Assembly: GCF_037094685.1 (NCBI RefSeq)
Contig: NZ_CP146614.1
Location: forward strand, 6,200,001-6,264,000
Reading direction: 5' to 3'
Origin: Massilia sp. METH4
GTDB taxonomy: Bacteria; Pseudomonadota; Gammaproteobacteria; Burkholderiales; Burkholderiaceae_D
Length of the DNA stretch: 64,000 nt
A program made the position numbers and the translations under genes. Below the pieces are notes generated by a model. That model saw only the letters and a list, made by a program, of their open reading frames with translations, did no database searches and had not been told where the DNA came from. Below, one piece after another: positions 1 through 64,000 of the stretch (its first letter is position 1; the number at the start of each line of letters is the position of its first letter).

Positions 1-1
1 C

Positions 2-145
2 CTGGTGGTCGCCAAGTGGGAAGGCGAGCTGAACATGGACACCCTGAAGCGCGAACTGGCCAACCCGTCGGCACCGCACGAGCCGCTGGAAGAGACCAAG
101 CACGGCGAAGACATGCCGGCTGTGGCCGCGGTCAAGCAAGCCTGA
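2..145 (+). CDS. dctA: C4-dicarboxylate transporter DctA, C-terminal end (partial)
   Basis: Only the last 47 codons are in the window; the frame is open from the left edge to TGA. The visible residues begin LVVAKWEGELNMDTLKREL, matching the conserved C-terminal VAKW..ELD segment of DctA, a Na+/H+-coupled inner-membrane importer of succinate, fumarate and malate. What follows is a polar tail without membrane segments, as expected for the cytoplasmic end. A strong hairpin terminator follows about 20 bp after the stop. Identification rests on this short C-terminal signature alone. Confidence 0.7.
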   Translation: MVVAKWEGELNMDTLKRELANPSAPHEPLEETKHGEDMPAVAAVKQA

Positions 146-166
146 TCGCTACACGTTCGTTGAAGA

Positions 167-195
167 AAGCACCGGCCCCGCCGGTGCTTTTTTTT
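167..195 (+). terminator. Rho-independent terminator after dctA
   Basis: A perfect 10-bp stem (AAGCACCGGC / GCCGGTGCTT) with a CCC loop is followed by a T tract. The stop codon of the convergent GST gene lies inside the T tract, so the two genes are packed tail to tail. Confidence 0.9.
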
Positions 196-913
196 ACCCC
201 TGCGCGCGGCCGAGCGCGTCCTGCAAGGGCACGTGGCCGAGGCAGGCGCTGTCCCCCTTGCCCCCTTTGGCCCCTTTGCCATCTTCCCCCTGCTCCACGG
301 CCAGCGCGAAACGCACGGCAGGATCGTCGCGCAGCCTGCCCAGCACGCGCGCTACTGCCGGAAAGCGCTCCGCCGTGTCGAACAGCTGGTGGTAATCCGC
401 CCAGCGGGCCACCGCGAACAGGTAGGCGTCGGCCACGGACGGCTGCTCGCCGCCCAGCAGCCAGTCCCTCCCCTTCAGGCGCGTCTCCAGATAGGCGAAC
501 TCGCGCTCCACCGCGGCCTGGCCGAACTGGCGCAGGACCGGCACCCAGTCGGGGTGCTCGTCGCCCTTCTCGTACGCGGCCCATAAAGGCGCGAACGCGC
601 TGAACAGATCCGTCACAAGGTAAGACAGCGTCTCGGCCAGCGCGTCCGCGTCGTGGCGTGGGCCACGACGGCTCGCGTCGGCGCGCCGCGCGATGTGCTG
701 CAGGATCGCCAGGCTTTCCGTCAGCGGGGTGCCGTCCTCCAGCAGCAGCGCGGGCGTTTTCATCTTCGGGTTCACGCGAGCGTAGGCCGCGTCCCACGGC
801 TGTTCCAGCATCTCCACCCGGGCGAGGCGATATGGTTGTCCAAGCCATTCGAGGGCCACGATGCTGGCCAGCGAGCAGCCGCTGGGAACGCCATAAAACA
901 GTACCGGTTCCAT
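194..913 (-). CDS. Glutathione S-transferase family protein
   Basis: 239 aa. The N-terminal thioredoxin-like half starts MEPVLFYGVPSGCSLAS, with the Cys placed as in beta-class bacterial GSTs. The segment PKMKTPALLLEDGTPLTES contains the cis-Pro and the ES glutathione-contact pair. The all-alpha C-terminal half carries the usual helix-capping region (PSVADAYLFAVARWADY). The start is supported by AAGGAG shortly upstream of ATG. The last ~30 residues are a Gly/Lys-rich tail outside the fold. It is divergent from a LysR-type gene, a common pairing in which the regulator controls the GST. Substrate unknown; likely cytosolic detoxification. Confidence 0.85.
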   Translation of the reverse strand: MEPVLFYGVPSGCSLASIVALEWLGQPYRLARVEMLEQPWDAAYARVNPKMKTPALLLEDGTPLTESLAILQHIARRADASRRGPRHDADALAETLSYLVTDLFSAFAPLWAAYEKGDEHPDWVPVLRQFGQAAVEREFAYLETRLKGRDWLLGGEQPSVADAYLFAVARWADYHQLFDTAERFPAVARVLGRLRDDPAVRFALAVEQGEDGKGAKGGKGDSACLGHVPLQDALGRAQG

Positions 914-990
914 TGTTTCTCCTTTGGGGTTACGATGAGCTGCATATTAGCTTCGTGGACGCTGAAGGAGAATATGGGTAAATATGGATG

Positions 991-1014
991 CATCGTCCAC
1001 AGGTGTGGACGATG
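991..1014. promoter_or_regulatory. Perfect 11-bp palindrome overlapping the LysR start codon
   Basis: The arms CATCGTCCACA and TGTGGACGATG are perfectly complementary around a GG centre. The last three bases are the ATG chosen as start of the downstream LysR gene. A LysR-type regulator commonly binds a dyad near its own start and represses itself. A 23-bp mRNA hairpin masking the start codon is the alternative. The site lies in the GST/LysR divergent region. Confidence 0.6.
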
Positions 1015-1899
1015 AAATTGAACCTCAATGATCTGCACTACTTCGTGCGCGTGATCGATCACGGCGGATTCGCGGCCGCGTCGCGCCGTCTCGGCATACC
1101 GAAATCGACGCTGGCCAAACGCGTGTCCGAACTCGAACGCATGCTGGACGTGCGGTTGATCCAGCGTTCGTCGCGCCGTTTCACGGTGACGGAAGTGGGA
1201 CAGGAGTTCTACCGGCACGCCGCGGCGATGGTGATCGAGGCGGAAGCGGCCGAGGACGTGGTGCAGGGCCGGCTGGCCGAGCCGAGCGGCATCGTGCGCA
1301 TCACGGCGTCGATCCCCACGGCGCAGACCGTGCTGCGGGCGCCGCTGGTGCAACTGGCGCGCGACTATCCGCGCCTGCGCGTGTCGCTGCATGCGACCGA
1401 CCGCTTCGTCGATATCGTGCAGGAAGGGTTCGACATCGCCGTGCGCGACCACTTCGCGCCGCTGCCGGATTCGAATCTCGTGCAGCGGCGCATCGCCACC
1501 GACCCGGTATTCCTGGTCGCGGCCCCCGCCTACCTGGCGGCCCGGGGCGTACCAGCTCATCCGCGCGACCTCGACAGCCATGACGGCGCGATGGTCTCCG
1601 CCGCGCCATGGACGCTGGAAGCCGGGCACGGCGAGCACTACGAGGCCCGGCCGTCGCCCGTGCTGTACGCCGACGAATCGACCGTGCTGCTGGACGCGGC
1701 TGGCGCCGGGCTCGGCATCGCGTGCCTGCCACGGCGCCTGTGCATCGATGCACTAAGCGCGGGCAGCGTGGTGCGCGTCCTCGATGGCTGGACCGCGGGC
1801 CATGTGACGACGACGCTCCTGCTGCCCAGCCGCCGCGGCCAGCTGCCATCGGTGCGCGTGGTGGCGGACCGGATCGCCAGCCACGTGGCCGCGGAATAA
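1012..1899 (+). CDS. LysR-family transcriptional regulator
   Basis: 295 aa. The N-terminal winged helix-turn-helix starts MKLNLNDLHYFVRVIDHGGF, with SRRLGIPKSTLAKRVSELE as the recognition region. It is followed by a LysR substrate-binding domain (from about residue 90; ITASIPTAQTVLRAPLVQL). An in-frame ATG at 988 would add eight residues. The 1012 start is preferred because the family begins at MKLNLNDL, although neither start has a clean ribosome binding site. It is divergent from the GST gene and probably regulates it. Confidence 0.88.
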   Translation: MKLNLNDLHYFVRVIDHGGFAAASRRLGIPKSTLAKRVSELERMLDVRLIQRSSRRFTVTEVGQEFYRHAAAMVIEAEAAEDVVQGRLAEPSGIVRITASIPTAQTVLRAPLVQLARDYPRLRVSLHATDRFVDIVQEGFDIAVRDHFAPLPDSNLVQRRIATDPVFLVAAPAYLAARGVPAHPRDLDSHDGAMVSAAPWTLEAGHGEHYEARPSPVLYADESTVLLDAAGAGLGIACLPRRLCIDALSAGSVVRVLDGWTAGHVTTTLLLPSRRGQLPSVRVVADRIASHVAAE

Positions 1900-1935
1900 G
1901 GCGCAGGCGTGCCTTGCCTTGACGGCGCCAAACAA

Positions 1936-1967
1936 AAAGCCTTCCGGGCTCGCACCCGGAAGGCTTT
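1936..1967 (-). terminator. Bidirectional hairpin terminator between LysR and scoB
   Basis: A 13-bp perfect stem (AAAGCCTTCCGGG with its complement) encloses a 6-nt loop. On the minus strand it ends in a run of T, so it mainly terminates scoAB. It can also stop the convergent LysR transcript. Confidence 0.85.
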
Positions 1968-1988
1968 GCGAAAGTGGTCGGCGGCGGG

Positions 1989-2639
1989 TCAGACGGCCGA
2001 CAAATCCAGTTCCACGCCCGATGCGGCGGCGATCTGTTCCTTCGTCACGCCGGGTGCCAGTTCGGTCACCTTCAGGCCCTGGTCCGTTACTTCCATCACG
2101 CCAAGGTCGGTGATGATCAGGTCGACAACGCCGACACCCGTCAGCGGCAGGTCGCATGATTTGAGGATCTTGTGCGACGTGGTGCCGTCCTTGGCGGTGG
2201 CGACGTGCTCCATCAGCACCACGACCTTCTTCACGCCGGCGACGAGGTCCATCGCGCCGCCCATGCCCTTCACCATTTTCCCGGGAATCATCCAGTTGGC
2301 CAGGTCGCCCTTCTCGGAGACCTGCATGGCACCCAGGATGGCGAGGTTGATCTTGCCGCCACGGATCATACCGAACGAATCGGCGGAGCTGAAGTACGCC
2401 GAGCCGGGCAGCGCCGTCACGGTCTGCTTGCCGGCGTTGATCAGGTCCGCATCGACTTCTTCCTCGGTCGGGAACGGGCCGATGCCGAGCAGGCCGTTCT
2501 CCGATTGCAGGAACACTTCGATATCCGACGGCACGTAGTTGGCCACCAGCGTGGGCAGGCCGATGCCCAGGTTGACGTAGAAGCCGTCCTGCAGTTCCTT
2601 CGCCGCGCGCGCGGCCATTTGATCACGAGTCCATGCCAT
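1989..2639 (-). CDS. scoB: 3-oxoacid CoA-transferase subunit B
   Basis: 216 aa, the normal length for the beta subunit of class I CoA-transferases (SCOT / 3-oxoadipate CoA-transferase). The catalytic glutamate lies in [14 protein letters not shown], and glycine-rich turns ([19 protein letters not shown]) are present. With subunit A it moves CoA from succinyl-CoA to acetoacetate or a related 3-oxoacid in the cytosol. It starts 10 bp after the subunit A stop, so the two are co-transcribed. The substrate (acetoacetate or 3-oxoadipate, PcaJ) cannot be told from sequence; no protocatechuate genes are nearby. Confidence 0.92.
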
Positions 2640-2649
2640 GTTCTTCTCC

Positions 2650-3348
2650 TCAGGCGGCGCGCACGGTGCGCTGTTCGATGCGTTTTTCCGGATTCGGGTT
2701 GTGCACGATGCGGTGCACGAAGATGCCGGGGGTATGCACGGCGTCCGGATCGATCTCGCCCACTTCCACCAGCTGCTCCACCTCGACGATCGTCACCTTG
2801 CCGGAAGCTGCCACGTTCGGATTGAAGTTGCGCGCCGTCTTGCGGAAGATGAGGTTGCCCGCCTTGTCGGCCTTCCACGCTTTCACCAGCGCCACGTCGG
2901 CGACGAGGCTCTTCTCCATCACGTATTGCTCGCCATCGAATTCGCGGATTTCCTTGCCTTCCGCGACGATCGTCCCCACGCCGGTCTTGGTGAAGAAGGC
3001 CGGAATGCCGGCACCACCGGCGCGCAGCTTCTCGGCCAGCGTGCCTTGCGGCGTGAATTCCAGTTCGAGTTCGCCGGCCAGGTACTGGCGCGCGAATTCC
3101 TTGTTCTCGCCCACGTAGGAGGCAATCATCTTCCTGATCTGGCGCGTCTCGAGCAGCTGGCCGAGGCCGAAGCCGTCCACGCCCGCGTTGTTCGAGATCG
3201 CCGTCAGGTTCTTCACGCCCGAATCGCGCAGCGCGAGGATCAAAGCTTCGGGAATGCCGCACAGGCCGAAACCGCCGACGGCGATCGTTTGCCCATCCTG
3301 TACGACGCCGGCCAGGGCGGACTGCGCGTCCGGATAAACTTTATTCAT
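2650..3348 (-). CDS. scoA: 3-oxoacid CoA-transferase subunit A
   Basis: 232 aa. It begins [20 protein letters not shown] and continues with the glycine-rich motif [13 protein letters not shown], typical of the alpha subunit (CoA-transferase family I). The open frame continues far upstream, but this ATG is chosen because GGGGG lies just upstream and the family begins here. First gene of the scoAB pair. It is divergent from the PAS-LuxR regulator, with a 156-bp spacer that could hold both promoters. Confidence 0.92.
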
Positions 3349-3504
3349 TGTGCCCCCTTCCATTTTTGATAAGCTAGCGCTGGAGAATAGGTTACCAGCA
3401 GGGAAAGTACAATACGGTAGAAATACGGCACTGCGACGACACTGCGACGGCACCGCCGCACCCATACCGTTAGGTACTGCACATAAGAAAGCACGAGACA
3501 CGCG

Positions 3505-4065
3505 ATGAATGCCCCGTACGAGATCGATTATGAGACCATCTTCCGGTTTGCGCCGGTGGGCATGTGCATTTCCGTGAATCGCGTGATCCAGTCCAGCAAC
3601 GACGCGCTCACGCACATGTTCGGCTATCCCCACGGCTCGCTGGACGGCCAGTCGTTCTGCGTGCTGTACCCGACGATGGATGAATTCCTGCGCACGGGCC
3701 ACCGCATCATCCCCATCATGAACGCGCGCGGCCGCTATTCGGATGAGCGCATCATGCGCCGGTCCAATGGCGAACTGTTCTGGTGCCACGTGACGGGCCG
3801 CGCGCTCGACTGCGCCGACCCGCTGGGCCCCGGCGTGTGGACGTTCGAGGACGTATCGGAAAAGCGCCCCGTGTCGGCCGAGCTCACGCCGCGCGAGCGG
3901 GAGATCGCCGCCTTCCTCGTCGAGGGCAAGACGAGCAAGATGATCGCGCGCGAGACCGACCTGTCCCCGCGCACCGTGGAAATGCACCGCGCGAAGCTGA
4001 TGCGCAAGTTCGGCGCCGCCACTTCTTCCGAGCTGGTGCACAAGCTGGTGGGGATGACGCGCTAG
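3505..4065 (+). CDS. PAS-domain LuxR-type transcriptional regulator
   Basis: 186 aa. Residues ~10-120 form a PAS-like sensor domain (FRFAPVGMCISVNRVIQSSN ... MFGYPHGSLDGQSF). The C-terminal ~60 residues are a LuxR/GerE helix-turn-helix (LTPREREIAAFLVEGKTSKM, then SPRTVEMHRAKLMRKF). There is no receiver domain or kinase, so it senses through the PAS fold directly or through a partner. Its divergent position next to scoAB suggests, but does not prove, that it controls that operon. Confidence 0.87.
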   Translation: MNAPYEIDYETIFRFAPVGMCISVNRVIQSSNDALTHMFGYPHGSLDGQSFCVLYPTMDEFLRTGHRIIPIMNARGRYSDERIMRRSNGELFWCHVTGRALDCADPLGPGVWTFEDVSEKRPVSAELTPREREIAAFLVEGKTSKMIARETDLSPRTVEMHRAKLMRKFGAATSSELVHKLVGMTR

Positions 4066-4075
4066 CGCGCCCCTG

Positions 4076-4468
4076 TTACTCCGGCAGCTTCGCGATCACC
4101 TTGATCTCGAAGTCGAAGCCGTACAGCCAGGTGACGCCGACTGCCGTCACCGTGGGGTACGGCGCCTCGCCCCAGAATTCCCGTGCCACGTCCCAGATGC
4201 GCTGGAAGCGCGGTTGCGGGTCGACGATGAACAGGCTCACGTCCACCACGTCCTCGAACGTGCAGCCGGCGGCGGCCAGCACGGCATTCAGGTTGGCGAA
4301 CGCGCGCCGCACCTGCGCATCGAGTTCCGGTTCCGGCGAGCCGTCTTCGCGGCTGCCGACCTGGCCGGACACGAACAGGAAGCCGCCCGAGCGCACGGCC
4401 GGCGAATAGCGGTTGATGTCGTACAGGGCCTGGCGGCCGGCAGGAAAGACCACGTCACGCTTGCTCAT
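4076..4468 (-). CDS. RidA/YjgF/UK114-family protein
   Basis: 130 aa, the usual RidA length. The segment SGGFLFVSGQVGSREDGSPE is the family signature, and the C-terminal part (TVTAVGVTWLYGFDFEIKVIA) is typical. RidA proteins hydrolyse reactive enamine/imine intermediates. The start at MSKRDVV is supported by GGAG eight bases upstream; an in-frame ATG 12 bp earlier lacks a site. It is divergent from the LysR gene at 4594, with a shared operator-like dyad between them, so it is the likely target of that regulator. Confidence 0.88.
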   Translation of the reverse strand: MSKRDVVFPAGRQALYDINRYSPAVRSGGFLFVSGQVGSREDGSPEPELDAQVRRAFANLNAVLAAAGCTFEDVVDVSLFIVDPQPRFQRIWDVAREFWGEAPYPTVTAVGVTWLYGFDFEIKVIAKLPE

Positions 4469-4550
4469 CTTGTTCTCCATGAATGGGTTGGAATGACGAG
4501 CACTGTACCGGCCCCTGCACTGCCGATAAACGGGCAATCGCCTTCAAGAC

Positions 4551-4569
4551 TGTTTGTATAATCCAAACA
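4551..4569. promoter_or_regulatory. Operator dyad TGTTTG-N7-CAAACA containing a TATAAT box
   Basis: A perfect 6-bp inverted repeat with a 7-bp spacer encloses TATAAT (4557-4562). This gives a LysR-type T-N11-A site superimposed on a -10 hexamer, 32 bp upstream of the LysR start. The geometry predicts that the regulator blocks its own promoter when bound. It lies in the ridA-like/LysR divergent gap. Confidence 0.6.
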
Positions 4570-4593
4570 ATCTCAACAGACCCAGGAGTACGG

Positions 4594-5481
4594 ATGGACC
4601 GGTTCGACGCGATGAAGGCGTTCGTGCGCGTCGTCGAGGCGGGCAGCTTCACGAAGGCGGCGGAAACGCTGCACGTGAGCCGGACGACGGTCACGCAACT
4701 CGTGCAGCAGCTGGAAGCGCGGCTGCGCGTGAAGCTCTTGAACCGCACAACGCGGCGCGTGAACGTGACCGCCGACGGCGCCGCCTATTACGAGCGCGCC
4801 AGCGCCCTCCTCGCCGAATTCGAGGACCTGGAAGCGGGCCTGCCCGGTGCCGCCGCGGCACCCGCGGGGACGCTGCGCGTCGACGTCCCCAGCCCCTTTG
4901 CGGCGCTCGTCCTGGTGCCGGCACTGCCGCGGTTCCATGAACGCTATCCGGATATCGTGCTGGACCTGGGCGCGAGCGATCGGAAGGTGGACATCATCGG
5001 CGAGAATGTCGATTGCGTGATTCGCGGTGGCGAGTTGACCGATGGGTCGCTGGCGGCGCGGCGCCTGGCGGACCTGGAGTTGGGCGTGTATGCGGCGCCA
5101 TCGTATCTGGGCCGAGCAGGCACGCCAGAGCACCCTGAAGCACTGCACGATTCCGGCCATCGCATCGTGGCGTTCCGCTGGTCCGGCAGCGGCCTCCCAT
5201 ATGAGATGCGGCGCGATGGCGCCAGCGTGAAGGTAGCGGGAAAGCACGTGCTGCGCACCGATGACGGCAATGCCTACCTGGCCGCCGGCCTCGCTGGCCT
5301 GGGGATCTTGTGGCTGCCCGATTACATGGCGCGGCCCCATGTCGCCAGCGGGGCGCTGGTGCCGCTGTTCACGGACTGGCGTATCGATCCCATGCCGATG
5401 TGGATTGCTTATCCGTCGAATCGGCACCTGAGCCGCAAGGTGCGCCTGTTCATCGATTGGGTTGTTGAGCTGATGGCATGA
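4594..5481 (+). CDS. LysR-family transcriptional regulator
   Basis: 295 aa. The N-terminal HTH begins MDRFDAMKAFVRVVEAGSF and continues ETLHVSRTTVTQLVQQLEAR. A LysR substrate-binding domain follows from ~residue 90 (GTLRVDVPSPFAALVLVPAL). The start is chosen for AGGAG at 4584-4588. Upstream in-frame codons extend the frame but have no family similarity. The dyad at 4551-4569 is its probable self-operator, and the divergent RidA gene is its likely target. Effector unknown. Confidence 0.88.
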   Translation: MDRFDAMKAFVRVVEAGSFTKAAETLHVSRTTVTQLVQQLEARLRVKLLNRTTRRVNVTADGAAYYERASALLAEFEDLEAGLPGAAAAPAGTLRVDVPSPFAALVLVPALPRFHERYPDIVLDLGASDRKVDIIGENVDCVIRGGELTDGSLAARRLADLELGVYAAPSYLGRAGTPEHPEALHDSGHRIVAFRWSGSGLPYEMRRDGASVKVAGKHVLRTDDGNAYLAAGLAGLGILWLPDYMARPHVASGALVPLFTDWRIDPMPMWIAYPSNRHLSRKVRLFIDWVVELMA

Positions 5482-5532
5482 GAGCCGGCGGGCGCCGGAG
5501 CTCACCGTTCCGCGGCAGCAGCATGAACCCGC

Positions 5533-5856
5533 TTACTGCGCCTCCCAGTTTGGGAGGAAGCCATCTTCTGCGCTCAGCATTGCATGCCTCTCATTTCCCA
5601 TGTATCGATCACCCCGATCGTAATACCAGTACACATCAGCTTCTGGGGAAGCCTGAAAAATGAACCGATGCACCACCATGGCTACGTGACCCATGCCGAC
5701 GCGCGCCCCGCAATACAGGAATACATCTAAAACTCTTACAACCTGCAGCGGCGGCACTCGCGGCTGGGCTACATCCTACCTGCCCGGCTTGCTGAACAAT
5801 TCATCAGGCAGCCACAGCCATCCTAAAACAAGGGTGTCCTTTATTGACAGTACACC
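5533..5856 (-). pseudogene. Relic of an unrecognised gene, broken by an in-frame TAG
   Basis: On the minus strand the frame from 5856 to 5779 (26 residues beginning GVLSIKDTLVLGWLWL) continues in the same frame past a single TAG (5776-5778). It then gives about 80 more residues, ending GNERHAMLSAEDGFLPNWEA. The composition is protein-like on both sides of the stop. A GTG at 5757 could start the downstream 74-residue part alone. No family recognised. It could be noncoding DNA with a chance open frame. Confidence 0.35.
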
Positions 5857-6149
5857 TCAAGCTGACCATGGCAGGACAAGGCTAGAACGTCTCCACCGAT
5901 GACGGCAAACAACATGAACTCACAGATCTGAGGCGGGAAGCGCCTCATCGCACCACCTCTACCAACTTCCGAAAACTGTCATAACAAACATACATAAGCA
6001 CAGAAGATGGCTCCTGCAATGAGCATTTTGCAAAAATAGCGGTGTTCCTCGGGGTGATCCAAATAGGCTCAGTTGAGGCATGCGAAAACCCGCCTGCCAG
6101 CAGCCGCGAGTAGGTTGCCCGCCGCTATAGCCGAGGCCGTGTCTGAATG

Positions 6150-6302
6150 CTAGGCTGAGTTCCAAACTAGCAGCATTATCAAAAGCACTACGAATCCGAA
6201 GACTAAATAGCCAAGTTTTTCATATCTGGACATTTCCGCGTATCGATCGTCGCGTGTTTTTGTGAAGGATTCTCTTACTAACTGTCGCCAAGTCTTTTTC
6301 AT
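6150..6302 (-). CDS. Small single-pass membrane protein (50 aa)
   Basis: Starts MKKTWRQLVRESFTKTRDDR, with a basic N-terminal half, followed by one strong hydrophobic helix (YLVFGFVVLLIMLLVWNSA) at the C-terminus. The ATG overlaps the TAA of the preceding reading frame (TAATG), which implies translational coupling. An ATG 15 bp earlier is an alternative start. No family recognised. The arrangement, a small tail-anchored protein coupled to an upstream gene in an accessory patch, would suit an immunity or accessory protein. That role is a guess. Confidence 0.45.
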   Translation of the reverse strand: MKKTWRQLVRESFTKTRDDRYAEMSRYEKLGYLVFGFVVLLIMLLVWNSA

Positions 6303-6712
6303 TATTCGCCCAGCCATACGTGGCTGGGAAACGCCAGCACCTGGAGTTCAGAACCATACTCTACAGAGTAAGCTCCACCAAGAACACGCGACATCCCGCC
6401 TCCTACTTCAATGAAAGGAGTCCCAGCCGGAAGGAAGTCGCTAGGGAAGCGCTGATTTATTCATGGCGGCGATCTTGGCCCTGAGAAAACGCGCCCAGCT
6501 GCGGCACAAATGGCCCGCCATACCTCGGTATGACGGACCATTTGCGTCTTGCTGGACACGTTTTTCAGGACCAATCTCATCCACCAGCAATAAATCAGCG
6601 CTTCCCTAGCTTGATTGCCCGCGCCGCCTAAGAACGAGTCCAGTTTCCTCCGAGCGGACGCCCGAGGAACATGCACGACTATGGAAGGTGTGATGTAGGT
6701 CTTTTCACAGCC
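6302..6712 (-). pseudogene. Truncated reading frame interrupted by the MITE
   Basis: The minus-strand frame 6712-6606 (ending ..LDSFLGGAGNQA) and the frame 6444-6302 (..DFLPAGTPFIEVGGG.. to ..SHVWLGE-stop) are separated by the palindromic element. Deleting the element and one CTAG copy joins them in frame through GCT AGC GAC (Ala-Ser-Asp), giving about 83 codons. The 5' end is bounded by a TAA at 6713-6715, so the original N-terminus may already be lost. A GTG at 6676 is the only obvious start. Product unrecognised. Confidence 0.5.
6445..6605. mobile_element. 161-bp palindromic MITE with CTAG target duplication
   Basis: Perfect 17-bp terminal inverted repeats (GGAAGCGCTGATTTATT) are flanked by CTAG on both sides (6441-6444 and 6606-6609). 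The interior is also an imperfect palindrome. The two halves align along almost their whole length and meet at a near-perfect hairpin at 6508-6543. There is no coding capacity. The CTAG duplication matches the CWAG target preference of IS5-group elements, so it is probably moved by an IS5-type transposase elsewhere in the genome. Family assignment is inference. Confidence 0.8.
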
Positions 6713-6757
6713 TTAAGCTGCTGCTGTGCAATGCGGCCAGCGTTTACAACGCCGGTC

Positions 6758-7534
6758 CTACTGCGCCGTCATCCCATCGTCAGCCGAAATCACGGCCCCG
6801 TTGATGAAATGCGCATCCTCCCCCGCCAGCAGCAACAGCAACCCATCAAGATCCTCCGGCTTCCCCGGCCGCTTCCTGGGCAGCATCTCGATCAACCGCC
6901 GCCCCTGCTCGCTGGCAAAATAATCCTCGTTGATCTCGGTCGAGATGTACCCTGGGCAGATCGCGTTGGTGTTGATGCCGTGGCGGCCCCACTCCACCGC
7001 CATTGCCTTCGTCATGTGGATCACGCCGGCCTTGCTCATGCAGTACACGCCGATCTGCGGCAGCACGCGCTGGCCGGCGACGGAGGCGATGTTGATGATA
7101 CGGTGCTGCTTCTTCGGGTCGCCCTTGGCGCGGGCGATCATGCGCTTGGCCGCTTCCTGCGCCACGAAGAAGGCGCCGCGCAGGTTCGTGTCCATCACGA
7201 AGTTGTAGTCTTCCGGCGTCACGTCCACCAGCCGCTGCGTGGTGGACACGCCGGAATTGTTGACGAGGATATCGATCGGCCCCGCTTCCGTCTCGGCGTG
7301 GGCAATGGCCGACTTGATGCTGGCGTAGTCCGTCACGTCCAGCGCCACCACGTGGGCCGCGCCGCCATCGGCTTCGATTTCGGCACGCAATTCCTTCAGG
7401 CGTTCCACGCGCCGTGACGCCAGCACCACCTGCGCGCCGGCGCTGGCCAGCACTTTCGCGAACCGCGCCCCCAGGCCGCTGGAAGCGCCCGTCACGAGCG
7501 CGATCTTGCCTTCAAAATTGACTTCGATACCCAC
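6758..7534 (-). CDS. SDR-family NAD(P)-dependent oxidoreductase
   Basis: 258 aa classical short-chain dehydrogenase. The cofactor motif TGASSGLG is at residues ~14-21, NNSG follows further on, the catalytic Ser lies in NIASVAGQ, and YCMSK carries the Tyr/Lys pair. The start is GTG at 7534. There is no ATG between the family start and far upstream, and GGGAGGAGGAAG stands directly before this GTG. FabG-like, acting on an unknown ketone or alcohol. It is divergent from the ETF-QO gene, which hints at, but does not establish, a role in fatty-acid or branched-chain metabolism. Confidence 0.9.
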   Translation of the reverse strand: MGIEVNFEGKIALVTGASSGLGARFAKVLASAGAQVVLASRRVERLKELRAEIEADGGAAHVVALDVTDYASIKSAIAHAETEAGPIDILVNNSGVSTTQRLVDVTPEDYNFVMDTNLRGAFFVAQEAAKRMIARAKGDPKKQHRIINIASVAGQRVLPQIGVYCMSKAGVIHMTKAMAVEWGRHGINTNAICPGYISTEINEDYFASEQGRRLIEMLPRKRPGKPEDLDGLLLLLAGEDAHFINGAVISADDGMTAQ

Positions 7535-7716
7535 GTCTTCCTCCTCCCAAGAGTGCGCCGCCCGGTGCGGCAGCGTTTGTGCTGTGCGAGTGGTGCCTAT
7601 CTTACACAATCGGGCAAATTAGACGGGAACATCTACTACAATGCCGTTGCATTTGGGGCGGAAAAAGAGCACACTCGTGCTAATTTTTCCCGAATTCACA
7701 CACCTATAAAAATCTT

Positions 7717-9384
7717 ATGACGAATCTCGTTGAACAGTACGGCCCACGCGAAGCGATGGAGTATGACGTGGTGATCGTCGGCGGTGGCCCGGCCGGGCTG
7801 TCCGCCGCGATCCGCATCAAGCAGCTCGCGCAGGAAAAGAACCAGGAAATCTCGGTGGTGGTGCTGGAAAAAGGCGGCGAGCTGGGTGCGCATATCCTGT
7901 CCGGTGCCGTGATGGACCCGCGCGCGCTGAACGAGCTGATTCCCGACTGGAAGGAAAAAGGCGCGCCGCTGAACACGCCCGTGAGCGAAGACCGGGTGCT
8001 GTTCCTGACTGAAACGAAAGCGTACAAGACGCCGAACTTCATGGTGCCGAAGTGCCTGGAAAACCATGGCAACTACGTGATTTCGCTGGGCAACGTGGTG
8101 CGCTGGCTGGGCCAGCAGGCGGAAAGCCTGGGTGTGGAGATCTTCCCCGGCTTCCCGGCCGCCGAGATCCTGTACAACGAGGATGGCTCCGTGAAAGGTG
8201 TCGCCACCGGCAATATGGGTGTCAAGCGCGACGGCGAACCGGGCCCCGATTTCCAGCTCGGCATGGAGCTGCACGGCAAATACACGCTGTTCGCCGAAGG
8301 CTCGCGCGGCCACCTGGGCAAGCAGCTGATGGCCAAGTACGACCTGAACAAGGGCAAGGACCCGCAAGCCTACGGCATCGGCATCAAGGAACTGTGGGAA
8401 ATCGATCCGGCCAAGCACCAGCCCGGCCTGGTGATCCACACGTCCGGCTGGCCGCTGGCGCACGACGTGTATGGCGGCTCGTTCCTGTATCACCTGGAAA
8501 ACAACCAGGTCGCCGTCGGCTACGTGGTCGGCCTGAACTACCACAACCCATATATTTCGCCGTACGAGGAGTTCCAGCGCTACAAGACGCACCCGGCGAT
8601 CCGCGGCTACTTCGAAGGCGGCAAGCGCATCTCGTATGGCGCGCGCGCGATCACGTCGGGTGGCCTGCAATCGCTGCCGAAGCTGGTGTTCCCGGGCGGT
8701 TGCCTGATCGGTTGCGACGCCGGCTTCCTGAACATGAGCCGCATCAAGGGCAGCCACGCCGCCATCAAGTCCGGCATGCTGGCCGCCGAGGCGCTCGTCG
8801 ATGCGCTGGGCGCCAGCCGCCAGCACGATGAACTGTCGGCCTACCCGACCGCCTTCGAGCAGTCCTGGCTGCATGAGGAACTGCACGTCGCGCGCAATGT
8901 GAAGCAATACCTGAACAAGGGCCTCGTGTTCGGCACGATCATGACGGGCATCGACCAGATCGTCTTCCGCGGCAAGGCACCCTGGACCCTGCGCCACAAC
9001 GAGCCGGATCACGCCTGCCTGAAGCCGGCGGCCAATTACCAGCCGATCGTGTACCCGAAGCCGGACGGCAAGCTCACCTTCGACAAGCTGTCCTCCGTGT
9101 TCATCTCGAACACGAACCACGCCGAAGACCAGCCGATCCACCTGACCTTGAAGAACCCGTCGGTGCCGGTCGATGTCAACCTGTCCAAGTACGCGGGCCC
9201 GGAACAGCGCTACTGCCCGGCCGGCGTGTACGAATACGTGAAGACCGACGAAGGCACGGATCGCCTGCAGATCAACGCGCAGAACTGCGTGCACTGCAAG
9301 ACCTGCGACATCAAGGATCCCACGCAGAACATCGTGTGGGTGACGCCAGAGGGTGGCGGCGGGCCGAACTACCCGAACATGTAG
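7717..9384 (+). CDS. Electron-transfer flavoprotein:ubiquinone oxidoreductase
   Basis: 555 aa, the full normal length. The FAD-binding motif DVVIVGGGPAGLSAAIRI is at residues ~17-34. The ubiquinone-binding region and membrane-surface segment lie in the middle. The C-terminal [4Fe-4S] ligands are one Cys in RYCPAG (~499) and the cluster NCVHCKTCDI (~523-532). It passes electrons from reduced ETF (beta-oxidation and amino-acid dehydrogenases) to the quinone pool at the inner membrane. A complete, ordinary housekeeping gene. Confidence 0.95.
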   Translation: MTNLVEQYGPREAMEYDVVIVGGGPAGLSAAIRIKQLAQEKNQEISVVVLEKGGELGAHILSGAVMDPRALNELIPDWKEKGAPLNTPVSEDRVLFLTETKAYKTPNFMVPKCLENHGNYVISLGNVVRWLGQQAESLGVEIFPGFPAAEILYNEDGSVKGVATGNMGVKRDGEPGPDFQLGMELHGKYTLFAEGSRGHLGKQLMAKYDLNKGKDPQAYGIGIKELWEIDPAKHQPGLVIHTSGWPLAHDVYGGSFLYHLENNQVAVGYVVGLNYHNPYISPYEEFQRYKTHPAIRGYFEGGKRISYGARAITSGGLQSLPKLVFPGGCLIGCDAGFLNMSRIKGSHAAIKSGMLAAEALVDALGASRQHDELSAYPTAFEQSWLHEELHVARNVKQYLNKGLVFGTIMTGIDQIVFRGKAPWTLRHNEPDHACLKPAANYQPIVYPKPDGKLTFDKLSSVFISNTNHAEDQPIHLTLKNPSVPVDVNLSKYAGPEQRYCPAGVYEYVKTDEGTDRLQINAQNCVHCKTCDIKDPTQNIVWVTPEGGGGPNYPNM

Positions 9385-9462
9385 GTTCGGGAGCGCAAGC
9401 ATGCCGGGCGCGGGCATGCGAACGCCAGGGGTATGATGGGGTATTCCCGCTCTGTTCGACGG

Positions 9463-9490
9463 TTCGGAGCGGAAATTGCCGCCGTACAAT
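9463..9490 (+). promoter_or_regulatory. Possible sigma-70 promoter of the first GT41 gene
   Basis: A good -10 (TACAAT, 9485-9490) lies 28 bp before the start codon. The best -35 at 16 bp spacing (TTCGGA) is poor. The start of the downstream gene would be near the end of a short leader. Confidence 0.35.
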
Positions 9491-9517
9491 GCGGCATAGC
9501 CACTCGACCCGTAGCGA

Positions 9518-12223
9518 ATGAAGAATACCAGCGACCTTGCAGCATCCAGCGGCGATGGAGCGCCCTCCTCGTCGCCCTCCCTCGCCCCCTCCCTCGCACT
9601 GGAGCAGGCGGCGGCCGCGCTGGCCCGTGGCGACCATGTCACCGCCCTGTCACTGCTGCGTCCGCTGGCCGACCTTCAAGCGCCATCGGCCGCGCTGTCG
9701 CCCGCGCAGTCATCGGATCTGTGGCGACTCCTCGCCGAAGCCGTCCAGGCGCAAGGAGGCGACCCGCTGCCGGAGCTCGTCCGCTGGGTCGAAAGCGATC
9801 CCGGCAATTCCACCGCACACCTTCAACTGGGCCACGCCCTGCAAGACCATGGCGAGCTCGCTGCCGCGAGCAACAGCTACCGCCATGCGCTGAGCGCCGA
9901 TCCCGCTAACCTCGAAGCGCTCGTCGAACTCGGCAGCGTCGAACAGGGCATGGGCAACCACGGCGTGGCCGTCGAGTGCTACCAGCTCGCCCTGAAACTG
10001 GCTCCCAAGCTGCACCAACTCTATCCTTCGCTGGCCTCGGGCCTGCACGCGCTGGGCCGCTACGAGGAAGCCAGCGCGGCGTGGTCGAAGGCACTGCGGC
10101 TCCTTGGCGACGATGCCCTGTACCACTACGGGCGCGCCGAGTCGCTGCGCGCCTGGGGCCGGCTGGGGGAAGCCCTCAACGCCAGCGAGCGGGCCGTCAA
10201 GCTAGTGCCGGACGATCCGGCCGCGCTGCAGCAGCTGGCGTCGCTGCAGATGGCGCTGGGCAAGACGCGCGACAGCGCGCTCAATTTCGGCAAGGCCCTG
10301 CTGGGCGACCCGCACAATGTGCAGGCGCACATCGACTTCGCCGCGGTGCTGCACCAGCTCGGGCTCGACGACGAAGCGCTGGCCCACCTGCGGGACGCGC
10401 TGCGCATCGATCCGCAGTCCTGGCTCGCGGCGGGCAACCTCGGCGGCCTGCTGGTGGAACTGGGGCGCCACGCCGAGGCCGTTCCCCTGTTGCGCCAGGC
10501 GCTCGAGATCAAGCCCGACTATGCCTTTGCCTTGAACAATCTGGGCACGGCCTTGCATACGCTGGGCCAGCGCGACACCGCGGTCGACTACTTCCGTGCG
10601 GCGATCGGCGCGGACCCGGGCTTCATCGATGCCTATCGCAACCTGTCCGTCGTGCTCAGCCAGCTGGGCCGGCACCGCGAATCGTTCGAGAACAGCGTGG
10701 TCGCGATGGCCCTGGCGCCCGACGATGCCGAGCTGCTTCTCAACCTCGCCAATGCGCAGGCCGCGATGGGCCAGCTCGACCGGTCGATCGCCCACCTGCG
10801 CAAGGCCGCGCGGCTCGATCCGAAGGCGGCCAACATCCGCTCGAACCTCGCGCATTACCTGAGCGTGGCCGGCGACACCGCGGCGGCCATCGAGATGAGC
10901 CGGCAAGCGATCGCGCTCGATCCGGCGTTCACCGGCGCCCATTCGAACCTGCTGTTCTACCTGGCCCATGGCGATGCCGACATCGCGGCGTCGCGGGCCG
11001 CGCACGAGACCTACGCGAAGCAGTTCGAGCGCCAGGACCGCTGGATCGGGCGGCACGAGACGGACAACGACCCCGACCGGCGCATCCGGCTGGCCTTCAT
11101 CTCGGGCGACCTCTACCACCACGCCGTGGCCAATTTCATCCGCCCGGTGCTGGAACAGCTGCGCCACGATCCATCGCTCGAGCTGGTGATCTACTACACC
11201 AACACCGTGAACGACAGCGTGAACGCGGCGCTGCGCGCCAGCGTGCCGTTGTGGCGCGACGTCAGCGATCTTGCGGACGACGCTCTGGAAGCCCTGATCC
11301 GCGCCGACCGCATCGATGTGCTCGTCGACCTGTCGGGCCACACCGGCTTCAACCGGCTGCACGTGCTGGCCCGCAAGCCCGCACCGGTGCAGGTAACGTG
11401 GATCGGCTATCCCGGCACGACCGGGCTGCGCGCGGTCGATTATTTCCTGACCGACCCGCACCTGTTGCCGCCGGGCCGCTTCGACGACCACTACAGCGAA
11501 CGCATCGCCTACCTGCCCGCGTCTGCCGTGTTCCAGCCCGCCGACGAGCAGGTGGACGTCAACCCGTTGCCCGCCCTGCACAACGGCCACCTCACGTTCG
11601 GCAGCTTCAACCGCGCCAACAAGATCCATGCCGGGGTCGTGCAATTGTGGGCCAAGGTCCTGGCGGCTGTGCCGGATTCGCGCCTGCTGCTGGGTGCCCT
11701 GACGAGCGACGGCCAGAAGGCGGCAATGCGCGAGCAGTTCCAGGCCGCCGGGATCGGCGGCGAGCGCCTGGTATTCCATGAACGTGGGAGCATGCGCGAT
11801 TACCTGGCCCTGCACCACCAGGTCGACCTGTGCCTCGACACCTTCCCCTATACGGGCGGCACGACGACCCTGCACGGATTGTGGATGGGCGTGCCGATCG
11901 TCACGCTGGCGGGGGCGACGACGTCCGGCCGCACCAGCGCGGCGATCCTGAGCCACCTGGGGCTGAACGACTTCATCGCGGAAACGCCGGAGCAATTCGT
12001 GCGCGCTGCCGCCGGCTGGGCCGGCAGGACGGAGGAACTCGCCGCTTTGCGCGCCGCGCTGCGCGAGCGCCTGGAGCAATCGGCCCTGGCCCGCCCCGAC
12101 CGGCTCGCCGCCAACCTGAGCGCGATGGTGCGGCTCATGTGGCACCGCTGGTGCAGCGGCATGCCGGCCGACACCCTCTACCTGGAGCCGGCCGGCCAGC
12201 CCCCGGCCGCGCTCGAGGAATGA
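9518..12223 (+). CDS. TPR-repeat O-GlcNAc-transferase-like glycosyltransferase (GT41)
   Basis: 901 aa. The first ~60 residues are Ala/Ser/Pro-rich. Residues ~85-490 are a run of about a dozen TPR repeats (NLEALVELGSVEQGMGNHGV and similar 34-residue units) for target binding. The C-terminal ~380 residues are a SPINDLY/OGT catalytic region: RLAFISGDLYHHAVANF (~524), DVLVDLSGHTGFNRL, VTWIGYPGTTGL, FNRANK (~697, the Lys that contacts UDP in human OGT), and LDTFPYTGGTTTLHGLWMG (~772). These key residues are kept, so it should be active on Ser/Thr in the cytosol. It opens an island that ends with a paralogue just before the flagellins, so flagellin is the likely target. Donor sugar unknown. Confidence 0.88.
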   Translation: MKNTSDLAASSGDGAPSSSPSLAPSLALEQAAAALARGDHVTALSLLRPLADLQAPSAALSPAQSSDLWRLLAEAVQAQGGDPLPELVRWVESDPGNSTAHLQLGHALQDHGELAAASNSYRHALSADPANLEALVELGSVEQGMGNHGVAVECYQLALKLAPKLHQLYPSLASGLHALGRYEEASAAWSKALRLLGDDALYHYGRAESLRAWGRLGEALNASERAVKLVPDDPAALQQLASLQMALGKTRDSALNFGKALLGDPHNVQAHIDFAAVLHQLGLDDEALAHLRDALRIDPQSWLAAGNLGGLLVELGRHAEAVPLLRQALEIKPDYAFALNNLGTALHTLGQRDTAVDYFRAAIGADPGFIDAYRNLSVVLSQLGRHRESFENSVVAMALAPDDAELLLNLANAQAAMGQLDRSIAHLRKAARLDPKAANIRSNLAHYLSVAGDTAAAIEMSRQAIALDPAFTGAHSNLLFYLAHGDADIAASRAAHETYAKQFERQDRWIGRHETDNDPDRRIRLAFISGDLYHHAVANFIRPVLEQLRHDPSLELVIYYTNTVNDSVNAALRASVPLWRDVSDLADDALEALIRADRIDVLVDLSGHTGFNRLHVLARKPAPVQVTWIGYPGTTGLRAVDYFLTDPHLLPPGRFDDHYSERIAYLPASAVFQPADEQVDVNPLPALHNGHLTFGSFNRANKIHAGVVQLWAKVLAAVPDSRLLLGALTSDGQKAAMREQFQAAGIGGERLVFHERGSMRDYLALHHQVDLCLDTFPYTGGTTTLHGLWMGVPIVTLAGATTSGRTSAAILSHLGLNDFIAETPEQFVRAAAGWAGRTEELAALRAALRERLEQSALARPDRLAANLSAMVRLMWHRWCSGMPADTLYLEPAGQPPAALEE

Positions 12224-12240
12224 GCAGTGCACGGCTTGTT

Positions 12241-12269
12241 TTGCGGACAGGGAGGTCACGGGTTACAAT
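12241..12269 (+). promoter_or_regulatory. Sigma-70-like promoter of the aminotransferase operon
   Basis: TTGCGG, a 17-bp spacer and TACAAT lie in the gap after the first GT41 gene, about 75 bp before the 27-codon leader ORF. This suggests that the sugar-building genes form a transcription unit separate from the first transferase. Confidence 0.5.
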
Positions 12270-12346
12270 TGCCGCGCATCAACATCGGGCGGCATCGCCG
12301 ACCGCATGTCGAGGCGGTCGAGCATTAACGTCATGAGGATGCCAGA

Positions 12347-12430
12347 ATGAAAAACAACATCTGCACGGCGTGCCGCAATGCGCCGGCCGTAGCCTCCGTC
12401 CCGGCGGCGGGCGGGAGGAACGCGCAATGA
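12347..12430 (+). CDS. 27-residue leader ORF coupled to the aminotransferase
   Basis: ATG AAA AAC AAC ATC TGC ... to TGA encodes MKNNICTACRNAPAVASVPA plus seven residues, with a C-x2-C pair. Its TGA overlaps the ATG of the aminotransferase (ATGA), the same coupling used by other pairs in this island. GAGGAT lies about 8 bp upstream. It could be a real small protein, a regulatory leader peptide, or a chance frame; no family recognised. Confidence 0.4.
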   Translation: MKNNICTACRNAPAVASVPAAGGRNAQ

Positions 12431-13545
12431 AAGAGGCACCTCGCTCCCCCGTCTATGTCACGCAGCCGGCTTTGGCGCCGCTGGAAGAATTCATCCCCTA
12501 CCTGCAACAGATCTGGGACAACAAGATCCTGACCAACGGCGGCCCGTTCCACCAGCAGCTGGAGCAGGAACTCGCCCGTTACCTGGGCGTGCCGCATCTG
12601 TCGCTGTTCTCGAACGGCACGCTGGCGCTGATGACGGCCATGCAATCGCTGCGCATCACCGGCGAAGTCATCACGACGCCCTATTCGTTCGTCGCCACGG
12701 CCCACTCGCTGCTGTGGAACGGCATCAAGCCCGTGTTCGTCGATATCGAGCCCGATACGTTCAACATCGACCCGCGCCAGATCGAGGCGGCCATCACCCC
12801 GCAAACGACGGCGATCCTGCCCGTGCACTGCTATGGCCGCCCCTGCAACGTGGAAGAGATCGAAGAGATTGCCGCCAACTATGGCCTGAAGGTCATCTAC
12901 GATGCCGCCCATGCGTTCGGCGTGCAGCACCGCGGCAGCAGCGTGCTCAACCACGGCGACCTGTCGGTGCTGAGCTTCCATGCGACCAAGGTGTTCAATA
13001 CCTTCGAGGGCGGCGCCATCATCTGCAAGGATGCCCGCACCAAGCGCCACATCGACCACCTGAAGAACTTCGGCTTCGCCGACGAAGTGACCGTCGTCGC
13101 GCCGGGCATCAACGGCAAGATGAGCGAGGTGAACGCGGCGTTCGGCCTGCTCCAGCTCAAGGGCATCGATGCCGTGCTGGCGGCCCGGGCCGCGGTGGAC
13201 CGGCGCTACCGCACCGGCCTGCGCGACGTGCCGGGCATCGAATGCCCGCAAGTGCCCGAGGAAACGCACCCGAACCACTCGTATTTCCCGATCCTGGTGC
13301 AGCCTGGCTATCCGCTCACCCGCGACGAACTGTATGAAAAACTGCGGGCCGCCGGCTTCTATGCGCGGCGCTATTTCTATCCGCTGATCAGCGAATTCCC
13401 CATGTACCGGGGCATGCCGTCGGCGCGGCGCGACAACCTGCCGGTCGCCATGCGGCTGTCGCTGCAGGTGCTGTGCCTGCCGATCTATCCGGACCTTCCC
13501 GCCGAGCGGCAGGACGCGCTGATCGAGCTGATCCTTTCAGTGTAA
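12427..13545 (+). CDS. DegT/DnrJ/EryC1/StrS-family sugar aminotransferase
   Basis: 372 aa. A fold-type-I PLP enzyme: substrate/cofactor loop LFSNGTLALMTAMQSLRITG, DAAHAFGVQHRG with the PLP-contacting Asp, and LSFHATKVFNTFEGG with the internal aldimine Lys at about residue 188. This family transaminates keto-sugar nucleotides using glutamate, making amino sugars such as those on flagellins and O-antigens. The ATG at 12427 is preferred: GGGAGG is upstream and the family begins near here. The product probably receives an acyl group from the next gene. Confidence 0.9.
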   Translation: MKEAPRSPVYVTQPALAPLEEFIPYLQQIWDNKILTNGGPFHQQLEQELARYLGVPHLSLFSNGTLALMTAMQSLRITGEVITTPYSFVATAHSLLWNGIKPVFVDIEPDTFNIDPRQIEAAITPQTTAILPVHCYGRPCNVEEIEEIAANYGLKVIYDAAHAFGVQHRGSSVLNHGDLSVLSFHATKVFNTFEGGAIICKDARTKRHIDHLKNFGFADEVTVVAPGINGKMSEVNAAFGLLQLKGIDAVLAARAAVDRRYRTGLRDVPGIECPQVPEETHPNHSYFPILVQPGYPLTRDELYEKLRAAGFYARRYFYPLISEFPMYRGMPSARRDNLPVAMRLSLQVLCLPIYPDLPAERQDALIELILSV

Positions 13546-13551
13546 GGCTCC

Positions 13552-14220
13552 ATGAAAACCATCATTTTCGGCAACGGCGCGACGGCCCGCCTGCTCCACT
13601 CCTATGCACGGCACAGCATGGACATCGTCGGCTTCACGGCCGACGACGCGTATGTCGAAGGCGATACGTTCCTGGGCCTGCCCCTGGTGCCCTTCAGCGC
13701 GCTGGAACGGCATTTCCCGCCGGCCGAGCACGCGGCGATCGTCGCCATCGGCTTCATCGACATGAACGGCTTGCGCGCGCGCCGCCACGCCGACCTGGCC
13801 GAACGCGGCTATCGCCTGGCCAGCTATGTCCACCCATCCGTGTTCCGGCACGACGGCGTGACCATCGGCGAGAACTGCATCATCCTCGACCACGTGTCCA
13901 TCCACCCCGGCTGCACGATCGGCGACGGCACGTTCATCTCCAGCAATGTCAACCTCGGCCACGACTGCCGGATCGGGCGCTTCAACTTCATCAACTCGGG
14001 CATCGCGCTGGCCGGCGGCTGCGTGGTGGGGGAAAGCTGCTTCTTCGGGGTGAACGCCAGCGCCGCGCACGGCAAGACCATCGGCGCGCGCAACTTCATC
14101 GGCGCCAACACCTTGATCTCGAACGATACGGCGGACGACCAGGTCTGGCTGCCGGAGCCGGCACAGCTGTTCAGGTTGAAAAGCCGCGCCTTCCTCAAAT
14201 TCTCGAAAATGCTGGGATAA
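13552..14220 (+). CDS. NeuD-like sugar O/N-acyltransferase, left-handed beta-helix
   Basis: 222 aa. The N-terminal ~75 residues are a Rossmann-like PglD_N domain (MKTIIFGNGATARLLHSYAR). Residues ~90-200 are hexapeptide repeats ([LIV]-G-x4), e.g. VTIGENCIILDHVSIHPGC and CTIGDGTFISSN, followed by a short tail. This is the NeuD/PglD architecture. PglD acetylates the amino group of a UDP-4-amino sugar made by a DegT aminotransferase, which is the gene just upstream. Because an ACP and an adenylating ligase follow, the donor here may be an acyl-ACP rather than acetyl-CoA; that is inference. Confidence 0.88.
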   Translation: MKTIIFGNGATARLLHSYARHSMDIVGFTADDAYVEGDTFLGLPLVPFSALERHFPPAEHAAIVAIGFIDMNGLRARRHADLAERGYRLASYVHPSVFRHDGVTIGENCIILDHVSIHPGCTIGDGTFISSNVNLGHDCRIGRFNFINSGIALAGGCVVGESCFFGVNASAAHGKTIGARNFIGANTLISNDTADDQVWLPEPAQLFRLKSRAFLKFSKMLG

Positions 14221-14223
14221 CAG

Positions 14224-15774
14224 ATGAGCATCAACGACAGCCGCGTCGCCCCGCCCTTCTTCGCGCATGCCGCGGCGCACCCGGACAAGCTGGCCATCTG
14301 GTGCGACGGCCGCACGGCCACGTACGCCGGGCTGTCGGCCCTCGTGCGGCGCTGGTCGTATGCGCTGGCCGAGCGCGGCGTGCAGCCCGGCGAACAGATC
14401 GGCGTGCTGCTCCCCAACAGCATCGAATTCGCCGCGCTGCTGGTCGTGGCGGCCGATCTGGGCGCCAGCCTCGTTCCGCTGAACACGTCGCTCACGCCGG
14501 ACGCGGTGCGGCGCGCGTTTGCCGCCACCGAAGTGCGGCACCTGGTGGCCGGCGCCGGCCAGCTGGAAGCGCTGGCGGAAGGGTCCGCCCAGCCCGCCGT
14601 GCCCGGCTTGCAGGTGTCGGTCGACGCCGCCGTGCCCGGCGCGGTGACGTTGGACGAACTCATCGCGGCGGTCGCGGCCGACGTGCCGCCGCGCGACCTC
14701 GGCAAGCCGGAGCATGCACTGATCCTCACGATGACGTCCGGTTCGACCGGCGATCCGAAGCCGATCGTGTTGCCCCAGCGCACCAAGGTGAACCGGGCGG
14801 CGGCCGCGGTCGAGATGTATGGCGTGCATGCCGATGACGTCATCCTGGCGGCCACGCCGCTGTATCACTCGCTGGCCGAGCGCCTGGTCCTGATGGCATT
14901 CATGCATGGCGCGACGTCGGTCGTGATGGCGCGCTTTTCCACCGCCGCCTGGCTGCGCTGCGTGGCGCAGCAGCGCGTGACGTTCACGATCGCCGTGTCG
15001 TCGCAGTTGCGGCAGATCGTCACCGAGTTGCGGACGCCCGGCAGCCACGACCTCACGAGCCTGCGGTGCGTGGTGTCGTCGTCCGCCGCGCTCGACAACG
15101 CCACGAAGGACGAGCTGCTGGCGCGCATGGATTGCGCCTTTCACGAATGCTATGGCACGTCCGAGATCGCCATCGCCAGCAATCTCGACAGTTCCAGCGC
15201 GGCCGGCAAGCTGGCCTCGGTCGGCTGCCCGGCGCCCGGCGTGGATATCCGTATCCTGGGGCCTGGCGACGTCGAACTGCCGCCTGGCGCCGATGGCGAG
15301 ATCGTCTGCAAGACCCCGATGCTGTTCGGCGGCTACTACCACCGGCCGGATTTGACCGCTGCCGCCATGTGGGGCGAGTACTTCCGCACCGGCGACCTGG
15401 GCTGTCTCGACGAGGACGGCTTCCTGTACTACCGCGGCCGCGCCAAGGACCTGATCATCACGGGTGGCGTGAATGTCTATCCGGTCGATGTGGAGGCGGT
15501 CGTGGCCACCCTGCCAACCATTAAAGAATGCGCGGCTTTTGCCGTAGCCGATGAAAGGCTGGGCGAGGTCGTCGGCGTGGCCCTCGTGTGCGAGGACCCG
15601 GCGGCCTTCAACCTGCGTGCCCTGCGCATGCTGTGCGCCGAGCGGCTCGCCGACTTCCAGCAGCCACGCCACTATTTCGTTGTCGAAGCACTACCGAAAA
15701 ATCCGATGGGAAAGATCATGAAATTCGAGCTTGTCAGGCAGTTCGGCAAATCCGCCACGGCGGCCGCGCAATGA
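14224..15774 (+). CDS. Class I adenylate-forming enzyme (acyl-CoA/acyl-ACP ligase)
   Basis: 516 aa ANL-superfamily enzyme. The P-loop-like motif LTMTSGSTGDPKPIVLPQ is at ~167-184. ECYGTSEIA is A5-like. YFRTGDLGCLDEDGFLYYRG is at ~385-404. The catalytic Lys of NPMGKIMKFEL is at ~495. It activates a carboxylic acid as acyl-AMP and transfers it to a thiol. The ACP two genes downstream is the natural acceptor, but CoA is possible. It starts 3 bp after the acyltransferase stop, and its TGA overlaps the next ATG, so it is tightly operonic. Acid substrate unknown. Confidence 0.9.
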   Translation: MSINDSRVAPPFFAHAAAHPDKLAIWCDGRTATYAGLSALVRRWSYALAERGVQPGEQIGVLLPNSIEFAALLVVAADLGASLVPLNTSLTPDAVRRAFAATEVRHLVAGAGQLEALAEGSAQPAVPGLQVSVDAAVPGAVTLDELIAAVAADVPPRDLGKPEHALILTMTSGSTGDPKPIVLPQRTKVNRAAAAVEMYGVHADDVILAATPLYHSLAERLVLMAFMHGATSVVMARFSTAAWLRCVAQQRVTFTIAVSSQLRQIVTELRTPGSHDLTSLRCVVSSSAALDNATKDELLARMDCAFHECYGTSEIAIASNLDSSSAAGKLASVGCPAPGVDIRILGPGDVELPPGADGEIVCKTPMLFGGYYHRPDLTAAAMWGEYFRTGDLGCLDEDGFLYYRGRAKDLIITGGVNVYPVDVEAVVATLPTIKECAAFAVADERLGEVVGVALVCEDPAAFNLRALRMLCAERLADFQQPRHYFVVEALPKNPMGKIMKFELVRQFGKSATAAAQ

Positions 15775-16928
15775 TGAGCACGCAATCCGGCACGATGCCC
15801 ACCACGCCCCTGCGCATCGCCTTCATCGGCGGCGCCGTCAACTCCGCCGTGGGCTATTCGCATTTCGTCGCCAGCACCATGGACCGCCGCTGGGAACTGG
15901 TGGCCGGCTGCTTCAGCACGCAGGAAGAGGACAACCGCGAGACGGCGGCCGCCTATGGCATTCCCGCCGATCGCCTGTATGCGAGCTGGCCGGACCTGGT
16001 GGCAGCCGAGCGCGGCCGCATCGACGCCGTCGCGATCCTCACGCCGATTCCGGCGCATCACGACATGGTGGCCGGCTGCATGCGCGCGGGCATTCCCGTC
16101 ATCTGCGAAAAGGCGCTGGCCGGCACGCCGGAAGAGGCGCGCGCGCTGCTCCAGCTGCGCGACGAGCTCGGCGCCTTCCTCGGCATCACGTACAACTACA
16201 CCGGCTACCCGATGCTGCGCGAACTGGCGCGCAAGGTCCGTTCGGGGCAGCTGGGCCGTATCCTGCACTTCCAGGCCGAGATGCCGCAGGAAGGCTTCGT
16301 GCGCACCGACGGCCGCGGCAACAAGCCGTCGCCGCAGCCCTGGCGCCTGGCCGACGGCGCGGTGCCGACCCTGCACCTGGACCTGGGCACGCACCTGCAC
16401 CAGATCGTGCATTACCTCACCGGCGAACGCCCGCTCGACCTGGTGGCGGACCAGAACCACTATGGCTGGTTCGACGGCGTGGTCGACAATTCCAGCTGCC
16501 TGGCCCGCTACAGCGGCGACATCCAGGGCCAGTTCTGGTTCAGCAAGTCCGCGCTCGGCCACCGCAACGGCTTGCGCATCCGCATCTATGGCGACCTCGC
16601 GTCGGCCGAGTGGTACCAGCTGTCGCCCGAGGAATTGCTCGTGTCGCACCGCGACGGCCGCCGCGAGCTGCTCGACCGGGCCGGCGCGTGCGACGTCGCC
16701 ACCGCGCGCCGCTACAACCGCTTCAAGGCCGGCCACCCGGCCGGCTTCCTGGAAGCCTTCGCCAACCTGTATGGCGACCTGGCGGACTGCCTGCAGCAGT
16801 ATCGCGCCACCGGCACGTGGCAGTCGGCCGAAGTGTTCAGCGCCGAGCTGGCGCTGGAAGGCCTGCACTTCCTGGAAGCGATGGTGCGCTCCACGCAATC
16901 GCGCGGCTGGGTAGCCGTGCAACGCTGA
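15771..16928 (+). CDS. Gfo/Idh/MocA-family oxidoreductase
   Basis: 385 aa. The N-terminal Rossmann domain opens LRIAFIGGAVNSAVGYSHF. EKALAGTPEEARALL holds the conserved EK pair. The C-terminal alpha/beta domain follows (GRILHFQAEMPQEGFVRTDG). The family oxidises or reduces sugars and sugar nucleotides with NAD(P); here it would supply or reshape the keto sugar for the aminotransferase. The start at 15771 overlaps the ligase stop (ATGA); an ATG at 15774 is equally possible. Confidence 0.88.
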   Translation: MMSTQSGTMPTTPLRIAFIGGAVNSAVGYSHFVASTMDRRWELVAGCFSTQEEDNRETAAAYGIPADRLYASWPDLVAAERGRIDAVAILTPIPAHHDMVAGCMRAGIPVICEKALAGTPEEARALLQLRDELGAFLGITYNYTGYPMLRELARKVRSGQLGRILHFQAEMPQEGFVRTDGRGNKPSPQPWRLADGAVPTLHLDLGTHLHQIVHYLTGERPLDLVADQNHYGWFDGVVDNSSCLARYSGDIQGQFWFSKSALGHRNGLRIRIYGDLASAEWYQLSPEELLVSHRDGRRELLDRAGACDVATARRYNRFKAGHPAGFLEAFANLYGDLADCLQQYRATGTWQSAEVFSAELALEGLHFLEAMVRSTQSRGWVAVQR

Positions 16929-16944
16929 CAACAAAGGGATCATC

Positions 16945-17199
16945 TTGAACGAGCCGATTCGCCAGCGCATCCTGGCGCTACTGCAACGCAAGGGCGGCCT
17001 GCCGCCCGGCTTTACCGACGACACCGACTATATCGATGAAGGCATCGTGGATTCGCTCGCCATCGTCAAGTTCATCGTCGACCTGGAAAAGGCGTTCGAC
17101 ATCGAATTGACGGACGAAGACATCGAATCGCCGGCCTTCCGCACCGTGGCGGGCCTGACGGCGCTCGTCGGCGGCAAGCGCCCCAATGCCCCCCTATGA
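16945..17199 (+). CDS. Acyl carrier protein
   Basis: 84 aa. A four-helix ACP with the phosphopantetheine serine at residue 37 in DEGIVDSLAIVKFIVDLE and the usual acidic helix II/III (DIELTDEDIESPAFRTV). The start is an uncommon TTG at 16945; AAAGGGA lies a few bases upstream and no in-frame ATG or GTG fits. Its TGA overlaps the next ATG. It is a stand-alone carrier outside any fatty-acid operon and has no ketosynthase neighbour. It probably carries the acid loaded by the ligase at 14224. Confidence 0.93.
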   Translation: MNEPIRQRILALLQRKGGLPPGFTDDTDYIDEGIVDSLAIVKFIVDLEKAFDIELTDEDIESPAFRTVAGLTALVGGKRPNAPL

Positions 17200-18299
17200 G
17201 TAAGCACCCGCAATTCGCTTCGCCGGCCGCGGCGGCGGATGCCTTTCTCGCGCCGGGACAGGCGGTGGGGCGCTATCTGCTCGGCCGCAACGAGCATGCC
17301 GCCGCGCTGCTGGACATTCCGGCCATCGCCGCGCTGGTCGACGGCATCATCGACGACCGCGCCACGGAACCCGCGTGGCGCGGCAAACCCGTGCTGCGCG
17401 GCGAGCAGGTAGCGGCGCCGGCGCTGGCGGTGAACTGCTCGATGTCGATCAGCCCGGTATCGGCCGCCCGCCGGCTCGCCGCGCTCGGTTTCGCGCCGCT
17501 GCATTACGCCGACCTGCTGGAGGCGCGCCCGGACCTGGTGCCGGCGCCCCCGTTCGTCGCCGAGATGCGCGCCGACCTGGCCGCCCACGCGAACGAATGG
17601 GCGGCGCTGGCCGAACGGCTGGCCGACGACGCTTCGCGCGCCGTGCTGCGCGACCTGGTCGCCTATCGCGGCAGCGCCCATCCGCGCCACATGGCGGGCT
17701 ACACCGTGCGCTTCGACGAACAGTATTTCGAGCCCTTCATGCCGCTGCACGGCGAGACGTTCGTGGACGCTGGCGGCTTCGATGGCGACACCACCGAACA
17801 GTTCTGCCGGCGCGACCCGGCCTACCGCGGCGTGATCCTGTTCGAGCCCTCGGGCGCGAACATCGCCCGGGCCCGGGAGCGCCTGGCCGGCCGGCCGAAC
17901 ATCCGCTTCGAGGAGATGGGCGTGTCGGATGCGCCGGGAACGCTCTCCTTCGACCCGCATGCCGGGTCGGCCAGCGCCGTCAGCTCGTCGGGTACCGTGT
18001 CCATTGCGGTGACGACGATCGACGAGGCCGTCAGCGAACCGGTCAGCTTCATCAAGATGGACCTGGAAGGCTGGGAAATGCGCGCGCTGGCCGGTGCCGC
18101 GCGCCATATCCGCGCCGACCATCCGAAACTGGCGATCGCGGTGTACCACAGCGCGGCCGATTTCCGGCACATTCCCGCCTACATCCTCGGCCTGCGCGAC
18201 GACTATGCCGTATACCTGCGCCATTACTCCGAGGGCTGGTCGGAAACCGTCATGTTCTTCGTGCCGCGTACGCGGCGCGACACCCTACAGGATCAATAG
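17196..18299 (+). CDS. FkbM-family SAM-dependent methyltransferase
   Basis: 367 aa. The C-terminal ~200 residues hold the SAM fold: ETFVDAGGFDGDTTEQFCRR at ~187 (motif I), ILFEPSGANIARARERL (motif II acidic residue), and FIKMDLEGWEMRALAGAARH (FkbM signature DxEGxE). The first ~150 residues are a less conserved N-terminal extension that may recognise the substrate. FkbM enzymes O-methylate sugars and related small molecules. It is translationally coupled to the ACP (ATGA). Confidence 0.88.
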   Translation: MSKHPQFASPAAAADAFLAPGQAVGRYLLGRNEHAAALLDIPAIAALVDGIIDDRATEPAWRGKPVLRGEQVAAPALAVNCSMSISPVSAARRLAALGFAPLHYADLLEARPDLVPAPPFVAEMRADLAAHANEWAALAERLADDASRAVLRDLVAYRGSAHPRHMAGYTVRFDEQYFEPFMPLHGETFVDAGGFDGDTTEQFCRRDPAYRGVILFEPSGANIARARERLAGRPNIRFEEMGVSDAPGTLSFDPHAGSASAVSSSGTVSIAVTTIDEAVSEPVSFIKMDLEGWEMRALAGAARHIRADHPKLAIAVYHSAADFRHIPAYILGLRDDYAVYLRHYSEGWSETVMFFVPRTRRDTLQDQ

Positions 18300-18300
18300 C

Positions 18301-19032
18301 ATGCCTACTGCTTCCCGCTCAACCGTCCGCGACATCCGCCCCAAGGTGCTGTTCCAGCTGATCGAGGCGATGCACCCGGAGTCGAATCCCACGTTCTCCG
18401 TGAACATCCCCAGCAGCGCGATCGGCGGCGCCACGCTGCTGGAAAGCGCCGTGCTGGTCAGCCTGGCCAGGCTGACGGGCGCGCAGTCGTTCTTCGAATT
18501 CGGCACCTACATGGGTGCGACCACGCTGCTGCTGGCCACCAACTCGCCGGACTCCGCCCACGTGACGACGGTGGACCTGCCGCCCGAAGCCATCGACACG
18601 GCGGCGGCGGACGACGCCGCGCTCGTGTTGCAGGACGATACGGCCAACGACAATTTCCTGCGCCGCGAATTCGCCGCCAAGGGCGGCGCCTGCATCGACC
18701 GCGCGCCCGCCGCCATCCAGGCGAAGGTGACGCGCCTGCTGCAGGACACGCGCACGATCGACCCGGTGGCGCAGGGCCTGGCCGGCCGTTTCGACTTCAT
18801 CTTCATCGACGGCGGCCACGACTACGACACGATCGCCAGCGATACGGCCGTCGCCCTGCAACTGGCGCGGCCCGACGCGGTCATCGCCTGGCATGACTAC
18901 CGGTCGGCGATCCACCAGGACGTGACGCGCTTCCTGGACGGCTACGATGCGCCGGCCCAGCTGGTGCACGTGCAGAACACGATGATCGCCTTCATGCTGA
19001 CGGGGCGTTTCGCCAACCTGCTTCCGGACTGA
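18301..19032 (+). CDS. Class I SAM-dependent methyltransferase (Methyltransf_24-like)
   Basis: 243 aa. Motif I SFFEFGTYMGATTLLLATNS follows ~60 N-terminal residues. HVTTVDLPPEAIDT gives the acidic motif, and FDFIFIDGGHDYDTIASD with DAVIAWHDY is typical of the Methyltransf_24/cephalosporin-hydroxylase-like group acting on sugars. The chosen ATG is 1 bp after the previous stop; the frame is open further upstream but only as a shadow of the FkbM gene. A second member of this group lies at 20160. Confidence 0.83.
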   Translation: MPTASRSTVRDIRPKVLFQLIEAMHPESNPTFSVNIPSSAIGGATLLESAVLVSLARLTGAQSFFEFGTYMGATTLLLATNSPDSAHVTTVDLPPEAIDTAAADDAALVLQDDTANDNFLRREFAAKGGACIDRAPAAIQAKVTRLLQDTRTIDPVAQGLAGRFDFIFIDGGHDYDTIASDTAVALQLARPDAVIAWHDYRSAIHQDVTRFLDGYDAPAQLVHVQNTMIAFMLTGRFANLLPD

Positions 19033-19038
19033 GCCCTG

Positions 19039-20100
19039 ATGACCGACCACGTCTCATCCGCCCCAGCGGCAGCCCACGATGCGGCCCACGGCGCGGCCCA
19101 AAGCGCGGCCCGTACGCCGGCCTGGTACCGCTCGCCGCTCGCGCGCGACGAACTGGCCGCGCTCAGCCGGCGCAGCAACCTGCGCGGCTGGTTGCAGGCG
19201 GGCGGCCATCTGCTGCTGTTGCTGGCCACGGGCACGCTCACGCTCGCGCTGTTCCGCCACGGCCACTACGCGGCGGCGCTCGTGGCGCTGCTCGTGCATG
19301 GCGGCTGCTACGGCTTCCTCGGCTGGGCCGGGGCCGGCCATGAACTGAGCCACCGCACGGTGTTCGCGAGCCGGCGCCTGAACGATGCCTTCCTCGCGCT
19401 GTTCGCGTTCCTGACCTGGAACAATCCGGTGTACTTCCGCGCCAGCCATGCGCGCCATCACCAGAAGACGGTCCATGACGGCGAGGATTTCGAAGTGCGG
19501 CTGCCGCAGACCACGCGCCGGGGCGACTGGCTCTGGGCTTGCACGTTCAACGTGCCGGCGATGGTGCGCGCCGTGCGCATCGTGGTCGAGAACAGCCGCG
19601 ACGTGGTGAAGGGGCCGGCCGGGCAATTGCTGTTCGCCGACCGGGCCGGCGCCCCGCGCCGCGACCTCGTGCGCACGGCCCGGCGCACGCTCGGCGGCCA
19701 CATCGTGCTCGCGGCGGGTTTCCTTGCCACGGGCAACTGGGAGCTGCTGCTGCTGGTGACGCTGGCGCCCTTCGTGGGCGACTGGCCGAGCAAGCTGCTG
19801 GCGCTGGCGCAGCATTACGGCATGGAGCCGAACGTCGCCGATTTTCGCCGCAACAGCCGCACCGTGCTGCTGCACCCGGCGTGCGCCTGGCTGTACTGGC
19901 AGATGAATTACCACATCGAGCATCATATGTATCCGGCGGTGCCGTTTCACCAGCTCGGGCGCCTGCGCGACGCCATCGCGAACGACCTGCCGGCGCCGAC
20001 CGTGGGCCTGCGCGGCATCGTGGCCGAGATCCGGTCCGGCCGGCTGGCGCGTGCCTCGCTGCCCGGCGCCCCGCGCAGATTTTCCGAACAACGCGACTGA
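19039..20100 (+). CDS. Fatty-acid-desaturase-like membrane di-iron enzyme
   Basis: 353 aa. Three histidine boxes of the membrane desaturase/hydroxylase superfamily are present: HELSH (~100), HARHH (~136) and HIEHHMYP (~292). Hydrophobic helices lie at ~55-95 and ~220-250. The spacing resembles desaturases acting on small or carrier-bound substrates such as rhizobitoxine RtxC. It introduces a double bond or hydroxyl using O2 at the inner membrane. Being between methyltransferase genes and near an ACP, it may act on the acyl group of the glycan. That substrate is inference. Confidence 0.85.
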   Translation: MTDHVSSAPAAAHDAAHGAAQSAARTPAWYRSPLARDELAALSRRSNLRGWLQAGGHLLLLLATGTLTLALFRHGHYAAALVALLVHGGCYGFLGWAGAGHELSHRTVFASRRLNDAFLALFAFLTWNNPVYFRASHARHHQKTVHDGEDFEVRLPQTTRRGDWLWACTFNVPAMVRAVRIVVENSRDVVKGPAGQLLFADRAGAPRRDLVRTARRTLGGHIVLAAGFLATGNWELLLLVTLAPFVGDWPSKLLALAQHYGMEPNVADFRRNSRTVLLHPACAWLYWQMNYHIEHHMYPAVPFHQLGRLRDAIANDLPAPTVGLRGIVAEIRSGRLARASLPGAPRRFSEQRD

Positions 20101-20159
20101 CTTCGCGCGCCCGCCGCCGCTGCCGTGGCGCGCATTGTGCGCATTACCTGGACAACAGT

Positions 20160-21269
20160 ATGAACATGCAATCCCCGTCCGACGACAAGCCCATCCTCAT
20201 TTTCCCGGCCGGCATGCCCCGTTCGCTCGACTATCTGGCCCGTTGCCAGCGCGAGGGCCGGCACGCGATCGGCTCGTCGTCGCTCGCCTATGACGTGGCC
20301 AAGCCCCTGTATCCCGAATGGGCGCACCTGCCCTTCGTGAACGCCGCCGACTTTCCGGCCGAACTGGCCGCGCTCATCGAAGCGCGCGGCATCGCGGGGA
20401 TCTACACGCCGAACCCGGTCGTGTGGAGCTTCCTGAACGAGCACCTGCCCAGCATCAGCCCTGGAGTGAAACTGCTCAATGCCTGGCCCGTCTCGGAAGA
20501 GCTGGCCGGCTACGTGGCGGCGGAAGAACGCGCCGGCGAGCTGGCGGCGAACGGCCTCGCGCTCGCGCACGATCACGTCGAGCAGCCTGCCATGCACCCG
20601 CGCGCGCTGGCCGCGCTGTTCCGCCATGCCAACGTGATCCCCGGCATGAGCGACAACGAGAAGATCGGCGCGCTGTACGAAATCGCGCGCCGCTGCCCGC
20701 CTGGCGACCTCGTGGAAATCGGCACCGCTTTCGGCAAGTCGGCCTTCGTGCTCGCGAACCTGGCGCGCCACTACCGGCTCGGCAAGTTGCTCTGCATCGA
20801 CCCGTGGCAACCGGAGTTCGTGGTGCAGAACGATGACGGCGGGCTGGTCGACAGCTGCCGCGAAAAGTACGACTACGACCAGGCCTTGCGGGTGTTCGAG
20901 ATCAACCTGCTGCCGTACAGCGATGGCGACGTCAACTACCTGCGCATGCCCTCGTTCGAAGCGGTGGAACTGTACCGTGCCGGCACCCCCGTCGAGTCGC
21001 CCACCTTCGGCCAGACGCGCTACCAGGGCGGCATCGCGCTGCTGCATGTCGATGGCAACCACAGCTACGAGTCGGCGAGCCAGGACGTGCGCCAGTGGTC
21101 CGAATTCATCGTGCCGGGCGGCTGGCTGGTGGTGGACGACTATGTGTGGCCCTATGGCGACGGCCCGCAGCGCGCCGGCGACGACTTCCTGCGCGAGCAC
21201 GCCGCGCGCATCGCCAGCGCGTTCGTCATCGGCACCGCACTGTTCGTGCAACTGGCCGTGCCGGCCTGA
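20160..21269 (+). CDS. Class I SAM-dependent methyltransferase with N-terminal extension
   Basis: 369 aa. About 170 N-terminal residues (PILIFPAGMPRSLDYLARCQ ...) resemble no domain I recognise; they have a sugar-enzyme-like Rossmann flavour. The C-terminal ~190 residues are a methyltransferase: DLVEIGTAFGKSAFVLANLA (motif I), LLCIDPW, LLHVDGNHSYESASQDVRQW, and GGWLVVDDYVW. The ATG at 20160 is chosen as the first Met after the desaturase stop. This is the third methyltransferase of the island, so the product may carry several O- or N-methyl groups. Confidence 0.83.
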   Translation: MNMQSPSDDKPILIFPAGMPRSLDYLARCQREGRHAIGSSSLAYDVAKPLYPEWAHLPFVNAADFPAELAALIEARGIAGIYTPNPVVWSFLNEHLPSISPGVKLLNAWPVSEELAGYVAAEERAGELAANGLALAHDHVEQPAMHPRALAALFRHANVIPGMSDNEKIGALYEIARRCPPGDLVEIGTAFGKSAFVLANLARHYRLGKLLCIDPWQPEFVVQNDDGGLVDSCREKYDYDQALRVFEINLLPYSDGDVNYLRMPSFEAVELYRAGTPVESPTFGQTRYQGGIALLHVDGNHSYESASQDVRQWSEFIVPGGWLVVDDYVWPYGDGPQRAGDDFLREHAARIASAFVIGTALFVQLAVPA

Positions 21270-21325
21270 CCGCGGCGCCCTCGCCGCCCCGCTTCCGAAT
21301 CAGCAAGACTTCGAACCACTTCACC

Positions 21326-24139
21326 ATGACCACCTCCGAAACCCAACTGGACGACCCCACCCTTTCCGCCGCCATCGCGCACCACCAGGCGGGACGCCTC
21401 GACGAGGCCGAGAGCGCCTACCGGGAAGTGCTGGCGCGCCGCCCGTATCACCCGCTGGCGAACCACAACCTGGGCATGCTGATGTGGCAGCAGGAGCGCG
21501 CCGCCGAAGGCTTGCCGTACCTGCGCCAGGCTTGGTCCGTGAATCCGGACGAAGGTCAGTTCTGGCTGTCCTACGCCGAAGGCTTGCTGCGTGCCGGCAA
21601 GCCCGCCGAAGCGCGCGACCTGCTGGCAGGCGCGCAGGCGCGCGGCCTGGACGGCCCACAGCTGCACGCATTGCAGGCACGTGTCGCCAGCGAACTGGCG
21701 ACGCGGCCCGCACCGGAAGACACGCAAGCCGTCGCGCAATTGTTCGGTGCGGGCGACTACGCCGGCGCCGAAGCGGCGGTACGCGCACTGATCGGGCGTT
21801 ATCCCACCTCCGGCATGTTATGGGGCATGCTCGGCACCATCTTGCAGGTCCAGGGCAAGGAAGCGCTGGCCGTGCTGGAAGAGGCGGCCCGGCTGTCGCC
21901 GGACGATGCGGAAAACCTCGTCGGCCTCGGCAATGCGCAACAGGGTGCCCAGCAGTACGTCGCCGCCATCGCGACTTACCGGCGCGCGCTGGCACTGGCG
22001 CCCGACTTGCCGGAAGCGTGGTGCAATCTCGGCAGCGCCCAGGTGGCCAGCGACGACCTGGAAGCGGCTGTCGACAGCTTCCGCCAGGCTTGCCGGCTGC
22101 GGCACGATTACCTGTTGGCCTACCTGAATCTCGGCAGTTGCGAAGCGGCGCTGGAGCGCCTGGAGGATGCCGCAAAAACGTACCGGCATGCATTGGCGCT
22201 GGCACCCGACGACCTCGACATCGCCAGTACGCTTGCCAACGTCCTGGGAGCGCTGGGCCGGCATGCCGAGGCTGCCGACCTGTACCGGTCGGTGCTCGAC
22301 AAGGCTTCCCACGACCCGGTGGCGTGGCTGCGGCATGGCCACGGCCAGCGCAACCTGGAGAACATGGACGAAGCGGCCGAAGCCTACCGCCGCGCCGAGG
22401 CGCTGTGCGGCGACCATGTGGACCTGCTGGTCGAGATCGGTGTCGGCTTGCAGTTCGTCGGCGCGCCGGACGATGCAAAGCGCGTCTACCAGCGCCTGCT
22501 GGAACTCGACCCCAACCAGGCCATCATCCAGGGCAATCTCGGCGTGATCTACGAAGGCGAGAAGGATTACGACCAGGCCTGCGTGCATTACCGCGCGGCG
22601 ATCGCGGCCGACCCCACGTTTGTCGACGCGCACCAGAACCTGGGCACTTGCCTGACCCACATGCTGCGGCCGGCCGAAGCGCTGGAGCAGTTCCGCCGGG
22701 TGCTGGAACTGCAGCCCGGCCACAAGGGGGCAATGCTCAGCATGTCCGCCGTGCTGGCCGAGCAGGGCTTGCTGGCGGAAGCGATCGCCAACAGCCGCGC
22801 CGCGCTGGAAATATTGCCGGGTAACCTGGAGCTGACCGGCAACCTGCTGTTTTGCCTGTCGCATTCGGACAATGTTTCCGCCGAAGAGCTCGCGGCCGAG
22901 CATTTCCGCTTCGGGTCGCACGCCGAGGGAATCGCCTGGGAAGAGCACCCGAACGACCGGAATCCCGACCGTGTGATACGGCTGGGCTTTGTCTCGGGCG
23001 ACTTCAACAACCACGCCTTGCACAACTTCTTTTCGCCGATCCTGGAACGGCTGCGCCATTCCGACCGCGTGCGCCTCTATGCCTACTACAACAATGAGCT
23101 GGAAGACCCGGTAACGGAGGAGTTGCGGCCATTCTTCAGCACCTGGCATTGCGTGCCGAAGATGAGCGATGAGGCGCTCGCCGCGCTGATCCGCAAGGAC
23201 GGTATCGATGTGCTGATCGACCTGTCCGGCCACACCAACCGCAACCGGCTCGGTGTGTTCGCCCGCAAGCCGGCGCCGGTGCAGGCGACCTGGATCGGCT
23301 ACCCGGGCACGACCGGGCTGAAGGCCATGGACTATATTCTGCACGATCGCCATACCCTGCTGCCGGAGATGGCGCCGCAGTTCACCGAACGCTTTGCCTA
23401 CCTGCCCTCGTGCGCCGTGTTCCGGCCCAGGAACGACCTGCCGCCGGTCAATCCGCTGCCGGCGGCCACGAATGGCTATATCACGTACGGCAGTTTCAAC
23501 CGCATCAACAAGTTGCGCCGGCCGGTCATTGCGCTGTGGTCGAAGCTGCTGCGCGCCCAGCCGACCTCGCGCCTGATGCTGGCCGGCCTGCCGACGGACG
23601 GCAACTACGGCCACTTGCCGGAGTGGTTCACCGAAGAGGGCATCGACCTGGCGCGCATCGATTTCCAGCCCCGCGTGTCCCTGTACGAATACGCATTCCT
23701 GCATCACAAGGTGGACCTGTGCCTGGATACCTTCCCGTACACCGGCGGCACCACCACGCTGCAATCGTTATGGATGGGCATTCCCCTGCTGACCCTGGCC
23801 GGCCCGACGCTGGCGGGGCGCAGCTCGGCCGGCGTGCTCGAGCAGTTGAACCTGCACGCTTTCGTGGCCGACAGCGAAGACACCTTCGTGGAACGCGGCC
23901 TGGCGGTAACGGCCCGCCTGGACCTGCTGGCCGACCTGCGCCAGCACATGCGCGCCCTCCTCAGCCTGGCGCCCATGAGCCGGCCGGACGTGGTGGCGAC
24001 CGCGCTGGAAGGTGCGGTGCGCCATATGTGGCACCGCTGGTGCGCCGGCGAGCAGCCGGAGACGTTCGAGATCGAGTACGAGATCACCCCGGCCACCAAC
24101 GCGGAGGTGCATGCCGCCGAGCTGGCGCGCGCGCTCTGA
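21326..24139 (+). CDS. TPR-repeat O-GlcNAc-transferase-like glycosyltransferase (GT41), second copy
   Basis: 937 aa. Residues ~10-520 are TPR-like repeats (AIAHHQAGRLDEAESAYREV and many more). The OGT/SPINDLY catalytic region follows: LGFVSGDFNNHALHNFFSP (~553), DVLIDLSGHTNRNRL, ATWIGYPGTTGL, FNRINK with the UDP-contacting Lys (~723), and LDTFPYTGGTTTLQSLWMG (~800). Its architecture matches the 9518 protein but the sequence is clearly divergent, so the two probably differ in target or sugar. It ends about 100 bp before the first flagellin, the natural acceptor. Cytosolic. Confidence 0.88.
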   Translation: MTTSETQLDDPTLSAAIAHHQAGRLDEAESAYREVLARRPYHPLANHNLGMLMWQQERAAEGLPYLRQAWSVNPDEGQFWLSYAEGLLRAGKPAEARDLLAGAQARGLDGPQLHALQARVASELATRPAPEDTQAVAQLFGAGDYAGAEAAVRALIGRYPTSGMLWGMLGTILQVQGKEALAVLEEAARLSPDDAENLVGLGNAQQGAQQYVAAIATYRRALALAPDLPEAWCNLGSAQVASDDLEAAVDSFRQACRLRHDYLLAYLNLGSCEAALERLEDAAKTYRHALALAPDDLDIASTLANVLGALGRHAEAADLYRSVLDKASHDPVAWLRHGHGQRNLENMDEAAEAYRRAEALCGDHVDLLVEIGVGLQFVGAPDDAKRVYQRLLELDPNQAIIQGNLGVIYEGEKDYDQACVHYRAAIAADPTFVDAHQNLGTCLTHMLRPAEALEQFRRVLELQPGHKGAMLSMSAVLAEQGLLAEAIANSRAALEILPGNLELTGNLLFCLSHSDNVSAEELAAEHFRFGSHAEGIAWEEHPNDRNPDRVIRLGFVSGDFNNHALHNFFSPILERLRHSDRVRLYAYYNNELEDPVTEELRPFFSTWHCVPKMSDEALAALIRKDGIDVLIDLSGHTNRNRLGVFARKPAPVQATWIGYPGTTGLKAMDYILHDRHTLLPEMAPQFTERFAYLPSCAVFRPRNDLPPVNPLPAATNGYITYGSFNRINKLRRPVIALWSKLLRAQPTSRLMLAGLPTDGNYGHLPEWFTEEGIDLARIDFQPRVSLYEYAFLHHKVDLCLDTFPYTGGTTTLQSLWMGIPLLTLAGPTLAGRSSAGVLEQLNLHAFVADSEDTFVERGLAVTARLDLLADLRQHMRALLSLAPMSRPDVVATALEGAVRHMWHRWCAGEQPETFEIEYEITPATNAEVHAAELARAL

Positions 24140-24160
24140 AAATTTTTTTCCACGCGGCAT

Positions 24161-24184
24161 TAATTTTCCTCCGGATGGGTCGCC
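24161..24184 (+). promoter_or_regulatory. FliA-type promoter of flagellin 1 (TAAT-N14-GTCGCC)
   Basis: TAAT (24161-24164) and GTCGCCTTG (from 24179) match the motif shared with the four other flagellins and flgK, but with 14 rather than 15 bp between them. An A/T-rich block precedes it. The shorter spacer may make this copy weaker. Confidence 0.6.
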
Positions 24185-24198
24185 TTGTACTGATGAAC

Positions 24199-24213
24199 GC
24201 GTGCAAAGCACGC
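24199..24213 (+). promoter_or_regulatory. Leader hairpin of flagellin 1
   Basis: GCGTGC-AAA-GCACGC, a perfect 6-bp stem just downstream of the promoter. An equivalent hairpin of different sequence occurs in every flagellin leader. Confidence 0.5.
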
Positions 24214-24242
24214 CCCAGACACCAACCGATCCGGAGTTTTCC

Positions 24243-25103
24243 ATGCTGAGCCTGCACACCAACAACGCCGCCCTGTCCGCCCAGAACGCCCTGTCGCGCA
24301 CGCAGAACAGCCTGTCGACGTCGATGACGCGCCTGTCTACCGGCTACCGCATCAACTCGTCGATGGACGACGCGGCCGGCCTGCAGATCGCAACCCGCCT
24401 GAAAGCGCAAACGAGCGGCATGGCTGTCGCCATGACCAACACCCAGAACAGCAAGTCGCTGCTGCAGACCGCCGACGGCGCGTTCGACGAAGTGACCAAT
24501 ATGCTGGTGCGCATGAAGGACCTGGCCACGCAAGCGGCCGATGCATCGTCCAGCGCCGACGACAAGACGGCCATGCAGTCGGAATTCGACGCACTGGGCA
24601 AGGAACTGAACAACGTCCTGCAGAACACCAAGTTCGGCGGTACCTCGCTGCTGGTGGGCGGCACGCTGGCTTCGTCGATGACGTTCCAGATCGGCGCCAG
24701 CGCCAGCGAACAGATGACGTTCGACGCCAGCACGCAGCTGACCGCCCTGACCACGGCTGTCGGCAGCGCCACCGCCAAGTACGCAGCACCGACCGGCACC
24801 ACGGCCGGCACGGAACTGACGGCTGCCGCCAGCACCGCCATCACGAACCTGACGACCGCCATCGACAAGGTCAGCGCCGTGCGCTCCTCGATCGGTGCCG
24901 CCGCCAACCGCCTGGATCACGTGAACGCCAACCTGGGCAACATCAGCACCAACACCAAGGCCGCCACCGGCCGCATCATGGATGTCGACTTCGCCACCGA
25001 AAGCGCGAACATGACGTCGAACCAGATGCTGCTGCAAGCTGGCACCGCCATGCTGAAGCAGTCCAACAGCATGTCCTCGATGGTCATGTCGCTGCTGCAG
25101 TAA
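24243..25103 (+). CDS. fliC: Flagellin 1
   Basis: 286 aa, a short flagellin. The conserved N-terminal D0/D1 (SLHTNNAALSAQNALSRTQN, then RLSTGYRINSSMDDAAGLQI) and C-terminal D1/D0 (AANRLDHVNANLGNISTN to SNSMSSMVMSLLQ) are joined by only ~80 central residues, so the outer D2/D3 domains are absent. The start MLSLHTNN is shared by all five copies and CCGGAG precedes it. Secreted filament subunit. The Thr/Ser-rich centre (~165-200) offers O-glycosylation sites for the adjacent GT41 enzymes. It differs from copy 4 at about two residues. Confidence 0.96.
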   Translation: MLSLHTNNAALSAQNALSRTQNSLSTSMTRLSTGYRINSSMDDAAGLQIATRLKAQTSGMAVAMTNTQNSKSLLQTADGAFDEVTNMLVRMKDLATQAADASSSADDKTAMQSEFDALGKELNNVLQNTKFGGTSLLVGGTLASSMTFQIGASASEQMTFDASTQLTALTTAVGSATAKYAAPTGTTAGTELTAAASTAITNLTTAIDKVSAVRSSIGAAANRLDHVNANLGNISTNTKAATGRIMDVDFATESANMTSNQMLLQAGTAMLKQSNSMSSMVMSLLQ

Positions 25104-25129
25104 TCCACATCCGTCTCGCAGCCGTAACG

Positions 25130-25155
25130 AAAAGCCAACCTCGCGGTTGGCTTTT
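25130..25155 (+). terminator. Terminator of flagellin 1
   Basis: 11-bp stem AAAAGCCAACC / GGTTGGCTTTT with TCGC loop. The same stem recurs after copies 2, 3 and 4. Confidence 0.9.
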
Positions 25156-25219
25156 CGCTTTTTTGGCGTCCTCGCGCGCTCACACCGGGAAAGTAAAAGA
25201 GTTTTTGCCGCACGGCATT

Positions 25220-25244
25220 TAATAAGCGTCCGCGCCGCGTCGCC
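25220..25244 (+). promoter_or_regulatory. FliA-type promoter of flagellin 2
   Basis: TAAT, 15 bp, GTCGCCTTGTAT. The spacing equals that of the enterobacterial FliA consensus (TAAA-N15-GCCGATAA). Confidence 0.65.
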
Positions 25245-25256
25245 TTGTATTGATGA

Positions 25257-25275
25257 GGGCGTGAGAAGCATGCCC
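25257..25275 (+). promoter_or_regulatory. Leader hairpin of flagellin 2
   Basis: GGGCGTG-AGAAG-CATGCCC pairs over 7 bp with one G-U pair, at the position of the copy 1 hairpin. Confidence 0.45.
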
Positions 25276-25300
25276 CAGTGACCAACTTCAAGGATTTTTC

Positions 25301-26161
25301 ATGCTGAGCCTTCACACCAACAACGCCGCGCTGTCCGCACAAAACGCCCTGTCGCGCACCCAGAACAGCCTGTCGACGTCGATGACCCGCCTGTCCACCG
25401 GCTACCGCATCAACTCGTCGATGGACGACGCCGCCGGCCTGCAGATCGCTACCCGCCTGAAAGCGCAAACGAGCGGCATGGCTGTCGCCATGACCAACAC
25501 CCAGAACAGCAAGTCGCTGCTGCAGACCGCCGACGGCGCGTTCGACGAAGTGACCAACATGCTGGTGCGCATGAAGGACCTGGCCACGCAGGCTGCCGAC
25601 GCATCGTCCAGCGCCGACGACAAGACGGCCATGCAGTCGGAATTCGACGCGCTGGGCAAGGAACTGAACAACATCCTGAAGAACACCAAGTTCGGCGGCA
25701 CCACGCTGCTGGACGGCGGCACGCTGGGTGCGTCGATGACGTTCCAGATCGGCGCCAGCGCCAGCGAGCAGATGACGTTCGACGCGAGCATCCAGCTGAC
25801 CGCCCTGACCACGGCCGTCAGCACCGCCACCTCCAAGTACACGGCGCCGACCAGCACCACGGCCGGCACCGAACTGACGGGCGCCGCCACGACCGCGATC
25901 ACGAACCTGACGACCGCCATCGACAAGGTCAGCGCCGTGCGCTCCTCGATCGGTGCCGCCGCCAACCGCCTGGATCACGTGAACGCCAACCTGGGCAACA
26001 TCAGCACCAACACCAAGGCCGCGACCGGCCGCATCATGGACGTCGACTTCGCCACCGAAAGCGCGAACATGACGTCGAACCAGATGCTGCTGCAGGCCGG
26101 CACCGCCATGCTGAAGCAGTCGAACAGCATGTCCTCGATGGTCATGTCGCTGCTGCAGTAA
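25301..26161 (+). CDS. fliC: Flagellin 2
   Basis: 286 aa. The termini are identical to the other copies. It is the most distinct of the 286-residue copies in the centre: ILKNTKFGGTTLLDGGTLGA, then AVSTATSKYTAPTSTTAGTE. The changes cluster at ~125-200, the surface-exposed part of D1, so filament surface chemistry would differ slightly. CAAGGA lies ahead of the ATG. It has its own promoter, leader hairpin and terminator. Confidence 0.96.
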   Translation: MLSLHTNNAALSAQNALSRTQNSLSTSMTRLSTGYRINSSMDDAAGLQIATRLKAQTSGMAVAMTNTQNSKSLLQTADGAFDEVTNMLVRMKDLATQAADASSSADDKTAMQSEFDALGKELNNILKNTKFGGTTLLDGGTLGASMTFQIGASASEQMTFDASIQLTALTTAVSTATSKYTAPTSTTAGTELTGAATTAITNLTTAIDKVSAVRSSIGAAANRLDHVNANLGNISTNTKAATGRIMDVDFATESANMTSNQMLLQAGTAMLKQSNSMSSMVMSLLQ

Positions 26162-26183
26162 TCCGTTTCGGCTCGTAGTCACA

Positions 26184-26215
26184 GCAAAAAGCCAACCTCG
26201 CGGTTGGCTTTTTGC
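26184..26215 (+). terminator. Terminator of flagellin 2
   Basis: 14-bp stem GCAAAAAGCCAACC with its complement around TCGC, including the T run in the descending arm. Confidence 0.9.
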
Positions 26216-26298
26216 GTTATCGGGCCGGGTAGTCCCGCGGCCCGGCCACGGTTTCCGCCGCCCACAAAAAAAAGTAAAAAATTTTGCCGTACGGCATT

Positions 26299-26323
26299 TA
26301 ATGAATGCGCCGGGGCCGTCGCC
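26299..26323 (+). promoter_or_regulatory. FliA-type promoter of flagellin 3
   Basis: TAAT-N15-GTCGCCTTGTAA. Confidence 0.65.
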
Positions 26324-26335
26324 TTGTAATGATGA

Positions 26336-26354
26336 GGGCGTGAGAAGCATGCCC
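26336..26354 (+). promoter_or_regulatory. Leader hairpin of flagellin 3
   Basis: GGGCGTG-AGAAG-CATGCCC, the same as in copy 2. Confidence 0.45.
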
Positions 26355-26382
26355 CAGTGACCCATTCAAGGATTTTCTTATC

Positions 26383-27243
26383 ATGCTGAGCCTTCACACC
26401 AACAACGCCTCCCTGTCCGCCCAGAACGCCCTGTCGCGTACCCAAGACAGCCTGTCGACGTCGATGACGCGCCTGTCCACTGGCTACCGCATCAACTCGT
26501 CGATGGACGACGCCGCCGGCCTGCAGATCGCTACCCGCCTGAAAGCGCAAACGAGCGGCATGGCTGTCGCCATGACCAACACCCAGAACAGCAAGTCGCT
26601 GCTGCAAACCGCCGACGGCGCGTTCGACGAAGTGACCAACATGCTGGTGCGCATGAAGGACCTGGCCACGCAAGCGGCCGACGCATCGTCCAGCGCCGAC
26701 GACAAGACCGCCATGCAGTCGGAATTCGACGCACTGGGCAAGGAACTGAACAACGTCCTGAACAACACCAAGTTCGGTGGCTCGTCGCTGCTCGTCGGCG
26801 GCAAGCTGGCTTCCTCGATGACGTTCCAGATCGGCGCCAGCGCCAGCGAGCAGATGACGTTCGACGCCAGCACCCAGCTGACCGCCCTGACCACGGCCGT
26901 CGGCAGCGCCACCGCCAAGTACGCAGCACCGACCGGCACCACGGCCGGCACGGAACTGACGGCTGCCGCCAGCACCGCCATCACGAACCTGACGACCGCC
27001 ATCGACAAGGTCAGCGCCGTGCGCTCCTCGATCGGTGCCGCCGCCAACCGCCTGGATCACGTGAACGCCAACCTGGGCAACATCAGCACCAACACCAAGG
27101 CCGCCACCGGCCGCATCATGGACGTCGACTTCGCCACCGAGAGCGCCAACATGACGTCGAACCAGATGCTGCTGCAAGCCGGCACCGCCATGCTGAAGCA
27201 GTCCAACAGCATGTCCTCGATGGTCATGTCCCTGCTGCAGTAA
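26383..27243 (+). CDS. fliC: Flagellin 3
   Basis: 286 aa. Distinguished near the N-terminus by NNASLSAQ and TQDSLS (others NNAALSAQ and TQNSLS) and by NNTKFGGSSLLVGGKLAS. The centre and C-terminus match copy 1. It looks like a mosaic of the leader class of copies 2/5 with the body of copies 1/4. CAAGGA lies upstream. Secreted filament subunit. Confidence 0.96.
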   Translation: MLSLHTNNASLSAQNALSRTQDSLSTSMTRLSTGYRINSSMDDAAGLQIATRLKAQTSGMAVAMTNTQNSKSLLQTADGAFDEVTNMLVRMKDLATQAADASSSADDKTAMQSEFDALGKELNNVLNNTKFGGSSLLVGGKLASSMTFQIGASASEQMTFDASTQLTALTTAVGSATAKYAAPTGTTAGTELTAAASTAITNLTTAIDKVSAVRSSIGAAANRLDHVNANLGNISTNTKAATGRIMDVDFATESANMTSNQMLLQAGTAMLKQSNSMSSMVMSLLQ

Positions 27244-27266
27244 TCGGCCACCGCTTCACGGCCGTA

Positions 27267-27298
27267 GCAAAAAGCCAACCTCGCGGTTGGCTTTTTGC
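27267..27298 (+). terminator. Terminator of flagellin 3
   Basis: 14-bp stem GCAAAAAGCCAACC / complement with TCGC loop. Confidence 0.9.
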
Positions 27299-27404
27299 GT
27301 TTTACGGCTGTTTTTTTCAGCGTGTTTTCGGCCTCGCTTCGGCCCGGCTTGGGCGGCACCGGCCGCCAAGTCCGCCGATTGAAAAAAATTTTCCGCACGG
27401 CACT

Positions 27405-27429
27405 TAATGAATGCGCCGGCCTTGTCGCC
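27405..27429 (+). promoter_or_regulatory. FliA-type promoter of flagellin 4
   Basis: TAAT-N15-GTCGCCTTGTAT. Confidence 0.65.
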
Positions 27430-27443
27430 TTGTATTCATGAAC

Positions 27444-27458
27444 GCGTGCTGAGCACGC
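27444..27458 (+). promoter_or_regulatory. Leader hairpin of flagellin 4
   Basis: GCGTGC-TGA-GCACGC, the copy 1 type of stem with a different loop. Confidence 0.5.
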
Positions 27459-27487
27459 CACAATAACCAACCGATCCGGAGTTTCCC

Positions 27488-28348
27488 ATGCTGAGCCTGC
27501 ACACCAACAACGCCGCCCTGTCCGCCCAGAACGCCCTGTCGCGCACCCAGAACAGCCTGTCGACGTCGATGACGCGCCTGTCCACCGGCTACCGCATCAA
27601 CTCGTCGATGGACGACGCCGCCGGCCTGCAGATCGCTACCCGCCTGAAAGCGCAAACGAGCGGCATGGCTATCGCCATGACCAACACCCAGAACAGCAAG
27701 TCGCTGCTGCAGACCGCCGACGGCGCGTTCGACGAAGTGACCAATATGCTGGTGCGCATGAAGGACCTGGCCACGCAAGCGGCCGACGCATCGTCCAGCG
27801 CCGACGACAAGACGGCCATGCAGTCGGAATTCGACGCACTGGGCAAGGAACTGAACAACGTCCTGCAGAACACCAAGTTCGGCGGTACCTCGCTGCTGGT
27901 GGGCGGCACGCTGGCTTCGTCGATGACGTTCCAGATCGGCGCCAGCGCCAGCGAGCAGATGACGTTCGACGCGAGCACCCAGCTGACCGCCCTGACCACG
28001 GCTGTCGGCAGCGCCACCGCCAAGTACGCAGCACCGACCGGCACCGCCGCCGGCACGGAACTGACGGCTGCCGCCAGCACCGCCATCACGAACCTGACGA
28101 CCGCCATCGACAAGGTCAGCGCCGTGCGCTCCTCGATCGGTGCCGCCGCCAACCGCCTGGACCACGTGAACGCCAACCTGGGCAACATCAGCACCAACAC
28201 CAAGGCCGCCACCGGCCGCATCATGGACGTCGACTTCGCCACCGAAAGCGCCAACATGACGTCGAACCAGATGCTGCTGCAGGCCGGCACCGCCATGCTG
28301 AAGCAGTCGAACAGCATGTCCTCGATGGTCATGTCGCTGCTGCAGTAA
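27488..28348 (+). CDS. fliC: Flagellin 4
   Basis: 286 aa, almost identical to copy 1. The visible changes are Ile for Val in SGMAIAM and GTAAGTE for GTTAGTE. It shares the copy 1 leader type (CCGGAG before ATG). Such close pairs suggest recent duplication or gene conversion. Secreted filament subunit. Confidence 0.96.
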   Translation: MLSLHTNNAALSAQNALSRTQNSLSTSMTRLSTGYRINSSMDDAAGLQIATRLKAQTSGMAIAMTNTQNSKSLLQTADGAFDEVTNMLVRMKDLATQAADASSSADDKTAMQSEFDALGKELNNVLQNTKFGGTSLLVGGTLASSMTFQIGASASEQMTFDASTQLTALTTAVGSATAKYAAPTGTAAGTELTAAASTAITNLTTAIDKVSAVRSSIGAAANRLDHVNANLGNISTNTKAATGRIMDVDFATESANMTSNQMLLQAGTAMLKQSNSMSSMVMSLLQ

Positions 28349-28376
28349 TCGATCTTCGCGTCGTTCAGTAACAGCA

Positions 28377-28402
28377 AAAAGCCAACCTCGCGGTTGGCTT
28401 TT
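28377..28402 (+). terminator. Terminator of flagellin 4
   Basis: 11-bp stem AAAAGCCAACC / GGTTGGCTTTT with TCGC loop. Confidence 0.9.
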
Positions 28403-28464
28403 GTCGTTTACGCAGACTTGTTCGAGTTCCTCCAGAAAACACCAAAAATTTTCCGTACGGCACT

Positions 28465-28489
28465 TAATTAAGTGATGAAGCCCGTCGCC
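28465..28489 (+). promoter_or_regulatory. FliA-type promoter of flagellin 5
   Basis: TAAT-N15-GTCGCCTTGTAT. Confidence 0.65.
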
Positions 28490-28501
28490 TTGTATTGATG
28501 A

Positions 28502-28520
28502 GGGCGTGATGAGCATGCCC
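28502..28520 (+). promoter_or_regulatory. Leader hairpin of flagellin 5
   Basis: GGGCGTG-ATGAG-CATGCCC, the copy 2/3 stem with a changed loop. Confidence 0.45.
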
Positions 28521-28547
28521 CTGACACCAAATTCAAGGAATGAAATC

Positions 28548-29402
28548 ATGCTGAGCCTTCACACCAACAACGCCGCGCTGTCCGCACAAAACGCCCTGTC
28601 GCGCACCCAGAACAGCCTGTCGACGTCGATGACCCGCCTGTCCACCGGCTACCGCATCAACTCGTCGATGGACGACGCCGCCGGCCTGCAGATCGCTACC
28701 CGCCTGAAAGCGCAAACGAGCGGCATGGCTGTGGCCATGACCAACACCCAGAACAGCAAGTCGCTGCTGCAGACCGCCGACGGCGCGTTCGACGAAGTAA
28801 CCAACATGCTGGTGCGCATGAAGGACCTGGCCACGCAGGCTGCCGACGCATCGTCGAGCGCCGACGACAAGACCGCCATGCAGTCGGAATTCGACGCACT
28901 GGGCAAGGAACTGAGCAACGTCCTGAACAACACCAAGTTCGGCGGCACGAACCTGCTGGTGGGCGGCACGCTGGCTTCGTCGATGACGTTCCAGATCGGC
29001 GCCAGCGCCAGCGAACAGATGACGTTCGACGCCAGCGCCCAGCTGACCGCCCTGACGTCGGCTGTCAGCACCGCCACCGCCAAGTACGCCACGCCGGCCG
29101 GTTCGGGTACCGAACTGACCTCCGCCGCAACGACCGCGATCACCAACCTGACGACCGCCATCGACAAGGTCAGCGCCGTGCGCTCCTCGATCGGTGCCGC
29201 CGCCAACCGCCTGGATCACGTGAACGCCAACCTGGGCAACATCAGCACCAACACCAAGGCCGCTACCGGCCGCATCATGGACGTCGACTTCGCCACCGAA
29301 AGCGCCAACATGACGTCGAACCAGATGCTGCTGCAAGCCGGCACCGCGATGCTGAAGCAGTCCAACAGCATGTCCTCGATGGTCATGTCCCTGCTGCAGT
29401 AA
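28548..29402 (+). CDS. fliC: Flagellin 5
   Basis: 284 aa, two residues shorter than the rest in the centre (AKYATPAGSGTELTSAATTA). It also has LSNVLNNTKFGGTNLLVGG. The termini are identical to the others. An upstream in-frame ATG at 28506 is rejected because all copies begin MLSLHTNN. Last of the array; it is followed by a different terminator. Confidence 0.96.
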   Translation: MLSLHTNNAALSAQNALSRTQNSLSTSMTRLSTGYRINSSMDDAAGLQIATRLKAQTSGMAVAMTNTQNSKSLLQTADGAFDEVTNMLVRMKDLATQAADASSSADDKTAMQSEFDALGKELSNVLNNTKFGGTNLLVGGTLASSMTFQIGASASEQMTFDASAQLTALTSAVSTATAKYATPAGSGTELTSAATTAITNLTTAIDKVSAVRSSIGAAANRLDHVNANLGNISTNTKAATGRIMDVDFATESANMTSNQMLLQAGTAMLKQSNSMSSMVMSLLQ

Positions 29403-29443
29403 TCGCATGCGCCGCGGCCGCCGGCCGCGCAACGCGCACACAG

Positions 29444-29472
29444 GCCAGCCGATCGTCGGCTGGCTTTTTTTT
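29444..29472 (+). terminator. Terminator of flagellin 5
   Basis: 9-bp stem GCCAGCCGA / TCGGCTGGC, TCG loop, T8. Unlike those of copies 1-4. Confidence 0.9.
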
Positions 29473-29496
29473 ACCCATGCATGATAGGCTGGCGTA

Positions 29497-30414
29497 ATGA
29501 ACATCGACCGAGTAGTGCCTTCCACCACGGTAATGAGCATCCCGGACCGCGTGGCTCGCGACCGGCCGGGCGGACAGCTGCCGCATGCCCGGCTGGCTGC
29601 GCCAGGCCAGCAGGTCGGCAGCCCAACGGCGCCCGGCGGTATCGGCGCGCTCCTCGACGCCATGAATGGCGACACGGTGGCGGCAGCCGCGGCCGGCAAG
29701 CTTGCCCTTGAAAGTCTGCTGGGCGCGACGTCGATGCAGCCGAACCAGCTGTTCATGGCGCGGCAGGTCGTGATGCATACCCCTGAACCGTCGGCCATGG
29801 CGTTGTCGTGGATGGCGATGATCCGCACCCATGCCGAACAGCGCAATGCGCTGCTGGCACAGGCGCATGGCAGGCACGTGCCCGCCAGCCTGTTCCTCTC
29901 GGGCGAAGCCCCTCAGGTGCTGCGCGACGGCCGCCTGCCCGCCCAGCTGGTGGCCGAACTCGATGCATGGCGCTTTGCCGTCCAGGGATGGGGGGCCGAG
30001 AAGCTCGTGCTGCGTGTCGTGACGCGCGACGATGACGCCGACGGCAAGGCGCCACAGCCGCGCCGGCAGGCGCGCGTGGCACTGCGCCTCGAACTGCACC
30101 TGCCGCAACTGGGCAAGGTGGTGCTGCAACTGGAGCCGGCGGCGGGCGGCGTGGTGCTGGAGATCGGCGCCGTGCAAGCCGACGCCATGGCGCATATGCG
30201 TGCCAGGTTGCCGGAACTCGGCGCGATCGCGCGGCGCTGCGGCGTGCAGATCCTGCGCGTGCGCCTGATGCGCGAACTGTCGGGCGCCGGCCTGGGCCAG
30301 CCCGGCCGCATGCAGATCGCGATGCTGACGCCGCCCCTGTTCAAGCTCATGGCGGAATGGGCGGTGTTGCTGGCGCAGCCGCGGCGTGGGGATGAGGCGT
30401 TCTACGAGCCGTGA
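29497..30414 (+). CDS. FliK-like (Flg_hook C-terminal domain) protein of unknown role
   Basis: 305 aa. The N-terminal ~190 residues are unrecognised (SIPDRVARDRPGGQLPHARL ...). The C-terminal part carries the pattern of the FliK C-terminal domain (RLELHLPQLGKVVLQLEPAA, then LPELGAIARRCGVQILRV). FliK measures hook length and switches export substrate through FlhB. A separate, more typical fliK is at 45434, so this may be a second hook-length factor or a specialised export-switch protein. It ends just before the repeats and the convergent flhA-flhB block. No clear ribosome binding site. Domain call by pattern only. Confidence 0.5.
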   Translation: MNIDRVVPSTTVMSIPDRVARDRPGGQLPHARLAAPGQQVGSPTAPGGIGALLDAMNGDTVAAAAAGKLALESLLGATSMQPNQLFMARQVVMHTPEPSAMALSWMAMIRTHAEQRNALLAQAHGRHVPASLFLSGEAPQVLRDGRLPAQLVAELDAWRFAVQGWGAEKLVLRVVTRDDDADGKAPQPRRQARVALRLELHLPQLGKVVLQLEPAAGGVVLEIGAVQADAMAHMRARLPELGAIARRCGVQILRVRLMRELSGAGLGQPGRMQIAMLTPPLFKLMAEWAVLLAQPRRGDEAFYEP

Positions 30415-30431
30415 CGGTGGTGGGGAAAACC

Positions 30432-30474
30432 GGTATCGTACACTTTTTCCGTGCCGGAAAAAATGTACGACACC
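30432..30474. repeat. Palindromic REP-like repeat, copy A
   Basis: 43-bp dyad. GGTATCGTACA pairs with TGTACGACACC, and an inner TTTTTCCG/CGGAAAAA stem surrounds TGC. Identical to copy B apart from one base. Confidence 0.75.
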
Positions 30475-30486
30475 AGGCAGCGTGCT

Positions 30487-30527
30487 GGTGTCGGACATCC
30501 ATTCCCGAGGAATGGGTGTCCGACACC
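30487..30527. repeat. Palindromic REP-like repeat, variant type
   Basis: 41-bp dyad. GGTGTCGGACA..CCATTCC pairs with GGAATGG.TGTCCGACACC around CGA. It has the same GGTGTC..GACACC ends as copies A and B but a different inner stem. Confidence 0.7.
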
Positions 30528-30585
30528 GGTTTTCTCACGAAGAGGCCGGGTTCGACGGATCTTGCCGACTCCGGCCGGGAAGACC

Positions 30586-30628
30586 GGTGTCGTACACTTT
30601 TTCCGTGCCGGAAAAAATGTACGACACC
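30586..30628. repeat. Palindromic REP-like repeat, copy B
   Basis: Same 43-bp dyad as copy A, ending six bases before the flhA stop codon. With copy A and the variant it forms a three-hairpin block between convergent genes, which may act as a transcript end or mRNA stabiliser. Confidence 0.75.
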
Positions 30629-30633
30629 AGAAA

Positions 30634-32724
30634 TCATCCGACAGTGCCGATGATGGAGACTTCGCGGTTTTCCGGCACTTCGTTATACGACAGCACGTGC
30701 AGGCCCGGAGCGAACAGCCGGGCGTAGCGGGCCAGCAGCGGGCGGATCTGCGGCAGCACGAGCAGCAATGGCGGCGTGCCCTGCTGCTTCATCTGCTCGC
30801 GCGCTACCGGCATGTTCACCTGCAGCTGGGCCAGCAGGTGCGGGTCGATCGGGTAGTTGTCCAGTACCACCTTCCCGGACTGGCGTGCCTGGTTCAGTGA
30901 ACCCAGCAGCATGTTCTCCAGTTCGCCGCCCAGGTTAAATGCCAGCAATTCCTTCCTTTGGCCGAACAGCGCCGACACGATCTGGCGCCGCAGCGCGCAG
31001 CGCACTTCGGCCGCCAGCAGGATCGGGTCCTTCGTGGTCTCGGCGCTGTCGAGCAAGGTGGTCGCGATCGGCACGATATCCTTCAGCGACACGTTCTCGG
31101 CCAGCAGCACGCGGAATACGCGCAGCAGCTGCGTGTGGGACAGCGACTTGTCCAGCGCGGAACCCAACTTCGGCGCCAGTGCATTCAGGCGCTCCATCAA
31201 CGCCGCCACGTCGTCGTGCCGGAACAGTTCGGGCAGGTATTCGCGGATCAGCTTGGAGAGGTGCGTGGCGATCGCGCTGGGCGCTTCCACGACCTGGTAG
31301 CCCAGTCCCAGCGCCTGCGCCTTGTCGCCCGGCTCGATCCACACCACCGGCATGCCGTAGGCCGGTTCGACACCGGGTATGCCGTCGATCTGGCCGTACA
31401 GGTTCGGCGACGGGATCGCCATCAGCCGGTCCGGGAACACCTCGGCCTGGGCGATCACGGCGCCGCCCAGCACCACCGAATACTGGGAAGGCTTGAGCGC
31501 CAGGTCGTCGCGCACGCCGATATTGGGCAGCACCATGCCCATCGCCTCGGACAGGCTTTGCCGCACCCCGCGAACGCGCTTGGTGAGCACCTCGCCCTGC
31601 GCCTTGTCGACCATGCCCACGAGTTTGTAGCCCAGCAGCACCTGCAGGGGCTGCACCACGGGCAGGCTTTGCCACTCCAGTTCCGGCGTCTTGTCCTCGC
31701 GCAGCACGGCCTCGATGGCCTCGATCTGCCTAGTATCGGGCGGCGCCACGCCGCGCTGCTGCATGCGCCAGCCCACGTAGCCCAGCGCGCCGGCGAACGA
31801 CAGGAACGGCAGCCACGGCATGCCGGGCACGATGCCGAGGATGATCATCAGGCCGGCGGCCGAATACAGCACGCTCGGGTTGGCCAGCAGCTGGGTGCCG
31901 ACCTGCTCTTCGAAGTCGCCCGCGTCAGACACGCGGGTGACGATGATGGCCGCCGCCGCCGACAGCAGCAGGGCCGGGATCTGCGCGACGAGGCCGTCGC
32001 CGATCGTCAGCAGCGCATACTGGCGGAAGGCGTCGCCGAAGCTCATGCCCTGCATGATCGAGCCGATCGCCACGCCGCCGACCAGGTTGATGATGAGGAT
32101 CAGGATCGAGGCGACCGCGTCGCCGCGCACGAACTTCGAGGCGCCGTCCATGGCGCCGTAGAAGTCGGCTTCCATCGCCACTTCCTTGCGGCGCACCTGG
32201 GCCTTTTCCTGATTGATCAGGCCTGCGTTCAGGTCGGCGTCGATGGCCATCTGCTTGCCGGGCAAGGCATCGAGGGTGAAGCGCGCCGACACTTCGGAGA
32301 TGCGCTCCGCCCCCTTCGTGACCACCGCGAAGTTGATGATCATCAGGATCACGAACACCACCAGGCCGACGACGAAGTTGCCGCCGATGACGACGTTACC
32401 GAACGCCTCCACCACGCGGCCGGCGGCGTGCGTGCCTTCGTGGCCGTGCAGCAGCACCACGCGGGTGGACGCCACGTTCAGCGTCAGCCTGAGCATCGTG
32501 GTGGCCAGGATCACCGTGGGGAAGACGGAAAAGTCCAGCGGGCGCTTGGCCTGCACGGACACGAGGATCACCACCAGCGCCAGCACGATATTGAACGTGA
32601 ACAGCACGTCCAGCAGGATCGGCGGCAGCGGCAGGATGATCATCGCGAGGATGGACATCACGAACAGCGGCGTGGCGAACTTGTGGCGGCGCAGTTCGGC
32701 CACCAGGGAGTTCAGGAAATTCAT
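30634..32724 (-). CDS. flhA: Flagellar export protein FlhA
   Basis: 696 aa, normal length. The N-terminal half has about eight membrane helices (FVMSILAMIILPLPPILLDV ...) and the FHIPEP region. The cytoplasmic C-terminal half forms the export platform ring that binds chaperone-substrate complexes. The order flhA-flhB downstream of fliM-N-P-Q-R on one strand corresponds to lfhA of lateral flagellar loci. Its ATG overlaps the flhB stop (ATGA). The gene ends beside the REP block. Confidence 0.96.
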   Translation of the reverse strand: MNFLNSLVAELRRHKFATPLFVMSILAMIILPLPPILLDVLFTFNIVLALVVILVSVQAKRPLDFSVFPTVILATTMLRLTLNVASTRVVLLHGHEGTHAAGRVVEAFGNVVIGGNFVVGLVVFVILMIINFAVVTKGAERISEVSARFTLDALPGKQMAIDADLNAGLINQEKAQVRRKEVAMEADFYGAMDGASKFVRGDAVASILILIINLVGGVAIGSIMQGMSFGDAFRQYALLTIGDGLVAQIPALLLSAAAAIIVTRVSDAGDFEEQVGTQLLANPSVLYSAAGLMIILGIVPGMPWLPFLSFAGALGYVGWRMQQRGVAPPDTRQIEAIEAVLREDKTPELEWQSLPVVQPLQVLLGYKLVGMVDKAQGEVLTKRVRGVRQSLSEAMGMVLPNIGVRDDLALKPSQYSVVLGGAVIAQAEVFPDRLMAIPSPNLYGQIDGIPGVEPAYGMPVVWIEPGDKAQALGLGYQVVEAPSAIATHLSKLIREYLPELFRHDDVAALMERLNALAPKLGSALDKSLSHTQLLRVFRVLLAENVSLKDIVPIATTLLDSAETTKDPILLAAEVRCALRRQIVSALFGQRKELLAFNLGGELENMLLGSLNQARQSGKVVLDNYPIDPHLLAQLQVNMPVAREQMKQQGTPPLLLVLPQIRPLLARYARLFAPGLHVLSYNEVPENREVSIIGTVG

Positions 32725-33854
32725 GTTTCGGAAGCCTCACTCATCGATGTTGGTACCACAATCTGGTCGGGGAAATCGGGGCGCGCGGTGCGGCCGCCGC
32801 TGCGGAACGCCTTCAGCTGGAACACGTAGTGCAGCACCTGCGAGACCGCCTGGTACAGGGGCACGGGAATCTGCTGGTTGACCTGGCTGGTATTGTAGAT
32901 GGCGCGCGCGAGCGGGGCCAGCCGCAACACCTCGATGCCGTGTTCCTCGGCGATCAGGCGGATGTACTGGGCCAGTTCATCGACCCCCTTGGCGACCACG
33001 AATGGCGCCTCGGCGCGCGTCTCGTCGTATTTCAGGGCCACCGCATAGTGTTCGGGGTTGACGACGACCACGTCGGCGCCGGGCACGGTCTTGCGCGCGG
33101 CCCGCTGCGCCATCGCGCGCTGCAGCTGGCGGATGCGCCCCTTCACTTCCGGGCGCCCTTCGCTGCTCTTGTGCTCTTCCTTCACGTCCTGCTTGCTCAT
33201 GCGCTGGCCGCGGGCGAAGAAGAAGGCCTGCGCCGGCACGTCGATCACGGCGAACAGGATGAAGATCGCCACCAGCGACATCACGCCGTCGAGCATCAGC
33301 GCGGCGCCATCGGCCAGCGCCTTCTGCATCGGCATCGACTGCAGCTGCGTGTACTGGAACACCGTGGAACGGGCCATGTGCACCAGCACCGCAATCAGGA
33401 TCGACGCCTTGGCGATGGACGTGGCCAGCTCGAACATGGCCTTGCCCGCGAACAGGCGGCCCAGGTTCGACACCGGATTCATCTTCGAGAACTTCGGCAT
33501 CAGGTTCTTGGTGCTGAAGACCCAGCCGCCCGGCAGCATGGAACCCAGCACGACGAACAGCGGCACCACGAACAGCGGCGCCACCATCTTCACCAGCAGC
33601 AGGCTCGCTTCGTAGAACACGTCGGCCATCGCGTTCATCAGCACGTCGCCACCGCTCAGGTCGACGAAGCTGGCGGCGAAGATGGTGCGGAAATGCTCCA
33701 GGTAATCGGGCAGCAGGAACACGAACAGGCGCAGGCTCACCAGGATGCCGATCGCGGTGGCCAGATCCCTGGAACGGGTGACCTGCCCTTCCTCGCGCGC
33801 CTTCCTCAGCTTCTGCTGTGACGCCTTCTCGGTCTTGTCGCCGCCTTCAGCCAT
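32721..33854 (-). CDS. flhB: Flagellar export switch protein FlhB
   Basis: 377 aa. Four N-terminal membrane helices and a cytoplasmic domain (QRMSKQDVKEEHKSSEGRPE onward). The autocleavage motif is NPEHYAVAL at ~264 rather than NPTH; the cleaved N-P pair is kept. FlhB switches export from rod/hook to filament subunits. AGGAGG precedes the ATG. It overlaps the end of fliR by 8 bp. The C-terminal tail after ~350 is short and polar. Confidence 0.95.
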   Translation of the reverse strand: MAEGGDKTEKASQQKLRKAREEGQVTRSRDLATAIGILVSLRLFVFLLPDYLEHFRTIFAASFVDLSGGDVLMNAMADVFYEASLLLVKMVAPLFVVPLFVVLGSMLPGGWVFSTKNLMPKFSKMNPVSNLGRLFAGKAMFELATSIAKASILIAVLVHMARSTVFQYTQLQSMPMQKALADGAALMLDGVMSLVAIFILFAVIDVPAQAFFFARGQRMSKQDVKEEHKSSEGRPEVKGRIRQLQRAMAQRAARKTVPGADVVVVNPEHYAVALKYDETRAEAPFVVAKGVDELAQYIRLIAEEHGIEVLRLAPLARAIYNTSQVNQQIPVPLYQAVSQVLHYVFQLKAFRSGGRTARPDFPDQIVVPTSMSEASET

Positions 33855-34641
33855 TGCGCCGCGCCTCCTGTGCCGTCATCTGCTGCCGGATCATTTCCAG
33901 CACCTGCGCCGACATGCGCGTGTAATGATCGGGAATGAAGCGCACCACCTGCCCCAGCATCAGCAGGCCGAACAGCGTGATCACCGAAAAGCCCAGCGAG
34001 AACAGGTTCAGCGACGGCGCCACGCGGTTCAGGAAGCCGAAGCCGATCTGCACCACCACCGTCGCGAACACCACGGGAATGGCCAGCAGCATCGCCGCCG
34101 AGAAGACCCAGGCGACGTTCCAGGCCACCGTCTGCAACAGCAGCGGGCCGTAGCCGCCGCCGGGCGGCCAGGCCTTGAAGCTGGCGCCGATCACGTTGAA
34201 GATGACGAGGTGGCCGTCGATGGCGAAGAAGACGATGATCGACAGCATCGTGAGCAGGCCGGAGACGACGTCCGACGAGGTGCCGTTCAGCGGATCGTTC
34301 ATCACCGCCATCGAAAAGCCGATCTGCGACGAGACGATGTAGCCCAGGATTCCGATCGCCGCCACGGCGAAATAAAAGGCCAGCCCCAGCACGAAACCGA
34401 TGATGGCCTGTTCGATCGTCGCCACCACCATCGCCAGCGTGAACGGATCCTGTACCAGCTGAACACGGTCCGTCACCGGCAGCATCATCACGGCGAGCAT
34501 CACCGATACGAGCACGCGGATCGTCACCGGCACCATCGCTTCGCCCAGCACGGGCGCGGCCGACAGCAGCGCCATCGAACGCACGAAGGGCCACCACAGC
34601 GCGTTCAGCAGGGGCAGCAGGTTGGCGAGGACCTGTTCCAT
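33847..34641 (-). CDS. fliR: Flagellar export gate protein FliR
   Basis: 264 aa, all-helical membrane protein typical of FliR (MEQVLANLLPLLNALWWPFV, further helices IGFVLGLAFYFAVAAIGILG and VWVFSAAML-like segments). With FliP and FliQ it forms the export gate pore in the MS ring. It starts 9 bp after fliQ in the fliMNPQR-flhBA run. Confidence 0.94.
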   Translation of the reverse strand: MEQVLANLLPLLNALWWPFVRSMALLSAAPVLGEAMVPVTIRVLVSVMLAVMMLPVTDRVQLVQDPFTLAMVVATIEQAIIGFVLGLAFYFAVAAIGILGYIVSSQIGFSMAVMNDPLNGTSSDVVSGLLTMLSIIVFFAIDGHLVIFNVIGASFKAWPPGGGYGPLLLQTVAWNVAWVFSAAMLLAIPVVFATVVVQIGFGFLNRVAPSLNLFSLGFSVITLFGLLMLGQVVRFIPDHYTRMSAQVLEMIRQQMTAQEARRNG

Positions 34642-34650
34642 CCTGGCGGA

Positions 34651-34923
34651 TCAGCCGACCAGCGTGGCCGCGCGAGTGAAGATCGAGACGCAGTAATCCA
34701 TCAGGTAGCCCGCCATCCAGCGCCCGGTGACGATGATCGCCAGCAGCGTGATGAGGAGCTTGGGCAGGAAGGACAGCGTCTGCTCGTTGATCTGGGTGGC
34801 GGCCTGGAACAGCGCCACGACGAGGCCCGCGGCCAGGCCCGGCACGACCAGGACCAGCACCAGCACCATCGTCATATGCAAGGCCTCGACCACCAGGTCG
34901 ACGGCCACGTCGGGAGTCAGCAC
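34651..34923 (-). CDS. fliQ: Flagellar export gate protein FliQ
   Basis: 90 aa. Two membrane helices with the family motif QAATQINEQTLSFLPKLL between them. The start is GTG at 34923 with AAGGTG ahead; the normal length of ~89 residues supports it. Part of the FliPQR gate. Confidence 0.95.
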   Translation of the reverse strand: MLTPDVAVDLVVEALHMTMVLVLVLVVPGLAAGLVVALFQAATQINEQTLSFLPKLLITLLAIIVTGRWMAGYLMDYCVSIFTRAATLVG

Positions 34924-34940
34924 GGCATCACCTTGGTCAT

Positions 34941-35774
34941 CTAATAAGCCTGGATACTGGTGACCAGCGTGTTCACGGTCAGGGTCCAGCCATCCACCAG
35001 CACGAACAGCAGCAACTTGAACGGCAGCGAAATCACGAGCGGCGAGAGCATCATCATGCCCATGGCCATCAGCACCGACGATACGACGAGGTCGATGATC
35101 AGGAAGGGAATGAACAGCATGCAGCCGATCTGGAACGCCGTCTTCAGCTCGGAAAGCACGAAGGCGGCCAGCTTCACCGGGAAGCCGTGCTGCATGGGAT
35201 TGGTGACGTTCTGCTCGCCGGCCAGCGTGGCGATCTGGCGCAGCGCGGCCTTGCTGGTCTGGGCCAGCATGAAACGGGACACCGGTTGCTCGGCGATGCG
35301 CAGCGCATCCTGCAGGCCGATCCGGTCCTGGTCATAGGGCACGAAGGCGTCGCGCCAGATCTGGTCGCCGATCGGCTTCATCACCAGCAGCGTGAGGATC
35401 AGGGCGATGCCCGTGATGATACGGTTCGGCAAGCCCTGCTGCAGACCCAGCGCCGAGCGCAGCAGCGACAGGACGATGACGAAACGGGTGAAGCTCGTCA
35501 TCATCATGACCAGCATGGGCAACAGGCCCAGCAGCGTCATGACGACGAGAATCTGCATCTTCACCGACAGGTCGGTGCGCGCGCCCGGCACCACGCCGGC
35601 CAGCAGGTCGGGCGTATCCGTACCCTGCTGGGCCAGGGCCAGCAGGGGCAGCGCGAGCAATGGCAGCGCCAGCAGGCCCAGCAAGCCGAGCCGAAGCGCG
35701 GCGGCCTTCCATGCGAGCGACTGGTGCGCCGTCGTTCCGACAGCGCCGGCTGCCGTCGCGCGGGGGGCCATCAT
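34941..35774 (-). CDS. fliP: Flagellar export gate protein FliP
   Basis: 277 aa. A cleavable signal-like N-terminus (Leu/Ala-rich, ALPLLALPLLALAQQ) is followed by MQILVVMTLLGLLPMLVMMM, SFTRFVIVLSLLRSALG and PVKLAAFVLSELKTAFQIGC, all hallmark FliP segments. The start overlaps the fliN stop (ATGA). fliP follows fliN directly; fliO, which normally sits between them and stabilises FliP, is absent. Confidence 0.95.
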   Translation of the reverse strand: MMAPRATAAGAVGTTAHQSLAWKAAALRLGLLGLLALPLLALPLLALAQQGTDTPDLLAGVVPGARTDLSVKMQILVVMTLLGLLPMLVMMMTSFTRFVIVLSLLRSALGLQQGLPNRIITGIALILTLLVMKPIGDQIWRDAFVPYDQDRIGLQDALRIAEQPVSRFMLAQTSKAALRQIATLAGEQNVTNPMQHGFPVKLAAFVLSELKTAFQIGCMLFIPFLIIDLVVSSVLMAMGMMMLSPLVISLPFKLLLFVLVDGWTLTVNTLVTSIQAY

Positions 35775-36160
35775 GAAGTCATCATGTCCAGGTTGAGCCC
35801 GTCCAGGTCGATCACTTTCAAGCCGTAGTTCTCGCCCGCCACCACCACCTCGGCGCGGCCGATCGCGGTGCCGTTGACCTTGATCACCAGCGGCTCGCCG
35901 GCCAGCGCGTCCAGTTCCACCACGCTGTCGGGACCGATGTTCATCAGGTCCTGCAGCGAGATCCGTGCCGAACCCACCTCGAGGGTGAGGGTCACGGGGA
36001 TCTTGCGCATCATCTGCGGCAGGTCGCGCCGCGGGGCACGCTGCACGGCGGAAAAATCGTCGGCCAGGTCGCTGGCGACCGGTTCCACCATCATTTCGTC
36101 GGTAATGTCGTCGAGCAGCGCATCGCTGTTGCCGTTTGCGTTCACGTTCATCATAGTCAT
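35771..36160 (-). CDS. fliN: Flagellar motor switch protein FliN
   Basis: 129 aa. An acidic N-terminal ~45 residues precede one SpoA/FliN domain (IPVTLTLEVGSARISLQDLM, VVELDALAGEPLVIKVNGT, IGRAEVVVAGENYGLKVID). Part of the cytoplasmic C ring, binding FliM and the export apparatus. Overlaps fliM by ATGA. Confidence 0.94.
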   Translation of the reverse strand: MTMMNVNANGNSDALLDDITDEMMVEPVASDLADDFSAVQRAPRRDLPQMMRKIPVTLTLEVGSARISLQDLMNIGPDSVVELDALAGEPLVIKVNGTAIGRAEVVVAGENYGLKVIDLDGLNLDMMTS

Positions 36161-37020
36161 TCGATGTCTTCAAAAGAGGTCAGGCACAGTTTTCCCTTGT
36201 GCTCCGTGACCGCGGCCGTGTACAGCCGGGAGTCCTCGAGCATCACATCCGCCCTGTGCAGGCTGATGGGAATCACATCTCCAATCCTCAAGTCGAACAG
36301 GGCGCCCAGGGTGACTTCCTTGCTCACCAGGCGCCCGGCGAGGGTCACCTGCAGCCGCTGCGCCAGCGGCGCCACGGGCTTGGCCGACCTGGCCGCATTC
36401 CGGCCGGCCTCGCGCTCGGGCACCAGGGAGCGCAATACGTCGGACATCAAGTGCTTGTCCAATGCGAACCATACCTTGCCCGCGATATCTCCGGCGCGCA
36501 GGTTCATCGTAATGATCCAGGTCCCCTTGCCTGGCTGCTTTCCGGGCACCGCCGGCGCGATCGCGAGAGGCGCCACCGGCCGCTGGCCGTCGGGTACGCC
36601 GGCAGCGATACGCGACGCCACGACATGGCTCAACTGTTGTCCGAGCGCAACACCCAGGCGTTCCTCGGTGGCCGTGACGCGCACCTTGCCTTCGTCGACC
36701 GGCATGGCGGCCCCCTTCCCGGCACCATAGCGCTGGTCGAGCGCCGACAGCAGCACGGCCCGTTCGATCGCGAAACCGATCACGCCGCTGCCCGCGGCGA
36801 AGTATTGCCAGCGCATGCGCGGCTCCTCGCCCGTCAATTGCGAGAACCCGACATGTTCGACCTCGGTGCCGCCCCAGTAGCGCCGGCTCGCGGGCTGGCG
36901 CAGCGCGGCGACAAGCTCGTCGCGCAGCTGGGCGGCAAAGTGCGGCAGCCGGTGGACCGGCCGGCCCAGCAGGGTCGGGTCCAGTACCTGGGGCGGGGCT
37001 GTGGTGGTTAGCGTGGTCAT
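36157..37020 (-). CDS. fliM: FliM-family motor switch protein, divergent (lateral type)
   Basis: 287 aa, shorter than classical FliM (~330). It begins MTTLTTTAPPQVLDPTLLGR and lacks the N-terminal LSQ[DE]EIDALL CheY-P-binding motif. The middle domain is weakly FliM-like, and the C-terminal ~75 residues are a SpoA domain (LQVTLAGRLVSKEVTLGALF, RIGDVIPISL). Position before fliN and the C-terminal domain support the FliM call. A GTG 21 bp upstream is an alternative start. How the motor reads chemotaxis without the motif is open. Confidence 0.82.
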   Translation of the reverse strand: MTTLTTTAPPQVLDPTLLGRPVHRLPHFAAQLRDELVAALRQPASRRYWGGTEVEHVGFSQLTGEEPRMRWQYFAAGSGVIGFAIERAVLLSALDQRYGAGKGAAMPVDEGKVRVTATEERLGVALGQQLSHVVASRIAAGVPDGQRPVAPLAIAPAVPGKQPGKGTWIITMNLRAGDIAGKVWFALDKHLMSDVLRSLVPEREAGRNAARSAKPVAPLAQRLQVTLAGRLVSKEVTLGALFDLRIGDVIPISLHRADVMLEDSRLYTAAVTEHKGKLCLTSFEDIE

Positions 37021-37575
37021 TGTGTTGTTTTCCCTCTGCACGCCACATCGTAGCGCAAATGCGCGCGATTCCTACGAAGGGGACGATCCAGACATTCTAG
37101 GATACCGCAATTCCGCTGATATTGCCATGCAACAATACCCCCGCACGATTGAAAATCCCCTTTACAGTGCTGTTGCCTCGCGGTAAGCTTCATTCCGTCG
37201 TACATCAATTGCCGCTGCCACGGAGAAATACCGCAGCAATTTCTCAATTGATGCTTAGTGCATGATTCTTAAAGAGTTTTGCAACGATTTCAAGTTTCTT
37301 TCATAAGAAGCAACGCAGCGCAACCAATCGTACCTGGCCAATAACTACCGCGTGACCACATTAATACGGCCATGCTTTTTTTACCGCGAAAGCGGCACAA
37401 GAAAAATCGGAAGTTTTTCTTTGCGAGTATCAAGTTGCGGCGCTGGCGACCGATACCCACAAGCAAGCAGGCAGCAAGAATCATTGACGTGTAGTAATTC
37501 CAGACACTGATTTAGACACTGATTCTCGGCACTGCCGGCCGGACGAAGTTCAACGTTGTATCCATGGAGAGACTT
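37021..37575. other. Divergent fliM/fliE intergenic region, no gene found
   Basis: 555 bp, AT-richer than its flanks, with no credible coding frame. It must hold promoters for both halves of the export/basal-body gene set. The best candidate facing fliE is TTGCAA (37279-37284), 17 bp, CATAAG (37302-37307). In lateral systems such as that of Vibrio parahaemolyticus this gap holds lafK, the sigma-54 activator; here it is empty. Confidence 0.6.
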
Positions 37576-37932
37576 ATGGCAAATGATATGGCCGGCATGA
37601 TCAAGGCGGACCTCGCGGCACTCACCAATGCCGCTTCCGACCTGGCCACGCAAGCAGGCACGATCGCGCCTGCCGCCCAGTTCGCGCAGTTCGACAATCA
37701 GGGCGGGCAATCCGGCGGCTTCGCGCAAGCGATGATGAATGCCGTCTCCAGCGTCAACGCAGCCGACAAGGCCGCGGGTGAAAAAATGGCCGATGTCGAC
37801 GCCGGCCGCAGCGACGACCTGGTGGGGGCCATGCTGGCCAGCCAGGAAGCCAGCCTCTCGTTCTCGATGCTGATGCAGGTCCGTAACAAAGTGATGGGCG
37901 CCGTCGACGAACTCATCAAGCTGCCGCTGTAA
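37576..37932 (+). CDS. fliE: Flagellar hook-basal body protein FliE
   Basis: 118 aa. The C-terminal ~70 residues carry the FliE pattern (FAQAMMNAVSSVNAADKAAG, then ASQEASLSFSMLMQVRNKVM). FliE links the MS ring to the rod. The start at MANDMAGM is chosen because GGAGAG lies just upstream; an ATG 12 bp earlier has no site. First gene of the fliEFGHIJ operon. Confidence 0.92.
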   Translation: MANDMAGMIKADLAALTNAASDLATQAGTIAPAAQFAQFDNQGGQSGGFAQAMMNAVSSVNAADKAAGEKMADVDAGRSDDLVGAMLASQEASLSFSMLMQVRNKVMGAVDELIKLPL

Positions 37933-37992
37933 TTCTCGCAGTTGCCAGCCGCTTCTTTTCCCGCATTTCTTTTTCTCTGCTGAAAGTCCGAC

Positions 37993-39777
37993 GTGATCAA
38001 CACCCTTAAGTCCGCTTTTGGGCGCTGGCGCGGCAATGGCGCTCCCGCCATGCCCCCTGCCCTCGTCAAGAACCTGTACCCGATGCTGATGCTGGCCGTC
38101 GGCCTGACGGCTGTCGTGCTGATGTTCCTCTGGAAAGACCAGTCCGGCTACAAGGCCGTGTTCGGTGCCCGCGAAAAGGTCGTCGCGGCCGACATGATGA
38201 CCGTGCTGGACGGCGAACAGATCCCCTACCGCATCCACCCGGACAGCGGCCAGGTCCTGGTGCCGGAATCGGAACTGGGCAAGGTGCGCATGCTGCTGGC
38301 GTCGAAAGGCGTGACCGCGCAGCTGCCGCAAGGCCTGGAACTGATGGACAAGAACGATCCGCTGGGCGTGTCGCAGTTCGTGCAGGACGTGCGCTTCCGC
38401 CGCGGCCTGGAAGGCGAGCTGGCACAGAGCATCATGACGCTGGACGCCATCGCGTCGGCGCGGGTGCACCTGTCGATCGCCAAGTCGACCTCGTTCGTGT
38501 CGTCGGACGGCGAGAAATCGTCGGCTGCCGTGGTGGTGGGTCTGAAACCCGGCCGCAACCTGGCGCCGGAACACATCGCCGCCGTGATCAACATGGTGGC
38601 CGGCTCGGTCGCCAGCCTGGACCCGACCCGCGTCAGCCTGGTGGACCAGGCCGGCAACCTGCTGTCCTCGCACGTCGACCTGTCCGATGGCTTCGATGCC
38701 AACGCGGCCGGCAACGAAGGCCAGAAGCGCATCCAGGACGAAATCAAGGGCAATATCCGCGGCCTGCTGGGCCCGATCGTCGGCGAAGACAACTTCAAGG
38801 TGAGCGTCACCGCCGCGGTCGACAACGACAAGGTCGAGGAAACCGTCGAGAAGTATGGCGAAGCTCCGAAAGTGACCAGCGAAGCTACGCGTGAAGAGCA
38901 GGACCGCAACCGCATGGCGATGGGTGTGCCGGGCACGCTGTCGAACCGCCCGCCGGCTGCTGCCGCCGAGGAGACGCCAGCCGCGCCGGGCGCCCCGGCC
39001 GCCGATGGCGCCGCCGCACCGGGCCAGATGCCCGACGGTAGCGCCCGCAAGAATGCAACCACGCGCCAGTACGCCTACGATCGCAGTATCGTACAGACCA
39101 AGCGTGCCCGTGGCCGCCTGGAGCGCCAGAACGTGGCAATCGTGCTGGCCCAGTCCGCCGCTGCCGACCCGAAGACGGGCTGGACCGCCGCCGAGCTGGC
39201 CAATATCGACAAGGTGCTGCGCAACGGCCTGGGCATCAACGCCGAGCGCGGCGATTCGCTGGTGGTCTCCGCGATGCGGTTCCCGGCCAAGGCGGCTCCG
39301 GTGCAGTGGTGGGAAGAGCGTGACAACATCGTCGACATCGGCGGCTGGGTGAGCTACGCGCTGGCCGCACTGCTGGGTTACTTCCTGATCCTGCGTCCGC
39401 TGCTGAAGCTGCTGACGAACAGCCTGGCCCCGGCCGCTCCGGCACCGCTGGCGCTGGATACCCGCAGCGGCAAGGACCGCCGCGGCGACGCAGCCGCCCT
39501 GCCGGGCACCGCCGAAGCCCTGCCGGCCGGCGGCGCCACCCCGGCGGCACTGGGTACCACGGCCGAGCTCGCTAATGGTACGGCAACGAATGCCGTTACC
39601 CCAGTGAATGCCACCGGCATCGCCGTCCAGCCCCTGCTGGAAAACTATGATCTGCCGCCCGCCGGTTCGCCGGTCGATGTGATGGTCGATCACCTGAAGG
39701 TTCTGGCCGAGAAAGAGCCGGAGCGTGTTGCGGAAGTCGTCAAACAGTGGATGCAGAAAAATGGCCGAGCTCAATAA
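37993..39777 (+). CDS. fliF: Flagellar MS-ring protein FliF
   Basis: 594 aa. Membrane helix 1 at ~35-50 (LMLAVGLTAVVLMFLW), ring-building domains in the periplasm (e.g. DPLGVSQFVQDVRFRRGLEG), and a low-complexity Ala/Pro loop at ~315-350. Helix 2 is at ~452-470 and the FliG-binding tail lies at the end (VMVDHLKVLAEKEPERVAEV). GTG start at 37993. The gene overlaps the start of fliG by 17 bp. Confidence 0.95.
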   Translation: MINTLKSAFGRWRGNGAPAMPPALVKNLYPMLMLAVGLTAVVLMFLWKDQSGYKAVFGAREKVVAADMMTVLDGEQIPYRIHPDSGQVLVPESELGKVRMLLASKGVTAQLPQGLELMDKNDPLGVSQFVQDVRFRRGLEGELAQSIMTLDAIASARVHLSIAKSTSFVSSDGEKSSAAVVVGLKPGRNLAPEHIAAVINMVAGSVASLDPTRVSLVDQAGNLLSSHVDLSDGFDANAAGNEGQKRIQDEIKGNIRGLLGPIVGEDNFKVSVTAAVDNDKVEETVEKYGEAPKVTSEATREEQDRNRMAMGVPGTLSNRPPAAAAEETPAAPGAPAADGAAAPGQMPDGSARKNATTRQYAYDRSIVQTKRARGRLERQNVAIVLAQSAAADPKTGWTAAELANIDKVLRNGLGINAERGDSLVVSAMRFPAKAAPVQWWEERDNIVDIGGWVSYALAALLGYFLILRPLLKLLTNSLAPAAPAPLALDTRSGKDRRGDAAALPGTAEALPAGGATPAALGTTAELANGTATNAVTPVNATGIAVQPLLENYDLPPAGSPVDVMVDHLKVLAEKEPERVAEVVKQWMQKNGRAQ

Positions 39778-40804
39778 CATGAACGTGAATCTGAACGATC
39801 TGGCACCCGAGGGTGCAACGCTGACCCCGGTCGAGCAAGCCGCCATCGTGCTGCTGTCGATCGGCGAGGAACAGGCGGCGGCCGTGCTGCGCTGCCTGTC
39901 CCGCGAGGAATTGCTGGAAGTGACCCAGGTCATGTCGCGCATGAGCGGCATCAAGGTCGAAGCCGTGAAGAGCGCGATCCAGACCTTCTTCGACGACTAC
40001 CGCCAGCAGTCGGGCGTGCACGGCGCCTCGCGCCAGTACCTGAAGCGCTCGCTGGACCTGGCCCTGGGCGGCGACATCGCCAACACGGTGCTGAACAATA
40101 TCTACGGCGACGAGCTGCGCCCGAAAATGGCGCGCCTGCAGTGGGCCTCGCCGAAGTGGCTGGCCGACTACATCGCCAACGAGCACGTGCGCATCCAGGC
40201 CGTATTCCTGTCCTTCCTGCCGCCGGCGCTGGCCGGCCAGATCGTCGACGGCCTGCCCGTCGAGGGCCGCGACCTGGTGCTGCTCTCCCTGGCGCGCCTG
40301 GACGAGATCGACCGCGATCTGCTGGCCGAGCTCGATGAGCTGGTGGACCGTTGCCTGGCCTCGTTCGACATGCAGAGCACCAGCATCGAAGGCGTCAAGC
40401 AGGTGGCCGAGATCCTGAACCGCCTGCCAGGCAACCGCGCCCAGGTGGTGGAGCTGCTGCGTGCCCACGATCCGTCGATCGTGGAACAGATCGAACTGTC
40501 GATGTACGACTTCCTGATCCTGGCCTCGCAGACCGAAGCCGTGCTGTCGCGCCTGATCGAGGAAGTGCCGCTGGAGCAGTGGGCCATCGCCCTGAAGGGT
40601 GCCGAGCCGTCGATCCGCGACGCGGTGCTCAGGACGATGCCGAAGCGCCAGGCGCAGGCATTCGAGGACATGATGCGCCGCGCCGGCCCGGTGCCGATGT
40701 CGCGCATCGAGGCGGCCCGTTCGGAAATCATGGCCACCGTCAAGGCACTGGCCGATTCCGGCGAAGTCGAGGTGCAGCTGTTCGCCGAGACGGTGGTCGA
40801 ATGA
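39761..40804 (+). CDS. fliG: Flagellar motor switch protein FliG, divergent C-terminal charges
   Basis: 347 aa. FliG N (VEQAAIVLLSIGEEQAAAVL), middle (WLADYIANEHVRIQAVFLSF, with EHVR where classical FliG has EHPQ) and C-terminal domain (AIALKGAEPSIRDAVLRTMP). Rotor ring on FliF that contacts the stators. Anchored on the shared IALKGAE, the D-D and distal R charged positions used for torque in E. coli are T-E and E here. The ATG at 39761 overlaps fliF; ATG at 39779 is a later alternative. Confidence 0.93.
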   Translation: MAELNNMNVNLNDLAPEGATLTPVEQAAIVLLSIGEEQAAAVLRCLSREELLEVTQVMSRMSGIKVEAVKSAIQTFFDDYRQQSGVHGASRQYLKRSLDLALGGDIANTVLNNIYGDELRPKMARLQWASPKWLADYIANEHVRIQAVFLSFLPPALAGQIVDGLPVEGRDLVLLSLARLDEIDRDLLAELDELVDRCLASFDMQSTSIEGVKQVAEILNRLPGNRAQVVELLRAHDPSIVEQIELSMYDFLILASQTEAVLSRLIEEVPLEQWAIALKGAEPSIRDAVLRTMPKRQAQAFEDMMRRAGPVPMSRIEAARSEIMATVKALADSGEVEVQLFAETVVE

Positions 40805-41490
40805 AGCAATTCCGCCCTTATCGGTTCCCGCCGCTGTCGCACCATACGCCGCCGGCGCATGGTAACGGCACGACGCCCGATCCGGCGGCGTGGCAAGCCT
40901 CGATCAGCGAGGGGTTCGAACAGGGCCAGCGCGACGGCTACGAGATCGGCCTGCAGCGCGGCCAGGAGGAAGGCTACGAGGCCGGGCGCGTGCAGGGCAT
41001 CGCCACCGGCCGCGAGGAAGGCCGCGCCGAAACCGCGGTGGCGCTGGACGAACTGGCCCGCCCGATCGACGCGATGCTGAAGAGCCTGAAGAAACTGCGC
41101 AGCGACTACCGCGCCGCGCAGCGCAAGGAAGTGGTGGACCTGGTCGCGAAGGTGGCCCGTTCCGTGATCCGCGCCGAGCTGGCACTGCAGCCCGTGCAGA
41201 TCATGGCGCTGGTCGATGAAACGATCGCTTCGATGCCGCCGACGCGCGAAGACATCGATGTCTACCTGAACCCGGAAGAATTGAAGCGGGTGTCGGAACT
41301 GGATCCGAAGCGCGCCAAGCGCTGGAACCTGATCGCCGATGCCAGCCTGGATGCGGGCGAATGCCGCATCCGCGCCGGCGACAACGAAGTCGACGCCGGC
41401 TGCACGCAGCGCCTGGCCGCCGTGATGGAACAGGTGGATCGACAATTGCAGGCCGCCGATGGCGGCGATGAAGACGAGACCGACGAATGA
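40801..41490 (+). CDS. fliH: Flagellar assembly protein FliH
   Basis: 229 aa. Residues ~40-75 hold GxxxG-type repeats (FEQGQRDGYEIGLQRGQEEG ...), the FliH hallmark helix. They are followed by the V-ATPase-E-like C-terminal domain (VVDLVAKVARSVIRAELALQ). It inhibits and docks the FliI ATPase. ATGA overlaps with both fliG and fliI show tight coupling. Confidence 0.92.
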   Translation: MKQFRPYRFPPLSHHTPPAHGNGTTPDPAAWQASISEGFEQGQRDGYEIGLQRGQEEGYEAGRVQGIATGREEGRAETAVALDELARPIDAMLKSLKKLRSDYRAAQRKEVVDLVAKVARSVIRAELALQPVQIMALVDETIASMPPTREDIDVYLNPEELKRVSELDPKRAKRWNLIADASLDAGECRIRAGDNEVDAGCTQRLAAVMEQVDRQLQAADGGDEDETDE

Positions 41491-42797
41491 TTGCAGACGC
41501 ACTGCGCAAGCTGGAACTGGATGCCGTGCCGATGGCCACGCCCACCGGCCGGCTGGTCGGTGCCTCCGGGCTGCTGCTCGAAGTGGTCGGTTGCCCGCTG
41601 CACACGGGCCAGCGCGCCCGCATCGAAACGGTGGACGGGCAGTGGCTGGAAGGCCAGGTGGTGGGCTTTCGCGACAAGGTGTCCTACCTGATGCCGTTCA
41701 AGAAGGCGACCGGCCTGCAGACCGGCGCCCGCGTGCTGCCCTCGCAGGAAAAGGCCACGCTGAAGATCGGCACGGGCTGGCTGGGCCGCATGGTCAACGG
41801 CCTGGGCGAACCGATCGACGGCAAGGGCAAGCTGACCGGCGAGCACGAGCTGGACATGCATCCGCCCTACGTCAATCCGTTGAAGAAAAAGCCCGTGCAC
41901 GAACCGCTGGACGTGGGCGTGCGTGCCATCAACTCCATGCTCACGCTGGGCAAGGGCCAGCGCGTGGGCCTGATGGCCGGTTCCGGCGTCGGCAAGTCGG
42001 TGCTGCTGGGCATCATGACGCGGCAGACCGTGGCCGACGTGGTCGTGGTGGGCCTGATCGGCGAACGTTCGCGCGAGGTGCGCGAGTTCATCGACCTGTC
42101 GCTGGGCGCCGAGGGCTTGAAGAAAGCCGTGCTGGTGATCGCGCCGGCGGACGAATCGCCGATGATGCGCGTGATGGCAACCGAGCTGTGCCATACCATC
42201 GCGGCCCATTACCGCGACCAGGGCAAGAACGTGCTGCTGCTGGTGGACTCGCTGACGCGCTATGCGATGGCGCTGCGCGAGGTGGCCCTCGCCCTGGGCG
42301 AGCCGCCGGCCACCAAGGGCTATCCGCCATCGGTGTTCTCGAACCTGCCGCAGCTGGTCGAATCGGCCGGCAACGGCGAACACGAGGAAGGCTCGATGAG
42401 CGCGATCTATACCGTGCTGGCCGAGGGCGACGACCAGCAGGACCCCGTCGTCGACACGGCGCGGGCGATCCTGGATGGCCATATCGTGCTGACGCGCGCG
42501 CTGGCCGAACGCGGCCACTACCCGGCCATCGATATCGGCCAGTCGATCAGCCGCTGCATGAACGGCATCATCACGAAGGACCACATGCAGGCGGCGCGCG
42601 CGCTGAAGGCCGCGATGGCCAAGCACGACCGCGTGCGCGACCTGATCCCGCTGGGCGCCTACGTGCCGGGCGCCGATCCGGTGACCGACCGCGCCGTGCA
42701 GTTGCACCCGCATATCGAAGCATTCCTGTGCCAGGGCACGAAGGAAGACGCGCCGTATACCGGCTGCGTGGAAAATCTTGAAAGGCTGATGAAATGA
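41487..42797 (+). CDS. fliI: Flagellum-specific ATPase FliI
   Basis: 436 aa. F1-beta-like. Walker A GLMAGSGVGKSVLLG (~162-176), Walker B VLLLVDSLTRYAMALREVAL, and the family signature PPSVFSNLPQLVESAG. Drives chaperone release and substrate entry in flagellar type III export. Overlaps fliH and fliJ by ATGA. Confidence 0.96.
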   Translation: MIADALRKLELDAVPMATPTGRLVGASGLLLEVVGCPLHTGQRARIETVDGQWLEGQVVGFRDKVSYLMPFKKATGLQTGARVLPSQEKATLKIGTGWLGRMVNGLGEPIDGKGKLTGEHELDMHPPYVNPLKKKPVHEPLDVGVRAINSMLTLGKGQRVGLMAGSGVGKSVLLGIMTRQTVADVVVVGLIGERSREVREFIDLSLGAEGLKKAVLVIAPADESPMMRVMATELCHTIAAHYRDQGKNVLLLVDSLTRYAMALREVALALGEPPATKGYPPSVFSNLPQLVESAGNGEHEEGSMSAIYTVLAEGDDQQDPVVDTARAILDGHIVLTRALAERGHYPAIDIGQSISRCMNGIITKDHMQAARALKAAMAKHDRVRDLIPLGAYVPGADPVTDRAVQLHPHIEAFLCQGTKEDAPYTGCVENLERLMK

Positions 42798-43228
42798 CCG
42801 ACCGGCTGCTGATCCAGAACCTGACCTCGCTCGTGGCACTGCGCAATACCCAACTGGAAAAGCTGCAGGCCGCGCAGGCGGAAAAGCAGGCAACGGCCGA
42901 GCGTTACAAGAAAAACCTCGACCGCCTGCACAGCCTGGCGGTCAACAGCGGCGCCTCCGGCAGCCTGCCGATCGCGCTGGCCGCCAATTGCGGCAACTAC
43001 AAGCAGGCCGTGCTGGCGATGGCCGACAGCCACCGGCTCGACCTCACCATGCACGAGGCCGACATGGCCGTCTCGCAAAAGGCGCTGAACCAGGCTTACG
43101 TGAAATGCGAGGTGCTGGGCCAAGTGCTGGAAAAGAACAAGCAGGCGCTGGCACACAAGGGCGCGGTGCAAGAACGCAAAGTGCATGATGACCTGGCAAC
43201 GCAAGTGTGGCTTCGGTCCCAAAATTGA
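42794..43228 (+). CDS. fliJ: Flagellar export protein FliJ
   Basis: 144 aa, almost wholly coiled coil (LVALRNTQLEKLQAAQAEKQ; HEADMAVSQKALNQAYVKCE). FliJ is the stalk of the FliHIJ ATPase complex and is poorly conserved in sequence, so position after fliI carries much of the call. Last gene of the fliE-J run; a 97-bp gap precedes fliD. Confidence 0.85.
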   Translation: MTDRLLIQNLTSLVALRNTQLEKLQAAQAEKQATAERYKKNLDRLHSLAVNSGASGSLPIALAANCGNYKQAVLAMADSHRLDLTMHEADMAVSQKALNQAYVKCEVLGQVLEKNKQALAHKGAVQERKVHDDLATQVWLRSQN

Positions 43229-43277
43229 GCGAAAAATAGATCCATACGGAAATAAATTTCATGGCGAACGTACTTTG

Positions 43278-43283
43278 GTCGCC
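43278..43283 (+). promoter_or_regulatory. Possible FliA -10-like element before fliD
   Basis: GTCGCCTGTACC resembles the flagellin/flgK motif GTCGCCTTGTA and lies ~43 bp before the fliD ATG. The matching upstream element at 15 bp is only TCAT, so this is weak. Confidence 0.3.
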
Positions 43284-43325
43284 TGTACCCAAGTACACTG
43301 TCCATAATTTCCCAGGAGCATTAAA

Positions 43326-44714
43326 ATGGCGCTCAATTTCCCGACGTACGACCCGAAGACCACCGCGACCCAGCTGGCGACGATTTCGATCCAGGATCGC
43401 CAGTCCATGCTCACGCAGCAAAATGCCACCGCGACCGCGACGGACAAGGGGCTGACGACGCTGAAGTCGGCCATGTCGGCATTCGAGACCGTGATGTCGA
43501 GCCTGTCGACGAAAAAGACGGTGCTGGCCACGACCGCCACGTTCAGCGGGGCCGTAGGCACGGCAACGGCCAGCGCCACTGCGACGGCGGGCAGCTACTC
43601 GTTCTACGTCGAGAAGCTGGCCACCGCCAACCAGGCGCAGTACAGCGGGATCGCCGACACGACGCCGATGTCGGAAGCCGGCACGATGAACGTGACCGTG
43701 GGCAGCACCACCTTCGCCGTCGACCTGACCCAGGCCGACAAGAGCGGCGACGGCATCCTGTCCGTGAAGGAACTGGCCGGCGCGATCAATGCCGCCAGCG
43801 GCAATACCTCGAAGGTCACGGCGTCGACGATGACGATCGGCGGCGTGCCGACGCTGGTCATGTCGGCCAACGAGACGGGTGCCACCAACACGGTGTCGAT
43901 CGATGCCAGCGGCCTGCCGGCGGGCGCGCTGCGCACCGCCCTCTCCGACCCGACCAAGCGCAAGGACCTGGTGACCGCGCAGGACGCCGTCATCTATCTG
44001 GGCGACAAGGCAACCGGCACCAAGATGCAGCAGGCGTCCAATACGTACACGGCCGTCGATGGCGTGTCGATGACGTTCACCAAGGCGCAGGCCCCCGGCG
44101 AAGCACCGGTGACCCTGACGGTGGCGTCCGACAATGGCGGCACCGCCGCCAACCTGCAGAGCTTCGTGGACGGCTGGAACAAGCTCGTCAACACGCTGAA
44201 GACGCTGACGGCTTCCGGCAGCGTGACCGACGGCACCGAACCGGGCGTGTTCCATGCGGACTCGGGCATTACCGCCCTGCGCACGCGCATGCAGGCGATG
44301 CTGCGCCAGGAAGTGGGCGGCGTGTCGCTGGTGCACTTCGGCATCACTGGCAACCGCGACGGCACGCTGTCGCTGGACACGACGCGCCTGAACAAGATGC
44401 TGGCCAAGAGCCCGGACGCGCTGGACGCGATCATGGGCAACAACAGCCTTTCCGCGCCGAGCGGCGTCATGGGCGACCTGGACAAGCTGCTCAACGTCTG
44501 GACCGACTCGACCGACGGCCAGATCGCCAAGCGCCGCGAGGTGGTGGCGGACCTGCAGAGTTCCCTGCTGGTGCGCCAGGCGCGCCTCGACCAGCAGTAT
44601 GAATCGGCTTACATGCGCTACCTGAACCAGTTCTCGAACCTGCAGGCGCTGCAGTCGCAGATGGAAGGCAATTCCAATATTTTCGATGCCCTGCTGTCCA
44701 AGGACGACGACTGA
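43326..44714 (+). CDS. fliD: Flagellar filament cap protein FliD
   Basis: 462 aa. FliD N-terminal domain (YDPKTTATQLATISIQDRQS, coiled coil, then SYSFYVEKLATANQAQYSGI) and C-terminal domain (LSLDTTRLNKMLAKSPDALD to RYLNQFSNLQALQSQMEGNS). Caps the filament and folds flagellin. CCAGGAG precedes ATG. Equivalent of lafB; it heads the fliD-S-T-K-L-fliA-motA-motB series. Confidence 0.94.
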   Translation: MALNFPTYDPKTTATQLATISIQDRQSMLTQQNATATATDKGLTTLKSAMSAFETVMSSLSTKKTVLATTATFSGAVGTATASATATAGSYSFYVEKLATANQAQYSGIADTTPMSEAGTMNVTVGSTTFAVDLTQADKSGDGILSVKELAGAINAASGNTSKVTASTMTIGGVPTLVMSANETGATNTVSIDASGLPAGALRTALSDPTKRKDLVTAQDAVIYLGDKATGTKMQQASNTYTAVDGVSMTFTKAQAPGEAPVTLTVASDNGGTAANLQSFVDGWNKLVNTLKTLTASGSVTDGTEPGVFHADSGITALRTRMQAMLRQEVGGVSLVHFGITGNRDGTLSLDTTRLNKMLAKSPDALDAIMGNNSLSAPSGVMGDLDKLLNVWTDSTDGQIAKRREVVADLQSSLLVRQARLDQQYESAYMRYLNQFSNLQALQSQMEGNSNIFDALLSKDDD

Positions 44715-44743
44715 CGGGCCCCAACAGTCTTTATGGTGACCAC

Positions 44744-45133
44744 ATGATGAATCTCGATGCTTATGGCGAATACCACGCGACCAACCTGGATGCGCAAACC
44801 GCGCGTGCCTCGCCGGTCGAGCTGGTGCTCGTGTTGACCGATGGCTTGCTGGAAGAGCTGGCGCGCGCGCGCGGCCATATCGTCGGGCGGCGCTATGAGC
44901 AGAAAGCGATCAGCCTGGACAAGTGCACGCAAATCATCAACGGCCTGTCCAGTTCGCTGGACTTCGACAATGGCGGCGAAGTCGTCGCCAACCTGGGCCG
45001 CCTGTACGACTATTGCGTGGCGCGGCTGTACCGCGCCGGGATGGATCTGGACCCCACCATCATCGACGAAGTCGTCGCCCTGCTGACGACGATCAAGCAA
45101 GGCTGGCTTGGCGTACAGGCCAAGCATGGCTAG
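44744..45133 (+). CDS. fliS: Flagellin chaperone FliS
   Basis: 129 aa four-helix protein. It has YGEYHATNLDAQTARASPVE then LVLVLTDGLLEELARARGHI, the FliS pattern, with IINGLSSSLDFDNGGEVVANL in the C-terminal half. It holds the flagellin C-terminus before export. It starts ATGATG, so either Met may be used. lafC equivalent. Confidence 0.92.
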   Translation: MMNLDAYGEYHATNLDAQTARASPVELVLVLTDGLLEELARARGHIVGRRYEQKAISLDKCTQIINGLSSSLDFDNGGEVVANLGRLYDYCVARLYRAGMDLDPTIIDEVVALLTTIKQGWLGVQAKHG

Positions 45134-45437
45134 GCAACAGCAGTTGCTGCGCCTGGCGCAGCAGGTCGCGGCCGCCACGGCCGCGGCCGACTGGAAGGAG
45201 CTGGGTGCGCTCGATGCGCAGCTGGCTGCCATCCTGCCCGTACTGGCCGCCCAGGGCATCTGGACGGCGGGCGAACGCTCGGCCCTGGTTGCCCTGCGCC
45301 AGCAGCACCGGGACGCCATGCAGAAAGTGCGCGCGGCCAACTGCGAACTGGGCAAGCAGCTGCAGCAGATGAATACGCATAAAGAGGGCTGGCTCGCTTA
45401 CGCCCTCGACAATGATTTCGCTGGAACCAATTCATGA
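45126..45437 (+). CDS. fliT: FliT-like flagellar chaperone
   Basis: 103 aa helical protein (RQQQLLRLAQQVAAATAAAD; ERSALVALRQQHRDAMQKVR). FliT proteins are short and variable. Position between fliS and fliK, as lafD in lateral loci, plus the size and helical pattern support the call. It overlaps the fliS stop by 8 bp and the fliK start by ATGA. Would chaperone FliD. Confidence 0.7.
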   Translation: MARQQQLLRLAQQVAAATAAADWKELGALDAQLAAILPVLAAQGIWTAGERSALVALRQQHRDAMQKVRAANCELGKQLQQMNTHKEGWLAYALDNDFAGTNS

Positions 45438-46621
45438 TGATCAATATCCCTTCCGCGCCGGGTGGCGCGGCCGCGGCGCAAAACGCGCTGCCTGGCGCTG
45501 CCATGGGCGGCGCCGCCATTGCTTCCTCTTCCGCCGCGGAAGGTACGCCTGGTGTCACGGCCGACGGCGCGGGCATGCCCGCGCTGTTCTCCCAGCTGCT
45601 GGACGTTGCCGGCCTGGCCGTGCCCACCGGTGCGGCTGCCGAAACGGCTGCCCCGGCCGCCACCGGCGAGGCGCTGGACGGTGAAGCGGCCGGGCAGTCG
45701 GGTGCGCAGCCTGTCGACATGGGGCTGGCCGCCATGATGCCGGTCGTGCATTTCGCTGTGGCGCAGGCCCCGGCCGCGCTGGCCGTGGCCAAGGGCACCG
45801 CCCAGGCCGAGGCTGCTGCGCAACCGCGCGGGGCAGCGTTCCTCGTCGCGGATGCCGCCGGCGCGCGCCAGGCCGCCGCCGACGCCATCACGGCGAATGT
45901 CGCCGCCACGCCGCTGGCCGCGCGCCTGCTGCAGGGCATGCTGCCCGCGGCCGGCGAAGCCGCGCTGCCGAAGGCCGGCGCCGACGTGCGCCAGGCTGCG
46001 CCCACGGCCGGCAATGCCGCTGGCGGCACGGCCACGCAGGCGGCCGCGACGGCAACCCTGCTGGCCGCGCAGGATGGCTCCACCCAGGCCGGCACCGATG
46101 GCCAGGGCAGCCAGCCGCAAGGCGACAATGGCGCAACGTTCCGCGGCGTGATGGCTGCCTCGGCGCCGGTCGCCGGTGCGGCCGCGCCGGCCGATACGGT
46201 GAAGCTGGCCGGCGCGCCGGAGCAGTGGCAGCAACCGCTGCGCGCGGCGTTGGGCGATCGTTTGCAAGTTACCCTTCAGAAAGGGAACGATCAAGCCGTT
46301 ATCCGCCTTGAGCCGCCCAACTTGGGCAGCATCGAGATCTCGATCCGCCAGACCGCCGGCGCGCTGCACGTCAGCATGTCGGCCACGCACGGCGAAGTCG
46401 TGCGCCAGCTGAACGCGGTGGGCGATTCGATGCGCCAGGACCTGTCGCAGCGCCAGTACGGCGATGTGGCGGTGACGGTTTCGCAAGCTTCATCGCGCTC
46501 CTTCGCCGACAGCGAAGGCCGCGGCCGCCAGCCCGAGCGGGAAGCTGAGCAACGCGGCCCCGGCCGCGCGCTGAACGAGGGCGATGAAACCAACACCACC
46601 TTCGCCATGCTGCGGGAGTAA
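45434..46621 (+). CDS. fliK: Flagellar hook-length control protein FliK
   Basis: 395 aa. The long Ala/Gly-rich, low-complexity N-terminal ~260 residues are the ruler. The C-terminal Flg_hook domain (LQVTLQKGNDQAVIRLEPPN, LGSIEISIRQTAGALHVSMS) contacts FlhB. The tail is charged and disordered. lafE equivalent. Confidence 0.9.
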   Translation: MMINIPSAPGGAAAAQNALPGAAMGGAAIASSSAAEGTPGVTADGAGMPALFSQLLDVAGLAVPTGAAAETAAPAATGEALDGEAAGQSGAQPVDMGLAAMMPVVHFAVAQAPAALAVAKGTAQAEAAAQPRGAAFLVADAAGARQAAADAITANVAATPLAARLLQGMLPAAGEAALPKAGADVRQAAPTAGNAAGGTATQAAATATLLAAQDGSTQAGTDGQGSQPQGDNGATFRGVMAASAPVAGAAAPADTVKLAGAPEQWQQPLRAALGDRLQVTLQKGNDQAVIRLEPPNLGSIEISIRQTAGALHVSMSATHGEVVRQLNAVGDSMRQDLSQRQYGDVAVTVSQASSRSFADSEGRGRQPEREAEQRGPGRALNEGDETNTTFAMLRE

Positions 46622-46628
46622 GACGTAA

Positions 46629-47123
46629 ATGAACAAGAAGCTGATCATCATCATCGTGGCCGTGGCCCTCATCTGCGCCGGCGGCGCGGGGGCCGCCGTG
46701 TACTTCCTGGCACCGCCGAAGGGCGAGGCTGCGGAGGCCGACAAGCACGATGGCGACAAGAAAACCAAGAAAAAGAAGAAGGAAGACGACGAGGAAGAAG
46801 CCGGCCCGATGAAGTACCTGACGGTCGAAAAGGTCATCGTGATGCTGCGCCGCTCGCCCAACGAGACGGTGCCGCACTACCTGTCCGCCGACCTCGTGGT
46901 GGCCGTGCCGGTGAAGAAGGAGAAAGATGCCAAGGAGCACCTGCCGCTGCTGCGCAGCGTGGCCGTGCGCACGCTGTCTTCGCTGCCGATGGACAAGGCG
47001 CAGGCGATGACGATCGATGAATACGCCGAGGCGCTGAACAAGGCGTTCGAGGAAGAGTACGAAAAAGACGAGCGCGAGCAGCCGTTCAAGGAAGTCATGA
47101 TCGGCAAGCTGATCCTGGAATAA
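46629..47123 (+). CDS. fliL: Flagellar basal body-associated protein FliL
   Basis: 164 aa. One N-terminal membrane helix (LIIIIVAVALICAGGAGAAV). A charged linker with a Lys run then an Asp/Glu run at ~45-60. The periplasmic FliL domain follows (YLTVEKVIVMLRRSPNETVP; YLSADLVVAVPVKKEKDAKE). Stabilises stators. lafF equivalent. Confidence 0.92.
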   Translation: MNKKLIIIIVAVALICAGGAGAAVYFLAPPKGEAAEADKHDGDKKTKKKKKEDDEEEAGPMKYLTVEKVIVMLRRSPNETVPHYLSADLVVAVPVKKEKDAKEHLPLLRSVAVRTLSSLPMDKAQAMTIDEYAEALNKAFEEEYEKDEREQPFKEVMIGKLILE

Positions 47124-47136
47124 GGAAGCCAGCCCC

Positions 47137-47919
47137 ATGGTATATGCAGCAACCGAATCCTCCGCCGGGAATTACGGCGGCGGCTATGCCGAGAGCTACG
47201 GCGAAAGCTATGGCGAAAGTTATGAAGTGCGGGCCGGCGCGCAGCCCATGTCCGCCAAGGACGAGCAAAAGCACCTGACCGCGTATGCGCCGCTGGTCAA
47301 GCGCATCGTGCGCCAGCTCAATTCGCAGGTCGGCGGCGCGATCGACCGCGAAGACATGGAACAGATCGGCCTGATGGGCCTGCTCGAAGCGCTGCGGCGC
47401 TACGGCGAACCGGATGCGGCGTTCGGCAGTTTCGCCAGTCTGCGCGTACGCGGGGCGATCCTGGACGAGCTGCGCCGGCAGGATTGGCGCCCGCGTGCGG
47501 TGCGCCAGCAAAGCCACAAGCTGCGCGACGGCGTGCGTGCCCTCACCCGCAAGCTGGGCCGCGAGCCGACCGAAGCCGAGGCCGCCGCCAGCCTGGGCAT
47601 CACGGCCGAGGAATACATGGCTTACCAGCTCGATGAAAACGCCGAGGTGATGGCCAGTTTCGACGACATGCTGCAGGAAGGCGCCGCCGAAGGCAGCGCC
47701 GGCAGCGCACCGAGCCCGGAAGAGCAGCTGATGGTGCGGCGCAGCCTGGAACAGGCCTTGAACGGCTTGAACGAACGCGAGCAGCGCGTGGTGCAGATGT
47801 ACTACGAATTCGAGCTCAGCTACAAGGAAATCGCCGCCGTGCTGGACCTGACGGATGCGCGTGTGTGCCAGCTGAACAAGGCGGCACTGAACAAGATGAA
47901 AGCCGTGCTGCAGGGTTAA
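47137..47919 (+). CDS. fliA: RNA polymerase sigma-28 factor FliA
   Basis: 260 aa. Sigma region 2 (YAPLVKRIVRQLNSQVGGAI, DMEQIGLMGLLEALRRYGEP), region 3 (RKLGREPTEAEAAASLGITA) and region 4 (LNEREQRVVQMYYEFELSYK, then HTH). The first ~30 residues are an extra Tyr/Gly/Ser/Glu-rich tract with YAESYGESYGESYE. It sits inside the structural cluster next to motAB, as lafS does. It is the likely reader of the TAAT-N15-GTCGCC motif. GGAAG precedes ATG. Confidence 0.93.
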   Translation: MVYAATESSAGNYGGGYAESYGESYGESYEVRAGAQPMSAKDEQKHLTAYAPLVKRIVRQLNSQVGGAIDREDMEQIGLMGLLEALRRYGEPDAAFGSFASLRVRGAILDELRRQDWRPRAVRQQSHKLRDGVRALTRKLGREPTEAEAAASLGITAEEYMAYQLDENAEVMASFDDMLQEGAAEGSAGSAPSPEEQLMVRRSLEQALNGLNEREQRVVQMYYEFELSYKEIAAVLDLTDARVCQLNKAALNKMKAVLQG

Positions 47920-47950
47920 CCCGCCGGCACCACAAGAAAGGGAATACACC

Positions 47951-48844
47951 ATGCAGCAAATCGTTGGCCTCATCATTATTTTCGGCAGCGTGTTCGGCGG
48001 CTACATGCTGATGGGCGGCACGTTCGCCGCCATCTGGCACCCGATCGAGATCCTGGTGATCGCGGGCGCCGGCGCCGGCGCGCTGGTGCTGGGCAATCCC
48101 GGCCACATCCTGCACGAACTGTCGCACCAGCTGAAGAAAATCATCGTGCGCAAGAAGTACGATTCGGAATTCCAGCGCCAGCTGCTGCTGCTGATGTACG
48201 AACTGCTGCAACTGGCGGCCGGCGGCCTGAAGGCGCTGGACGCGCACGTGGAAGCACCGAAGGACAGCCCGATCTTCCAGCGCTACCCGGCCGTGCTGGA
48301 AGAGCCGAAGCTGCTGGCGTTCATCGTCGACAACTTCCGCCTGATGGCCATGGGCAAGATCAACGCGCACGAGCTGGAAGGCGTGCTGGACCAGGAACTG
48401 GAACTGATCCACGAGGAATTGACGCAGCCGGCCAAGTCGCTGGGCAAGATCGGCGAGGCGATGCCGGGCTTCGGCATTCTGGCGGCCGTGCTGGGCATCG
48501 TGATCACGATGGGTACCGTGGGCGGCGGCGCCTCCTCGGGCGAGATCGCCGAGAAGGTCGGCGCCGCCATGGTGGGTACCTTCATCGGCATCTTCCTGTG
48601 CTACGGCCTGATCGACCCGATCTGCAATATGCTCAAGCAGCTGGTGGGCGAGGAAGCGGGCGCGCTGGAATCGGTGAAGGTGGTGCTGGTGACCCACGTG
48701 GCAGGCAAACCGGCCCTGCTGGCGATCGACGCCGGCCGCCGCCTGGTGCAACTGAACACGAAGCCGAGCTTTGCCCAGCTGGAAAGCTGGATCAATGCGA
48801 TGGAAAGCGGTGAAAGCGGAGGTGGCCGTGCAAAAGCCGCATGA
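47951..48844 (+). CDS. motA: Flagellar motor stator protein MotA
   Basis: 297 aa. Four membrane helices (IVGLIIIFGSVFGGYMLMGG; ILVIAGAGAGALVLGN; GFGILAAVLGIVITMGTVGG; VGTFIGIFLCYGLIDP). The cytoplasmic loop between helices 2 and 3 carries the charged stretch around SPIFQRYPAVLEE. With MotB it forms the ion-driven stator. AAAGGGAA precedes ATG. lafT equivalent. Confidence 0.95.
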   Translation: MQQIVGLIIIFGSVFGGYMLMGGTFAAIWHPIEILVIAGAGAGALVLGNPGHILHELSHQLKKIIVRKKYDSEFQRQLLLLMYELLQLAAGGLKALDAHVEAPKDSPIFQRYPAVLEEPKLLAFIVDNFRLMAMGKINAHELEGVLDQELELIHEELTQPAKSLGKIGEAMPGFGILAAVLGIVITMGTVGGGASSGEIAEKVGAAMVGTFIGIFLCYGLIDPICNMLKQLVGEEAGALESVKVVLVTHVAGKPALLAIDAGRRLVQLNTKPSFAQLESWINAMESGESGGGRAKAA

Positions 48845-49802
48845 CAAGCACCATGAAACCACCATCGTCAAGCGTGGCGGCGGCAAGCACGCGCACGACG
48901 ACCATGGCGGCGCGTGGAAGGTGGCCTTCGCGGACTTCTGCCTGGCGCTGATGTGCCTGTTCCTGGTGCTGTGGCTGATGGCGGCGCGCAACACCGAGAG
49001 CCTGCAACAGATCCTCACCCAGGCCGACGGCAACAAGACCGACCAGGGCAAGGGCGTGATGCCGGAACAGGTCGGCGGTCCGCGCGGCAGCCTGATCGAA
49101 CGCTTCCCCATGCCCCGCACCGGCAATTCCGACGTGCAGGGCAAGGAAGAGCAAAGCACCCAGCAGAATCCGCAACAGGCGCCGTCGAAGGTGGCCTACG
49201 AAACGCGCGATGACCTGGCCCAGCTCGCCAAGGCGCTGCAACAGATGAGCCAGGATGCTGGACTGAAGAGCAATCTGCAGTCGGTGATCACGCCGTATGG
49301 CCTTCGTGTCATGTTGCACGATACCGACAAGCAAGGCATGTTTGTGCGCGGCAGTGCGATTCCAACCGGGAAATTCCAGTCGCTAATGCGTAAAATGGGA
49401 CCCTTGTTTGCACGCATGAAGAACCAGATGCTGATCGTGGGGCACACGGACTCGTTGCAGTACCAGGACACGAGCCACGCCGCCTTCTCCAACTGGAACC
49501 TGTCGTCGAACCGCGCCATGTCCGCGCGGGCTCAACTGCTCGCCGGCAGCATGCCGGCCGACAGCGTGCTGCAGGTGGTCGGCATGGCCGACCGCGCACC
49601 ACTCGACAAGAAGCATGCCACGGCTGGCGTGAACCGCCGCATCGAACTGCTGATCCTGACGAGCAACCAGGCCAGCGCGGTCGCTTCCATGTTCGGCATG
49701 CCGGGCAATACCGAGTCGATCGCTCCGCAAGTCGAAGCGGAAATGCCGGATACGAGCGAATTGAAGCGGCTGCGCGAGCAGATGCTGCCGGGCGGAAGGT
49801 AA
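48828..49802 (+). CDS. motB: Flagellar motor stator protein MotB
   Basis: 324 aa. The start is GTG at 48828, chosen because GGAGG lies 5 bp upstream; the longer open frame is a MotA shadow. A His-rich N-terminal tail precedes the single membrane helix FADFCLALMCLFLVLWLMAA with the ion-binding Asp at residue 36. The OmpA-like peptidoglycan-binding domain is C-terminal (LIVGHTDSLQYQDT; AGVNRRIELLIL). It overlaps motA by 17 bp. lafU equivalent. Confidence 0.93.
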   Translation: MQKPHDKHHETTIVKRGGGKHAHDDHGGAWKVAFADFCLALMCLFLVLWLMAARNTESLQQILTQADGNKTDQGKGVMPEQVGGPRGSLIERFPMPRTGNSDVQGKEEQSTQQNPQQAPSKVAYETRDDLAQLAKALQQMSQDAGLKSNLQSVITPYGLRVMLHDTDKQGMFVRGSAIPTGKFQSLMRKMGPLFARMKNQMLIVGHTDSLQYQDTSHAAFSNWNLSSNRAMSARAQLLAGSMPADSVLQVVGMADRAPLDKKHATAGVNRRIELLILTSNQASAVASMFGMPGNTESIAPQVEAEMPDTSELKRLREQMLPGGR

Positions 49803-49807
49803 CGGAC

Positions 49808-50110
49808 ATGGCAATTCAAACCAAGGCAAGAGGCCAACGTATGCGAATCTCCAGTGGGACCCCGGGCGTGATGCCCGTCCAGACCGTCACGGAAACCGCC
49901 GCGGCGGAGGCGCCGAAGGCTGCCGCCCCGGCGGCCAGCGCAGCCCTGCAATCCTCGGTGCTCCAGCCTGCCATGCAGGCGATGAAGGAGTTGCCCGACT
50001 TCGACCACGAAAAGGTGGCGATGCTGCGCGACGCGCTCGCCAAGGGCGAGCTGCCGTTCAACGCCGGCAAGCTGGCCGGCGTGATCCAGCGCTTCCACGG
50101 GGGTCAATGA
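49808..50110 (+). CDS. flgM: Anti-sigma-28 factor FlgM
   Basis: 100 aa. The N-terminal two thirds are disordered and Ala-rich. The last ~40 residues match the sigma-binding FlgM region (FDHEKVAMLRDALAKGELPF, NAGKLAGVIQRF). It holds FliA until hook completion allows FlgM export. A Met 33 bp downstream is an alternative start. Confidence 0.85.
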   Translation: MAIQTKARGQRMRISSGTPGVMPVQTVTETAAAEAPKAAAPAASAALQSSVLQPAMQAMKELPDFDHEKVAMLRDALAKGELPFNAGKLAGVIQRFHGGQ

Positions 50111-50111
50111 A

Positions 50112-50552
50112 GTGGATGCAGCGGTACGTAGTGCCAGCCGGCAGCAGGCGATGACGCAATTGCTGCAGGGCGTGGCCGACGACATGGCGGCTTACCGCAC
50201 CCTGCTCGACCTGCTGGAACGGCAGTTTTACGCGGCGATCCGCCACCAGCAGGAAGAGCTGGGCCAGCTGGCTGCCGAGATCGGCGCGCTGGTCGACACG
50301 ATGGAAACGCGGCGCGCCGCGCGCGTGGAACTCGCCACGCGGTTGACGGGCGCGAACCCGTCGATGACGCAAGTGTTCGCGCTGCTGCGCCCGGAAGCGC
50401 GCACCCGCCTGGAAGCGGACTGGCAGGCGCTCGAGCGCATGGTGCTGGCGGCAAAGGATGCCGGCAAACGCAATGGCGAATTGCTCGCCGAACAATACAC
50501 GATCATGCAGCGCGTGCTGCATGGCGACAACCAGACCTACGAGCCGGCCTGA
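50112..50552 (+). CDS. flgN: FlgN-like flagellar chaperone
   Basis: 146 aa, helical. The pattern LLQGVADDMAAYRTLLDLLE and RQFYAAIRHQQEELGQLAAE is typical of FlgN, chaperone of FlgK and FlgL. GTG start at 50112, one base after the flgM stop, with a run of G ~9 bp upstream. The flgM-flgN pairing supports the call. Confidence 0.82.
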   Translation: MDAAVRSASRQQAMTQLLQGVADDMAAYRTLLDLLERQFYAAIRHQQEELGQLAAEIGALVDTMETRRAARVELATRLTGANPSMTQVFALLRPEARTRLEADWQALERMVLAAKDAGKRNGELLAEQYTIMQRVLHGDNQTYEPA

Positions 50553-50553
50553 C

Positions 50554-51312
50554 ATGACGTTCTCCACCCTGCCCACCCAGGCCACCGCGCCGACCGTGTC
50601 GAACATGACGGCGACGCGCCCGGCCTTGCCCGCCGCGTTTTCGAGCGGCGGCAGCGGCTTCTCGGCGGCCTTCCAGTCCGTGCAGGCCGACGTGGCGACC
50701 TTCATCGCCCAAGGTGGCGGCGCGTCGCTGTCCGGTCCGGACACGCCCCTCACCGCCGACGGCGCCGCGCTGCGTGCCCGCCTGGCCAGCCAGGCGATCG
50801 GCGGGACGGAAGCGGGTACCGCCGTCGACGACGGCAACGGCATCGACGGCGATGCCCAGCAGCGTTTCCTCGCCACGATCCGCCCCCATGCCGAAGCGGC
50901 CGCCGCCCGGCTGGGCGTCTCGCCGGACATCGTGGCCGCCCACGCCGCGCTGGAATCGGGCTGGGGCCAGCGCCCCTTGCGCAACGGCACGGTGGACACC
51001 AACAACCTGTTCGGCATCAAGGCGGGCGGTTCCTGGCAGGGCGATGTCGCCGCCAACCTCACCACCGAGTACGAGCATGGCGCGGCCGTGAAGAAGGTCG
51101 AGAAGTTCCGCAGCTATCCGGACCAGGCCACCGCCTTCCGCGACTATGCCGAACTGCTGGCTTCTAACCCGCGCTACCAGAAGGCCTTGAACGCCGGCAG
51201 CGATGCGCACGCGTTCGCCACCGGCCTGGCGCGCGGCGGTTATGCCACCGACCCGGCCTATGCGCAGAAGCTGACGCAGCTGGCCGCGAAGATTGCGCGG
51301 ACCGAGTATTGA
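50554..51312 (+). CDS. FlgJ-type peptidoglycan hydrolase (glucosaminidase), stand-alone
   Basis: 252 aa. The C-terminal ~150 residues are a glucosaminidase domain (AAAARLGVSPDIVAAHAALE with the catalytic Glu near 133, SGWGQRPLRN, NNLFGIKAGGSWQGD, FRSYPDQATAFRDYAELL) as in the C-terminal half of enteric FlgJ. The N-terminal ~90 residues are Ala/Ser-rich with no signal peptide, so export would be via the flagellar apparatus. The rod-cap half is encoded separately at 60805. Follows flgN. Confidence 0.88.
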   Translation: MTFSTLPTQATAPTVSNMTATRPALPAAFSSGGSGFSAAFQSVQADVATFIAQGGGASLSGPDTPLTADGAALRARLASQAIGGTEAGTAVDDGNGIDGDAQQRFLATIRPHAEAAAARLGVSPDIVAAHAALESGWGQRPLRNGTVDTNNLFGIKAGGSWQGDVAANLTTEYEHGAAVKKVEKFRSYPDQATAFRDYAELLASNPRYQKALNAGSDAHAFATGLARGGYATDPAYAQKLTQLAAKIARTEY

Positions 51313-51332
51313 GGCGGTAACGTCTCGACAGG

Positions 51333-51356
51333 AAGCGGGCCGAGGCCCGCTTTTTT
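51333..51356 (+). terminator. Terminator of the fliD-to-muramidase unit
   Basis: 9-bp stem AAGCGGGCC / GGCCCGCTT with GA loop, followed by T residues. Confidence 0.88.
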
Positions 51357-51442
51357 AATGGCGCTGTTCGCGGACGCTAGGCTTCCCCTAATCACGGAAC
51401 TTCTGGATCCGGTCGCTGTCAGCGCCTTTTCAATGGGTCCGC

Positions 51443-51688
51443 TCAGCGCGCTTGCTGCACGGTGCCCTGGTCATACTGGTCGTCATCGGTCTCGCTGGGC
51501 GGCATCGTGCTCTGCTGGCTCGATTGCTGGCCGGACTGCTGGCTGCCCTGGTTCACGCCCTGCCCCACCGTGGCGCCGATATCGCCGGTGCCATCGGTGC
51601 CAGCGCCGGCGGTACCGTCCCTCGTCCCGTCACCCGTGCTCTGCTGATTACGTCCCTTGTCGTCCTTGCTTTCGCTTTGCATCGACAT
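51443..51688 (-). CDS. Small Gln/Ser/Gly-rich hypothetical protein
   Basis: 81 aa, low complexity (QSESKDDKGRNQQSTGDGTR; QGSQQSGQQSSQQSTMPPSE), predicted disordered, no hydrophobic segment. GGAGGACAGC before the ATG supports translation; an ATG two codons later is an alternative. Convergent with the flagellar unit across the terminator. No function assigned. Confidence 0.55.
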   Translation of the reverse strand: MSMQSESKDDKGRNQQSTGDGTRDGTAGAGTDGTGDIGATVGQGVNQGSQQSGQQSSQQSTMPPSETDDDQYDQGTVQQAR

Positions 51689-51762
51689 GCTGTCCTCCGT
51701 TGTGATGAACCATGGGGCAATGGTAGATGGGCAGCAGTCTTTCAACGATAGTCCTGGAGCGG

Positions 51763-52098
51763 CTACGGGTGTAGGACGCGATCCAGTTCGCCGCGGGGGA
51801 CACGGTTGGCATTGCCCCAGTCACACAATGGCTGCAGTGCCAGTGCCAAGCTTTGGCCGAAATCGGTAATCGTATATTCCACCCTGGGCGGCACTTCCTG
51901 GAAGTCGTGCCGTGTCACGATCCCGTGCTGCACCAGGTCGCGCAGTTGCTGGATCAGTACCTTCTCGCTGATACCGTCCACCAGGCGCTTGAGCTCACCG
52001 AACCGGCGCGGCGCCGAATGCAGGTGAAACAGCAGGATCGGTTTCCATTTTCCGCCAACGTAATGCAGGGCCACATCGAGGCCGCAAATCGGTTCCAT
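51763..52098 (-). CDS. HxlR-family winged-helix transcriptional regulator
   Basis: 111 aa. CGLDVALHYVGGKWKPILLF, RRFGELKRLVDGISEKVLIQ and VPPRVEYTITDFGQSLALAL are the family signature. GGAG five bases before the ATG decides the start over the adjacent GTG. It is divergent from the SnoaL-like gene, with a dyad between them, so it is the likely regulator of that gene. Confidence 0.92.
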   Translation of the reverse strand: MEPICGLDVALHYVGGKWKPILLFHLHSAPRRFGELKRLVDGISEKVLIQQLRDLVQHGIVTRHDFQEVPPRVEYTITDFGQSLALALQPLCDWGNANRVPRGELDRVLHP

Positions 52099-52110
52099 CA
52101 CGACTCCACT

Positions 52111-52122
52111 TACCTTTAGGTA
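52111..52122. promoter_or_regulatory. Operator-like dyad between hxlR and SnoaL-like genes
   Basis: TACCT-TT-AGGTA, a perfect 5-bp dyad 12 bp upstream of the HxlR start, in the 80-bp divergent gap. HxlR-type dimers bind such short palindromes. Confidence 0.45.
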
Positions 52123-52178
52123 GGTACTAGTCTATCCGAAAGCACCACCCTAGAATGGCTGTTTTCAGGAGGAATCTC

Positions 52179-52631
52179 ATGAGCGAAAATGAACGCATCA
52201 TCCGCAGGCTGTACCAGGTAGCCGAGGACAAGGACTTTGCCGCGTTTGCCGATCTGTTCGGCGATGACGGGCTTTTCGTGGACATGTCGTCCGGTGCCAC
52301 CTTCAGGGGCAAGGACACCGGCAAGCCTGTCGCACTCTATGCCGCGGCATTTCCGGACATGCACCGGGAACTGGGGCGCTTCATCGAACACGGCAATACC
52401 ATCGTTGTCGAGCTGACTCTGAACGGGACGCACGAGGGCGAGCTGGTGTTATCCCACGGCCGGATTGCGCCCACCCATCGCAAGATCGAAGTGCCGTGCT
52501 GCGATGTGTTTGTCATCGAGGAAGGCAAGGTTGCCCTGTTCCGTTGCTATAACCTGGCTTCGGTTCTTTTTGCGCAGCTGGGCGTGCTGGAGAACTTGTC
52601 TGCGGCAGTGGCGCTCAATGATGAAGGTTGA
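52179..52631 (+). CDS. SnoaL-like / NTF2-fold polyketide-cyclase-type protein
   Basis: 150 aa. NTF2-like fold: ENERIIRRLYQVAEDKDFAA, FADLFGDDGLFVDMSSGATF, then HRKIEVPCCDVFVIEEGKVA. This family includes small cyclases, isomerases and steroid-binding proteins, so substrate cannot be told. AGGAGG (52167-52172) fixes the start; the upstream in-frame ATG is rejected. Probably induced through the divergent HxlR regulator. Confidence 0.82.
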   Translation: MSENERIIRRLYQVAEDKDFAAFADLFGDDGLFVDMSSGATFRGKDTGKPVALYAAAFPDMHRELGRFIEHGNTIVVELTLNGTHEGELVLSHGRIAPTHRKIEVPCCDVFVIEEGKVALFRCYNLASVLFAQLGVLENLSAAVALNDEG

Positions 52632-52861
52632 GGACGCTGTAAGCCGCGTATGCCGTGGACTGAACGGCAGCGATCGTGGCGGGAGCAGCCGCTCGGCATT
52701 ATTCGGATCCGACGGAATCATTTTTGGCGCGATCCGAATGGCGATACTTGGCCAGAAGCGATGGAAGAAAACCCAGGGTACATGCAATTCCCCGGTCGGG
52801 CGGCTAACTCACTCTGGCGCCTGGCGGCGAAGCATGGCCCTCCGCCGCCAAGCTCCGTTGA

Positions 52862-53488
52862 TCAGGCGCGGCCCTTCCACCGCATTGCCGCACCCGTGAC
52901 GAACAGCCCCGCCAGCAGCATCGCGTAGGTGCCCGGCTCCGGAATCGGCGTCGTCACGATATCGCGCCCGAAGATCGTCACGTTCGAGTAATCCGGCGTG
53001 TTGCCCGCCCCCACCGTCCACTCGATGCGCCAATCCCCTTGCAACGTTTCGCCGGGCATGATGATTTGGTTGTCGAACAGCCACGCGCCACCCTGGTTGC
53101 CGGCATGCAGCGCGAACACGAGGTCGAGCGTGATGATATCCAGGGCGCTCGTGTTGGTGACGGTCCATTGGCCGCCGTCGCCATCGGTGCCCGTGATCGT
53201 GAAGGTCAGGGTACCCGTGTTGGCGAAGCCCTCATTCAGGTCGGCCCTGTCGAGCAATTCGAATTCGCCCGTGCCATAGGCATCGAACGTGGTGCCGAAG
53301 CCGCTCGTGTCCCCGTTCGGCCCGGCATGCGGGTTCCAGCCAGCCTGGTAGGCAAAAGCGTCGGCTGGCTGGCCGTCGAGCGTGACATCGTCCACGCTGG
53401 CGTCGCCGATGGCGGCATGGGCGTTGAAGGACACGGCAAAGACAAGGATGGCCGCCGCCGCGGCCAGTCGCTGTGTGAGCGATTTCAT
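52862..53488 (-). CDS. PEP-CTERM sorting-domain protein
   Basis: 208 aa. Signal peptide (LTQRLAAAAAILVFAVSFNA, cut after HAA). An extracellular beta-rich body (WTVTNTSALDIITLDLVFAL). C-terminal sorting tail PIPEPGTYAMLLAGLFVTGA ending RWKGRA, recognised by exosortase EpsH/XrtA systems linked to exopolysaccharide. GGGGAG precedes ATG. Unrelated to the flagellar genes around it. The 230 bp between its end and the SnoaL-like gene hold no gene I can support. Confidence 0.9.
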   Translation of the reverse strand: MKSLTQRLAAAAAILVFAVSFNAHAAIGDASVDDVTLDGQPADAFAYQAGWNPHAGPNGDTSGFGTTFDAYGTGEFELLDRADLNEGFANTGTLTFTITGTDGDGGQWTVTNTSALDIITLDLVFALHAGNQGGAWLFDNQIIMPGETLQGDWRIEWTVGAGNTPDYSNVTIFGRDIVTTPIPEPGTYAMLLAGLFVTGAAMRWKGRA

Positions 53489-53651
53489 GTGGTTCTCCCC
53501 GAAAGTCGATGCCGGAACCGCGGCTGCGATCGCTACGGCATTCGCATCCAACTTAGCAGGCGAACCGCTGAGCAAAAGCCCTACCGGAAGCAGGCTTGAC
53601 CTCGCTCCAAGCCACTGTTCTACAAGGGAAATATGACTTTCGAATGCGCAA

Positions 53652-54362
53652 TCAATCGGCCGGCTCGACCTGGCCCATTTCCGTCACGCGGGCGCGAATC
53701 GTCACGCCGCTGGCATTCTTGACCCGGATCGTGGCGCCCCGCCCTCCGCCGTCGAGCGCTTCGCCGGCCATGCTCACTTCGATCTGGTCGGACTTGGCCA
53801 CGATGCGCACCGCGTCGCCCCGTTTCACGAGCGTGGGTGCGACGAGCATGTTTTGCCGGAGCACGTCGCCGGCACGGATGGTGCGGCGCGTTGCCATGTC
53901 CTGCACGGCCGTCAAATCCGAGAAACTGTCCGGCATGCCGCTGATATCGTGGCGCTCCAGCAACACATCCTCGGCGGAGAGAATCTTACCTGTTGACAAG
54001 TCATTTGCCGCAACGGCCACCTTCGCGGAAATCTTCGCGCGCGTGACGAATTCATAACGCCAGCCTCCCTGGTCTGGACAAATCGCCACGAAGCGCATGC
54101 GCGCCGGGGTGCGCACATCGGCCGGCTCCACTCTGGGCGGCTGCGCGCAGGGACCGATGGGCCTGGTATTTCGCACAACCTCGACCGTGAATTGGGGCTC
54201 GGCCCAATTTGCCAGCTCGGCATGCCTTTTCAACTGTTCCTGTGCCGCCTGTTGTACCTGGGCGACAAGCCGCTCGGGCGTCACTGTTGCTGCCGCCGAA
54301 AACTTGATGGTGCCGATGAGCAACAGCGAGACGATCCGGGTTACAATGCGTTTGTTGAACAT
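53652..54362 (-). CDS. flgA: Flagellar P-ring assembly chaperone FlgA
   Basis: 236 aa. Signal peptide (RIVTRIVSLLLIGTIKFSAA). A variable N-terminal domain. The SAF domain follows (AVAANDLSTGKILSAEDVLL; RTIRAGDVLRQNMLVAPTLV; RGDAVRIVAKSDQIEVSMAG), diagnostic of FlgA. Periplasmic helper for FlgI ring formation. The start follows GAGGTG; in-frame Mets further upstream lack sites. Divergent from flgB. Confidence 0.92.
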   Translation of the reverse strand: MFNKRIVTRIVSLLLIGTIKFSAAATVTPERLVAQVQQAAQEQLKRHAELANWAEPQFTVEVVRNTRPIGPCAQPPRVEPADVRTPARMRFVAICPDQGGWRYEFVTRAKISAKVAVAANDLSTGKILSAEDVLLERHDISGMPDSFSDLTAVQDMATRRTIRAGDVLRQNMLVAPTLVKRGDAVRIVAKSDQIEVSMAGEALDGGGRGATIRVKNASGVTIRARVTEMGQVEPAD

Positions 54363-54490
54363 GGGCAACACCTCAAGCTTTGGTTTCATTCGATGAAGGT
54401 GGCTGCAATGTTTCATGCCAGCCGGCCGCCATTTTACATGGGCAGCCCCGCCGCCGCCGCGTAAGGCGGCTCGTCTCACAGGAGGAATCA

Positions 54491-54853
54491 ATGGGAATCA
54501 ACTTCAAGGAAGCACTGGGCGCCAGCGCCGACGCGCTTCACCTGCGGGCGGAACGTACCCGCATCCTCGCCTCGAACATCGCCAACGAAAACACGCCGGG
54601 CTTCCAGGCCCAGGATATCGACTTCGCCGCCTCGATGGCGCAGCGGCAGTCGGAAGACCAGGGCGGCCTCTCGTTGCTGAGCGACAGCGACCCGCTGTAC
54701 CGCGTGCCCTTCCACCCGACGACGGACGGCAACACCGTCGAAATCGGCGTCGAGCAGGCCGCCTTCTCGCAGAACGCGACCGATTTCCAGACCAGCCTCA
54801 CCTTCGTCAACATGAAGCTGCGCGGCCTGGCCAAGGCGATCAACGGTCAGTAA
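54491..54853 (+). CDS. flgB: Flagellar proximal rod protein FlgB
   Basis: 120 aa. Rod-family motif ILASNIANENTPGFQAQDID near the N-terminus and the C-terminal helix (FQTSLTFVNMKLRGLAKAIN). GGAGG at 54481-54485 decides the start. First gene of the flgBCDEFGHIJ run; a 110-bp gap separates it from flgC. Confidence 0.94.
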   Translation: MGINFKEALGASADALHLRAERTRILASNIANENTPGFQAQDIDFAASMAQRQSEDQGGLSLLSDSDPLYRVPFHPTTDGNTVEIGVEQAAFSQNATDFQTSLTFVNMKLRGLAKAINGQ

Positions 54854-54963
54854 TGCGGCCGATTGGCACGGTTGAAGAAAATTTCCGCCAGTAATGGTGA
54901 GTTTGTCATTCAGAAAGCCAGCGGCGCGTCGATAACCGCCCAGTCAGCCCAGCAGGAGCATCA

Positions 54964-55380
54964 ATGAGTTTCAAGGACATTTCCCAGATTGCAGGTTCCG
55001 CGATGGCCGCACAGACGGTGCGCCTGAATACGGTCGCATCGAACCTGGCCAACGCCGATTCCGTTTCCGGCAACGAAAACGATACCTACCGCGCGCGCAA
55101 ACCCGTGTTTGCCGCCGTGATGAACGAAGGCCCGAACGCCGAAGCCGCCGGCCGCGTGCAAGTGCTCGACGTGGTCGAGAGCGCCGAACCGCTGCGCAAG
55201 GTGTTCGAGCCGGACAATCCCCTGGCCAATGCCGACGGCATGGTGTTCTACCCGAACGTCAACCAGGTGGCGGAGATGACGGACATGATGTCCGCCTCGC
55301 GCGCCTTTGAAACGAATGTCGAAGTGCTGGGCCGTATCCGCGGCATGCAGCAATCCCTGTTGAAACTGGGCGAAGGCTGA
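54964..55380 (+). CDS. flgC: Flagellar proximal rod protein FlgC
   Basis: 138 aa. MAAQTVRLNTVASNLANADS is the rod motif. VFYPNVNQVAEMTDMMSASR and FETNVEVLGRIRGMQQSLLK form the conserved C-terminus. AGGAG precedes ATG. Confidence 0.95.
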   Translation: MSFKDISQIAGSAMAAQTVRLNTVASNLANADSVSGNENDTYRARKPVFAAVMNEGPNAEAAGRVQVLDVVESAEPLRKVFEPDNPLANADGMVFYPNVNQVAEMTDMMSASRAFETNVEVLGRIRGMQQSLLKLGEG

Positions 55381-55382
55381 TC

Positions 55383-56096
55383 ATGGAAACCAACCTCTTT
55401 ACCACCCCGGCCAGCGCGGCGGCCAATACTGCTGCCACCGGTGGCACCCCGGCGGCGAATGGCGCCAAAGGCAGCGAAAGCCAGGAGATGTTCACCAAGC
55501 TCCTGGTGGCGCAGATCCAGAACCAGGATCCGCTGTCGCCGTCCGACCCGTCGCAGTTCGTGCAGCAGCTGACCCAGCTGTCGCAGACGGAAGCGCTGCA
55601 GAACCTGGCTTCGCTGACCAGCAACAATGCCAGCGTGCTGCAAAGCATGCAGGTGCTGGGCCTGGGCGCCCAGGTGGGCTCGGAAGTGATGACGAGCGCC
55701 ACCTCGGTGCAGCTCGACGGCGCCAAGGTCAATGGCGCGGTCACGCTGGGCGCGAACAGCAGCAAGACGACGCTGGTGCTGACCGGCGCCGACGGCGTCG
55801 CCCATGAACTGGCGATGGGCCCGTTTGCCGCGGGCAGCACGCCATTCTCGATCGATCCGACGGCGATGGGCTTGCCGGCGGGTAACTACAAGATGCAGGT
55901 CGTCACTTCTTCGGGCGAAAACCCGCCGGTCGATATCGCCGGCCGCCTGAACAGTGTGCGCCTGGGCTCGAACGGCAGCATTGTGCTGAACATCGCCAAC
56001 GTGGGCGAAGTGGCACCGAGCGCAATTACCGCATTCAACGGTAAATCCAACTCCACCGCTGTCGCCGCTGCCGGCGCCGCCACCTCCACTTTGTAA
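55383..56096 (+). CDS. flgD: Flagellar hook assembly cap protein FlgD
   Basis: 237 aa. The N-terminal motif MFTKLLVAQIQNQDPLSPSD and FVQQLTQLSQTEALQNL is typical. The C-terminal Ig/tudor-like part (GPFAAGSTPFSIDPTAMGLP) is FlgD-like. Scaffold for hook polymerisation; exported and lost. Starts 2 bp after flgC. Confidence 0.94.
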   Translation: METNLFTTPASAAANTAATGGTPAANGAKGSESQEMFTKLLVAQIQNQDPLSPSDPSQFVQQLTQLSQTEALQNLASLTSNNASVLQSMQVLGLGAQVGSEVMTSATSVQLDGAKVNGAVTLGANSSKTTLVLTGADGVAHELAMGPFAAGSTPFSIDPTAMGLPAGNYKMQVVTSSGENPPVDIAGRLNSVRLGSNGSIVLNIANVGEVAPSAITAFNGKSNSTAVAAAGAATSTL

Positions 56097-56108
56097 CAAG
56101 GACCCGTC

Positions 56109-57311
56109 ATGAGCTTCAATATCGCACTGTCCGGCATCCAGGCCGTCAACGAGCAGCTGAACAGCATTTCGAACAACATCGCCAACGCCAGCACCTACGG
56201 CTACAAGGCCCAGCGCGCCAACTTCGCGTCGATGTACGCCGGCACCCAGGCGACCGGCGTGCAGGTCGGCTCGACCACGCAGAACATCGGCCTGACGGGC
56301 GGCGTGCTGTCCACCGGCCGTTCGCTGGATGCGTCGATCAACGGCCGCGGCTTCTTCGTCAGCAAGACCGGCTCGGGCGAAACCGTGTACAGCCGCGTGG
56401 GCATCTTCACGAAGGACGGCTCGGACTACCTGGTCGACAGCGCCGGCCGCCGCGTGCAGGGCAACCAGCTGACCCCGGGCGTGGAATCGGACGGCGTGCC
56501 GGGCGACATCAAGGTGCCGACCCAGACGCTGCAAGCGAAGGCGACGACCGCGATCGACTTCTCGGCCAACCTGTCGGCCGACTGGAAGAAGCCGGCCGTG
56601 GCGTTCGATCCGACCAATCCGGATCCGGCCAGCTACAACATGACGAAGGTGACGCTGGCCTATGACAGCCAGGGCAAGAGCCACACCGTGAGCCAGTACT
56701 TCGCCCGTAGCGACGACGCGCAGAACAATGTGAGGGTGTACACGCTGGTCGACGGCCAGGCCCCGACCTCGGGCACCAACATCGAGCTCAACTTCGATTC
56801 CGCCGGCAAGCTGCTGAACAACCCGGCCACGCTGGACATGCGCTTCACGCCGGCCCCGGCCGCCGAGGTGGCCATCAAGCTCGACTATGAAGGCACGACC
56901 TTCCAGGCCGGCGAAGCCACCACGTCGGTCAACATCGCCGACGGCTACACGACCGGCCAGTACGTGGGCGTGGAACTGGCGTCGGACGGCAAGGTGATTG
57001 CCAAGTATTCGAACGGCGAACAGCAGGCCGTGGGCCAGATCAAGCTGGCCACGTTCTCCAACGAGGATGCGCTGATCCCGGTGAGCGACACCAGCTGGAC
57101 CGCGAACGGCGCCGACGTCGGCACCGTGAGCCTGGACAACCCGGGCGCGAGCGTGGCCGGCGCCCTGTCGACCGCCACCCTGGAAGGCTCGAACGTGGAT
57201 ATCACGTCGGAGCTGGTAGGCCTGATGGGTTCGCAGCGCAATTACCAGGCGAACTCGAAGGTGATCACCACCGAGAACCAGATGCTGCAGTCGCTGATGC
57301 AGGCAATGTAA
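56109..57311 (+). CDS. flgE: Flagellar hook protein FlgE
   Basis: 400 aa. SFNIALSGIQAVNEQLNSIS and NNIANASTYGYKAQRANFAS at the start, a FlgE D2 region in the middle (DGVPGDIKVPTQTLQAKATT ...), and the C-terminal LEGSNVDITSELVGLMGSQR, YQANSKVITTENQMLQSLMQ. Hook subunit. Confidence 0.96.
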   Translation: MSFNIALSGIQAVNEQLNSISNNIANASTYGYKAQRANFASMYAGTQATGVQVGSTTQNIGLTGGVLSTGRSLDASINGRGFFVSKTGSGETVYSRVGIFTKDGSDYLVDSAGRRVQGNQLTPGVESDGVPGDIKVPTQTLQAKATTAIDFSANLSADWKKPAVAFDPTNPDPASYNMTKVTLAYDSQGKSHTVSQYFARSDDAQNNVRVYTLVDGQAPTSGTNIELNFDSAGKLLNNPATLDMRFTPAPAAEVAIKLDYEGTTFQAGEATTSVNIADGYTTGQYVGVELASDGKVIAKYSNGEQQAVGQIKLATFSNEDALIPVSDTSWTANGADVGTVSLDNPGASVAGALSTATLEGSNVDITSELVGLMGSQRNYQANSKVITTENQMLQSLMQAM

Positions 57312-57323
57312 GGGCAGAGCTGA

Positions 57324-58055
57324 ATGGATGCGCTGATCTATACCGCGATGAGCGGTGCCGAGCGGGCCCTGCGGGGCCAGCAGGTACACGCCAACAACCT
57401 CGCGAACATGGACACGACCGGTTTCAGGGCCAACCTGGAACTGGCGACCGCCCAGGCCGCTCCCGGCTACGGCTACGACGATCGCCACATGGCCACCTTG
57501 CAGGCCAACGCGATCTCGGGCAAGCAAGGCACGCTGCGCCCCACCGGCCGCGAGCTGGACGTGGCGATTTCGGGCGGCGGCTACTTCGCCGTCGAAGGCC
57601 CGACCGGTGAAGCCTACACCCGTGCCGGCGCGATCACGCTGGACCAGGATGGCACCATGACCGTCAACGGCATGGCGATCCTGGGCGAAGGCGGCCCGAT
57701 CACGCTGCCGATCCACAGCAAGGTCGAGATCGGCCAGGACGGCACCGTGTCGATCCAGAGCCCGGGCGGCCGCGGCGAGATGCAGGTCATCGACAAGCTC
57801 AAGCTGGTCCGCGCCGAAGCGAGCGAGTTGACCAAGAACGAAGCGGGCCTGATCGTCTCGCGCGACGGCCAGCCGCTGATGACCGACAACACGGTCCAGG
57901 TGCGCCCCGGCCACCTGGAAGGCTCGAACGTGTCGGCCGTGGAAGAGATGGTCGCCACGATGAGCCTGACCCGCACCTTCGAAGTGCAGATGAAACTGTT
58001 CAAGGCCGCGGACGACATGACCCAGGCCGGCAACCGCCTCGTCGGCGGCGCCTAA
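57324..58055 (+). CDS. flgF: Flagellar rod protein FlgF
   Basis: 243 aa. MDALIYTAMSGAERALRGQQ, HANNLANMDTTGFRANLELA, then GYFAVEGPTGEAYTRAGAIT and EGSNVSAVEEMVATMSLTRT. Proximal rod. Followed by a palindromic repeat before flgG. Confidence 0.95.
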   Translation: MDALIYTAMSGAERALRGQQVHANNLANMDTTGFRANLELATAQAAPGYGYDDRHMATLQANAISGKQGTLRPTGRELDVAISGGGYFAVEGPTGEAYTRAGAITLDQDGTMTVNGMAILGEGGPITLPIHSKVEIGQDGTVSIQSPGGRGEMQVIDKLKLVRAEASELTKNEAGLIVSRDGQPLMTDNTVQVRPGHLEGSNVSAVEEMVATMSLTRTFEVQMKLFKAADDMTQAGNRLVGGA

Positions 58056-58105
58056 ATAAATTCCGTGCGGCACTAAAGTTGCCGCGCGGATTGCCGTATT
58101 CCAGA

Positions 58106-58171
58106 AAAACCGGTGACAGGCACCGGTTGTCCGGAAACATTCCAAAAAAATAGGTGCCTGTCACCGGTTTT
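58106..58171. repeat. Long inverted repeat between flgF and flgG
   Basis: Perfect 19-bp arms (AAAACCGGTGACAGGCACC and its complement) enclose 28 bp that include GGTTGTCCGGAAA. Related in style to the GGTGTC..GACACC repeats at 30432-30628. No T run, so it is more a REP-type insertion than a classical terminator. Confidence 0.75.
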
Positions 58172-58200
58172 CCCAAGAATTCCCCACCCAGGAGTATCGT

Positions 58201-58992
58201 ATGAATCCAGCAATGTGGATCAGCAAGACCGGCGTGCAGGCGCAGGATGCCAAGCTGCAAGCCATCGCCAACAACCTCGCCAACGCGAACACGGTCGGCT
58301 TCAAGAAGGACCGCGTGGTCTTCGAAGACCTGTTCTACTCGGTCGAAGGCCAGCCGGGCGCGCAGCGCGCCGACAACAACACGCTGGCGCCGACCGGCGT
58401 GCAGCTGGGTAACGGTACCCACATGGTCGGCACCCAGAAGGTGTTCACCACCGGCAGCACCCAGATCACCAGCAACCAGTACGACGTGGCCGTGATGGGC
58501 AACGGCTTCATGCAGGTACGCCGCCCGAACGGCGAAGCCGCCTTCACCCGCGCCGGCCAGCTGGGCCTGGATGCGAACGGCGTGCTGATCAATGCGCAGG
58601 GCTTGCCGCTGGTGCCGCAGATCACCGTGCCGCCCAACGCCACCGCGATCACGATCGGCGAGAACGGCACCGTCACGGCCACCATTCCCGGCAATACGCA
58701 GCCGACGGAACTGGGCCAGCTGACCCTGACCAGCTTCATCAACCCGGCCGGCCTGCAGGCGCTGGGCGAGAACCTGTTCGCCGAAACCGCCTCTTCCGGC
58801 GCGCCGACCGAAGGCCGCCCGGGCGACGCCCAGTTCGGCAAGCTCAAGCAGGGCGCGCTGGAAGCCTCGAACGTGCAGGTCGTCGAAGAGATGGTCGACA
58901 TGATCGCCGCCCAGCGTACCTACGAAATGAACACGAAGGTGCTGTCGGCCGCCGACAACATGCTGCAGTACCTGGCCGCCGCGGCCCGTTGA
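58201..58992 (+). CDS. flgG: Flagellar distal rod protein FlgG
   Basis: 263 aa, normal length. KTGVQAQDAKLQAIANNLAN, ANTVGFKKDRVVFEDLFYS, and C-terminal LEASNVQVVEEMVDMIAAQR, TYEMNTKVLSAADNMLQYLA. AGGAG precedes ATG. Confidence 0.96.
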   Translation: MNPAMWISKTGVQAQDAKLQAIANNLANANTVGFKKDRVVFEDLFYSVEGQPGAQRADNNTLAPTGVQLGNGTHMVGTQKVFTTGSTQITSNQYDVAVMGNGFMQVRRPNGEAAFTRAGQLGLDANGVLINAQGLPLVPQITVPPNATAITIGENGTVTATIPGNTQPTELGQLTLTSFINPAGLQALGENLFAETASSGAPTEGRPGDAQFGKLKQGALEASNVQVVEEMVDMIAAQRTYEMNTKVLSAADNMLQYLAAAAR

Positions 58993-59024
58993 TTTCTTTC
59001 ACTTACACGAAGGTTTCGAGTCTG

Positions 59025-59690
59025 ATGATCAAAGCGCAACTGTGCGCAATGGCCGCGATGCTGCTGGCCGGTTGCGCCTCCTCCCTCGCCCCGCCCGCCG
59101 TCCGTCCCGGTCCGTTCGACGAACCGCCGCAGGTGCGTTCGGCCGCCCCGCGCGGCTCGGCCGGCGGCGTGTTCGCCGTCGACAGCGGGCTGTCCCTCAC
59201 GTCGGACAGCCGCGCCTTCCGCGTCGGTGACGTGGTGACCGTGATGCTGCAGGAAACCACCCAGGCATCGAAGAGCGCGGGCACCAAGCTGGGCAAGGAC
59301 TCGGGCATTTCCGTCACGCCGCCTGGCCTGTTGGGCAAGACGTTCGGCAAGGGCGGCATCGACCTGTCGGCCGGCCACTCGTTCCAGGGCGACGCCCAAT
59401 CCACCCAGCAGAACGCGCTGACCGGCGCGATCACCGTGGTGGTACAGGAAGTGATGCCGAACGGCCTGTTGAAGGTCGCCGGCGAAAAGGCGCTTACCTT
59501 GAACCAGGGCGAGGAATTCGTTCGCCTGCGCGGCTACCTGCGCGCCGCCGACATCGACGCCAACAACGTGGTGTCGTCGCAACGCATCGCCAACGCGCGC
59601 ATCGCCTACTCGGCGCAGGGCACGCTGGCCGACACCAACACGCCGGGCTGGCTGCAGCGCTTCTTCCTCGGCCCCCTGATGCCGTTCTGA
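59025..59690 (+). CDS. flgH: Flagellar L-ring lipoprotein FlgH
   Basis: 221 aa. Lipoprotein signal [17 protein letters not shown] with the acylated Cys at 17. FlgH body: [60 protein letters not shown], and C-terminal [20 protein letters not shown]. Outer-membrane bushing. This ATG is chosen because it gives a proper signal peptide; a TTG 36 bp earlier would spoil it. Confidence 0.95.
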
Positions 59691-59698
59691 GGTCATCC

Positions 59699-60805
59699 AT
59701 GAAAAAACTGTTTGCTTCGCTGATGGCTGCCGGTGCCCTCGTGCTGGCCGCGATGCCCGCGCAGGCGGCCCAGTCCCTGCGCAACCTGGTGGCGATCGAA
59801 GGCGTGCGGGAAAACCCGCTGGTCGGCTACGGCCTCGTGGTCGGCCTGAACGGCAGCGGCGACTCCACGCAGGTGAAGTTCGCCAGCCAGTCGGTCGTCA
59901 ACATGCTCAAGCAGTTCGGCGTGAAGATGCCGGACGGTGCCGATGCGAAAAGCAAGAACGTGGCCGCCGTGATGGTGTCGGCCGTGTTCCCGCCCGGCTA
60001 CCGCCGCGGCCAGCCGATCGATGTCACGGTGTCCTCGCTGGGCGATGCGAAGTCGCTGCGCGGCGGCGCCCTGCTGCTGACGCCCCTGCGCGCGGCCGAC
60101 AATGAAGTGTATGCGCTCGCCCAGGGCAATGTGGTGGTGGGCGGCCTGTCCGCCGCCGGCAAGAGCGGTTCTTCGGTGACGGTGAACACGCCGACCGCCG
60201 GCCGCATTCCGAACGGCGCCATGATCGAGCGCGAAATCCCGACCGATTTTTCGACCAACGGCACGGTGCGCCTGTCGCTGAAGCGCCCCAGCTTCGAGAC
60301 GGCGACCAATATCGTGGACTCGATCAACAAGAAATTCGGCAACATCGCCACGACCGAAGACGCAACCAGCGTTTCCGTGGTGGCGCCGGAAAACCCGACC
60401 CAGCGCGTGGCCTTCATGGCCAAGCTGGAAGGCATCCCGATCGAGGCAGGCCAGCAAAACGCGCGCGTGGTCTTCAATTCGCGCACCGGCACCGTGGTGA
60501 TCGCCGAAGGCTTGCGCGTCAAGGCGGCTGCCGTCACGCACGGCTCGCTGAAAGTGGTGATCTCGGAAAGCTCCAAGGTCAGCCAGCCGAACGCCTTCGC
60601 GGGCGGCCAGACCGCGGTCACGCCGCAATCGAACGTGTCGGTGGACCAGAGCGGCCGGCCCATGTTCCAGTGGCCGCCGGGCGCCAAGCTGCAGACGATC
60701 GTGGACACGGTCAACAGCCTGGGCGCCACGCCGGACGACATCATGGCGATCCTGCAGGCGCTCGACCAGGCCGGCGCGATCGAAGGCGAACTGGTGGTGA
60801 TCTGA
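59699..60805 (+). CDS. flgI: Flagellar P-ring protein FlgI
   Basis: 368 aa. Signal peptide [20 protein letters not shown]. Then [30 protein letters not shown] and C-terminal [20 protein letters not shown]. Forms the peptidoglycan bushing, assisted by FlgA. Its TGA overlaps the next ATG by one base. Confidence 0.97.
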
Positions 60806-61209
60806 TGGATACCCGGTTCACCGCTCCCACCACCGCTGGTGGCGCCCTTGGCCTGAACGAAACCAGCTCCACGCTGCCGCAGGTGGTGGCGCCGGCCGCG
60901 ACCGATCCGGCCGACGCCGCGCTGAAGAAGAAGGCCACCGAAGCGGCCGTGAAGTTCGAGAGCTTCTTCATCGGCCACATGCTCAAGCAGATGCGCAGCT
61001 CCACCAAGGAACTGGCAGGCGAGGACAGCATCTACAAGAGCTCGATCAACAGCGACATGCTGGACATGGCCGACAACATGGTGGCCGACCAGATGGCGAA
61101 CCAGCGCGCCTTCGGCATCGCCGATGCAATCCTGCGCCAATTGCTGCCGGCCGCCCCGGCGCCCGCTGCGCCCGTCACCCCGGCACAAAAAATTTCCTCG
61201 AAGACTTAA
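60805..61209 (+). CDS. flgJ: FlgJ rod-cap protein lacking the muramidase domain
   Basis: 134 aa. Contains only the rod-binding half: ATEAAVKFESFFIGHMLKQM, SSINSDMLDMADNMVADQMA, NQRAFGIADAILRQLL. Enteric FlgJ is ~310 aa with a C-terminal glucosaminidase; that activity is encoded separately at 50554. Caps the growing rod in the periplasm. Confidence 0.92.
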   Translation: MDTRFTAPTTAGGALGLNETSSTLPQVVAPAATDPADAALKKKATEAAVKFESFFIGHMLKQMRSSTKELAGEDSIYKSSINSDMLDMADNMVADQMANQRAFGIADAILRQLLPAAPAPAAPVTPAQKISSKT

Positions 61210-61231
61210 TGGCGGACGGTTCGCCGTCGCC
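61207..61231 (+). promoter_or_regulatory. FliA-type promoter of flgKL
   Basis: TAAT-N15-GTCGCCTTGTGAA, the same motif and spacing as in front of flagellins 2-5. It overlaps the last codons of flgJ, so flgK-L can be expressed separately as late genes. Confidence 0.65.
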
Positions 61232-61252
61232 TTGTGAAGTTAAGGGAAAGTC

Positions 61253-61277
61253 ATCCGCCAGGCCCCGCCTGGCGGAT
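61253..61277 (+). promoter_or_regulatory. Strong hairpin in the flgK leader
   Basis: 11-bp perfect stem ATCCGCCAGGC / GCCTGGCGGAT around CCC, ending 20 bp before the flgK ATG, without a T run. It could stabilise the leader or end some flgJ transcripts. Confidence 0.55.
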
Positions 61278-61297
61278 CCACTTCGAACGGATCAGTC

Positions 61298-62668
61298 ATG
61301 ACCATCATTAATAACGCATTGTCCGGCGCTGTCGCCGCCCAGGCCGCGCTCAACGCGGCCAGCCAGAACGTGGCCAACCTGCAAACCAAGGGCTATACGC
61401 GCCAGGGCGTGCTGCTGGCCGCCGTCGCGCCCGGCATCGGCACGAAGCAGGCCGGCAATGGCGTGGAAGTCGCCGGGCTGCTGCGCATCTCGGACTCGTA
61501 CAAGACGCAGCAGCTGTGGCGCGCCAACTCCGAGCTGGGCCGGTACTCGACGCAGCAACCCTACCTGACCCAGCTGGAGCAGGTGATGGGCGACAGCAAG
61601 TCGAGCCTGTCGTACAGCGTCGACAAATTCTTCCAGGCGCTGAACGCGGTCGGCGAAGAACCCACGTCGGCCCCGCTGCGCGGCCAGGTGGTGGCCCAGG
61701 CCGGCGCGCTGGCGGAAAGCTTCAACAGCATCTACCAGGTCACGCGCAACCAGCAGCTTTCCGTGCAGCAGCAGCGCGAGGCGATCCTGCCGAAGTTCAG
61801 CACGCTGACGGCGAACATCGCCTCGCTGAACCAGCGCATCACGGCCGCCGGCGCCACCGGCACCAACGTATCCGCCCTGATCGACGAGCGCGACCAGGCC
61901 ATCGACAGCCTGGCCGACCTGGCCGCGATCGAGGTGCTGGAACAGCCCGATGGCAGCCGCGCGGTATCGCTCAAGTCCGGCCAGCCGCTGGTGGTGGGCA
62001 ACCAGGCCGCCACGCTCGGCATCGACACCACGAGCGGTACGCCGAAGATGCAGGTGACGTTCGCCCGTTCCGTGTACGGCGTGGATGACGCGGCAATCGG
62101 CGGCCAGCTGGGCGGCCTGGGCGCCTTCGAAAAGAACATCCTGAAACCGCTGCAGGACTCGATCGTCTCGATGGCCGACCAGCTGGCCACGAAGATCAAT
62201 ACGCAGCTGGCCGCCGGCAAGGACGGCGCCGGCAATGCCGGCAAGCCGATGTTCGACATCAGCAGTACCGGCGCCACCGGCATCCTGTCCCTCGCGGCCG
62301 GCTATACCGCCGACGACCTGGCCCTGTCTTCCGACGGCACGCCGGGCGACTCCGGCAACCTGCAACTGCTGGTCGATATCAAGAACCAGACCATCACCCT
62401 GCCCTCCGTGGGCTCCGTGATCATCGGCGATGCCGACACGCAGATGGTCGGCAAGCTGGGCATCGACAGCCAGCAAAACAAGTCGCTGCTGAACACGGCG
62501 ACGACGATCCGCCGCCAGGCGGAAGACGACTGGGCGGCAACGTCCGGCGTCAACCGCGACGAGGAAGCCATGAACCTCGTCGAGTTCCAGAACATGTACC
62601 AGGCCAACATGAAGGTCGTGGCGGTCGCGAACAGCCTGTTCGACGCAACCCTGTCGATGTTCGGCTAA
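61298..62668 (+). CDS. flgK: Hook-associated protein 1 FlgK
   Basis: 456 aa. N-terminal NNALSGAVAAQAALNAASQN, VANLQTKGYTRQGVLLAAVA. A coiled-coil D1 (YSVDKFFQALNAVGEEPTSA). C-terminal VNRDEEAMNLVEFQNMYQAN, VVAVANSLFDATLSMFG. Joins hook and filament. Exported with FlgN help. Confidence 0.95.
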   Translation: MTIINNALSGAVAAQAALNAASQNVANLQTKGYTRQGVLLAAVAPGIGTKQAGNGVEVAGLLRISDSYKTQQLWRANSELGRYSTQQPYLTQLEQVMGDSKSSLSYSVDKFFQALNAVGEEPTSAPLRGQVVAQAGALAESFNSIYQVTRNQQLSVQQQREAILPKFSTLTANIASLNQRITAAGATGTNVSALIDERDQAIDSLADLAAIEVLEQPDGSRAVSLKSGQPLVVGNQAATLGIDTTSGTPKMQVTFARSVYGVDDAAIGGQLGGLGAFEKNILKPLQDSIVSMADQLATKINTQLAAGKDGAGNAGKPMFDISSTGATGILSLAAGYTADDLALSSDGTPGDSGNLQLLVDIKNQTITLPSVGSVIIGDADTQMVGKLGIDSQQNKSLLNTATTIRRQAEDDWAATSGVNRDEEAMNLVEFQNMYQANMKVVAVANSLFDATLSMFG

Positions 62669-62678
62669 GGAGTAAGCA

Positions 62679-63575
62679 ATGCGTATCGCCAGCACCCAGT
62701 TCCACGCCACGCTGACCCGCTCGCTCGAGCTGAACCAGACGTCGGTATCCCGCCTGACCCAGCAGATGGCGTCCGGCGACCGTGTCATGCTGCCGTCCGA
62801 CGATCCCATCGCCACGGTGCGCATGTCGCGCCTGATGCGCGAAGAGTCGATCATCGGGCAGTACCGCGAAAACATCGACGCGGTGAAGATCCGCCTGTCG
62901 AAGAACGAAGGCTACCTGTCCGGCATGATCGGCGACCTGACCGAAGTCCACGACATCATGGTGTGGGCGGCCGACGCCAGCAATACGCCGGACGACCTGA
63001 AGGCGATGGTCGACAGCCTGGTGGCGCTGCGCGACAGCATTGCCTACACGGCGAACACGCGCGACCAGGAAGGCAAATACCTGTTCTCCGGCACGCTGAC
63101 CAATACGGCGCCGATCACGGTGACCGGCACCACGTACGCCTACGCCGGCAATGCTGGCGAGCAAAAGGTGGTGGTCGGCAATGGCATCACGCAAACGGTC
63201 AACGTCAATGTCGGCGGGCTGGAAGGGCTGCTGAACAAGATGAACCAGGCCATCGACGCGCTGCGCACCACGACCACCACGTCGTCCGACCCGGCACTGC
63301 GCACACTGATCGGCGAGACGATGACGATGGTCAGCAGCACGCAGGACCAGCTGGCCGGCAAGGTGGCCAAGCTGGGCGGCGCGCAGAACGTGCTCGCCAC
63401 GCTCGACGATAACCATGCCAACGTGAGCCTGTCGAACAAGACGGCGCTGACCGAGCTGGGGCAGCTCGATTACGGTGTCGCAGCCACGGAACTATCCGGC
63501 TACAATATGGCCCTGCAGGCGACGTATCAGTCGTATTCCAAGATCAGCAATCTTTCTCTTTTCAACGTCCTGTAA
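62679..63575 (+). CDS. flgL: Hook-associated protein 3 FlgL
   Basis: 298 aa. Flagellin-like ends: RIASTQFHATLTRSLELNQT, RLTQQMASGDRVMLPSDDPI; C-terminal AATELSGYNMALQATYQSYS. Second junction protein, 10 bp after flgK. AAGGAG precedes ATG. Confidence 0.94.
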   Translation: MRIASTQFHATLTRSLELNQTSVSRLTQQMASGDRVMLPSDDPIATVRMSRLMREESIIGQYRENIDAVKIRLSKNEGYLSGMIGDLTEVHDIMVWAADASNTPDDLKAMVDSLVALRDSIAYTANTRDQEGKYLFSGTLTNTAPITVTGTTYAYAGNAGEQKVVVGNGITQTVNVNVGGLEGLLNKMNQAIDALRTTTTTSSDPALRTLIGETMTMVSSTQDQLAGKVAKLGGAQNVLATLDDNHANVSLSNKTALTELGQLDYGVAATELSGYNMALQATYQSYSKISNLSLFNVL

Positions 63576-63612
63576 TCCCTTAGTTCAACCGACCAAGTCT
63601 TAACACATCGCA

Positions 63613-64000
63613 ATGCAAATCATACAGCGCTCCAGCACTGCCGGAATCAGCAAGGATACGTCGGGTTCGACGACCGGGCTGGACCAGGCCGGCCTGGCAG
63701 GCGCTGCCCAGGGAAAAACGTCGGCCAACGGGCCGGCGCCGGGGGCGCCGGCCGCGCCCCCCACCCAGGCCGCGCCCGTGCGGCGCGGGCTGAGCAACTG
63801 GGACCAGCCCCTGCAGAACGATATCTCCAGCGCCCAGCAGGCGGTGGATTTCCTTGAACAAACGGCAGCACAGCTGCGCTCGCTGAAGACGGACCTTGCC
63901 GCCAAGCTCGCTTCGCGCCAGATGCGCGACGGCCAGCTCGAACAGCAGGTGCGCCAGTTTGCGGACACGTGGCGCAACCGCCGCGAAGTATCCGGCGGCT
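63613..64000 (+). CDS. Unrecognised protein downstream of flgL (partial)
   Basis: Open from ATG at 63613 to the window end (129 codons seen). Starts MQIIQRSSTAGISKDTSGST. A Pro/Ala/Gly-rich linker spans ~35-60, followed by an amphipathic coiled-coil-like helix (SSAQQAVDFLEQTAAQLRSL). High-GC and in the same direction as flgKL, so probably a flagellar accessory gene of the same unit. No family recognised. Confidence 0.6.
   Translation, partial: MQIIQRSSTAGISKDTSGSTTGLDQAGLAGAAQGKTSANGPAPGAPAAPPTQAAPVRRGLSNWDQPLQNDISSAQQAVDFLEQTAAQLRSLKTDLAAKLASRQMRDGQLEQQVRQFADTWRNRREVSGG

Follow-up and report, generated by a model that had tools for sequence, protein, structure and literature searches.

What do the 11 genes lying immediately upstream of five tandem flagellin genes in Massilia sp. 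METH4 make, and for which acceptor? A sequence-only reading of this locus, which occupies part of a 64,000-nucleotide stretch of DNA (hereafter the window), had proposed that the genes may build an unusual acylated, methylated amino sugar and attach it to flagellin. Because the genes are present with intact motifs, recur as a set and are linked to flagellins, we consider it probable that the locus is a flagellin glycosylation island, which would build a rare amino sugar, both acylated and methylated, and attach it to the flagellum. Open reading frame analysis and comparison with Pfam and NCBIfam profiles placed all 11 genes on the plus strand at 9518-24139, with open frames intact throughout, in the following arrangement.

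7717..9384, plus strand: ETF-QO-like gene, a flank outside the pathway, named from its translation; the same neighbor is found at the flagellin locus or island in relatives
9518..12223, plus strand: GTa, TPR and GT41 transferase, 901 aa (Pfam Glyco_transf_41, 153 bits; conserved His and Lys motifs)
12427..13545, plus strand: DegT sugar aminotransferase, 372 aa (PF01041, 339 bits; nearest solved structure 2po3)
13552..14220, plus strand: NeuD/PglD/VioB-type hexapeptide N-acyltransferase, 222 aa (TIGR03570, 154.0 bits; nearest solved structure 4ea7)
14224..15774, plus strand: acyl-adenylating (AMP-forming) ligase, 516 aa (PF00501, 233.5 bits; nearest solved structure FadD13, 3r44)
15771..16928, plus strand: Gfo/Idh/MocA oxidoreductase, 385 aa (PF22725, 59.6 bits; PF01408, 54.5 bits; nearest solved structure 3v5n)
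16945..17199, plus strand: acyl carrier protein (ACP), 84 aa, TTG start (PF00550, 37.4 bits; DSL motif in the translation)
17196..18299, plus strand: FkbM-family methyltransferase, 367 aa (TIGR01444, 67.1 bits, cut-off 37.7)
18301..19032, plus strand: MT24a, Methyltransf_24 methyltransferase, 243 aa (PF13578, 56.2 bits; six island copies aligned)
19039..20100, plus strand: DES, membrane desaturase/hydroxylase-family enzyme, 353 aa (PF00487, 103 bits; three His boxes)
20160..21269, plus strand: MT24b, methyltransferase with an extra N-terminal domain, 369 aa (PF13578, 67.4 bits)
21326..24139, plus strand: GTb, TPR and GT41 transferase, 937 aa (Glyco_transf_41, 149.6 bits; aligned to human OGT and plant SPINDLY)
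24243..29402, plus strand: five tandem flagellin genes, 284-286 aa, the presumed acceptors (PF00669 matches), at 24243-25103, 25301-26161, 26383-27243, 27488-28348 and 28548-29402

Every gene that the sequence-only reading had named between two TPR/OGT-type transferases on one strand was found, with an open frame and a profile match, and the distance from the end of GTb to the first flagellin, put at about 100 bp, measured 103 bp. The description of the island as largely ATGA-coupled was overstated, as 4-bp overlaps occur at 2 of the 10 internal junctions (ligase/Gfo and ACP/FkbM), while five others are gaps of 1-16 bp and three are gaps of 56, 59, and 203 bp. Base composition (GC 62-71%, GC3 0.82-0.92) matches that of the ETF-QO-like gene and the flagellins and does not indicate recent import. 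A scan for sigma-28-like promoters upstream of the island genes and flagellins gave a top score of 9 (flagellin 3), a score of at least 9 being reached by 21 of 300 random segments, and we therefore propose no such promoter. Flagellin copies 2-5 are 95-99% identical to the first, and visual inspection of the flagellin sequences found no clear glycosylation site.

The sugar and the acid that these genes would supply, along with every other substrate and reaction proposed here, we infer from the families of the enzymes. For the DegT protein, the best match in NCBIfam is the model of DesI (dTDP-4-keto-6-deoxyglucose 4-aminotransferase), and the best match in the PDB is 2po3, which we take to be DesI; the 307.2 bits against the DesI model are below the equivalog cut-off of 650. 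The NeuD-type protein scores slightly below the TIGR03570 cut-off of 160.8, and its nearest solved structure is a perosamine N-acetyltransferase. Because both proteins score under their NCBIfam cut-offs, the identity of the sugar is uncertain. One RmlB above cut-off is encoded in the genome, outside the island. The DegT enzyme would aminate C4 of dTDP-4-keto-6-deoxyglucose derived from this RmlB to give a viosamine-type sugar, while the ligase would adenylate a carboxylic acid and load it on the ACP, from which the NeuD-type enzyme would transfer it to the amine. The Gfo/Idh protein, whose closest structure bears the name 'Oxidoreductase' only, may act with the methyltransferases and DES to make or decorate the acid, the sugar or both via oxidation and O-methylation. 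The combination of aminotransferase, acyltransferase, ACP and methyltransferase is that found in the viosamine island of the Pseudomonas syringae type. The ketoacyl-ACP synthase III and reductase families of VioS and VioR were absent from the 11 island genes in the Pfam and NCBIfam comparison; a synthase III gene is present instead in a different island (G106).

DES is assigned by profile (FA_desaturase cut-off 29.7) and His boxes, which are invariant in six sequences, to the membrane fatty-acid desaturase superfamily. Its matches to a hydroxylase model (GntB) and a desaturase model (DesB) are weak, and no PDB sequence match was found. A fold search with its predicted structure (76.4 pLDDT) returned, at E <= 0.001, only two chains, both from chloroplast motor complexes, which is not informative on the substrate. 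The low-confidence predicted structure of MT24b (61.8 pLDDT) suggests a C-terminal part like sugar O-methyltransferases and an N-terminal part with a weak likeness to ATP-grasp proteins (2pn1 and biotin carboxylases).

To follow the gene set in relatives, a strong match to MT24a was used as the selection criterion in a family sample of 392 genomes. Six genomes, including that of strain METH4, had such a match, and in all six the set adjoins flagellins. The nine inner genes, from DegT to MT24b, recur together with a GT41 gene beside flagellins in the five relatives (four Janthinobacterium-group genomes and Herminiimonas), and the arrangement is therefore not due to chance. MT24b seems broken in two of the five, and in one of these the downstream GT41 is also shortened. 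We considered whether the locus might be a natural-product cluster, with deoxysugar and fatty acyl tailoring, that lies upstream of flagellins by coincidence. The DegT protein and MT24b do resemble enzymes of antibiotic sugar pathways; however, the 11 genes include no polyketide or peptide synthase and no exporter, and the linkage to both GT41 and flagellins is kept in relatives. This explanation was set aside as very improbable.

A shorter form of the gene set, with a core of DegT, Gfo, FkbM, MT24a, and DES, adjoins flagellar genes in Candidatus Thiodiazotropha, which are clam symbionts. There, one ATP-grasp enzyme stands in place of the adenylating ligase, ACP and NeuD-type acyltransferase. 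The sequence-only reading took the ligase and desaturase as one module; this is not supported, since the genes that remain alongside the ATP-grasp gene include the desaturase as well as Gfo, FkbM and a Methyltransf_24 gene. The flagellar linkage was seen in three Ca. Thiodiazotropha records, all those long enough to reveal it. The sequence-only reading had named absence from relatives, or a lack of linkage to flagellins in them, as grounds for rejecting it, and on this point the outcome is mixed: linkage was seen in the six genomes and these three records, but two Limnobacter genomes carry the cassette with no nearby flagellin. The cassette occurs in free-living betaproteobacteria as well as in Ca. 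Thiodiazotropha.

The Limnobacter genomes bear on a further explanation, in which the activated sugar from the cassette goes to other proteins or to a surface glycan, and the vicinity of flagellins is simply a favored integration spot. Also consistent with this are the transferase adjoining the cassette in L. humi, which resembles protein N-glucosyltransferases, and a third GT41 located outside the island in the genome of strain METH4. However, the ligase/ACP form is flagellin-linked in six of six genomes, the Ca. Thiodiazotropha copies are flagellar-linked at a different kind of site, and in each of the five relatives all GT41 matches of the genome lie inside the island. On balance, we regard the integration-spot explanation as unlikely.

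The chromosomal site of the island lies between ETF-QO and flagellin. Of the same-genus genomes sampled, six could be read here, and five of these have an empty site; since most same-genus genomes do without the island, it is not required for flagella. Other islands occupy the same site in six loci, and in relatives it is either empty or occupied by other GT41/DegT islands. The locus shows two features of flagellin glycosylation islands: genes for glycosyltransferases and for making the sugar are inserted next to flagellin, and the occupancy of this one site varies among relatives. The first flagellins of other loci with GT41 and DegT are nearer to that of the window than those of empty sites are, and the ETF-QO proteins are not nearer. 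Given the flagellin-linked recurrence, the empty site in relatives, and the exchange of ligase, ACP and NeuD for an ATP-grasp enzyme, we therefore read the locus as a probable flagellin glycosylation island whose cassette is exchangeable.

By their TPR arms, Glyco_transf_41 domains above cut-off, and retained His and Lys motifs, presumably the catalytic residues, GTa and GTb are assigned to the GT41 (OGT/SPINDLY) family. The TPR arms would bind cytoplasmic flagellin, whose Ser/Thr residues would receive the sugar from the catalytic domains ahead of export. It is possible, though we doubt it, that flagellin first receives a plain sugar from one GT41 and then the modified amino sugar from the other, so that the island makes a cap only; the presence of two GT41 genes whose relatives differ would fit such a division, as would the modified viosamine of P. 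syringae, which caps rhamnoses (PMC3927599). However, Herminiimonas has a single GT41 match, its downstream GT41 being unmatched. Moreover, the GT41 enzymes known to us act on protein rather than sugar acceptors. If the flagellin island reading is correct, OGT-type enzymes would be tied to a tailored amino sugar; to our knowledge, OGT-type donors other than GlcNAc, glucose, and fucose have been little explored.

More tentatively, DegT, Gfo/Idh, FkbM, MT24a, and a membrane di-iron oxidase may constitute a transferable cassette for a hitherto undescribed amino sugar that is oxidized, O-methylated and N-acylated and that GT41-type enzymes use in protein glycosylation. The acid would be attached by either of two unrelated, interchangeable devices, the AMP ligase, ACP and hexapeptide transferase or one ATP-grasp ligase, and the oxidase would have the acid or the sugar, rather than a membrane lipid, as its substrate; protein glycosylation would then have recruited a membrane enzyme of the desaturase/hydroxylase type. 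The compact gene set in named species could serve as a handle on a flagellin sugar and on the acid and oxidation chemistry behind it, and the natural swap between the two devices makes the order of steps testable one gene at a time.

While the proposal of an N-acylated, O-methylated amino sugar island aimed at flagellin is retained, the accompanying novelty claim, that no described flagellin island was known to use OGT-type transferases with a ligase/desaturase module, is too strong, because flagellin islands with OGT-type transferases have been described. In a survey of enterobacterial flagellin islands (De Maayer and Cowan 2016, PMC4875605), GT41 was reported in 198 strains, along with fatty-acid-CoA ligases in 71, ACPs in 72, FkbM in 67, NeuD in 92, and DegT-type aminotransferases in 242. 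The portion of the survey consulted does not state whether a ligase gene and a GT41 gene occur in the same island. Like the locus described here, the enterobacterial islands are inserts of variable content at a flagellin locus, with GT41, DegT, NeuD, ACP, CoA ligase, FkbM and other methyltransferases (PMC4875605). In contrast, the enterobacterial site is fliC-fliA, and the term 'desaturase' is absent from the main text (PMC4875605).

The proven P. syringae flagellin island for acylated, methylated viosamine likewise has DegT-type, NeuD/VioB-type, ACP and methyltransferase genes, with an N-acylated, O-methylated 4-amino-4,6-dideoxy sugar as product (PMC3927599). In P. syringae, VioS (a ketoacyl-ACP synthase III) and VioR supply the acid, and VioT is 1,173 aa (PMC3927599). 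The island described here has an adenylating ligase instead and carries Gfo/Idh, FkbM and desaturase-like genes in addition. Caulobacter FlmG is, like GTa and GTb, a cytoplasmic TPR and GT-B transferase, and its TPR arm binds flagellins, but it transfers pseudaminic acid, and the name GT41 is unused in the FlmG text consulted (PMC7591256). In Shewanella oneidensis, the flagellin-modification operon sfmABCDE encodes a methyltransferase and also an ATP-grasp protein, with a shift in flagellin mass upon deletion; the glycan includes a putative nonulosonic acid, and the available text makes no mention of DegT, Gfo, or a desaturase (PMC3765264). Among the literature matches listed, no earlier description of the cassette was found, and the combination of DegT, Gfo/Idh, FkbM, methyltransferase and desaturase with two alternative acid-attaching devices looks new. 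Flagellin islands of this kind are thus already known, and what is unusual here is an exchangeable sugar-building set that includes an oxidizing enzyme.

The genome carrying the island is a single contig of 6.88 Mb and falls in the same family as Janthinobacterium and Herminiimonas. Translation and Pfam and NCBIfam profiles place eleven open-frame genes in the island (9518-24139, + strand), in the following order:

9518-12223, +, TPR and GT41 transferase (GTa)
after GTa, +, DegT
after DegT, +, NeuD-type N-acyltransferase
after NeuD-type, +, AMP ligase
after the ligase, +, Gfo/Idh
after Gfo/Idh, +, ACP
after ACP, +, FkbM
18301-19032, +, Methyltransf_24 (MT24a)
19039-20100, +, FA_desaturase-family enzyme (DES)
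20160-21269, +, Methyltransf_24 (MT24b)
21326-24139, +, TPR and GT41 transferase (GTb)

The island ends 103 bp before the first of five flagellins, confirming the sequence-only reading of a one-strand island ending about 100 bp before them. Intergenic distances from DegT through DES are -4 to 16 bp, with wider gaps upstream of DegT (203 bp) and on either side of MT24b (59 and 56 bp). The description of the genes as largely ATGA-coupled stands only in part, since some coupling is present but ATGA overlaps occur at just two of the ten junctions. Visual inspection shows that the region about 110 bp upstream of each flagellin (24243, 25301, 26383, 27488 and 28548) has an AT-rich element in common, with CGGCATTTAAT-like and GTCGCCTTGTA-like words behind it. 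Ahead of the first flagellin this element starts directly at the end of GTb, past its stop, so that transcription of the flagellins from a promoter of their own is possible. The genome has four more flagellins far from the window (L001-L004, at about 355-359 kb and 1250 kb), three of them long, with frames of about 510 aa, and the fourth about 281 aa in length. Its third GT41 gene is at 1488 kb, away from any flagellin match.

Inspection of the translations found the DSL serine of the ACP and, in the ligase, the adenylation loop TSGSTGDPK and a late lysine in NPMGK. The three His boxes of DES are invariant across six aligned sequences, and GTa and GTb share their His and Lys motifs with all eight aligned GT41 sequences of relatives. 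On the functional meaning that we presume for these motifs, the active sites of these enzymes look intact.

Four of the 145 family genomes, own counted, have a DES match at E <= 1e-20, the sole other close match (60%) being in Janthinobacterium psychrotolerans. A DES scan of named genomes confirmed 199 stretches, and the gene content of the best 80 of these was determined by tblastn with the window proteins. J. psychrotolerans (L053, genome G072) and J. lividum PAMC 25724 (L054, G618) retain the nine-gene run that starts at DegT and ends at MT24b, in unchanged order, together with GT41 and flagellins. Another 73 of the best 80 loci (about 36-45% DES identity), by title mainly MAGs of Chloroflexota, Spirochaetota and other phyla, had no island genes except weak Gfo matches in two. 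An MT24a profile at E <= 1e-30 matched 8 of 392 family genomes, strongly in six (own, G072, G618, G668, G673 and G551) and weakly in two (G106 and G136), the weak matches lying outside any such gene set. In the order it matched 3 of 250 genomes (own and G762 strongly, G829 weakly), and in the class 1 of 369 (own). Of 7997 candidates scored in a protein search, 327 were related to MT24a at E <= 1e-30; the names among the best 120 are those of Thiodiazotropha, Janthinobacterium, Limnobacter, Herminiimonas and Accumulibacter, besides a small number of other bacteria.

All six family genomes with a strong MT24a match have the ligase, ACP and NeuD-type genes and adjacent flagellins, in agreement with an island aimed at flagellin. 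GT41 genes stand on both sides of the set in the window, G072, G618 and G668, and in five relatives (G072, G618, G668, G673 and G551) all GT41 matches genome-wide fall inside the island. In Herminiimonas arsenitoxidans (G551), DegT is placed after MT24b, and a match to GT41 is confined to the gene on the upstream side; the one on the downstream side is 30% like the repeats of GTb. In G673, the downstream GT41 is shortened and scores below the cut-off. The MT24b match is split in G673 (L144:7753-9381), and its end departs from the common frame in G618 (L054:11007-12074), so that two of the five relatives seem to have a broken MT24b; together with the shortened GT41, this suggests that the island may be in decay or may be able to do without its last genes. 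In J. lividum, the stretch from the downstream GT41 to the flagellins contains a DegT fragment (L054:15638-15919; 60% to the window's DegT), as if left over from a swap of island parts.

A second form of the gene set occurs in Ca. Thiodiazotropha (L055, L056, L058), in the order DegT, ATP-grasp, Gfo, FkbM, MT24a, DES; ligase, ACP, NeuD and MT24b gave no match in these three records. ATP-grasp is assigned from a PF13535 match of 33.9 bits in L056, where the cut-off is 27. A flagellin lies a few kb downstream on the opposite strand in L056, L057 and L058, and translations of the intervening genes read like fliT, fliS and fliD, plus flaG in L057 and L058; L055 is cut within DegT and stops before any flagellin, and L057 is cut and starts at MT24a. 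L058 also has a GT41 upstream of DegT. Limnobacter humi (L073) and L. litoralis (G762) carry the ATP-grasp form with FkbM ahead of Gfo; the L073 ATP-grasp protein scores 25.1 against the Pfam cut-off of 27, yet is a 43% match to the Thiodiazotropha one. The surroundings of the G762 cassette showed no DegT. The fetched stretches of these cassettes (21 kb for L. humi, 40 kb for G762) contain no flagellin, and the G762 flagellins sit on other contigs:

L073:4524-12822, Limnobacter ATP-grasp cassette, no flagellin in the fetched stretch
L148:6906-12100, Limnobacter ATP-grasp cassette, no flagellin in the fetched stretch

These two cassettes argue against a strict flagellin link in relatives and suggest a wider role in protein glycosylation. 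The gene after DES in L. humi (HMW1C_N 28.5 bits, cut-off 27; NGTferase 218, cut-off 1000; Glyco_transf_41 21.2, below 25) has a predicted product that resembles a protein N-glucosyltransferase.

The ATP-grasp gene occupies the place held by ligase, ACP and N-acyltransferase in the first form. Enzymes of the ATP-grasp family typically couple a carboxylate and an amine. Such coupling has also been suggested for SfmE (PMC3765264). The simplest reading of these gene patterns is that both devices would attach an acid to the amine, while Gfo, FkbM, MT24a and DES would make or decorate the acid or the sugar under either. Because these four would act with either device, DES is set apart from the ligase; the two had been proposed as one module, an idea at odds with the retention of DES where ATP-grasp replaces ligase, ACP and N-acyltransferase.

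Regarding the substrates, the closest solved structure to DegT is 2po3 (234.6 bits), which we take to be DesI, but the nearest NCBIfam model, that of DesI, gives 307 bits against a cut-off of 650, so DegT is not called a DesI member. One RmlB above cut-off is present in the genome, at 858 kb. The NeuD-type enzyme is closest to perosamine N-acetyltransferase, the ligase to FadD13 and many acyl ligases, and Gfo to structures that carry only the name oxidoreductase. In a low-confidence predicted structure, the C-terminal part of MT24b appears like MeT1, MycF, SpnH and NovP.

The chromosomal site borders the ETF-QO gene (7717-9384) and was readable in six of the seven same-genus genomes of the 145-genome sample, the contig of the seventh (G120) starting at the flagellin. 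It is empty in five (L025, L032, L033, L034 and L035), where a flagellin follows ETF-QO within about 160-300 bp. In the sixth (G106, L015) a GT41 gene is followed by DegT and another GT41, and between them a ketoacyl-ACP synthase III gene lies on the other strand. Other islands with GT41 and DegT adjoin ETF-QO in L016, L017, L020, L028 and L030. That of L016 (16421-18836) encodes a Rieske oxygenase, a further oxidative step among the flagellin islands of the family, along with a hexapeptide transferase and a short-chain dehydrogenase, and similar genes occur in L017 and L030. At a different site, L040:7914-11706 has genes for an amino-acid-adenylation-type ligase (330 bits to TIGR01733, whose cut-off is 317.4), a hexapeptide protein, a dehydrogenase and a Methyltransf_24 protein, followed by GT41, DegT and flagellin; its product is possibly an aminoacylated sugar, and L037 has similar genes. 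A flagellin like the window's is present in 32 family genomes, own counted, and 28 upstream stretches were fetched (all but own, G092, G120 and G138). Among the 26 of at least 8 kb, 13 matched the window GT41 proteins (12 at >= 430 bits, G141 at 98), 11 of these also matching DegT (three at 39-40%). GT41 by itself occurs widely, in 79 of the 145 family genomes.

Identity of the first flagellin to the window's is 72-84% at the six other GT41 and DegT loci versus 63-74% at the five empty sites, while that of ETF-QO is 85-93% versus 86-94%. In a hand count over 30 pairs, the island locus had the closer flagellin in 28 and the closer ETF-QO in 4; the count omits four Janthinobacterium-group full-set loci, three with longer, partly aligning flagellins and L143 at 74%. 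As the groups are small and non-independent, with a single flagellin per site, the data are suggestive only of flagellin similarity tracking island presence.

Among open-licence PMC papers, no title on flagellin glycosylation with a desaturase was found, and none on flagellin glycosylation in Thiodiazotropha. The Geobacillus island (PMC5109656) contains FkbM, but TPR, GT41 and ligase are not mentioned in the portion consulted. Flagellin islands described in 2016 carry GT41 and also ligases, ACPs, NeuD, FkbM and DegT, with the co-occurrence of GT41 and ligase in a single island left unstated in the sections consulted (PMC4875605). The view that no described flagellin island uses OGT-type transferases is not supported, as GT41 flagellin islands were already on record in those sections.
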